Shown piece by piece: positions 1 through 26,777 of a stretch of DNA of 26,777 nt. The first letter of the stretch is position 1; every line of letters starts with the position of its first letter. Made by a program: the position numbers and the translations under genes. This DNA is from a virus, in the IMG/VR virus record IMGVR_UViG_3300042484_001797, positions 1 to 26,777 of that record. One strand, 5' to 3'. The notes beneath the pieces are model-generated. The model searched no databases, was not told the DNA's origin, and saw only the letters and a list, made by a program, of their open reading frames with translations.

Positions 1-170
1 TTGGTGGAAATTTATTCTTTCAGTTTGTTATTGGAGAAGAGAACTCTCCATACTCTTATCAAACATCCAAGTCTGAGATTGATAATATATTAAAAGAAAT
101 AGGATTTAAAAACTTAATCTTTACAAAACATATGCATCCGCAATGGATGTTTGTTAGGTCTACAAAATGA
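1..170 (+). CDS. C-terminal fragment of a methyltransferase-like protein (5' truncated)
   Basis: An open frame enters from the left edge (codons in phase with base 3) and stops at the TGA at 168-170, giving the last 55 residues. The ending contains a GG-x-LFFQF strand, a helix with ILKEIGFKN, and a final strand ending in MFVRSTK. This arrangement (helix, 'E-x-GF' turn, closing beta hairpin) is what the C-terminus of class I SAM-dependent methyltransferases looks like, but the SAM-binding motifs lie outside the window, so the assignment is tentative. The stop overlaps the next start in an ATGA, implying translational coupling with the glycosyltransferase genes that follow. A methyltransferase next to glycosyltransferases commonly modifies glycans. 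Confidence 0.45.
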   Translation, partial: GGNLFFQFVIGEENSPYSYQTSKSEIDNILKEIGFKNLIFTKHMHPQWMFVRSTK

Positions 171-1015
171 TTAATGCATATCTTTACTCAGTTAAACAAG
201 AAGATTGTGCTGCTGATAAATGGGATTATGGATTATTAAAAGAATTTTTTAATAAAAATAATATTAAGCCAGAAAAAGTAACAACTTTGCCCAATAAAGA
301 TAGAGCCTTTATTGTTATTCCTGGACCACAGAATATAGATTATGAAGATCAAATATCTGAAGAGTTAAGTAAGATAGGCAGGGTAGTTTTATTTATTACT
401 GGAGATGAGAGTGCTACATTTAAAGTTGATAAAATAAAACATAATAATATTGAAATTTGGATTCAATACCCGCATAGAAAACACTCACAATATAATAAGT
501 TGGCACTAGGTGTTCCGCAACATTTATCAAATAATTTACCACAGTATCAAGACAAATCGTATGACGTATCTTTTGCTGGACAAATAACTCATCAAAGAAG
601 ACAAGAATTATCAAAAGCAATGCCAACAATTGCAAATTCTTTTTATGAACCTACAGAAGGCTTTGCCCAAGGACTTAATCCTAAATCTTATTATGATAAA
701 ATGTTTATTAGTAAAATTATTCCATGCCCTAGTGGACAAGTAGTAATAGATTCTTTTAGATTTTACGAAACAATAGAAATGCTATGCTTACCAATTGCAG
801 ACAATATTGATTCTAAAGGAAATACAATGAATTATTATAACTTTCTTTTTGAAGAAGAAGTGCCAGTTAAAACTATTGATAATTGGAATTTATTACAAAC
901 CCTAGTTCCTGAATTATTAAGTGATTATCCTAACAATATGCATCAAATTGTTTGTTGGTGGATTAAATATAAAAGAAATCTTTTTATTGAGTTAATGAGG
1001 CAAATAAATGCATAA
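167..1015 (+). CDS. Exostosin-like (GT47-type) glycosyltransferase
   Basis: The protein has 282 residues. The middle contains YDVSFAGQITHQRR, followed by a segment with FISKIIPCPSGQVVIDSFRFYE and then MLCLPI. This 'SK-hh-PCP-G-x5-S-R-x-YE ... LPI' pattern is the nucleotide-sugar binding region seen in exostosin-like glycosyltransferases (GT-B fold). It has no signal peptide or membrane helix, so it is probably cytosolic. ATG at 167 overlaps the upstream stop (ATGA), with TAGG eight bases upstream as a weak ribosome site. It is the first of three overlapping glycosyltransferase genes. Donor and acceptor cannot be read from sequence; a host or virion glycan is the likely target, modified DNA an alternative. 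Confidence 0.6.
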   Translation: MINAYLYSVKQEDCAADKWDYGLLKEFFNKNNIKPEKVTTLPNKDRAFIVIPGPQNIDYEDQISEELSKIGRVVLFITGDESATFKVDKIKHNNIEIWIQYPHRKHSQYNKLALGVPQHLSNNLPQYQDKSYDVSFAGQITHQRRQELSKAMPTIANSFYEPTEGFAQGLNPKSYYDKMFISKIIPCPSGQVVIDSFRFYETIEMLCLPIADNIDSKGNTMNYYNFLFEEEVPVKTIDNWNLLQTLVPELLSDYPNNMHQIVCWWIKYKRNLFIELMRQINA

Positions 1016-1769
1016 AAGAGATATAACAATTGTCATGGCTACATCTGTAATTACAGATCATCCAAGCACAAAAATGATAGACCAAACCATTAGTGATATT
1101 CGTGTTCATTTTCCAGACAACGAAATTATTATGCAAATAGATGGTCTTAGGGAAGAACAAAAAAATCGTAAAAAAGATTACGATGAATATAAAAATCGCA
1201 TTTTGTGGAAGTGTTTACATGAAGATAAAAACATATTACCATTTATATTTAAAGAGCATAGTCATCAAACCAACATGATGCGTCAAACAATTACTGAAAT
1301 TAAAACACCATTATTACTTTATGTTGAAGGCGATGCTCCTTTAACTCCAGATACGCCAATAGACTGGGATAAATGTTTAGATATGTTTGAATATAATAAA
1401 GCAAATACTATTCGTTTTCATTTTGAATCATTTATACCAAAAGATCACGAACACCTTATGTTTGGTTTAGAGGATGGTTTTATGAAAACTATGCAATGGA
1501 GTCAGAGACCACACCTAAGTAGAAAAAAATATTATAGAGATATTGTTCTTCCAAGATGCAAGGATAAATTTTTTATAGAAGATACTTTTCATGGAGCAAT
1601 TCAAGATGATATATCTCCATATGGGGAGTTTAGTCAAGAAGGTTGGGATATGCACAAACTCTGGATTTACCATCCTGAAGGTAATATTAAGCGTTCTTAT
1701 CATTTAGATGGTCGTCAGGGTACCCGTAAATTTACGGTAGATGATGAAGTTTGGGGATATAAAGAATGA
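1008..1769 (+). CDS. Glycosyltransferase, GT-A / family 2-like
   Basis: This 253-residue protein opens with a beta strand (DITIVMATSVI) and has a central PLLLYVEGDAPL motif, in which E-G-D takes the place of the DxD metal/nucleotide-sugar motif of GT-A enzymes. Spaced acidic residues before it (IIMQIDGLREE) fit the second nucleotide-binding element. No membrane segment is visible. GAGG precedes the ATG by about eight bases; the start overlaps the previous gene by eight bases, and the end overlaps the next by four (ATGA), so the three genes form one translationally coupled unit. The GT-A assignment rests on motif shape; exact family and sugar are unknown. Confidence 0.55.
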   Translation: MHKRDITIVMATSVITDHPSTKMIDQTISDIRVHFPDNEIIMQIDGLREEQKNRKKDYDEYKNRILWKCLHEDKNILPFIFKEHSHQTNMMRQTITEIKTPLLLYVEGDAPLTPDTPIDWDKCLDMFEYNKANTIRFHFESFIPKDHEHLMFGLEDGFMKTMQWSQRPHLSRKKYYRDIVLPRCKDKFFIEDTFHGAIQDDISPYGEFSQEGWDMHKLWIYHPEGNIKRSYHLDGRQGTRKFTVDDEVWGYKE

Positions 1770-2803
1770 GGTTGGGTATCATAGCAAGATCAGACAATAC
1801 TGGCCTTGGTAATCAGACTAGAGAGTTAGTTAATATGTTAAATCCTGACAAGATTCTTTTAATTGATTCTACTCCGTTTAATAAAAACAAACAACATCCA
1901 GAATGGTATGAAAAATATAATTGCATAAAGAGTCATGGTTTTCCATCTTCGCAACACATTAAAGTATTTTTAAATGATATAGATGTTGTATTAAGTTGTG
2001 AAACATTTTATGATCAAAATTTTATAAAATATGCAGATAAACGAGGAGTTAAAACAATTCTTCAGTATAACTATGAGTTATTTGGTCATTTATCAAATCC
2101 TAACTTACCATTACCAACAGTTTTACTATCACCAAGTATTTGGGAAATTGATACTATAAAAAGAATGTTTGGAAATAAAACTAAAGTAATACATCTTCCG
2201 CCACCAACAAATGAAGAATTATTTTATAAAATAAAAGAAAATAACTTATCTAAATCTCACAACAAAATATTGCACATTGCTGGTAAAAAAGCGGCAAAGG
2301 ATAGGAATGGCACTAATACTGTTATTGATATGCTCAAATATTCAAAAGAAAACTATCAGTTAGTAATTAAAAGTCAAAGTGAAATAGAAACAGCAGCAAA
2401 AGATCCTAGACTTACAATTGAGATTGGAAATCCGAGTCATAGGGAAGATATGTACAATGGTTTTGATGCTATGGTTTTACCAAGAAGATATGCAGGATTA
2501 TGTTTACCAATGAATGAGGCTTTGCTAAGTGCTCTCCCAGTTTTTATGACAAACGTATCTCCCAATAACCATATACTACCTTCAGATTGGCTAATTAAAA
2601 GTGATTCAATAGGAACAATTAAAACTAAGGTTAGGATTGATTTATTTGAAGCAGATCCAAGAATATTGGCTAAAAAGATAGATGACTATATTATTTTAAA
2701 AGATAAAGAGAGTTATAAAAAACAAGCCTATGAAATAGGAATAAATAATTTTTCACCAAATGTATTGAAACAACAATACTTAGAACTTATTTCTCAAATT
2801 TAG
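1766..2803 (+). CDS. Glycosyltransferase family 4-like (GT-B)
   Basis: This 345-residue protein has two Rossmann-like halves. The N-terminal half begins MRLGIIARSDNTGLGNQTRE, with the glycine-rich acceptor-side loop. The C-terminal half begins NKILHIAGKKAAKDRNGT and contains RYAGLCLPMNEALLSALPVF, matching the E-x7-E region of GT4 enzymes that binds the nucleotide-sugar phosphate and ribose. It is the last gene of the + strand unit and ends head-on into the minus-strand Stealth-like glycosyltransferase with a 17-base overlap. GT4 enzymes are retaining transferases that use sugar nucleotides; donor and acceptor cannot be told here. Confidence in the fold is high. Confidence 0.75.
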   Translation: MRLGIIARSDNTGLGNQTRELVNMLNPDKILLIDSTPFNKNKQHPEWYEKYNCIKSHGFPSSQHIKVFLNDIDVVLSCETFYDQNFIKYADKRGVKTILQYNYELFGHLSNPNLPLPTVLLSPSIWEIDTIKRMFGNKTKVIHLPPPTNEELFYKIKENNLSKSHNKILHIAGKKAAKDRNGTNTVIDMLKYSKENYQLVIKSQSEIETAAKDPRLTIEIGNPSHREDMYNGFDAMVLPRRYAGLCLPMNEALLSALPVFMTNVSPNNHILPSDWLIKSDSIGTIKTKVRIDLFEADPRILAKKIDDYIILKDKESYKKQAYEIGINNFSPNVLKQQYLELISQI

Positions 2804-3479
2804 TTTTTTGTTTAAAGTTAACTTTAAGTATTTTATCATAAATAATATTAAAAGAACTATCTGCGCTAGACAAATATGTATGTTGATCTATATTTAAATT
2901 ATAAGATTTAAAAACTAATGGCCCTTTTGTGTAAACTTTAACATCTTGCATTTCTTTTCCTTCAACATTAAAGATATTTCCATACATAGATCTCCATAAA
3001 AACTTATCCTCATATTGCAAAACCTCTTTTAGTTTTTCTTTTTCCATAATCATTGGAACATGTAATTCATAATCTAGTGGATCTGTAATTCCAAGTCCTA
3101 TAATTTTTTTATAAGTTGCTACAAGTTTTCTAGTATAATTAGAGTTACCATTAATTTTTTGATAAAGATTTATTTTATTTAAAAGATAGCCACCGTGATA
3201 CGTTTCTATATTATTTATTTTTTTAATAATATAAAAATCATCATTCATTAAAACAAAAGATTCAGATATTTCTGAAGAAGAGCAAATTTTTTTTAAATTT
3301 TCTGCAGCATTTTTATATTTTGTGTGTACTTGATTTACTTCAATATAATTTCCAACATACCAATCTGGCTTACCACCAACAACCCATATGCTTGAATCTG
3401 GAAAACTTTCAACAACTGATCTAATAGAATACTTTAGTTCTTCGTTGGACCCATCTTTACAAATATATACAAAATCCAC
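2787..3479 (-). CDS. Stealth-like / capsular-type glycosyltransferase
   Basis: The 230-residue product starts DFVYICKDGSNEELKYSIRS and continues with SIWVVGGKPDW. This matches conserved region 1 of Stealth-family sugar-phosphate transferases ('D-h-V-Y-x-x-DGS-x-E-h-RYSLRS ... IV-x-G-x-P-x-W'). Residues 77-84 (LMNDDFYI) resemble region 2 with its acidic NDDF. It is shorter than typical Stealth proteins, so it may be a minimal glycosyltransferase related to that group. The start is GTG at 3479, chosen because GGGGG lies five bases upstream. It sits just beyond a strong terminator for the upstream minus-strand genes. The end overlaps the + strand GT4 gene by 17 bases, so transcripts could interfere. 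Confidence 0.55.
   Translation of the reverse strand: MDFVYICKDGSNEELKYSIRSVVESFPDSSIWVVGGKPDWYVGNYIEVNQVHTKYKNAAENLKKICSSSEISESFVLMNDDFYIIKKINNIETYHGGYLLNKINLYQKINGNSNYTRKLVATYKKIIGLGITDPLDYELHVPMIMEKEKLKEVLQYEDKFLWRSMYGNIFNVEGKEMQDVKVYTKGPLVFKSYNLNIDQHTYLSSADSSFNIIYDKILKVNFKQKTKFEK
2812..2827. repeat. 16-base perfect palindrome at the convergent gene junction
   Basis: TTAAAGTT is followed directly by AACTTTAA, nine bases past the end of the + strand GT4 gene and inside the 3' end of the opposing gene. On the + strand it is followed by a T-rich stretch (GTATTTTAT), so it could act as a weak intrinsic terminator for the glycosyltransferase unit. The stem is AT-rich with no spare loop bases, so it may be chance in AT-rich DNA. 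Confidence 0.25.
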
Positions 3480-3490
3480 TATTCCCCCAT

Positions 3491-3531
3491 TGTAAAAATA
3501 AAAGGGGCAAGTTTTTATGTTTGCCCCCTTT
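3491..3531 (-). terminator. Rho-independent terminator, minus strand
   Basis: On the minus strand AAAGGGGGCAA is followed by an AT-rich loop, TTGCCCCTTT, then TATTTTTA. The arms (3501-3510 and 3521-3531) pair over about ten bases with one extra C, and the following minus-strand sequence is U-rich in RNA. It lies downstream of the holin-like gene (stop at 3545) and 12 bases before the GTG of the Stealth-like gene. It should end the long minus-strand operon. Confidence 0.85.
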
Positions 3532-3544
3532 ATTAAAAAATAAA

Positions 3545-3823
3545 CTACTTTTTCTTAGCAGCCTTTTTCTTTGGTGCACTCTTAACTGGAACGATTTTTC
3601 CAAGAGCATCTGAGATGGCTCCTGTATCTGGCAATACGCCAAACGCTTTATCGTTAGGATTAAGTGCTCTCAATGCAACGGGCGCTAAAGCAGCAACTAG
3701 TGCAGCCCAAAGATCTTTAGGATCTGTTACGCCAGCCATGTAGAGTGCAATTACTGAACCCAAAACGGATCTTCCGTATGAGGCTAGCATTGCCTTTGTT
3801 TTATCATTTAGTAAGTTATTCAT
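3545..3823 (-). CDS. Small holin-like membrane-associated protein
   Basis: The 92-residue product has an N-terminal basic/polar stretch (NNLLNDKTKAML), one or two hydrophobic segments (SVLGSVIALYMAGV and DLWAALVAALAPVALRAL), then NPNDKAFG and a lysine/alanine-rich tail (KSAPKKKAAKKK). A helix pair, a 'LNPND-AFG' turn and a basic tail are seen in small holin-like proteins of actinobacterial phages; this is from recall, so tentative. The start at 3823 is set by AGGAGG five bases upstream; the frame is open further upstream but that part reads through the XapX gene. The gene follows XapX with its ribosome site overlapping the XapX stop. A holin role is possible but unproven; the endolysin gene is 13 kb away. 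Confidence 0.6.
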   Translation of the reverse strand: MNNLLNDKTKAMLASYGRSVLGSVIALYMAGVTDPKDLWAALVAALAPVALRALNPNDKAFGVLPDTGAISDALGKIVPVKSAPKKKAAKKK

Positions 3824-3831
3824 TATTCCTC

Positions 3832-3990
3832 CTAGGATATAATTCGTGTTAATGTTGTAAAACCAATCCATAGACCAATAATTCCTGCGACTCCCGCAAA
3901 AACTGGTGGTGCTGGTACTGGCAATTTGAATGCAGCAAACACGACTCCGCATCCAAAACCTGTTATTGTTGATAGTAAAATGTCTTTCAT
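3832..3990 (-). CDS. XapX-domain small membrane protein (DUF1427-like)
   Basis: This 52-residue product begins MKDILLSTITGFGCGVVFAA and continues FKLPVPAPPVFAGVAGIIGLW. It is almost entirely the XapX domain: a first hydrophobic helix with GFGCGVVF, the signature turn K-L-P-V-P-A-P-P, and a second hydrophobic helix AGVAGIIGLWIG. The function of XapX proteins is not known; two membrane helices are expected. The start has AAAGGAG about nine bases upstream; the stop codon TAG is embedded in the AGGAGG of the next gene, so the two are tightly coupled. The start overlaps the end of the monooxygenase gene by four bases. The length and domain fit are good enough to call this a real gene despite its size. 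Confidence 0.8.
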   Translation of the reverse strand: MKDILLSTITGFGCGVVFAAFKLPVPAPPVFAGVAGIIGLWIGFTTLTRIIS

Positions 3991-4859
3991 TGTAAAACTT
4001 TCTCCTTTATTTTGTATGTTTCTTTTAATTCTACATATTGTTTAATAAATGGAACTATAACATGCACCTCTTCTGCAGGAACAGAGTTTATTAATAAATG
4101 ATTTATTCCATCTTGTTCAAGCATTTCAATAAATTCATTAAAACTTTCGTGAGTAAAATATTCTACATCATTTAAAACTTGTGAAACCTCTCCCTTTTTC
4201 CAAATAGGTTTTAGAGCATAATTTGTTAATAGATCAAGTTCCTCTTTAGTTTTTCTAATAATTGGAGTCATTGCTATCATAACTTCGGTATTTTTTATAT
4301 CAAGTTTGATTGGTGAAGATGGTCTATCAGACCAAAAACCACGTTTGTATACATTGTAAGGAAGTATTATTTTATTTTTATATTCTTTCGCTGTATTTAA
4401 AATATAACTATTTGTCGCTGATACATAAAAATCTAACAACTTTTTATTTTTTCTATTTTCTGACATCTCGTTTAATGTTTTAATAAAATCAATCATATAC
4501 TTTGATCTATCAATTGGATCTGATTTATCATTTACACCAGAAACTATTCCACCAACATTTGATTCATGATCTTTTATATATCCTGTTATAAAATTTATTT
4601 GAAGTCTATCTTCCATTATTTCATTTATTGAATCATGAATTGTATAAAGATATTGAGGGGATATTGTGTGCGGTCTGATTGCAACCAAATATTTAATTTT
4701 TTCTTCAGGCTTGATATCTTTTGCAGTTCTTACAAACATGTCTCCCTGAGTTGCATCATATGTAAACATTACACCAGAAAAATGATTTTTGTCTAAAGTA
4801 GATGCTTTTTCTAAACTATAGTTGTTGGTAAAGTGACCACCAAAATAATAAAATTTCAT
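3987..4859 (-). CDS. Luciferase-like flavin-dependent monooxygenase (LLM class)
   Basis: This 290-residue protein shows the TIM-barrel pattern of the bacterial luciferase / alkanesulfonate monooxygenase (SsuD) group: HFSGVMFTYDATQGD (residues 26-40), IKYLVAIRPHTISP (55-68, strand 3 'LVA-RP-x3-SP'), then EDRLQINFITG (83-93, 'x-GRL-x-N-h-VTG'). SsuD-type enzymes use reduced FMN and O2, with the flavin supplied by a separate reductase; none is recognisable here. At 290 residues it is shorter than typical SsuD (about 380) and the C-terminal half is divergent, so substrate and even catalysis are uncertain. The ATG overlaps the upstream stop (ATGA). It is flanked by a membrane protein and the XapX/holin-like pair. 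Family confidence is good, substrate unknown. Confidence 0.75.
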   Translation of the reverse strand: MKFYYFGGHFTNNYSLEKASTLDKNHFSGVMFTYDATQGDMFVRTAKDIKPEEKIKYLVAIRPHTISPQYLYTIHDSINEIMEDRLQINFITGYIKDHESNVGGIVSGVNDKSDPIDRSKYMIDFIKTLNEMSENRKNKKLLDFYVSATNSYILNTAKEYKNKIILPYNVYKRGFWSDRPSSPIKLDIKNTEVMIAMTPIIRKTKEELDLLTNYALKPIWKKGEVSQVLNDVEYFTHESFNEFIEMLEQDGINHLLINSVPAEEVHVIVPFIKQYVELKETYKIKEKVLQ

Positions 4860-5281
4860 CTTTTTGTTTCGTAGTCTTCTGGTAAAAACTTTTTTAAGTC
4901 TTTATAAGCAATAGATATTTTTTTCATATCTTCATGCAATGGGTGCCCCTCTGACAGTGTGCTAAATTCTGAAAAATAGTTTATGCTTGGATCAACATCT
5001 TCAATAAATTTATTTAAACCTTTTTGAACATCTTCAATATAAGCAAAAGCCCAATCTCTTGAATCAGATAAAAATTTAATAAAATTTTCTTTATGTATTG
5101 TATCGTCAGATAAATGTTCATTGTTTTTTGCTTGAAGAGAAATTTGTTCTAATGCTTTATTTTTTATAAAAAGTTGTGACAATAGCAAATTACATTTTTT
5201 TAATTTATCAAAGGTAGACCAATAGGCTAATCCAAATGAAAATGTAAGTATGGCAAAAAATATAACAAATATCATTTCCAT
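4856..5281 (-). CDS. Single-pass membrane protein of unknown function
   Basis: From the ATG at 5281 the product has 141 residues: MEMIFVIFFAILTFSFGLAY is a single N-terminal membrane segment, followed by a charged, largely helical cytosolic part with coiled-coil-like heptads (KLKKCNLLLSQL, KNKALEQISLQAKNN). The open frame extends upstream to 5335, but that extension overlaps the preceding gene and lacks a ribosome site; the chosen start lies just past that gene's stop (5287). A TACAAT seven bases before this ATG could be a weak -10. It ends ATGA-coupled to the monooxygenase gene. I do not recognise the family. A role as a membrane partner of the downstream enzyme is only a guess from adjacency. 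Confidence 0.6.
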   Translation of the reverse strand: MEMIFVIFFAILTFSFGLAYWSTFDKLKKCNLLLSQLFIKNKALEQISLQAKNNEHLSDDTIHKENFIKFLSDSRDWAFAYIEDVQKGLNKFIEDVDPSINYFSEFSTLSEGHPLHEDMKKISIAYKDLKKFLPEDYETKR

Positions 5282-5286
5282 ACTAT

Positions 5287-5781
5287 CTATTGTACTCCAT
5301 TCCTGATAGCGTGAGTTGCCCAATAGTATAAACATTTATCACAACATGGCTTGTTATTATTATTTTTAATATCATTATAAAACTCAGCATAGTAAATAGG
5401 ATCTTTACGATACAGATTAGCCCTATGAGTAATGTTAATACGATCTATATGGGGGTTAGATGGCGTAGCCCAGAAAGGCTTCTGAGTACCCCAAATTTCG
5501 CTGCAAACAGCCTCTAGAGCCTCTATATTAGACTCATTCTTGTCTGTCTTAATACCCCTTGCTTTAGCCTCTTTAATCATGGCTTTAGCGTATGTCTTAA
5601 GTGAATGCTCTGCATTTTTCCACATCAATACTGCTGGATGATTACGCCATGCTCCAGAAGGAGATTTGCCAGAGAGTACTTTCAATATTTGATAGGCTTC
5701 TAATATCTGTTTATTTAATCTCTTATTATCTAATATTTCTGCACACCTATTGTAGTCTTTATATGGTAAAAAGGTTTGCAT
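5287..5781 (-). CDS. Pyrimidine-dimer DNA glycosylase family protein (Pyr_excise-like)
   Basis: This 164-residue protein begins MQTFLPYKDYNRCAEILDNK and continues RLNKQILEAYQIL, with WRNHPAVLMW at about residues 45-54. This is the pattern of the actinobacterial/phage group related to T4 endonuclease V: N-terminal Thr-containing strand, then 'LD-x-KRL-x-KQ-x2-EA-QIL', then 'W-NHPAV-MW'. T4 endonuclease V removes UV-induced cyclobutane dimers by combined glycosylase and AP-lyase action using its N-terminal amine; here that exact residue is not assured. The C-terminus carries a Cys cluster (CCDKC), possibly metal-binding. ATG at 5781 overlaps the preceding stop. A DNA-repair role during daylight infection fits an aquatic phage, but that is inference. 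Confidence 0.7.
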   Translation of the reverse strand: MQTFLPYKDYNRCAEILDNKRLNKQILEAYQILKVLSGKSPSGAWRNHPAVLMWKNAEHSLKTYAKAMIKEAKARGIKTDKNESNIEALEAVCSEIWGTQKPFWATPSNPHIDRINITHRANLYRKDPIYYAEFYNDIKNNNNKPCCDKCLYYWATHAIRNGVQ

Positions 5782-6011
5782 TATTTTACTGCTTCTCTAG
5801 TAACCAAAACAATTGCCCCATTCATTTCTAAAGCCTTTTTTACTTGAACTACATACTGCAATGCCTGTATCTTTTCATCATGAAACATTTTTATAAACTT
5901 TCTTTCATCTAATTTTATCGTAAGAAAGTGATCATTGTCAATAATTTCAACGTTAAATCCTTTTGGTGCAACTATAGAGTGAAATGCTTTACGCATATCG
6001 TTTGTATACAT
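5781..6011 (-). CDS. Hypothetical protein, 76 aa
   Basis: This small soluble protein has no recognised domain. It starts MYTNDMRKAFHSIVAPKGFN, has a two-strand region (NVEIIDNDHFLTIKLDE), a Lys-rich helix, and ends IVLVTREAVK. The alternating hydrophobic strand/helix/strand pattern suggests a small alpha/beta fold. It lies between the WhiB-like gene (gap of one base) and the dimer glycosylase gene (overlap), so it is expressed with both. The ribosome site is weak (GGAAA). It may act with the repair enzyme or be a small regulator; nothing in the sequence decides this. Confidence 0.6.
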   Translation of the reverse strand: MYTNDMRKAFHSIVAPKGFNVEIIDNDHFLTIKLDERKFIKMFHDEKIQALQYVVQVKKALEMNGAIVLVTREAVK

Positions 6012-6012
6012 T

Positions 6013-6297
6013 TTATTTTTCCATAGTCAAAGATTCCCAGGTATTAGCCCAATGGGATTTTGTTTTATGATTGTTAAACTCTCTAGATATATCTCCACCT
6101 TCTAGATATATTCCACCCCAAACGCCCCATTCTTTACTGGAAACGCCTACTGCAAAACAGGTTTTTTTAACTGGACAAGATGCACAAATAGAATCAACTA
6201 TTGGTCTTACTGCTACATCATCCTCATACTTGTCAAAAAATAAATTATTGTCAAGTCCTAAGCACGAAGACTCATCTTTCCACAAATGCTGCTTCAA
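6013..6297 (-). CDS. whiB: WhiB-like Fe-S transcription factor
   Basis: This 94-residue protein has the four cysteines of the Wbl family (C12, C38-x2-C41, C47, with the C-x2-C-x5-C spacing) and the GVWGG turn at residues 58-62. Wbl proteins bind a 4Fe-4S cluster and most act with the primary sigma factor; they are confined to actinobacteria and their phages, so this gene is the strongest host clue in the window. The start is TTG at 6297, chosen because AAGGA lies about eight bases upstream and the frame then follows the preceding stop by two bases. The basic C-terminal tail typical of DNA-contacting Wbl proteins (here NNHKTKSHW) is short. The mycobacteriophage TM4 WhiB is known to block host WhiB2 and cause superinfection exclusion. 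Confidence 0.9.
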   Translation of the reverse strand: MKQHLWKDESSCLGLDNNLFFDKYEDDVAVRPIVDSICASCPVKKTCFAVGVSSKEWGVWGGIYLEGGDISREFNNHKTKSHWANTWESLTMEK

Positions 6298-6299
6298 GA

Positions 6300-6509
6300 T
6301 TAATCCTTATACTTATTTGGTATATCCCAGCCATTACGATTAGGCTTGTATACTTTATGTAGATACCATTTATCATTTACTCTAATTCCAATAGGAGAGA
6401 TTTTTGCCACATTTGATTCTTTTAAATCAATAACATTCCAGCCATCCCACATTAAATTTGCGTTTTTCTTTACAATTTTTTCCATTGTGTTTAAACTTCT
6501 AATAACCAT
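6300..6509 (-). CDS. Hypothetical protein, 69 aa
   Basis: This protein of unknown function is rich in Trp, Asn and Lys: MWDGWNVIDLKESNVAKISP, then KWYLHKVYKPNRNGWDIP. The sequence alternates short strands and suggests a small beta-rich fold. AGGAG lies six to seven bases before the ATG at 6509. It is placed between the SLOG-like gene (9 bases) and WhiB (2 bases), so all three are likely cotranscribed. Confidence 0.65.
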   Translation of the reverse strand: MVIRSLNTMEKIVKKNANLMWDGWNVIDLKESNVAKISPIGIRVNDKWYLHKVYKPNRNGWDIPNKYKD

Positions 6510-6518
6510 ATTTTTCTC

Positions 6519-6869
6519 CTAATATTGAAAAAGGCCAACGTCAATGTTGTTTGCCTCTGCATTTAAAACTAACTTTGATTTTAGTTGTTTTGGACGACTT
6601 AAAAAAACAAAGTAGTTTACTTGTTTGATATTTTCATTTAACCATTGAGGTGCAGTATTATAAAACTTAATCTTGCGACCTCTTGCTTTCATTCCACGTT
6701 CAGATAAGTTAGCAAACTCTGAAACAAAACTATTTACTCTTACAGGACCAACAGAGTAGATAATAAATTCGTTATCTCCATCTTTCATTTCAGATAGGGC
6801 AACGCTCATAGCACGTAAAAATACGTTATAGTCGTTAAATTCCCTGGTCCCCTGTACTGCCACTATCAT
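6519..6869 (-). CDS. SLOG/DprA-like Rossmann-fold nucleotide-binding protein
   Basis: This 116-residue protein starts MIVAVQGTREFNDYNVFLRA, with strand I-V-A-V then G-T-R-x-F-x-D-Y, the opening motif of SLOG-type (DUF2493/YpsA/DprA-like) proteins that bind nucleotides or nucleic acid. A second strand (FIIYSVGPVRVNSF) and the block SERGMKARGRKIKFY fit the same fold. SLOG proteins include phage accessory proteins, so the function is open. The start overlaps the upstream gene by 35 bases in another frame. The family assignment is moderate, from motif and length. Confidence 0.5.
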   Translation of the reverse strand: MIVAVQGTREFNDYNVFLRAMSVALSEMKDGDNEFIIYSVGPVRVNSFVSEFANLSERGMKARGRKIKFYNTAPQWLNENIKQVNYFVFLSRPKQLKSKLVLNAEANNIDVGLFQY

Positions 6870-7263
6870 TTAGTTCTACCCCTTGTTTTAAGTCATCAAG
6901 TATAGATAACATTTTAGTTAGTTCTTCTTTTGTCATATTTTCAAAATCTAATGGCTTTACAGTATCTTCATCTACTCTGCCATTAATAGCAGTAGCACTG
7001 TAAAAAACATTATCTAATGTCCAATATGCTTTTCCTTCAGTTATTATTACCCTTAACATATTTTTTTGAATATGTTTTTGAGACTGAGTAATAATTTTTG
7101 GCTTATCAAATTTTTGTTTTGGAAGAACATCCTTAATCATTTCATAAACATCACTTTGTCTATGTTTATTTTTTTTCAAGAATGTTATTCTTTTTTTATT
7201 TGATACTTTAATTATAGACCAAGAAACAAACAATGTCAAGCCTATAAGTAATAAATATTCCAT
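6835..7263 (-). CDS. Membrane-anchored hypothetical protein, 142 aa
   Basis: An N-terminal membrane segment (EYLLLIGLTLFVSWSIIKVS) is followed by a basic region (NKKRITFLKKNKHR) and a soluble domain with strand pairs (MLRVIITEGKAYWTLDNVFY) and an acidic helix near the C-terminus. The topology is N-out/C-in by the positive-inside rule. AGGAAG lies about ten bases before the ATG. Its end overlaps the SLOG-like gene by 35 bases, suggesting coupled translation. I do not recognise the family. Confidence 0.6.
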   Translation of the reverse strand: MEYLLLIGLTLFVSWSIIKVSNKKRITFLKKNKHRQSDVYEMIKDVLPKQKFDKPKIITQSQKHIQKNMLRVIITEGKAYWTLDNVFYSATAINGRVDEDTVKPLDFENMTKEELTKMLSILDDLKQGVELNDSGSTGDQGI

Positions 7264-7269
7264 ATTTTA

Positions 7270-7638
7270 CTACTTCCTTAGATCAAATGCAGTTCCTTGC
7301 CAAACCTTTTCTACTTGCTTTTTTTCTCTTTCTACAATTGCACGACTCCATGAAAAACCTGCATCTCCACCCCAAGCATCCCACATAATTCTTCCATTAG
7401 ATGGAAACTCTGGGCCACTATAAAATCCCTTCCCCTTTTTATCTACTTCATGACGAGAAAAAAATGAATACATTCTTTTAACAGTACTAAGAGACATTGC
7501 TCTACCAGCAACTATATCTGTTGCTCTACCCCAGCCTACTGGAGTTCCAGCACCTGTTGCTTTACCGTCTTCTTTCCATTTTAAAGCACGACGAGCAGCA
7601 GCCTTCATACCAGCATTAGGAGTGTATGTATCAGCCAT
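7270..7638 (-). CDS. Conserved phage protein with head-protein-associated domain
   Basis: The 122-residue product starts at the ATG at 7638 (MADTYTPNAGMKAAARRALK). It contains TPVGWGRATDIVAGRAMSLS, then KRMYSFFSRHEVDKKG, FPSNGRIMWDAWGGDAGFSW. I recall this 'AARRAL-W ... G-x-A-R-h-x-x-G--LS--TV-RM-SFF-RHE-D ... G-I-WD-WGGD' block from tailed phages, sometimes fused to head-maturation or portal proteins, so a virion assembly role is plausible but not shown. The frame remains open upstream to a TTG at 7668, but this extension coincides with the end of the 36-aa gene. The ATG here lies within the preceding stop (ATGGCTGA), and GGGAT upstream is a poor ribosome site, so translation is probably coupled. 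Confidence 0.65.
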   Translation of the reverse strand: MADTYTPNAGMKAAARRALKWKEDGKATGAGTPVGWGRATDIVAGRAMSLSTVKRMYSFFSRHEVDKKGKGFYSGPEFPSNGRIMWDAWGGDAGFSWSRAIVEREKKQVEKVWQGTAFDLRK

Positions 7639-7741
7639 TTTTCTTATCCCTTTTTTGTTGCTTGGCAATACGCTTTTCTTTAAGATTCATCTTTGGCTCT
7701 TTTTTTGTATTAGCATTGCCTTTTTGTTCTTTATTTGCCAT
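7631..7741 (-). CDS. Tiny basic protein, 36 aa
   Basis: The product MANKEQKGNAN-TKKEPKMNLKEKRIAKQQK-RDKKNG is almost entirely Lys, Glu, Gln and Asn. AGGAG lies seven bases before the ATG at 7741, the best ribosome site in this cluster, and both ends overlap neighbours: the stop TGA lies inside the next gene's first codons, and the ATG lies in the end of the 52-aa gene. Very short basic proteins in such positions occur in other phages; the role is unknown (nucleic-acid or scaffold binding are guesses). Confidence 0.65.
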   Translation of the reverse strand: MANKEQKGNANTKKEPKMNLKEKRIAKQQKRDKKNG

Positions 7742-7889
7742 TGGTTACTCCTACCTTTGCCTTTGTGTGCGGACCAAGATCTGCTTTTACAGTTCCGTCT
7801 TTTCTTAAACGAACAATTCTGCCATTCTTAATTTGTAAAGAATTAAAAGCGTTGTTTTTAAAATAAGAACCTGAAGATCTATTAGCCAT
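7731..7889 (-). CDS. Small conserved hypothetical protein, 52 aa
   Basis: The 52-residue product begins MANRSSGSYFKNNAFNSLQI and contains KNGRIVRLRKDGTVKADLGP. It is basic, with a likely beta hairpin in the R-I-V-R-L-R-K-D-G-T-V stretch. The start is in a TAATG overlap with the stop of the 316-aa protein and the end overlaps the 36-aa gene by 11 bases. This close coupling in a run of four genes supports a real gene. Function is unknown. Confidence 0.65.
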   Translation of the reverse strand: MANRSSGSYFKNNAFNSLQIKNGRIVRLRKDGTVKADLGPHTKAKVGVTNGK

Positions 7890-8839
7890 TATTTTTCAAA
7901 CCTTAAAGGATTAAATGATCCATCCCAAATACTTTTTGTTGTAGATTGTGATTCTGACTTGTACGTGCCACCACGACGTTTGTATTCTTGAACTACCCAT
8001 GAATTAGCAACTGCAGATGGGTAAACATCAAATTTATCTTTTGCTGCTTGCACTACTGTTGCATATAACTTTGGATTAGATGGTGTTGATCCACCTCTAC
8101 GAGGTTTAATAAACTCGCCATAGTTTGGTTCTTTTGCTTTTTCCATTTCATCATCCATATCTTGTGATTTTCCAACAGGAACACAGTTGGGAACCATACG
8201 GCCATTTTTATCTTTCATGCCACGTTGTTCATATCCAACCCAGCATTTCTTTTCCATATTATCCCACTTATCTTCTTCTTCATTATCTGAAGAATATGAT
8301 TTACTAATTTTTTCATTTAATTTTTCAACTTGAACATTATACATTTCTATTAAAGTTTTAGGGTCTGCTGTTGATGGAATTCCAGATCCATTAGAACCCA
8401 TTTCAACTACAAGATCTACTGATACAGATAGTGATTCAATTTTAATAACTTCAGACATGCGGTGATAAGAAACATAAGGTTTTTCTTTCCAGGCGCCATC
8501 TTCTTCTTCATATTCACGAACAATAACTGGCTTATCATTTTCCATGTATTCCATAGAGTATTCTGATCCTGGTAATCCAAGTAATCCTGGATTAGTCATT
8601 ACATATTCAACACGACCAACCATATTTTTATCATCTTCGCCCATATACATTACGAAGTCGCCTTCTTTAATTTCATTCATATTTTTTCCTATATTCCCTT
8701 CGGAACGATTAATTGCATAAATTTGTGCTGCTGCTTCGCCACGAGTTTGATGACAACCCATAACTTCATTTGTACCTTCTTTTAAAGCGGGATAGCCTGA
8801 ACAACCAAACGACCCTTTAGCACCTATACGATATGGCAT
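7889..8839 (-). CDS. Mosaic conserved phage protein, possible head-associated role
   Basis: The 316-residue product has several separate modules. Residues 1-46 hold two Cys and the GCHQTRGEAAAQIYAIN block, a short motif I recall at the N-terminus of many phage head-maturation proteins. Next comes a small barrel-like segment (KEGDFVMYMGEDDKNMVGRV), like the HVA1/TUDOR type. A middle region is acidic, followed by KKCWVGYEQRGMKDKNGRMV plus PNCVPVGK, and the C-terminal part (YATVVQAAKDKFDVYPSAVA then NSWVVQEYKRRGGTYK) resembles DUF5872. There is no protease motif. It lies at the head of a small gene group and is read from its own promoter with no leader (ATG six bases after the -10). Confidence 0.6.
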   Translation of the reverse strand: MPYRIGAKGSFGCSGYPALKEGTNEVMGCHQTRGEAAAQIYAINRSEGNIGKNMNEIKEGDFVMYMGEDDKNMVGRVEYVMTNPGLLGLPGSEYSMEYMENDKPVIVREYEEEDGAWKEKPYVSYHRMSEVIKIESLSVSVDLVVEMGSNGSGIPSTADPKTLIEMYNVQVEKLNEKISKSYSSDNEEEDKWDNMEKKCWVGYEQRGMKDKNGRMVPNCVPVGKSQDMDDEMEKAKEPNYGEFIKPRRGGSTPSNPKLYATVVQAAKDKFDVYPSAVANSWVVQEYKRRGGTYKSESQSTTKSIWDGSFNPLRFEK

Positions 8840-8845
8840 CTTAGT

Positions 8846-8854
8846 ATTATATCA
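8846..8854 (-). promoter_or_regulatory. Extended -10 promoter, leaderless start (TGA-TATAAT, six bases, ATG)
   Basis: On the minus strand TGATATAAT is followed by ACTAAG and the ATG at 8839. There is no ribosome binding site. The TGA of the extended -10 is also the stop codon of the gene upstream (8852). No -35 is seen. The layout predicts transcription starting at the A of the ATG. Confidence 0.75.
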
Positions 8855-9205
8855 GGTTTTAGGCCTATTGTAGGGTTTTGGCCTAGTAAGACGCTTAAGT
8901 TCTTCTATGGCCCATATTTCATTCTTGTTTAATTTTGCCATTTCAGACTTATCAAATGACTTTTCTGTAAGTGTAACTACTGGATCTTTTGATAAAAAAT
9001 CTATGTCTACATATCCTCTTTCCCACAAAAACAGTATTTCAGCATTAACGCTGTTTAAATGGTCATGATATAACTCTGGCATTAATTCTTTTATTTTTGG
9101 AGTAAAAGAATATAGCAATGAACCATCTTCAGAATCAACCCCTACCACCTCAAGTCCACCATCAAGTATTAACTTTTCAATGATTTCGTTTTCTTCGGAT
9201 GCCAT
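8852..9205 (-). CDS. Hypothetical conserved phage protein, 117 aa
   Basis: From the ATG at 9205 (MASEENEIIEKLILDGGLEV) the product has 117 residues, mostly helical: it contains FTPKIKELMPELYHDHLN, LFLWERGYVDIDFLSKDPVV and a C-terminal KNEIWAIEELKRL. The shape is a small helical/winged domain; I do not recognise a named family, although similar proteins occur in other phages. The start has GGAG six bases upstream, better than the first ATG at 9250, which would overlap thioredoxin by 17 bases and add a basic N-terminal stretch (MKKILKRIFNPDG); that longer start is possible. The stop TGA doubles as the start of the next gene's extended -10. Confidence 0.6.
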   Translation of the reverse strand: MASEENEIIEKLILDGGLEVVGVDSEDGSLLYSFTPKIKELMPELYHDHLNSVNAEILFLWERGYVDIDFLSKDPVVTLTEKSFDKSEMAKLNKNEIWAIEELKRLTRPKPYNRPKT

Positions 9206-9233
9206 TATTTCTCCATCTGGATTAAATATTCTT

Positions 9234-9494
9234 TTAAGTATTTTTTTCATGATTAATAAATTTAATTAAATCTTCTTTTGTTTGTGCTCCAGTTATACGA
9301 TTAATTTCTTTTTTATTTTCAAATAATATAAAAGTTGGAACTGACTTTACTTCAAATCTTTTAACAAGTAGTTGTTCGTAATCAGCATCTATCATTTGAA
9401 ATTGAAATCCTTCTTTTTTTAAATCTTCAACAATAGGACGAACCTTTTTACAAGGTCCACACCAATCTGCTGTAAAATAAAATACAGTTTTCAT
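9234..9494 (-). CDS. trxA: Thioredoxin
   Basis: This 86-residue protein has the complete thioredoxin core: strand V-F-Y-F, active site W11-C12-G13-P14-C15, and the cis-proline strand S-V-P53-T-F-I-L-F. It is a minimal version, lacking part of the N-terminal strand/helix found in the roughly 105-residue cellular protein. It reduces disulfides in the cytosol; in phages thioredoxins may serve ribonucleotide reductase or DNA polymerase (T7 borrows the host's), or protect against oxidants. No ribonucleotide reductase is visible here. It starts ATGA-coupled to the nuclease gene, giving a stable nuclease-thioredoxin pair in the operon. Confidence 0.92.
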   Translation of the reverse strand: MKTVFYFTADWCGPCKKVRPIVEDLKKEGFQFQMIDADYEQLLVKRFEVKSVPTFILFENKKEINRITGAQTKEDLIKFINHEKNT

Positions 9495-9898
9495 TTGCCA
9501 GACTTTGCTCTAGCCTTTTTTAATGCTTCAAAATCTTTAATTTTAGTTTCTCCAAGATATCCCCAAGCATAGCCATCATTAATCATCTTATCGTTTAATG
9601 ACTCTGTGTCGCCATTTACATATATCCAACCAAGGATACGACCATATTTTTCTGACGAGTTCATTTTTTCAGTTTTAATTACAACGGATTTAGCATCTTT
9701 AAGATATTTTTTTAAATAGTCTTTAGATTCAAGACCTAAAGCCTTTTCAACTTTATCAGTTGTGCGTGACTCTGGGGTATCAATACCAGCCAAACGTACA
9801 CGAGATGCAAACATAACATCAAAACCTAAATCAATAACAACATCAATAGTATCTCCATCAACAACATTCTTCACTTCTTTTACAAAATACTCATACAT
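9491..9898 (-). CDS. Staphylococcal-nuclease-like (thermonuclease) protein
   Basis: The 135-residue protein has the SNase OB-fold signature: VVDGDTIDV (residues 12-20), RVRLAGIDTPES (33-44) and KYGRILG (84-90). All three catalytic positions are present: R35, E43 and R87, with D40 for calcium. There is no signal peptide, unlike secreted SNases, so it should act inside the cell or in the virion, perhaps in host DNA breakdown, DNA recycling or repair. ATG at 9898 shares its A with the upstream stop; GGGAG lies ten bases before it. It is coupled to thioredoxin. Confidence in fold and active site is high, biological role is uncertain. Confidence 0.88.
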   Translation of the reverse strand: MYEYFVKEVKNVVDGDTIDVVIDLGFDVMFASRVRLAGIDTPESRTTDKVEKALGLESKDYLKKYLKDAKSVVIKTEKMNSSEKYGRILGWIYVNGDTESLNDKMINDGYAWGYLGETKIKDFEALKKARAKSGK

Positions 9899-10158
9899 TA
9901 GTTTGAACTCCCAATCGTTTTATTTTCTATTAATTTTTCACGCTCATCAATGACCTCTAACATAAAACTCATCATTTTTTGATATGAATCTGAATTATTC
10001 ATTATTTTATTGTAGTGATGACTACAAAACATTAGACTTCCAGACACTCCTTTAACGTTTACCATTGCTTGTGCCTGACATGTATCACAACGATCATTTG
10101 CATCTAATAAATATTTTTTTGCAACTACACTTGGATGATCTTTAACAATGCTACTCAT
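9898..10158 (-). CDS. DUF7455-type zinc-binding protein
   Basis: The 86-residue product from the ATG at 10158 (MSSIVKDHPSVVAKKYLLDA) contains DRCDTCQAQAMVNV and GSLMFCSHHYNKIM, i.e. C-x2-C and C-x-HH metal ligands. This is the pattern of DUF7455 proteins, small zinc-ribbon-like proteins widespread in actinobacteria and their phages and without known function. The frame is open up to an ATG at 10173, but that codon and the next two form the -10 hexamer: TATAAT ends six bases before 10158, so the longer start would lie in untranscribed promoter DNA. Its end shares a base with the nuclease start. Family confidence is good. Confidence 0.75.
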   Translation of the reverse strand: MSSIVKDHPSVVAKKYLLDANDRCDTCQAQAMVNVKGVSGSLMFCSHHYNKIMNNSDSYQKMMSFMLEVIDEREKLIENKTIGSSN

Positions 10159-10164
10159 AGTAAT

Positions 10165-10172
10165 ATTATACA
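10165..10172 (-). promoter_or_regulatory. -10 promoter, leaderless start (TG, TATAAT, six bases, ATG)
   Basis: On the minus strand TGTATAAT is followed by ATTACT and the ATG at 10158. There is no Shine-Dalgarno and no clear -35. The TG lies directly next to the hexamer instead of one base away. The distance matches the other leaderless starts in the window. Confidence 0.6.
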
Positions 10173-10173
10173 T

Positions 10174-10356
10174 CTACTTTCTGTTATCAGTTGAATAAAA
10201 TCCAGTACCGTTAAAAATTGCGCTTACATTAGAGTATACACGAACTAACGGCTTATTGCAAGTTTCACACTGATATCCTGGATCATTACTACTTATAGAT
10301 CTTTCCTTAACTACTCTAGTACCACAAGGCATACAATCATATTCGTACAGTGCCAT
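10174..10356 (-). CDS. FmdB-family zinc-ribbon protein
   Basis: The 60-residue protein begins MALYEYDCMPCGTRVVKERS and has CETCNKPLVRVYSNVSAIFN, then GTGFYSTD. It matches the FmdB/CxxC_CxxC_SSSS family in length and motif order: 'YEY-C--CG', 'C--C', 'R-SNVS-IF-GTGFYSTD', with four cysteines for one zinc. FmdB proteins were named as putative regulators of amidase/formamidase, but their role is unknown. AAAGGAG lies ahead of the start, somewhat far from the ATG. It ends just before the DUF7455 gene promoter and follows the 2OG oxygenase stop within two bases. Confidence 0.85.
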   Translation of the reverse strand: MALYEYDCMPCGTRVVKERSISSNDPGYQCETCNKPLVRVYSNVSAIFNGTGFYSTDNRK

Positions 10357-10358
10357 AA

Positions 10359-10958
10359 CTATCTATCTCTCCTTTCATGTAAAAAACATATTATGTTAAC
10401 CCTATCTCCATCAATAACCTCTTCTACCTCATGAGGTATATCTTCTGATCCAACAAAAGCAATTAATGTTCCTGGGTCTGGCTTTATTGTTAACTCTTGT
10501 TTTGGGAATACCACGTTTCCTCCAGAATAAGAATTTGTTAAATATAATATAACTGAGTAATCTTTGGAGTGTTTTTCATCATAGTTGTCAACGTGTAATG
10601 AATTTTTGCCACCACTTTTCATATGGCTATAAAAATATGATTTTAACATAAGATTTTTATTAAATAAGTTTGATGCAGTTTTTTCAATGTTAGTGAGTAG
10701 TCCTGTAAAAATATCAATTCCTATATTTATATCTTTATCTGGATACCTATTAGATACTTTTTGAAGACCACTAATGTCAAAACTTTCGTGTTCTCCCTTT
10801 CCGCTTCCAAGGCTAGCAAATATTCCAGGTTGATCGGACTCAACTAAATGGTTACCAGAAAATGTTGAAACCAAAAGGTCGCATGTTTCTGAAAATAAAA
10901 AATCTTTAATATAAAATATTTTATTTTTTAAAACCTGTACCTCTTTATTTAATTCCAT
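10359..10958 (-). CDS. 2-oxoglutarate / Fe(II)-dependent dioxygenase, prolyl-4-hydroxylase type
   Basis: This 199-residue protein has the double-stranded-helix motif set: HVDNYDEKH with H122-x-D124, SVILYLTNSYSGGNVVFP, then IPHEVEEV (H176, distal ligand) and DGDRVNI (R186, binds 2-oxoglutarate). Iron ligands and the oxoglutarate Arg are therefore all present. Enzymes of this kind hydroxylate proteins, nucleobases or small molecules; the substrate cannot be read. AGGAG lies five bases before the ATG, after a leader of about 65 bases with its own promoter (-35 TTGCCA, -10 TATAAT) and a palindrome at the predicted start of transcription. Phage 2OG oxygenases are common, often of unknown target. 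FmdB and DUF7455 follow downstream. Confidence 0.88.
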   Translation of the reverse strand: MELNKEVQVLKNKIFYIKDFLFSETCDLLVSTFSGNHLVESDQPGIFASLGSGKGEHESFDISGLQKVSNRYPDKDINIGIDIFTGLLTNIEKTASNLFNKNLMLKSYFYSHMKSGGKNSLHVDNYDEKHSKDYSVILYLTNSYSGGNVVFPKQELTIKPDPGTLIAFVGSEDIPHEVEEVIDGDRVNIICFLHERRDR

Positions 10959-11008
10959 CCATTCTCCTAATTCTAAAAGCAGTTTTTATAGTCATGCTTA
11001 GGACTAAA

Positions 11009-11027
11009 ATGTTGTTAATTACAACAT
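11009..11027. repeat. Perfect inverted repeat at predicted transcription start of 2OG gene
   Basis: ATGTTGT, five bases, ACAACAT (7-base arms). On the minus strand it begins four bases after the TATAAT hexamer at 11032-11037, so it would form a hairpin at the 5' end of the mRNA or serve as an operator. TTTT follows on the minus strand, leaving a weak terminator for the preceding hsp20 gene as an alternative. Confidence 0.55.
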
Positions 11028-11031
11028 ATCT

Positions 11032-11060
11032 ATTATATACTAATCGTTACTTTTTGGCAA
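11032..11060 (-). promoter_or_regulatory. Sigma-70-type promoter for the 2OG oxygenase gene
   Basis: TTGCCA, 17 bases, TATAAT on the minus strand (-35 at 11055-11060, -10 at 11032-11037). Five of six and six of six consensus positions. The -35 lies inside the last codons of hsp20 (stop at 11047). Leader of roughly 65 bases to the ATG at 10958, with an AGGAG site. Confidence 0.75.
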
Positions 11061-11478
11061 CTTTGATTACAATATCCTTTGGTTTCTTATCCTCTGGAAC
11101 AATGCGATCAATATCAATATGTAACATACCATCTTTCATTTCAGCACCAGTTACTTCCATATATTCACCAAGAGCAAAAGTACGAGTAAACTTTCTACCA
11201 GCAATGCCTTTATGAACAATTTCTGCATCTGTTACTTCAACAATTTCTCCTTTAATGATTAATGTTCCATTATCTACTGACACATTAATATCATCTTTAG
11301 AGAACCCAGCAACGGCTAAAGACAACTTGTATGTGTCTTCGTCTAATTTAAGAATGTCGTATGGCGGATATGCCTGACGAGTTGCTAGATTATGTACTGT
11401 ATTTAAACGGTCCAACTCACGGTTGAAACCAATAAAAAATGGATCCTTAAAAAGATCCAATGCAAATGAACTTACCAT
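11047..11478 (-). CDS. Small heat-shock protein (Hsp20 / alpha-crystallin domain)
   Basis: The 143-residue product has the IbpA-like arrangement: N-terminal region with FDPFFIGFNRELDRLN-like phenylalanines (KDPFFIGFNRELDRL), an alpha-crystallin domain from about residue 37 (YDILKLDEDTYKLSLAVAGF, then SKDDINVSVDNGTLIIKGE), the closing AEMKDGMLHIDI, and a C-terminal IVI anchor motif (KDIVIKVAKK). It should act as an ATP-independent holdase in the cytosol. AAGGAG lies seven to eight bases before the ATG. Its own promoter and a palindrome lie about 60 bases upstream, so heat- or stage-dependent expression is possible. Hsp20 genes occur in several aquatic phages. Confidence 0.92.
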   Translation of the reverse strand: MVSSFALDLFKDPFFIGFNRELDRLNTVHNLATRQAYPPYDILKLDEDTYKLSLAVAGFSKDDINVSVDNGTLIIKGEIVEVTDAEIVHKGIAGRKFTRTFALGEYMEVTGAEMKDGMLHIDIDRIVPEDKKPKDIVIKVAKK

Positions 11479-11507
11479 TTTATATCTCCTTTTCAGCGAG
11501 TTTCATT

Positions 11508-11534
11508 TTTGTACCCCCTTTTGGCAGGTACAAA
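11508..11534. repeat. Perfect inverted repeat at predicted transcription start of hsp20
   Basis: TTTGTACC, 11 bases, GGTACAAA (8-base perfect arms). On the minus strand it starts three bases after the TATAAT at 11538-11543, i.e. across the predicted start site. It is not followed by a T-tract in either direction, so an operator or 5'-end hairpin is more likely than a terminator. It does not resemble the CTTGAGT-type HAIR element. Confidence 0.65.
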
Positions 11535-11537
11535 TAT

Positions 11538-11546
11538 ATTATATCA
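11538..11546 (-). promoter_or_regulatory. Extended -10 promoter for hsp20
   Basis: TGATATAAT on the minus strand, a perfect TG-n-TATAAT. No good -35 at 17 bases (TTTCCT). It overlaps the stop region of the carbamoyltransferase gene (stop at 11549). The leader to the hsp20 ATG at 11478 is about 53 bases and carries the inverted repeat. Confidence 0.75.
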
Positions 11547-11548
11547 GA

Positions 11549-12967
11549 TTAGGACAGTATAGGAAAATTATATTGTTTTTGCCATTTTTCTATGTCTAAC
11601 TTATCATTTAATAATGGCTGTCCTTTAATATTTAAACTAGTATTAAGTAATACTGGAACTCCAGTAAGTGCGTGCCAATTAGATAAAACGGCATAAAGTC
11701 CAGGGTGCTGATTTTTATTTATTGTTTGTACTCTAGACGTACCATCTTTATGAACCACCGATGGTATTTTTTCTGGTTGTAAGCATTTAACTGCATATTG
11801 CATATAAGGAGAGTCAAAATCCATATCAAACCATTTATCTGCATATTCTTCTAATACTACTGGGGCAAAAGGCCTAAACATTTCTCTTTGTTTAATAAGA
11901 TTAACTTTGTCTTTAATATCTGGGTCTCTAGGATCTGCCAATATGCTTCTGTTTCCTAATGCTCTTGGTCCGTACTCTGCTCTACCAGATGCAACTGCAA
12001 CTACCTTATCTCTGATTAGATTAGTTATTATTTCATTTATTGGATATTCCCCACCTAAATTATGTCCAAGATATGGAGTTTTCCATTCAATATGTTTTCC
12101 ATATAGTGCTGCTGCTGCACCTAAAGATGATCCAGCATCTCCTGGGTTTGGCATAATCCAAACATCATCAAATATATCCCATAGCATAGTATTAGCAGAG
12201 CAGTTTAGTGCACAACCACCCATAAAAACTAATTCAGTTTTTCCAGTAATGGTTCTTGCCATTTTCATGAATTCCATAAGTCTAAGTTCATATACTTTTT
12301 GAACTGCTGCAGCAATATCAAACTTATCCTGTTCTGTTACCCAGCCCCAGTCAGTAATGCCTTTGTGAAAATTATATTTTTGTTTGTTGTGCTCTGGAAA
12401 ATAATCTCTTACTTTATTGTAATATTTGTTTGCATCCCCATAGGCTGCCATACCCATAAAAATATATTCTTCTTCGTTTGGTTTTAAGCCAACTAATTGT
12501 GTAAATGCAGAATAAAATAATCCAAAACTAACAGGATAGTTTTGTTTATATTTTAATTTAATTTTATTTCCTTCTCCAACCCAAATAGTAGAAGTATTGT
12601 ATTCACCAATTGAATCAAGAACAACAATAACCGCATCATTAAAACTACTAGTATAGTAGCCTGCTGCTGCATGTGAATAATGATGTTTAAAATATTTTAC
12701 TGGAAGGCTTATTGGAATTTTTGGTTTCCAGTCTCCAGCCCCGCCCTTTAAAATAAGCCTAGATCTTTTTAGTTGTGGTTTTTCATAATACGCAATATGT
12801 GTTGGTATTGCATAACTTAATGCATCTATAATAATTTTATCATTGTTATACCAGTCGTTTTTTTGCTTACTATATCTTTCGGCATGTCCAGCAAATAATA
12901 TTTGGCCATCTTTAATTAAAGATACTGATGCATCATGTGATGTTTCATTAATTCCTAATATAATCAT
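11549..12967 (-). CDS. Carbamoyltransferase, NodU/CmcH/TobZ type
   Basis: This 472-residue protein begins MIILGINETSHDASVSLIKD (H11 in the first ATPase-like strand) and has KYFKHHYSHAAAGYY (H95, H96, H99), the metal and carbamoyl-phosphate binding set of the Kae1-like domain. The C-terminal YrdC-like part is seen in GRAEYGPRALGNRSILADPR and in LNTSLNIKGQPL. Known family members transfer a carbamoyl group from carbamoyl phosphate to hydroxyls of sugars or antibiotics through a carbamoyl-adenylate. At 472 residues it is shorter than the usual 550-600. No ribosome site precedes the ATG; the 81 bases upstream are extremely AT-rich. Possible targets are the sugars added by the phage's glycosyltransferases. 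Confidence 0.88.
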   Translation of the reverse strand: MIILGINETSHDASVSLIKDGQILFAGHAERYSKQKNDWYNNDKIIIDALSYAIPTHIAYYEKPQLKRSRLILKGGAGDWKPKIPISLPVKYFKHHYSHAAAGYYTSSFNDAVIVVLDSIGEYNTSTIWVGEGNKIKLKYKQNYPVSFGLFYSAFTQLVGLKPNEEEYIFMGMAAYGDANKYYNKVRDYFPEHNKQKYNFHKGITDWGWVTEQDKFDIAAAVQKVYELRLMEFMKMARTITGKTELVFMGGCALNCSANTMLWDIFDDVWIMPNPGDAGSSLGAAAALYGKHIEWKTPYLGHNLGGEYPINEIITNLIRDKVVAVASGRAEYGPRALGNRSILADPRDPDIKDKVNLIKQREMFRPFAPVVLEEYADKWFDMDFDSPYMQYAVKCLQPEKIPSVVHKDGTSRVQTINKNQHPGLYAVLSNWHALTGVPVLLNTSLNIKGQPLLNDKLDIEKWQKQYNFPILS

Positions 12968-13048
12968 TAGTATATAAAATCATTTCTTTTTTTATTTTTT
13001 TTAATTTTTTTTAATAATATAAATATGGTATAAAAAAATATTTTCACT

Positions 13049-14008
13049 TTATTGTTTATCCATTCTCTTTAAATACTCTTTATAAAAAACATCTGCAACA
13101 TGTTGATTAATATGAATTCCAAAATGGCCCTTTTGTTTTTTATTATGATTACAATCTGAAGCATGATTAAATAATGGATGACTTGATAATTCTTGATGGC
13201 ATCTTAATGTATATTGATTTTCAGGATCATCAAATCCTTTACACATTGGGGAATCCACAAATATATTTTTTATGCTTACAAAATTATTCAATAGTTCTGG
13301 TATCTCTAAGTTAAGATACTCTTCAATCTCATTATCATTATGTAAGGTCCAGATTAAATCAATGCCGTTTGTTTTACAATATTGTTCTAAAATTTGAATA
13401 AAAATAAAACTATAAAATATTGTAACTTCTAGCGGAATTACACTTTCTGGATTATGTGGTATCTTAGAATATTTATCTATTTTATTTTGATTGCCTTCAA
13501 GAATTATTTTTTGTATGATTGGAAGATTTCTTCCATCATCGTAAGATCCATCTTTACTTATTTTTCCAAAAATATTTGGAATATAGGGCAGTTCCATTCT
13601 TCCGTATGGGAAAAAACCAACAATGGTTTTAGGATTACCAAATTCTTTAAAATATTCAAATGCTTTACGTATTTGGCCTTGTATACTATCGCCTGGTTGT
13701 GCTAAATTATGACTTTTTTTATTAACTTTGTTAGAAAAAATTTTTGACCAAATAAATTCTTCTGGTAAGCCACTACCAAATGTATGAGAACAACCCAAAA
13801 TTAAAACTTCTTCTTTATTGATAAAATTCTCACCTCTATAACCATATTTATTTAAATTATAAAATACTGGATAATTAATATCGCCTGAATGAGTTGTGTT
13901 TGATTCTGTTTCTATGTCATCATATTGAAGAATAGAAGATTCTTTTAAATTTCTAACAAATAATTGTTTAAATAGGGTTAGTTTTTTTTCTTTATCTGTG
14001 CTCATCAT
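13049..14008 (-). CDS. SGNH/GDSL-like hydrolase
   Basis: This 319-residue protein carries NKYGYRGENFINKEEVLILG, then CSHTFGSGLPEE: the nucleophile block L-G-C-S74-H-T-F-G-S-G corresponds to the GDS motif. Near the C-terminus GHFGIHINQHVAD (294-306) supplies the catalytic His, H299 probably. An Asn between (NLAQPGDS, residues 101-108) fits block II/III. There is no signal peptide. SGNH enzymes are esterases/acyl hydrolases, often acting on O-acetyl groups of glycans; similar proteins lie beside glycan genes in other phages. The start is uncertain: MMSTDK has two ATGs with GGGG upstream, or it may be leaderless (TACAAT, six bases, ATG). It lies between the peroxidase-like and carbamoyltransferase genes. 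Confidence 0.78.
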   Translation of the reverse strand: MMSTDKEKKLTLFKQLFVRNLKESSILQYDDIETESNTTHSGDINYPVFYNLNKYGYRGENFINKEEVLILGCSHTFGSGLPEEFIWSKIFSNKVNKKSHNLAQPGDSIQGQIRKAFEYFKEFGNPKTIVGFFPYGRMELPYIPNIFGKISKDGSYDDGRNLPIIQKIILEGNQNKIDKYSKIPHNPESVIPLEVTIFYSFIFIQILEQYCKTNGIDLIWTLHNDNEIEEYLNLEIPELLNNFVSIKNIFVDSPMCKGFDDPENQYTLRCHQELSSHPLFNHASDCNHNKKQKGHFGIHINQHVADVFYKEYLKRMDKQ

Positions 14009-14014
14009 ATCCCC

Positions 14015-14020
14015 ATTGTA
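14015..14020 (-). promoter_or_regulatory. Possible -10 (TACAAT), six bases before ATG
   Basis: On the minus strand TACAAT is followed by GGGGAT and the ATG at 14008, the same six-base distance as in the leaderless starts. No TG and no -35 are seen, and GGGG could be a ribosome site for the second ATG (14005), so this is the weakest of the series. Confidence 0.35.
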
Positions 14021-14075
14021 TAATTAATTTTTATTTAAAAACTAAATATTTTTATTTTATATTAGTTTAAAAATG

Positions 14076-14885
14076 TTATGCACTTTGTAAAATATTATTA
14101 AACACAGGATTTACTGGAGATTTATTTCCTGCAATTAATTTTTCTATTTCACTACATATTAGTGCATACTCTTCATTAAACACTTCCATGGTTCTTCCTT
14201 CACCCATTGCTGCAGGAGTTCCATTTTCTATCATTGTTTCTTTAAGGGTTTTTTCTATATCATAATTTAGTGTTGTGCATGTAAAATGTTTTACAACATA
14301 TCCATCTCTGTCTACTAAATATTTTTCATAATTTCCACCCATAAAAGCACCGTTATAAAATCCTGTGTTTAGCCAAGGAGACAAGTATCCACCTTCTGGT
14401 GTCTTATCCTTGATCATTCCTGAACGATTCATTTCTGATAATGATATCATTTGTCTTGCAATTTCTTGATATAGTTCGTGAGGTGGTAAATTATTTTTAC
14501 CCAAACCATTTACACCTTGAGGTAAATCATTTCCTAACTGTTCATTAAGATTTGGATTAGGATTAGATCCTACCATTTCTGAATATTGAAATGTAGTTTT
14601 ATAAACTTCTTCTCCATATGCCTTTGAATCTAGGCCACATGTGATACCTTGTGACCATCTGCCCTTAGTAACTCCTGGTCCGCAATAATCATTTGTTGGA
14701 ATAGCAACTATTTGAAAGTCTTCGCCATTATATTTATCTTGAAGCCATTGAAGAACTTCCATTTGATTTGCATTTCCACAACCAACAGTTGTATTAACAA
14801 CCATTGTAACTTTTCCTTTAAATTGGGATAAATGATTTTCTTTACCCTCAGCAGATTTTAGCGGTATGTTATATAATGATTTCAT
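14076..14885 (-). CDS. Glutathione-peroxidase-like thiol peroxidase, enlarged
   Basis: This 269-residue protein has the thioredoxin-fold peroxidase core: FKGKVTMVVNTTVGCGNANQ with the peroxidatic Cys at about residue 36, then VAIPTNDYCG (matching the 'FPCNQF' strand) and, much later, GGNYEKYLVDRDGYVVKHF (matching the 'WNF-KFLVDRDG-VV-RF' strand). The usual Gln and Trp of the tetrad are replaced by Asn and Gly, so activity is unproven. The protein is about 100 residues longer than common GPx (160-180); an insertion rich in Gly, Asn, Pro sits between the strands. The start at 14885 follows the extended -10 by six bases; an earlier TTG at 14891 would lie between the -10 and the start. No ribosome site. 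Confidence 0.75.
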   Translation of the reverse strand: MKSLYNIPLKSAEGKENHLSQFKGKVTMVVNTTVGCGNANQMEVLQWLQDKYNGEDFQIVAIPTNDYCGPGVTKGRWSQGITCGLDSKAYGEEVYKTTFQYSEMVGSNPNPNLNEQLGNDLPQGVNGLGKNNLPPHELYQEIARQMISLSEMNRSGMIKDKTPEGGYLSPWLNTGFYNGAFMGGNYEKYLVDRDGYVVKHFTCTTLNYDIEKTLKETMIENGTPAAMGEGRTMEVFNEEYALICSEIEKLIAGNKSPVNPVFNNILQSA

Positions 14886-14891
14886 AAACAA

Positions 14892-14900
14892 AGTATATCA
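14892..14900 (-). promoter_or_regulatory. Extended -10 promoter, leaderless start (TGA-TATACT, six bases, ATG)
   Basis: TGATATACT on the minus strand is followed by TTGTTT and the ATG at 14885. No Shine-Dalgarno and no -35 are seen. It lies between the tRNA-Glu 3' end and the peroxidase gene, allowing that gene to be transcribed independently. Confidence 0.7.
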
Positions 14901-14922
14901 TATTTTTGAATAATAACCTTTG

Positions 14923-14995
14923 CGTCCCCAACGGGATTTGAACCCGTGTTAACGCCGTGAAAGGGCGACGTCCTAGGCCACTAGACGATGGGGAC
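14923..14995 (-). tRNA. tRNA-Glu (anticodon TTC)
   Basis: The minus strand carries a complete 73-base cloverleaf. Acceptor arms are GTCCCCA and TGGGGAC; the anticodon loop is CTTTCAC with anticodon TTC, on stem CGCC/GGCG; the T-arm is ACGGG TTCAAAT CCCGT with discriminator G. The 3' CCA is not encoded (GCA follows). It is nearly identical in layout to bacterial tRNA-Glu. At the top of the anticodon stem, position 27/43 is a T-T mismatch. It starts only four bases after the metallopeptidase stop (15000), so it is likely cut from that transcript. It would read GAA and GAG codons. Confidence 0.95.
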
Positions 14996-14999
14996 AATA

Positions 15000-16121
15000 T
15001 TAGACTGAATTTTTTACATACAGTGCAACATTTTTATAAAAATCTGATTCATTAATTTTAAAATATTTTAATAATGTATCATTAAAGTTCTTAGACTTAG
15101 AGTATTCAATTAGAAATTCATCAACAATCTTTCCTTCATATAGATCATACATAGATTCAACGGCTAGCATTCCCATGCTGTAGCCAGCACCATTTTTAAA
15201 ACAATAATTGCTATCAGAGTTAATCTGATTATAAGCATTTATCCAATCTTCTACAGTAAAAGTTTTATAATTGGGAAACATTCTTTGGATATCACGTATT
15301 TGTCCTTGTCTAAAAGAATCCATATTTGTAGTCCTTGAAGACATTGCCATTCCTAAAGCATTTGCTTGTCCCTCAATTACCCAACAATTAAGGTTTGAAT
15401 TAGTCCAAGACATCATCTGATACATGTGTGCCGATTCATGATCTGCAATTATTGCATCATTAGATCCCCATATAGAAGATGATCCTACTATCATATAAAA
15501 TATTGGTGAATTTGGATTTGCATTTCCATATGCACAAACAGTAATATTAGATATTTTGCACTTTCCACTTTCCCACCACTGTAGGTTAGGTCTATCAATT
15601 TCAGATGATTTTTGTATCCACCAATCTTTTTCTGTTTCATCTAAAAAAACCCAAGTTATTTTTTTGTCAACTGGCATTGGAAAAAAATTTACAGATTTTT
15701 CATAGTTAGATACAATTTCATTAACTCTTGACTTATTAACCTTTGGACTAGTAATCACAGTCATTTTAAAGTATTCAGGGCTAGGGTTAAAAGAACCTAA
15801 AATATTTTGATAAATCTTTGTGACTTTTTCTGATTGCGTCGTGTTAACTGGAATGAATTCGCTCTGTGTTGATTTTGTTAAAGGTTTTGAATTTGATTTA
15901 ACTATCCATTTATATCCAGCATTATAGTAACCATCGCCATACGCAGTACAAACTAAAACTTTTTTATTAGAAAGTTTTATGGTTTTATTTAAATTTGATT
16001 TTGAGCAAGATTTATTTGTAAGTTGATATTGCTGAATATTTTTCTTTTCAACTACTGTTGGTGCCTGAGTTGGTGATAATAAAGAGACAGCCGTTACTAC
16101 AGATACACAAACTACGCACAT
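15000..16121 (-). CDS. Exported gluzincin-like zinc metallopeptidase
   Basis: The 373-residue product has an N-terminal hydrophobic stretch (CVVCVSVVTAVSLLSPTQA) that fits a short signal peptide or anchor, though without basic residues before it. The zinc motif is H228-E229-S-A-H232 in IIADHESAHMYQ, and the third ligand is probably E250 in WVIEGQANALG, 18 residues later, the gluzincin spacing. Other parts hold several Cys and a Trp-rich WWESGKCKI segment. It is therefore an exported protease acting outside the membrane or at the surface; the substrate is unknown. AAGGGG lies eight bases before the ATG. The gene lies between a 72-aa protein and the tRNA gene. Confidence 0.72.
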   Translation of the reverse strand: MCVVCVSVVTAVSLLSPTQAPTVVEKKNIQQYQLTNKSCSKSNLNKTIKLSNKKVLVCTAYGDGYYNAGYKWIVKSNSKPLTKSTQSEFIPVNTTQSEKVTKIYQNILGSFNPSPEYFKMTVITSPKVNKSRVNEIVSNYEKSVNFFPMPVDKKITWVFLDETEKDWWIQKSSEIDRPNLQWWESGKCKISNITVCAYGNANPNSPIFYMIVGSSSIWGSNDAIIADHESAHMYQMMSWTNSNLNCWVIEGQANALGMAMSSRTTNMDSFRQGQIRDIQRMFPNYKTFTVEDWINAYNQINSDSNYCFKNGAGYSMGMLAVESMYDLYEGKIVDEFLIEYSKSKNFNDTLLKYFKINESDFYKNVALYVKNSV

Positions 16122-16133
16122 TTGTTTTACCCC

Positions 16134-16352
16134 TTAGTTATTTACTAGTTTAATTACTACCTGACAAGGATCTCCGCCCTCTTCCCACTCTTGGGCTTCT
16201 TCATCACTCATAAAAGGATCTCCTTCGTGAGTGTTACAAAACGGTTCTGTTACCCATCCCCGCTCAATTCCATTAGTTAGCCAAATCTCAAACTCATCAA
16301 GATTTGATGCTTCACTTTGAATATCTCTTAATATGTCGTCAAAATTTGCCAT
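16134..16352 (-). CDS. Conserved phage protein, 72 aa
   Basis: The acidic protein MANFDDILRDIQSEASNLDE then FEIWLTNGIERGWVTEPFCN contains PFCNTHEGDPFMSDEEAQ and GGDPCQVVIKL. The arrangement 'PFCNTHEG-P ... EE ... EGGDPC--V' is a small conserved module I recall from actinophages, with two Cys and one His; the function is unknown. The ATG at 16352 is the predicted +1 of a consensus promoter; there is no ribosome site, so the mRNA should be leaderless. It follows the Ntn hydrolase gene and precedes the metallopeptidase gene. Confidence 0.7.
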   Translation of the reverse strand: MANFDDILRDIQSEASNLDEFEIWLTNGIERGWVTEPFCNTHEGDPFMSDEEAQEWEEGGDPCQVVIKLVNN

Positions 16353-16358
16353 GTATTA

Positions 16359-16387
16359 AGTATACTGCTAAATGCTTACCACGTCAA
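16359..16387 (-). promoter_or_regulatory. Consensus promoter, leaderless start (TTGACG, 17, TATACT, six bases, ATG)
   Basis: On the minus strand TTGACG (16382-16387), 17 bases, TATACT (16359-16364), then TAATAC and the ATG at 16352. Five of six matches in each hexamer. The -35 lies in the 3' end of the Ntn hydrolase gene. Transcription should start at the A of the ATG. Confidence 0.85.
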
Positions 16388-16892
16388 TTGGACCCATACA
16401 TGATGGACTAAATTTAATAGCAGAGTTAACTGCTCCTACAACTCTTTTACGTGGATCTTTAGATTTTTCGGTAGCATTTAAATATCCATAAGCATATTCG
16501 GCACCAGACCCCATTGCTAAATAATCTAAATTATATTTAGATAAAGACATATCAACTGCATTATGTTCATATATTTGTCCTTTAACACAAATTATTAAAC
16601 CAAGATCAGCCTCTTTGCCAGTATCAACCCACCAGTCATTATAAAAATTTTTAAGTTGTTTAATAAACTTAGTTTGCATGAACTTATCTAGATCTTTAAT
16701 ATCTGGGACATATGGATTAAAATTGTATCTGATTCGTTCTCCATCTAAGGCACCAGCATATCCAAGTAAATATGGACCAAGTTTCCAAACCTTTGGTGCT
16801 GTTAAAGCAAGGATTGTATTATCATCAGATGCACCACGATCTCCAGCCATGTACACTTTATTTTCATGACGGACTACAGCCAAAACGGTCAT
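16368..16892 (-). CDS. Proteasome beta-subunit / HslV-like Ntn hydrolase
   Basis: This 174-residue protein begins MTVLAVVRHENKVYMAGDRG. After Met removal T2 would be the N-terminal nucleophile (T1 of proteasomes), D18 fits D17 (AGDRGAS) and K34 fits K33 (APKVWKLG); YLLGYAGALDGE holds the Gly of the oxyanion loop, and MGSGAEYAYGYL the later Ser. All catalytic positions align by spacing. It has no propeptide and is shorter than cellular beta subunits (about 200). HslV/proteasome subunits form ATPase-gated rings; no partner ATPase is visible, so it may self-assemble or use a host AAA protein. AAGGGG lies seven bases before the ATG; its own promoter is at 16921-16949. Confidence 0.8.
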   Translation of the reverse strand: MTVLAVVRHENKVYMAGDRGASDDNTILALTAPKVWKLGPYLLGYAGALDGERIRYNFNPYVPDIKDLDKFMQTKFIKQLKNFYNDWWVDTGKEADLGLIICVKGQIYEHNAVDMSLSKYNLDYLAMGSGAEYAYGYLNATEKSKDPRKRVVGAVNSAIKFSPSCMGPIDVVSI

Positions 16893-16920
16893 ACTAGATC
16901 CCCTTAGAATATACCCTTTA

Positions 16921-16949
16921 AGTATAGCAAATAATTATTGCTTGGTCAA
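16921..16949 (-). promoter_or_regulatory. Consensus promoter for the Ntn hydrolase gene
   Basis: TTGACC (16944-16949), 17 bases, TATACT (16921-16926) on the minus strand, just after the endolysin stop (16956). Leader of about 22 bases to the ATG at 16892, with an AAGGGG ribosome site. Confidence 0.85.
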
Positions 16950-16955
16950 ACACCT

Positions 16956-17567
16956 TTATTTAGTAACTTTATAGCCTTCTGAGGTTAATAGGTCTATAGC
17001 AGCCTGTATTTTTGGGTTTACCTTGGTAGATTTTGATGCTGATCCGCTAGATGGTTTTGAAGCGGTAACAGCAGATTTGCCAAATTTAGGTCTACCAAAC
17101 CCTACAATAGAAACCATAATATTTTTCTTATTTTTCTTATAAGCACGAAGTTTTTTACAAACTTCTCCACCATTACGTTGGCTACCTTTAGGGTCTCCAG
17201 ATGTATTGCCTTCTACACACCATACAGTACCGTCGCCATTATCGGCAACAACAATACCTACGTGAGATATTCTGTCTACCCCATCAGATGGAAAATCAAA
17301 ATATGCAACATCTCCTGGTTCTGGATCTGCTACATCTCCATCAATCCATTGTCCAGCCTTCTTAAATGCTGCTGCACCACCTGGAGTATAAACAGTATTA
17401 GGAATTTTCACTCCTGCTTCGTTTGCACACCAGTTAACAAAAGAGCCACACCAAGGTTGAAAGTCTGCTTTAGTAAACTTGCCATACTTAGTTTCATTAT
17501 CTTTTGGACCCTCTACGGTGCCAATTTCTGCAGTAGCAATTTCAATAAATTTTTCTGCTGATGACAT
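16956..17567 (-). CDS. CHAP-domain endolysin
   Basis: The 203-residue protein has an N-terminal CHAP amidase/endopeptidase domain (residues 1-160): catalytic Cys40 in FQPWCGSFVNWC, His102 in RISHVGIVV, E119/N121 in VEGNTS. CHAP enzymes cut peptidoglycan stem peptides or the amide bond to muramic acid. The C-terminal 45 residues (TASKPSSGSASKSTKVN linker, then KIQAAIDLLTSEGYKVTK) form a small helical module that may bind the wall. There is no signal peptide, so release needs a holin; a two-TM membrane protein is encoded directly upstream. The start overlaps no gene; the ribosome site is poor (GGGA 13 bases away). Confidence 0.92.
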   Translation of the reverse strand: MSSAEKFIEIATAEIGTVEGPKDNETKYGKFTKADFQPWCGSFVNWCANEAGVKIPNTVYTPGGAAAFKKAGQWIDGDVADPEPGDVAYFDFPSDGVDRISHVGIVVADNGDGTVWCVEGNTSGDPKGSQRNGGEVCKKLRAYKKNKKNIMVSIVGFGRPKFGKSAVTASKPSSGSASKSTKVNPKIQAAIDLLTSEGYKVTK

Positions 17568-17569
17568 AA

Positions 17570-17980
17570 TTATTTTTTATCCCAATCAGTATCTACTGGC
17601 TGTTCTTCTGGCATTGCACCGTCTGGTTTAGATAATCTACGTGCCTTAGCATCGTCAATTTCTGCTTCTAATTTTTTATCTGCCATTGTATTTTTGGCAT
17701 CAACTTCCTTGTTTGCAATCTGTGCTGCCATAACATCTTTAGCACCAGATGAACCAATTAATAAACCAGCAAGTGTTCCTGTAATGAATGTTGCTACGCT
17801 TCCAAGAACATTAAAAAACATTTTATCGTTTTCTGATTGTCCTGTAATTGGTTGTGTAACAAATATTAATGCATACATAATTCCTGTTGCTGTTATAAAT
17901 AAAATAGATCCTAATGTGATTCCTAGGATAAACTTTAATCTTGCATCTAACTCTTGAGGAGTTAATCTTTCTTTAGCCAT
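17570..17980 (-). CDS. Two-TM membrane protein, holin candidate
   Basis: The 136-residue protein has TM1 (ILGITLGSILFITATGIMYA, residues 18-37), TM2 (FFNVLGSVATFITGTLAGLL, residues 55-74) and a long charged C-terminal tail (about 55 residues, coiled-coil-like ANKEVDAKNTMADKKLEAEI then DDAKARRL). It lies two bases upstream of the endolysin gene, as phage holins usually do, and has GGAGGG eight bases before its ATG. The tail is long for a holin, so a structural or regulatory membrane protein is possible. It overlaps the end of the lipoprotein gene by eight bases. Confidence 0.6.
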   Translation of the reverse strand: MAKERLTPQELDARLKFILGITLGSILFITATGIMYALIFVTQPITGQSENDKMFFNVLGSVATFITGTLAGLLIGSSGAKDVMAAQIANKEVDAKNTMADKKLEAEIDDAKARRLSKPDGAMPEEQPVDTDWDKK

Positions 17981-18179
17981 TTGTTGTTCCCTCCACCTTT
18001 GGTTGTTCTGCTAAATCTTCTGGACATGCTCCATTAGCAGTACAAATTGGCGGTTTGCATTCTGCTGACTCCCAGTTTGCTGGGTCTTGGCATGGATATC
18101 TATAATGACCATCATATCCACAGCCAGTTAGCCCTACGGCTAAGACAGTTGACATTAGGAATATGCGTATTTTTGACAT
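17973..18179 (-). CDS. Small lipoprotein, 68 aa
   Basis: The protein MSKIRIFLMSTVLAVGLTGC has a signal peptide with lipobox L-T-G-C20 (lipid-attached after C20), then GYDGHYRYPCQDPANWESAE and CKPPICTANGACPEDLAEQ. Four Cys in the mature part (besides the lipid Cys) suggest two disulfides. It is therefore an exported lipoprotein at the outer face of the cell membrane; such phage lipoproteins may block receptor use or DNA entry by later phages. Placement next to the holin/endolysin genes makes a spanin-like or lysis-accessory role possible too. It is read from its own promoter with ATG as the predicted +1. Confidence 0.75.
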   Translation of the reverse strand: MSKIRIFLMSTVLAVGLTGCGYDGHYRYPCQDPANWESAECKPPICTANGACPEDLAEQPKVEGTTNG

Positions 18180-18185
18180 ATTCCC

Positions 18186-18194
18186 ATTATACCA
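18186..18194 (-). promoter_or_regulatory. Extended -10 promoter, leaderless start (TGG-TATAAT, six bases, ATG)
   Basis: TGGTATAAT on the minus strand is followed by GGGAAT and the ATG at 18179. No useful -35 is seen. GGGA is too near the ATG to act as a normal ribosome site. This promoter could switch on the lysis gene group (lipoprotein, holin candidate, endolysin). Confidence 0.75.
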
Positions 18195-18197
18195 AAC

Positions 18198-18374
18198 TTA
18201 TTCGTCTTCTTTACGAATTCCTATGGTTGCAAACCATATGGCTACTGATAATAGGGTTACATACCCTACTACCGTCTTTGCGCTACCCTCTAAAACCACC
18301 CATGCTACAAAGAAGCCCAGGAATGTAAAGTTTTCATTTAGGGCTGCCATACCCCATTGTTTTAACTTTTTCAT
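18198..18374 (-). CDS. Small two-TM membrane protein, 58 aa
   Basis: From the ATG at 18374 the product MKKLKQWGMAALNENFTFLG has TM1 (FTFLGFFVAWVVLEGSA) and TM2 (VVGYVTLLSVAIWFATIGI), ending IRKEDE. AAGGAG lies four to five bases before the ATG and fixes the start; the open frame continues upstream to 18407 but that part lies in the surface-protein gene. Its stop is close to the lipoprotein promoter. It could be a second holin/antiholin beside the 136-aa protein. Confidence 0.65.
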   Translation of the reverse strand: MKKLKQWGMAALNENFTFLGFFVAWVVLEGSAKTVVGYVTLLSVAIWFATIGIRKEDE

Positions 18375-18375
18375 T

Positions 18376-21015
18376 TTATCTCCTTCTTCTAGGTGCAGTA
18401 GCAACAACTAATTGACCAGCAATAATTGTTACAACTACAATATCTTCTGCTTTTTCACGTTCTGGTATAGACATATCAGCACCCATGCTAAGTAAGGCTT
18501 TACCTAACTCACATTTTTGCTCTTCTGTCAAACCTTCAATTGCTTCATCTGGATTAAAACAAGTGGCAACTGCATCTAATAATGCTGCTGGACTTTCTAA
18601 TACAAGGAGGGCAGATGCTACCTCTGCTTGAATTACTACGGGGTTTCCGTTTGCATCTTCTCTTACCTCTACTGGAATTGTAGGTGGAAGATCACGATAT
18701 TCAATTCCCGCTGCTTCTATGTTGGCAGCAGTTACAGGTGCTCCTTCTGCTGATTCTACCAATACATCTGCAACTAAATCTTTTTCTGCTAAAGTAAATT
18801 TGCCGTCTTCAGATAAGGCTTCAGATAAATTAACAACTTCTGCAGTTGTTATTTCTCCGTCTGCAGAAAGCATTTCTGTAATAAATTCTGCTTCTGCTTC
18901 TGTTAATCCGCCCTCTGATAAAGATTCAGATACTTCAGCAGCAATCTCTTCAGACACTTCTCCACCTTCAGCAATTGCTTCTAATACTGCAGAAACCTCA
19001 GATGCATCTAAACTACTATCGCTAATTAAATCAGTAATAACTTCTTGAATATCTTCTACAGAAAGATTTGCACCACTTTCTGATATTTCTTCAATAGAAA
19101 CTTCACTTTCTTCAAATACAACCTCTGCTTCTTCTGCAGGAGTATCAACTGGTTCTGTGTCTATTGGTTCTGTATCTACAGGTTCTGTATCTACAGGTTC
19201 TGTATCAACTGGTTCTGTATCCACAAACTCTGTGTCTATTGGCTCTGTGTCTATAGGGGTTGTATCTACAGGTTCTGTGTCTACAGGAGTTGTGTCAACT
19301 GGAGTTGTATCTATGGGAGTTGTATCTATTGGAGTTGTATCTATTGGGGAACTATTGCCACCAGTAGTTAAATTGGAGCCTTGTGGTGCGGGTACAGAAA
19401 TAACAGTATCAGTATATTGACTTACAGGTCCAGACCAGTTAGCAACTCTAACAGTATAAGTAGCGCCTTCTGTCAAACCACTTAACTGAATAGATGCAGG
19501 AGCACCATCTGTATTATATGTTCCACCAGCATATGGATTATCTGCATCTGGATCATCTGTTATTACTTGATAGAACCAAGTGTTTGCTGTATATCCTTCA
19601 GGTAGGGATGGTGTAATAGTTGCGGTAGTTCCTGCAACAATTGGAGTTGAAATTATTGGGGCAGGGGTTGGAATGTTGTTATTAATTGCAGTAACTAGTT
19701 GACTTGATTTAGTGTTTAATGATGACTCAAGAGATGTCTTTGTTGATACCGCTGAGTTTACCGTATTGGTTAAAGATGTAGTATTAATAGCATTTATATT
19801 AGATGTGTTTGTAGTATTTTGAGCAACTACTGGAGTAAGGCTTGAGTTTAATTGTGCAATAGTTGCATTTGCTGAGTCAACCGCTGCCTGAACTGTTTCT
19901 GTATTTGGGTCTACATACGGAGTAAATGCTGCACCTTGACTTATTTGTCCAGCAAAACCTGCTCCAACATTAGTATCTGTAATTGCAATAAGTGCACCGT
20001 TAGTTGTTTCTCTAACATTAAATCTCGCTTGATCTGGTATTGGTCCATTAGCAGTTACATTTGCCATCCATGCACCATCATTTGGATTTACATCAGCATT
20101 AAATCTTACCTGAACCATTTGAGTAGAAGCATCTTGTTGTGGAAATGGTCTTAAATCCCAAGCAATATCTAAACTTGTTCCAGTGGTTGAATATGTAATT
20201 CCAGTTCCTGTACTCCAAGTAGTCCAGTCCCATCCAGCAATAGATACTGAAGGTGCTCCTGGAGTTGTATGATAAACCCATCCTTCATTTGTTCCAAATG
20301 TTATTGTTGCATTTGATCCAACGAATACATTGTTGTAAACAGTTCCACCCATTTGCATTCCGAACGGAAGATTCATTTGAACACCAGCATCATCTACTCC
20401 AGCCAAAACATTTGTGCTAGTTCCAATAGTGGCTTGTAAATTATTGACTGCAGTTTGAGCAGCATCAATAGCAAGGTTTGCTTGTGTTAGTTCTGTTTGT
20501 GCAGTGGCTTGTGCAGTAGATGCTTCTGTTTTTGCAACTACGGCTTCAGATATTGCTGTCTGAGCCTCTGTTATTTGTGTTGTTATATTATTTATAGCGG
20601 TAGTTGCAACAGTTACTGTAGCCTTTGCATCTTGAACTACCTGAGAACTTTGATCTATTGTAGTAACAGATAAATCAACATTACTAATAGTATTAATAGC
20701 GGTTTGAACATTATTTATTTCTGTATTAGCCAAAGATATTTTTGATGCTACCTCTGCCGTTACAGATTGGGCTTGAGAATATTCGGTTTGTGCTTGTGTT
20801 ATTTCAACCGTAGCACTTGCGGTGGCATCTATAGCCTCTTGAACGGCTGTAGTGGCTGTTCCAAGGGCTGTATTAACTGCTTGTTGTGCAGGGCTAACAA
20901 TAACCTGTTCTTGATTTTCTGTAGCATGAGCACGATCTGGAGCCATAATTCCAAAAATTGTTATGCATAACCCTACCCCAAAGGCTAATATTAGTCTTCG
21001 TTTAAGGTTTTTCAA
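18376..21015 (-). CDS. Large exported surface protein with coiled coils, FN3 and DT-P repeats
   Basis: This 879-residue protein has a signal peptide (LKRRLILAFGVGLCITIFGI, then APDRAHA). Residues 45-200 are Ala/Thr/Gln-rich helices of coiled-coil type; residues 210-360 a beta sandwich containing SNATITFGTNEGW; 370-450 more coiled coil; 460-550 a fibronectin-III-like domain ending GLTEGATYTVRVANW; 557-626 fourteen 5-residue repeats P-[IV]-D-T-[TE]; then an acidic helical region with EF-hand-like LSEDGKFTLAE loops; and last VVVTIIAGQLVVATAP followed by four Arg, a possible membrane anchor. So it is probably exported and held at the membrane. The TTG start has AGGAG 12 bases upstream; later ATGs would remove the signal. 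A promoter lies upstream. Confidence 0.8.
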   Translation of the reverse strand: MKNLKRRLILAFGVGLCITIFGIMAPDRAHATENQEQVIVSPAQQAVNTALGTATTAVQEAIDATASATVEITQAQTEYSQAQSVTAEVASKISLANTEINNVQTAINTISNVDLSVTTIDQSSQVVQDAKATVTVATTAINNITTQITEAQTAISEAVVAKTEASTAQATAQTELTQANLAIDAAQTAVNNLQATIGTSTNVLAGVDDAGVQMNLPFGMQMGGTVYNNVFVGSNATITFGTNEGWVYHTTPGAPSVSIAGWDWTTWSTGTGITYSTTGTSLDIAWDLRPFPQQDASTQMVQVRFNADVNPNDGAWMANVTANGPIPDQARFNVRETTNGALIAITDTNVGAGFAGQISQGAAFTPYVDPNTETVQAAVDSANATIAQLNSSLTPVVAQNTTNTSNINAINTTSLTNTVNSAVSTKTSLESSLNTKSSQLVTAINNNIPTPAPIISTPIVAGTTATITPSLPEGYTANTWFYQVITDDPDADNPYAGGTYNTDGAPASIQLSGLTEGATYTVRVANWSGPVSQYTDTVISVPAPQGSNLTTGGNSSPIDTTPIDTTPIDTTPVDTTPVDTEPVDTTPIDTEPIDTEFVDTEPVDTEPVDTEPVDTEPIDTEPVDTPAEEAEVVFEESEVSIEEISESGANLSVEDIQEVITDLISDSSLDASEVSAVLEAIAEGGEVSEEIAAEVSESLSEGGLTEAEAEFITEMLSADGEITTAEVVNLSEALSEDGKFTLAEKDLVADVLVESAEGAPVTAANIEAAGIEYRDLPPTIPVEVREDANGNPVVIQAEVASALLVLESPAALLDAVATCFNPDEAIEGLTEEQKCELGKALLSMGADMSIPEREKAEDIVVVTIIAGQLVVATAPRRRR
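19138..19347 (-). repeat. Fourteen 15-base repeats coding P-[IV]-D-T-[TE]
   Basis: Fourteen consecutive 15-base units within the 879-aa gene encode P-I/V-D-T-T/E with one unit changed to F-V-D-T-E and the last ending in P. Codons differ between units, so the run has been conserved at protein level and not just recently duplicated. The repeat is a stiff Pro/Asp/Thr stalk like spacers in wall proteins. Confidence 0.9.
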
Positions 21016-21051
21016 TTGAGTGGTGTTCTCCTATGTGTAATTATATTAGTA

Positions 21052-21060
21052 ATTATACCA
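21052..21060 (-). promoter_or_regulatory. Extended -10 promoter for the 879-aa gene
   Basis: TGGTATAAT on the minus strand, perfect TG-n-TATAAT. The terminator (21073-21104) ends where a -35 would lie, so a -35 is not expected. The TTG start at 21015 is about 30 bases from the predicted +1, with an AGGAG site. Confidence 0.7.
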
Positions 21061-21072
21061 TTTTTAAATCAT

Positions 21073-21104
21073 AAAAAAAGAGGGTAGAAATTAATCTACC
21101 CTCT
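21073..21104 (-). terminator. Rho-independent terminator after the 534-aa surface protein
   Basis: Perfect 10-base stem AGAGGGTAGA / TCTACCCTCT (21079-21088 and 21095-21104) with a six-base loop, followed on the minus strand by seven T (21073-21079). It lies 17 bases beyond the stop at 21121. This is the strongest terminator in the window and ends the terminase transcript. Confidence 0.93.
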
Positions 21105-21120
21105 AATTTAAGTTAAGTTA

Positions 21121-22725
21121 TTACTTAATTTTTAACTTTTTCATGATCTTAGCGATAAGAGCATTAAGAGCCACAATCTTTGCATTTAATGCATCAAGTT
21201 GTGCCAATAATGCTGCATTTGCAGTAGCATTTGCATCCAATACATTTGCAGTTGTTGATAATGCAACCTTCTGTGCTGATAAAGCAAGTCCAGCAGCAGT
21301 TCCAGTTGTACCTGTAACTGTGAATGGACCAGCAGATAATGGAGCATATAGGTTCCATGTTGCAACTCCGCCAACAAATGTTGGAGTCTTAGATCCAACC
21401 AATGTTGCTCCACCTAGTTGAGTAGATGAAATTAGGTCTGCTGACAATAGATCAGTATATGAAGCGCCACTTGCAGCAATATCTGAGATTGGCTTACCTG
21501 AAGCATCTACTGCCTTTAAAGTAAGTTGAACTTTTTCTCCATTGATATAAGATTTTTTATCAAATGATAAAGTAACAGATGATGCTACAGAACTTCCAAT
21601 TGTAACAACTGTGCTTGTTGAAACTGTAGGAGTTGTTGTTGCATTAGCAAATGTAATTGCAACGTCTCCAGTAGCAACTCCATTAATAGCAAAATATGCT
21701 ACTCCATTAGTAGTTGTTGTTGAAGCAGAAACTGTTGCTACAGATGTAGATGCTGAAGTAGCATAAACTGTAGTTCCATTAGATACTGGATTGCCGTTTG
21801 CATCTTTTACAGCAACTGCAACACCATAAGATGTTGAAGATCCATCAGTTCCGTTAGATCCAACACGGTAGACTGAAAAACCTTTTGTTGCAGTATAAGT
21901 TGCAGCATCTCCAGCAAAAACAACTGTCTTAGTTGCTAAAACTGTAGAGCCACTTGAAATTGTAATTGTTGATGTTCCTGATGTTCCATCTCCAAATACG
22001 TTTACAAAATATTGTCCAGCAGTTCCTGTAACAGCACGACCTTGTGAGGCTGCATTAGCCTGTGTTGTACCAAGACCAATCATTCCTGGACCAGCAACAG
22101 TTACTGTTAATGTTCCATTTGTAATGGCATTGTTATTTCCATCTTTTGGTGCTACAAGAATATTAGCAACTGCATTTGCTGCTGCTGATTGAGCAGCCTT
22201 TGCAGCAATAATTGATACAGAATTAGTTGTTGCATCTGGTGCAGCAACTCCTACTGCAGAATAAACTGTTGTGTATGACGTAGATACTGATAAGGTACCA
22301 GAAGCCGTCCATGAGATTGTTTTAATTACTGGGGTTCCTGGAATTCCAGTACCAGCAGTAATTGGAGTAACAGTTACTGTAGATGTGCCAGCAGTAGGGC
22401 TTGAAATAATAAGAGTTGAAACTCCTGCGCCTACGTTGCTAGTTGTAATTTGATAATAACCATTAACTGGCGTTAACAGGGTAGTATTTGATCCTGCAGA
22501 TGCAGATACAATTGAACCCACACCAGACAGGGTAACAGTTGCTACCGTGCTCGTGTCTGTATTAATTGTAAGAGTTGCAAAACCACCAATAACCTGAACA
22601 CCGTTTGTAGTGTCGTACATTGTTGTATTTACAATTGTCGGAGCAGCGTTTGCTGGCGTAGCGACAAGTGTAGTGCTAGTCAAGGCTGCAGCGATGACAA
22701 TAGCAATTTTCTTGAATGAATTCAT
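21121..22725 (-). CDS. Exported Ig-like (Big/invasin-type) surface protein
   Basis: The 534-residue protein has a clear Sec signal peptide (MNSFKKIAIVIAAALTSTTL then VATPANA, cut after A-N-A). The body is Thr/Ser/Ala/Val-rich with several Ig-like strands, including KDGNNNAITNGTLTVTVAG and AVKDANGNPVSNGTTVYATS ('D-x-x-G-N-P-V--GT-V' bacterial Ig-like motif), VTLSFDKKSYINGEKVQLTL and KAVDASGKPISD. The C-terminus has a helical ALLAQLDALNAKIVALNALI heptad region then a basic IMKKLKIK tail. That organisation suggests a host-derived S-layer or adhesin-like protein. AAGGAG is six bases before the ATG. It follows terminase large by 16 bases and is closed by a terminator. Base use is more GC-rich than nearby genes, partly due to Ala/Thr content. 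Confidence 0.75.
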   Translation of the reverse strand: MNSFKKIAIVIAAALTSTTLVATPANAAPTIVNTTMYDTTNGVQVIGGFATLTINTDTSTVATVTLSGVGSIVSASAGSNTTLLTPVNGYYQITTSNVGAGVSTLIISSPTAGTSTVTVTPITAGTGIPGTPVIKTISWTASGTLSVSTSYTTVYSAVGVAAPDATTNSVSIIAAKAAQSAAANAVANILVAPKDGNNNAITNGTLTVTVAGPGMIGLGTTQANAASQGRAVTGTAGQYFVNVFGDGTSGTSTITISSGSTVLATKTVVFAGDAATYTATKGFSVYRVGSNGTDGSSTSYGVAVAVKDANGNPVSNGTTVYATSASTSVATVSASTTTTNGVAYFAINGVATGDVAITFANATTTPTVSTSTVVTIGSSVASSVTLSFDKKSYINGEKVQLTLKAVDASGKPISDIAASGASYTDLLSADLISSTQLGGATLVGSKTPTFVGGVATWNLYAPLSAGPFTVTGTTGTAAGLALSAQKVALSTTANVLDANATANAALLAQLDALNAKIVALNALIAKIMKKLKIK

Positions 22726-22741
22726 TTTTCTCCTTGTTTGT

Positions 22742-24526
22742 TTATATTAAGTTTAACTTATCTAGAAAATCCTTAACATCGTTAGGCATTTTCCGATTAT
22801 CTAAGTCTACCATATGTTGCTGTTTTTCTGCAAGTCTAGAAGAAGACCCCCAGGTATGAACCTCTATCTCTATATTATTATTCTTTATTGTGTGAGATAT
22901 TGCTCCAAATACCGCTCCACAAACAGCATCTGCTAGATCTTTAGATTTTTTACGGGGGTGGTCTACCCTGTTACCCTTCATAATTTTTAATTCTGACATT
23001 TCTTCTAATAATAGTGGAATCATTGGAATAGCAACACGCTCTTCATAAATCATCATGGCTAAATCTTCATAGTGTTTTTTAGCAACTGAAACTGTTTCTG
23101 TTTTAATTCCAACAGCCTGTAGTTCATTTTGAATATCAAATGATTGCCAACGATCAAAAGATACCATGCCAATATTAAAACCTTCTCTACGTAAATTAAT
23201 AATCCATTGCTTTACCTCTGATAGGTTTACTGGACCCTCTGCTCTTGGTTCCCACCAAGCGACAGCGTCAACAACAACAATTGGTGCAACCTGTTCATAA
23301 TCTTTGATGACTTGGATATTAACCCATTTATCAACATGTGCAATAGCAACAGCACACTTGTCATGCTTCTGAGCAAGGTCGGCATGAATATAATAAACTT
23401 TTTCTGGATCTGGTTTAAAGGTTTCATCAAACCTTCTAAATGAATCTATTGGATTTCTAGTGTTCATACATTTTTCTAATTTCTCTTTTTGTTTAAAGAA
23501 CGCATCTGATGCAAATGTTGGCATACATGCAAAACGCATCATTGCATCTCCAATATCTGTATAAAATGCTAATTTAAAATCATCTATTTTACGAGTAGGG
23601 TTTACTTCCCATGTTGGTCTTTTAAAAGCCAAAATCTTTGGAACTTTATAAGAAATAATATTATCTTCATCCCAGTTAATTTCAAATTGATTGCTTGGAT
23701 CATCATGGGGTAGATCTTCATTCATAATAAAAACATGTTTCTTTTCAATAGTTTCTTTTTCTGCAATAACATCTTCATATCTTTTAGAAATAAAGTCACC
23801 TTGATAACGAGGGAATGAAAGTAAAACCACTTTACCTAAATCTGGAAAACGAGAATCTACAGAACCACGAAACGCTTTATAAATATTTTCTGCAGTCTTG
23901 CCTTGTTCATTTCCAGTTCCAACCTCTGATGCAAAACCAGAAATTTCGTCAAGCACTGCAAGCAACAAGTTTAATCCTTCATGTGATTCTCTTTCTGAAT
24001 GTCCAGAATAAACTGTAATTGATTTATCAAATTCTACTGAGTCTGCTTTAGCATTATACTTACCTGCAAACCATGGTGATTTTTCAATTTTTGTTTTAAA
24101 TCCTTTAAAGAAAACATTTTTAGCCTGTTGTGCGTTAATAGCAACGTTAATTAAATCTATTGCATCTCCACTTGGTTTTCCGAAATATCTTGCAGGATCT
24201 TTGAGACATAATAACTTATAAACAATATAAGCGCAAGCAACAGTAGAGGTGAAATCTTTACCAGAACCTTTGCCCAATTGTAGGATGATTTCGTTTTTTG
24301 TGTATTTTTCATAGTATCTTGCTCCTTCTACAGATCCATATAATTCTTGTAAGTCTTCTTTTTTGTATACCTGGCTCATTGCTTCTACAATGTCATATTG
24401 AATTGAAGATAGGGGTGGTTGCCCTAAATAGTCAGAAGACTCTACAAATGTCTTAGCATCTACTGGCTTTTCTTCAAAGTGATTTTCTTTTAGTACTTCA
24501 AGAAAGTCATTGAACATCGTGGACAA
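22742..24526 (-). CDS. terL: Terminase large subunit
   Basis: The 594-residue protein has all motor and nuclease elements. The Walker A is G85-KGSG-K90 in ILQLGKGSGKDFTST; Walker B is LLLAVLDEIS with D193-E194. The RNase-H-like nuclease shows D383 in YYIHADLAQKHDK, D458 in VSFDRWQ and D530/D533 in KSKDLADAVCGAVFGA. So packaging and headful or cos cutting activity are expected. The TTG start at 24526 is chosen because a long ribosome site (GAGAGGTGAT) is seven to eight bases upstream; an ATG at 24517 is poorly placed. It overlaps the small subunit gene by 20 bases. It is followed unusually by exported surface proteins and not a portal gene. Confidence 0.95.
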   Translation of the reverse strand: MSTMFNDFLEVLKENHFEEKPVDAKTFVESSDYLGQPPLSSIQYDIVEAMSQVYKKEDLQELYGSVEGARYYEKYTKNEIILQLGKGSGKDFTSTVACAYIVYKLLCLKDPARYFGKPSGDAIDLINVAINAQQAKNVFFKGFKTKIEKSPWFAGKYNAKADSVEFDKSITVYSGHSERESHEGLNLLLAVLDEISGFASEVGTGNEQGKTAENIYKAFRGSVDSRFPDLGKVVLLSFPRYQGDFISKRYEDVIAEKETIEKKHVFIMNEDLPHDDPSNQFEINWDEDNIISYKVPKILAFKRPTWEVNPTRKIDDFKLAFYTDIGDAMMRFACMPTFASDAFFKQKEKLEKCMNTRNPIDSFRRFDETFKPDPEKVYYIHADLAQKHDKCAVAIAHVDKWVNIQVIKDYEQVAPIVVVDAVAWWEPRAEGPVNLSEVKQWIINLRREGFNIGMVSFDRWQSFDIQNELQAVGIKTETVSVAKKHYEDLAMMIYEERVAIPMIPLLLEEMSELKIMKGNRVDHPRKKSKDLADAVCGAVFGAISHTIKNNNIEIEVHTWGSSSRLAEKQQHMVDLDNRKMPNDVKDFLDKLNLI

Positions 24527-25043
24527 TTGTAATCACCTCTCCTTCTTTAGCAATCTGAGAAAGGCGTTGCATAATTAAATCACGAACCTCTGGGTGTGTT
24601 GAAGCAATCTCTCTAAGAATTTCAACTAGGACTTCTTGCCGTCTTTCAATTTGAACCATCTCTTCTGCAAGTTCTTTGTTTTCTAACAAACCAGCCTTTT
24701 GCAACATTTCAATTCTAGATTTTTCAATATCCATAACCAACTTAATTGCTTGAGTCTTTGCGCTAAGATTATTTGTCATTGATGCTTCATCAATAACCTC
24801 ATAGGACTTAGAGATAAGTTTACTATAATGTGTATCTGCAGCGGCAAGAGCCTCTTTAGCACGAGCACGAATTGCATCATTGGCAGATGCCATAACCTTC
24901 CACTCATTAATTAATGCGACAACACGAGTACGTGGAATGTCTAACTCTTTAGATATCCTTGTAGGATCTTGACCTTTAAGGTATTCTGCTACAACTTTAT
25001 TTACTTCATCTAAATGTTGAATTAATTCTGCCTCAGTTGACAT
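24507..25043 (-). CDS. terS: Terminase small subunit (probable)
   Basis: The 178-residue protein has an N-terminal HTH (residues 25-50: KGQDPTRISKELDIPRTRVV then ALINEW) followed by a long helical region (DAIRARAKEALAAADTHYSK ... KSRIEMLQKAGLLENKELAE), typical of small terminase subunits that bind the packaging site and form a ring. It directly precedes and overlaps the large subunit gene. GAGGG lies nine bases before the ATG. No sequence-specific DNA target can be named. Confidence 0.8.
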   Translation of the reverse strand: MSTEAELIQHLDEVNKVVAEYLKGQDPTRISKELDIPRTRVVALINEWKVMASANDAIRARAKEALAAADTHYSKLISKSYEVIDEASMTNNLSAKTQAIKLVMDIEKSRIEMLQKAGLLENKELAEEMVQIERRQEVLVEILREIASTHPEVRDLIMQRLSQIAKEGEVITIVHDVQ

Positions 25044-25278
25044 TATATTTTCCCTCTAAACGATTAATTTCGTCTTTAATATAAAATATTGCTTTTTCTA
25101 AATCCTGAATTGTTTTTGCTTCATCTTTAAGACCTGCCCTCCATAAATATTTAAAGGCATTTCCAATATTAAAATTACGATGACGTGTAATTTGTATACA
25201 CTCAACCCCACTAGGATCAGTCGTATAGTGTAATGGGTGATTGACTTGATCAACTGTAATGTTTAAATTATTACTCAT
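25033..25278 (-). CDS. DUF3310 protein
   Basis: The 81-residue product from the ATG at 25278 contains QVNHPLHYTTDPSGVECIQI, TRHRNFNIGNAFKYLWRAGL and KTIQDLEKAIFYIKDEI. This is the complete DUF3310 signature ('VNHP-HY--PSGVECI-I-RH-NFN-GNA-KY-WRAG-K'). DUF3310 is common in phages; nucleotide-kinase-like annotation is sometimes given but the role is unproven. AAGGAA lies nine bases before the ATG. The frame continues upstream to 25344, but that region is the HTH gene. It overlaps terminase small by 11 bases. Confidence 0.85.
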   Translation of the reverse strand: MSNNLNITVDQVNHPLHYTTDPSGVECIQITRHRNFNIGNAFKYLWRAGLKDEAKTIQDLEKAIFYIKDEINRLEGKYNVN

Positions 25279-25430
25279 CGTCTTGATTTCCTTAATCCAA
25301 ATTTTGCAAGGTATACATAAATCGTTTCTATGCTTGCCCCACACTCTTTAGCAATGTCTTGTGGAGATTTTTTATCTATAAGATATCTCTTACGAAGCCA
25401 AATCTCGCTTGTATACAGTTTACCAGCCAT
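25275..25430 (-). CDS. Small HTH DNA-binding protein, 51 aa
   Basis: From the ATG at 25430 the product is MAGKLYTSEIWLRKRYLIDK then KSPQDIAKECGASIETIYVY, LAKFGLRKSRR. The QDIAKECGASIETIYVYLAKFGL segment is a helix-turn-helix of the kind found in phage small regulators and homing-endonuclease-like proteins. The basic ends fit DNA binding. An upstream extension to 25478 lies inside the neighbouring gene. The ribosome site is not clear. It overlaps DUF3310 by four bases (ATGA type). Confidence 0.7.
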   Translation of the reverse strand: MAGKLYTSEIWLRKRYLIDKKSPQDIAKECGASIETIYVYLAKFGLRKSRR

Positions 25431-25434
25431 AAGA

Positions 25435-26079
25435 TTATTTGTCAACCTCAACATCCTTAATATCATAATTATAGGCATTGGAGTCTTCTAAGACCCACTT
25501 ATCATAGCCTTCAACATCCCATTTATTAGTATTAATAAGTCTTTCTATTACCAAATCTTTTTTTGTTACAAAAGATGGTTCTTTTAATCTTACTCTATTA
25601 TTTGGCTGAATGGCAAAATTACCATCGTCTCTTTCAATAACATGACCACATTTATGTTGGCCTGGACTTTCTGAATATCCATCATCTAAAATATTGCTTT
25701 CTGGATTATGCCAGTCTAAAGTAAATAAATATTTTCCAGAAATATTATTTTTATTTCTATCTACATAAGACATCCTCATGTTACTTAAATTTTCAAATTT
25801 AGTAACAGAGACATATGGGCTAAAAGAATTCCATAAAACTAAATTATATAAAGGTTCTTCTGTAATGTTTGGTTTTGTACAAAAAGCATTAATTGGCATT
25901 CTCCACCAGATACCACCGTCTTCCATTAAAAAATGAAATAGTGGACTTCTACCTTTAATAGTTGACACACCAAAAATAACACATGGGAAATACTTATCAT
26001 GACTATCTATTTGATCTCTTAAAAAATTTCCACGAACATAGCATTCTATTGGTGGTATGTTTGCATTTAATTCTGGCAT
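25435..26079 (-). CDS. Hypothetical protein, 214 aa
   Basis: Unrecognised protein with a highly structured N-terminal half (PCVIFGVSTIKGRSPLFHFL then MEDGGIWWRMPINAFC) and strong aromatic content (VLWNSFSPYVSVTKFENL, YLFTLDWHNPESN). A GQHKCGHVIERDDGNFAI-like segment contains C and H that may bind metal. The start is in a TAATG overlap with the stop of the resolvase gene, with GGGGTA upstream. Position between resolvase and HTH genes suggests the DNA-processing/packaging module. Function unknown. Confidence 0.6.
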   Translation of the reverse strand: MPELNANIPPIECYVRGNFLRDQIDSHDKYFPCVIFGVSTIKGRSPLFHFLMEDGGIWWRMPINAFCTKPNITEEPLYNLVLWNSFSPYVSVTKFENLSNMRMSYVDRNKNNISGKYLFTLDWHNPESNILDDGYSESPGQHKCGHVIERDDGNFAIQPNNRVRLKEPSFVTKKDLVIERLINTNKWDVEGYDKWVLEDSNAYNYDIKDVEVDK

Positions 26080-26660
26080 TACTCTGTTACCCCTATTGCC
26101 TTATTCCAGTTATTAATAGCCCAATGACCGATGCCACAAGCATCAGCAACGTCATTATCGTTAATAATTTTATCATAATTAATTTCAATTAACTTTATAG
26201 TCCTTTCTTTTCTAACTTGTCTTTCATATGTTTTATACCAAGAATCTGATTTTCCAGGATTTTTTAATCTAATACCTAGTTGTTCTTCTTTAGTTAATTT
26301 TTTGTTTCCTAAATAATTTTGCCATGTAATTGGTGCCACAGTACCAATTTGTTTTGTACCAGATAAACCTGCTGCTCCAAGTAAAGCGCCTTGAACCAAT
26401 GCAAGATCTGCAGCAGTTTTAGGACTATTCATAAAAACTGTATGCTCAATTACTATTGCTTCAAATCCACCAGAGTATTCAAAAAATGCTTTTGTTTTGG
26501 CACAGGCATCCATTACTTTTTCATAGTTTGTATTTCCTTCAAATTTTATTTTTCCAAAAGTATTAAGTTTTTTATTATTAAATAAAGCAAAAGCAAGACT
26601 ATTGGTACTAGCATCAATAGCACAAATACTATTAGGTTGAGTAAAATTAATCTTGTTCAT
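26079..26660 (-). CDS. RuvC-like Holliday junction resolvase
   Basis: The 193-residue protein has the RNase-H-like order: NSICAIDASTNSLAFALF with D16, then FEAIVIEHTVFMN with Glu, then NDNDVADACGIGHWAINNW with the last Asp pair. These are the acidic metal ligands of RuvC-like nucleases. The lengths match phage RuvC-like resolvases, which clear branched DNA before packaging. The chosen start is the ATG at 26660; a TTG at 26666 (five bases from AAGGA) would add two residues and has the better spacing. It overlaps the partial zinc-ribbon gene upstream. Confidence 0.85.
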   Translation of the reverse strand: MNKINFTQPNSICAIDASTNSLAFALFNNKKLNTFGKIKFEGNTNYEKVMDACAKTKAFFEYSGGFEAIVIEHTVFMNSPKTAADLALVQGALLGAAGLSGTKQIGTVAPITWQNYLGNKKLTKEEQLGIRLKNPGKSDSWYKTYERQVRKERTIKLIEINYDKIINDNDVADACGIGHWAINNWNKAIGVTE

Positions 26661-26777
26661 AATCAAAAAATCCTTTTATTTGTTTTAACATTTTATCAAC
26701 TTCTTTTTTACTTATATTACAATTAGAACAAAACCCAGAGTCATTATATATTGACAGTTGTTCTCCACAACCACCAA
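26647..26777 (-). CDS. C-terminal fragment of a Cys-containing (zinc-ribbon-like) protein
   Basis: An open frame enters from the right edge and gives 42 residues ending at the TAA at 26647-26649: GGCGEQLSIYNDSGFCSNCN then ISKKEVDKMLKQIKGFFDYE. The C-G at the start and F-C-x2-C could be one half of a zinc ribbon. It overlaps the resolvase start by 14 bases. The remainder lies beyond the window, so no function is assigned. Confidence 0.55.
   Translation of the reverse strand, partial: GGCGEQLSIYNDSGFCSNCNISKKEVDKMLKQIKGFFDYEQD

Follow-up and report, generated by a model that had tools for sequence, protein, structure and literature searches.

Five of the 39 genes called in a viral DNA stretch of 26,777 nucleotides (IMG/VR record IMGVR_UViG_3300042484_001797; hereafter the window) carry a TATAAT or TATACT hexamer exactly 6 bases 5' of their ATG, and the spacing recurs among the homologues of these genes. 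All five lie on the minus strand, and inspection of the sequence found no Shine-Dalgarno (SD) motif at a usable spacing at any of them. We consider it very likely that these are ordinary housekeeping-sigma promoters, with the -10 placed 6 (sometimes 7) bases before the ATG, making leaderless mRNAs that an actinobacterial host would translate without an SD. The positions of the hexamers, their spacing and its conservation, the lack of an SD and the promoter and initiator features can all be read directly from the sequences. The mechanism itself would run as follows: a housekeeping sigma factor (sigma-70/SigA-type) would recognize the -10; RNA polymerase is predicted to begin at the A of the ATG, because the -10 sits 6 (sometimes 7) bases upstream; and the host would translate the resulting leaderless mRNA without an SD. 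The timing of expression of these genes we can only infer.

Predicted leaderless gene starts in the window

The first-pass annotation had pointed to the genes starting at 8839, 10158, 14885, 16352 and 18179, and all five are confirmed. The 8839 gene (7889..8839, minus strand) encodes a protein of 316 aa that starts with MPYRIG and has no known function; a DUF5872 match near its C terminus falls below the DUF5872 cut-off. Its -10 hexamer (8846..8851, minus strand) reads TATAAT-ACTAAG-ATG with a spacer of 6, and the TGA just 5' of it terminates the preceding gene as well as forming an extended -10 (TGA-TATAAT). The 10158 gene (9898..10158, minus strand; 86 aa) encodes a DUF7455 protein (PF24254) and has its hexamer at 10165..10170 (minus strand; TATAAT-ATTACT-ATG, spacer 6). 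The longest open reading frame of this gene begins 15 bases further upstream, at 10173; judged from the homologues, the start at 10158 is the supported one. Several of these homologues have TATACT/TATAAT directly 5' of one ATG and about 9 bases from a second ATG. The spacing of the -10 can help to fix gene starts in such genomes, the 10158 gene being one example.

The 14885 gene (14076..14885, minus strand; 269 aa) encodes a protein whose N terminus resembles glutathione peroxidase (GSHPx; PF00255), and its hexamer (14892..14897, minus strand; TATACT-TTGTTT-ATG, spacer 6, extended TGA) sits between a tRNA-Glu and the gene. The GSHPx-like gene can be located behind a tRNA. tRNA processing was considered as the cause of the class and set aside, since 32/41 of the leaderless GSHPx-like forms have no tRNA within 120 bases. 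The 16352 gene (16134..16352, minus strand) encodes 72 aa that gave no match in Pfam and PHROG at E 0.01; it has a full promoter at 16359..16387 (minus strand), with TTGACG, a 17-base spacer and TATACT-TAATAC-ATG, again with a spacer of 6. At the 18179 gene (17973..18179, minus strand; 68 aa) the hexamer lies at 18186..18191 (minus strand; TATAAT-GGGAAT-ATG, spacer 6, extended TGG), and the GGGA in this spacer is 2 bases from the ATG, which is not a usable SD spacing. The product appears lipoprotein-like from a reading by eye of L-T-G-C near the N terminus; the CHAP endolysin is encoded two genes further on.

A sixth gene, at 14008, had been put forward with reservation, and it remains doubtful. 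The gene (13049..14008, minus strand) encodes 319 aa with no Pfam match at E 0.01, and TACAAT (14015..14020, minus strand; TACAAT-GGGGAT-ATGATG) lies 6 bases before its ATG. The case is ambiguous because the second ATG (14005) could use the GGGG as its SD. A homologue with 36% identity has TATAAT 6 bases before its start; the collection scan gave one related locus, 100% identical.

The 39 gene starts were chosen by hand from the list of open reading frames. TATAAT/TATACT occurs at spacer 6 in five of them and never more than once at each of the other spacers between 0 and 49. At spacer 6, 0.051 cases are expected from the hexamer frequency (P 2.8e-9) and 0.12 from the rate at the other spacers (P 2e-7). 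When one mismatch is allowed, 6 are observed against 0.39-0.55 expected (P 4e-6 to 2e-5). An equal frequency at internal ATGs had been named as a result that would speak against the proposal; the counts are 5/32 for start ATGs and 0/1054 for non-start ATGs. The loose pattern TANNNT-N6-ATG, which the first-pass annotation had suggested counting, shows no enrichment over all ATGs of the window (25 at a spacing of 6 vs 19 to 45 elsewhere), and a sigma-70 consensus scan of positions 7000-19000 found no excess (59 sites vs 59.8 expected). The signal is confined to TATAAT/TATACT and to real starts.

Conservation of the spacing and the promoter features

Of the 362 unique start regions from IMG/VR homologues of the five genes, 245 have a -10-like hexamer at a spacing of 6 and 36 more have one at 7; among homologues of 18 other window genes, the figures are 16 of 1417 and 15 more. 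The 362 regions come from 1059 HSPs, after leaving out 301 that start after residue 10 (185 of them from the 8839 gene), 8 near a contig end and 388 duplicates, and their starts were mapped more loosely than in the cluster count. The stricter count, which took only rows whose mapped codon is a start codon, gave a near-TATAAT hexamer at spacer 6 in 61/97 upstream clusters of the five genes, with 15 counts at 7, compared with 11/425 clusters and 5 at 7 for the 18 other genes. The distance over homologous phages, proposed earlier as a check, is therefore mostly 6 and sometimes 7. A first tally suggested that the CHAP endolysin gene might also be leaderless (38/137 rows). This was an artefact, because the start position had been assumed; ATG-based mapping gave 0/138.

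The peak also appears when no gene caller is used. Among ATGs that open frames of 60+ codons, 336 of 19428 unique contexts have the hexamer at a spacing of 6, vs 8-81 at the other 24 spacings, and ATGs of short frames show no peak in the same test (85/74426 at 6). GTG starts have no peak either (7/4699). Most loci were retrieved via the five genes themselves, with upstream sequence unused in the selection, so the share of these genes among the loci is inflated. In loci fetched by the terminase, and thus selected without the five genes, TATAAT is most frequent at a spacing of 6 (20 vs 9 for the next), and TATACT is more frequent at 20 (16) than at 6 (12). A small Bacilli/Clostridia set gave 4/639 at 6 and equally 4 at 15.

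Promoter and initiator features played no part in selecting the sites. The base 5' of the ATG in 61 leaderless clusters is T in 46, C in 9, G in 6 and never A, while A precedes 231/375 of the starts of other genes; at sites outside the five families (n=91) it is T in 56, C in 14, A in 18 and G in 3. This placement of a pyrimidine is what would be expected for a transcription start on the A of the ATG, and the earlier prediction of +1 at that base draws sequence support from the spacing, the pyrimidine and the peak at 6. The TGn of an extended -10 is found in 67/167 representatives (18% in the background), including 20/20 of the 8839 family; most sites of the 8839, 14885 and 18179 families have it. 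A -35 matching at least 5/6 with a spacer of 16-18 is found in 38/167 (11% in the background). Twenty of these 38 sites are 16352 homologues, none comes from the other four families and the rest are 18/91 sites outside the five; in 20/21 representatives of the 16352 family TTGAC is exactly 17 bases off. A -35 common to all leaderless promoters was accordingly dropped as a feature, the excess being mainly that of the 16352 family. The sites thus combine a promoter signature with an initiator-like base, except that neither a -35 nor TGn was seen in the 10158 family (8/8 representatives).

Alternative explanations and the two start modes

Could such boxes arise by chance, as TATAAT-like hexamers near starts in short AT-rich intergenic gaps? 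The 1-kb windows do have only 26-40% GC, and the loose TANNNT has no peak over all ATGs, but the spacing is exact and kept across diverged homologues, the non-gene control has no peak, and stretches of low-GC phages of other hosts at 34% GC gave 0/364 (T4) and 0/278 (HTVC008M). We regard chance as exceedingly improbable. It is also very unlikely that the hexamers are true promoters from which transcription begins slightly beside the A, by one base or a few, so that the mRNAs have very short leaders: a minority of sites do have a spacer of 7, and in some 10158 homologues the box lies about 9 bases from a second ATG, but the pyrimidine precedes the A of the ATG and moves along with it when the spacer is 7.

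Translation might instead proceed mainly from read-through operon mRNA without an SD, by re-initiation or scanning, with the -10 boxes playing a minor part. The 8839, 10158, 16352 and 18179 genes each begin 12-18 bases behind the preceding gene, and no terminator-like site occurs in the gaps just 5' of the five genes (4 such sites were found vs 5.5 expected by chance, one of them at 16419-16434, inside the gene before 16352). Against this stand the -10, which is kept at each site, and the 8839 homologues with a more distant -10, which usually have a strong SD; we judge read-through very unlikely. A -10 at 6/7 and a strong SD tend to exclude one another: over the 97 clusters, 74 have only the -10 at 6/7, 2 have both (thus 2/76 of those with such a -10 also have a strong SD), 10 have only a strong SD and 11 have neither, seven of these being 10158 clusters (Fisher 1.4e-6).

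In the 8839 family some starts have the leaderless form and others a leader that carries an SD and is longer by about 20 bases, with at least 5 switches on the family tree. This family offers a natural experiment, since it places a single gene under either mode of initiation. The first-pass annotation had proposed that chosen genes might gain a translation route of their own. A further reading, which we hold to be rather improbable, goes beyond leaderless promoters and sees the gene start as an exchangeable module: -10-N6-ATG or, following the same extended -10, an SD leader of about 20 extra bases, with few intermediate forms and with repeated swaps at the same gene. Were this so, the phage could select for individual genes a way of translation that still operates when SD-led initiation is impaired during infection.

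Known systems and relatives

This start mode is already well known in actinobacteria; the sites are real, and the kind of system is not new. The lambda cI mRNA made from PRM is a leaderless phage mRNA, and the mRNAs predicted here would likewise begin at their own AUG; the lambda case concerns one gene only, and its host is an enterobacterium. According to two reports, Actinobacteria and Deinococcus-Thermus have leaderless (TA-led) genes, in which a box resembling a -10 lies some 12 bases (counted from its first T) or about 6-7 bases 5' of the start codon, and orthologues exchange their initiation signal during evolution (PMC3160421; PMC12340547). Our sites resemble these in the placement of the box and in the change of initiation signal among orthologues, and differ in being phage genes with TATAAT/TATACT and no GTG peak, where the chromosomal TA-led genes, as described there, have a loose TANNNT in high-GC genomes. 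Leaderless initiation in lambda is also mentioned (PMC3160421). Kasugamycin is reported to leave leaderless transcripts uninhibited (PMC5230787). Mycobacterial leaderless genes are described as starting with GTG as well as ATG (PMC11855218), a use of GTG that has no counterpart in the 7/4699 above.

Promoters with a predicted +1 on the start codon have been described in actinobacterial phages: cluster O mycobacteriophages have three of this leaderless type (PMC4351075), and Adephagia has one, at gene 90 (PMC11373665). The passages concerned name these promoters and hold no homologue-wide test of spacing such as the present one. The five-gene set that the first-pass annotation called unusual for one phage stands; it is less unusual than claimed, because the phage looks actinobacterial and the cluster O report had already predicted three such promoters.

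The phage appears actinobacterial on the basis of WhiB, encoded in the window and in 5/5 related records searched, and of its terminase kinship: 232/366 matching phage records are Streptomyces or Gordonia phages, the rest including Vibrio and others. Host searches in genome contigs by DUF7455 confirmed 0 relatives among 598 candidate stretches, and those by HSP20 gave 20 loci, none labelled actinobacterial. Streptomyces phage Gilson (Stanwilliamsviridae) has one of the closest named terminases (53.8% identity, full length). A search of the phage collection with the 8839, 10158 and 14885 proteins gave no Gilson match at E 1e-5; Gilson has a weak excess of TATAAT/TATACT at spacer 6 (7/1339 ATG positions opening frames of 45+ codons; at most 5 at other spacers 0-24). 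The terminase scan of IMG/VR gave at least 600 matching stretches, and a phage group with so many relatives there offers comparative evidence for leaderless promoters as a conserved class.

The phage and its five sites

The window, a virus record of 26777 bases, comes from a tailed phage that, judging from its sequence, we take to be an actinobacterial phage. A WhiB-like regulator is encoded in it, as in all five of the related records searched. Over its full length, the terminase shares 53-54% identity with 20 Streptomyces phage rows among the matches listed, and 232 of 366 terminase-matching phage records are Streptomyces or Gordonia phages. The first 25 kb had no DNA-level match to any record of the phage collection. 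The habitat of the IMG/VR contigs may be freshwater, a guess prompted by the theme of PMC10202952.

The first-pass annotation had placed a TATAAT or TATACT hexamer exactly six bases before the ATG of five genes (8839, 10158, 14885, 16352 and 18179, named by ATG position, - strand), and all five sites are present as stated. Among the 39 gene starts that we chose from the ORF list, these hexamers occur at a spacer (the bases between hexamer and start codon) of six in five cases, where 0.051 or 0.12 would be expected by chance, and at most once at every other spacer from 0 to 49; none of the 1054 non-start ATGs of the window has one at spacer 6. A possible sixth member, 14008, has TACAAT six bases before the first of two ATGs, the second of which has an alternative Shine-Dalgarno (SD) reading.

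At 8846-8854, the TGA stop of the 8852-9250 gene directly abuts the next gene's TATAAT, for which it also forms an extended -10. A perfect sigma-70 consensus, TTGACA-17-TATAAT (12/12), lies at 7211-7239 (-), just within the start of the 6835-7263 gene. A row of auxiliary genes spans 9234-12967 (thioredoxin, SNase-type nuclease, zinc ribbon, 2OG-Fe(II) oxygenase, HSP20 and carbamoyltransferase), and the phage gene at 16368-16892 resembles HslV-family peptidases (phrog_1040).

The six-base spacing among relatives

Relatives were retrieved in seven scans, with the terminase, 14008 and each of the five genes as queries; six of the scans gave at least 80 loci each. For a first count, homologous upstream regions were clustered at 80% identity, and a hexamer was called -10-like with at most one mismatch to TATAAT and A2 and T6 kept. 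The share of clusters with such a hexamer at spacer 6 is 15/28 for 8839, 6/16 for 10158, 20/27 for 14885, 9/10 for 16352 and 11/16 for 18179; at spacer 7 the numbers are 4, 2, 5, 0 and 4. For 18 other window genes pooled, they are 11 of 425 clusters at spacer 6 and 5 at spacer 7. Because this count drops rows in which the mapped codon is not a start codon, it was repeated over unique start regions, this time accepting every in-frame ATG close to the mapped position. The five genes then gave spacer 6 in 245 of 362 regions (8839 20/56, 10158 61/105, 14885 31/51, 16352 84/91, 18179 49/59) and 36 more at 7, the next-highest among the scored spacings being 30 at spacer 3 (20 of them from 10158) and 12 at spacer 11; the 18 other genes gave 16 of 1417, with 15 more at 7.

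A count independent of gene calling covered 457 retrieved viral loci, some sharing a contig. Of 19428 unique contexts in which an ATG opens a frame of at least 60 codons, 336 have TATAAT or TATACT at spacer 6, compared with 8 to 81 at each of the other 24 spacings. Short-frame ATGs showed no such peak: 85 of 74426 carried a hexamer at spacer 6, with 26 to 188 at other spacings. For GTG the count was 7 of 4699. In loci retrieved by the terminase alone, TATAAT occurred 20 times at spacer 6 and 9 times at the next most frequent spacing; TATACT occurred 12 times at spacer 6 versus 16 at spacer 20. Protein clustering yielded 64 families at spacer 6 versus 11, 27, 17 and 17 at spacers 5, 7, 8 and 12, and thus the leaderless class seems to extend past the five genes. 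No spacer-6 site was found in the stretches of T4 (0/364) and HTVC008M (0/278) or in the Alteromonadaceae loci (0/1339); the Bacilli and Clostridia loci had 4 of 639, and likewise 4 at spacer 15. In Streptomyces phage Gilson, frames of at least 45 codons begin at seven TATAAT/TATACT-N6-ATG sites, with at most five at any other spacer, a hint that this named relative may also have some leaderless genes.

Promoter and initiator bases

We picked 167 representatives by -10, spacer and open frame alone. Of these, 71% have T directly before the ATG, 67 carry the extended -10 (TGn; background 18%), and 38 carry a -35 of at least 5/6 match at a spacer of 16-18 (background 11%). The families differ: TTGAC at exactly 17 bases is found in 20 of 21 members of the 16352 family and in 0 of 55 of the other four, and TGn in 20/20 for 8839, 11/17 for 14885, 7/10 for 18179, 1/21 for 16352 and 0/8 for 10158. 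A modest excess of both is seen among the 91 sites that belong to none of the five families (TGn 28, -35 18).

Among the 61 clusters of the five genes that are leaderless in form, the base preceding the ATG is T in 46, C in 9, G in 6 and never A, versus A in 231 of 375 for the other genes. Outside the five families (n = 91) it is T in 56, C in 14, A in 18 and G in 3, and at spacer-7 sites T still stands immediately before the ATG (64% of 47). This pattern is what a pyrimidine/purine initiator would give, with the A of the ATG as the predicted +1.

Putative leaderless and SD-led starts

Across the clusters of the five genes, 74 have the -10 only, 10 an SD only, 2 both and 11 neither, so that the two features avoid each other. 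Of the 44 distinct 8839 homologues, 26 are leaderless in form and 15 carry a strong SD downstream of a more distant -10. By our rule the other 3 are in neither state: one has its -10 at a spacer of five, and two have a weaker SD-like stretch. A quick tree, with SH-aLRT support only, puts the number of switches between the leaderless and SD-led forms at five or more. Such recurrent swapping of the two kinds of start within a single gene is what would make these sites more interesting. The family shows two discrete upstream designs with a common extended -10, one at six bases without an SD and one at about 25 with an AGGAGG-type leader, and both recur on separate branches.

As described in PMC3160421, leaderless bacterial genes carry TANNNT about 12 bases before the start, the same place as the six-base box plus six bases here; more than 20% of actinobacterial genes are leaderless; and initiation signals change in the evolution of bacterial genomes, which the switching at 8839 parallels. 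Other papers give about 6-7 bases for Deinococcus radiodurans (PMC12340547) and 20% leaderless genes for Corynebacterium diphtheriae, with one leaderless among six assigned start sites of its prophage genes (PMC5784534); leaderless phage transcripts are predicted in PMC4351075 and PMC11373665. From titles and abstract starts, we recognised no comparative study of leaderless promoters across actinobacterial phages among the open-access papers listed. We read the sites as a conserved set of promoters, probably leaderless, carried by an apparent actinobacterial phage. Such putative promoters are expected from the likely host and already predicted in other actinophages; what is offered here is broad comparative support.

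In the region 14892-14995, a tRNA-Glu lies on the same strand directly before the predicted leaderless 14885 gene, whose N terminus resembles glutathione peroxidase. Among 51 unique homologue starts of this gene, 10 are preceded by a tRNA at a distance of at most 120 bases. ARAGORN found no tRNA at that place for the HSP20 gene of the window (11047-11478); its homologues have a same-strand tRNA within 120 bases upstream at 60 of 114 unique starts.
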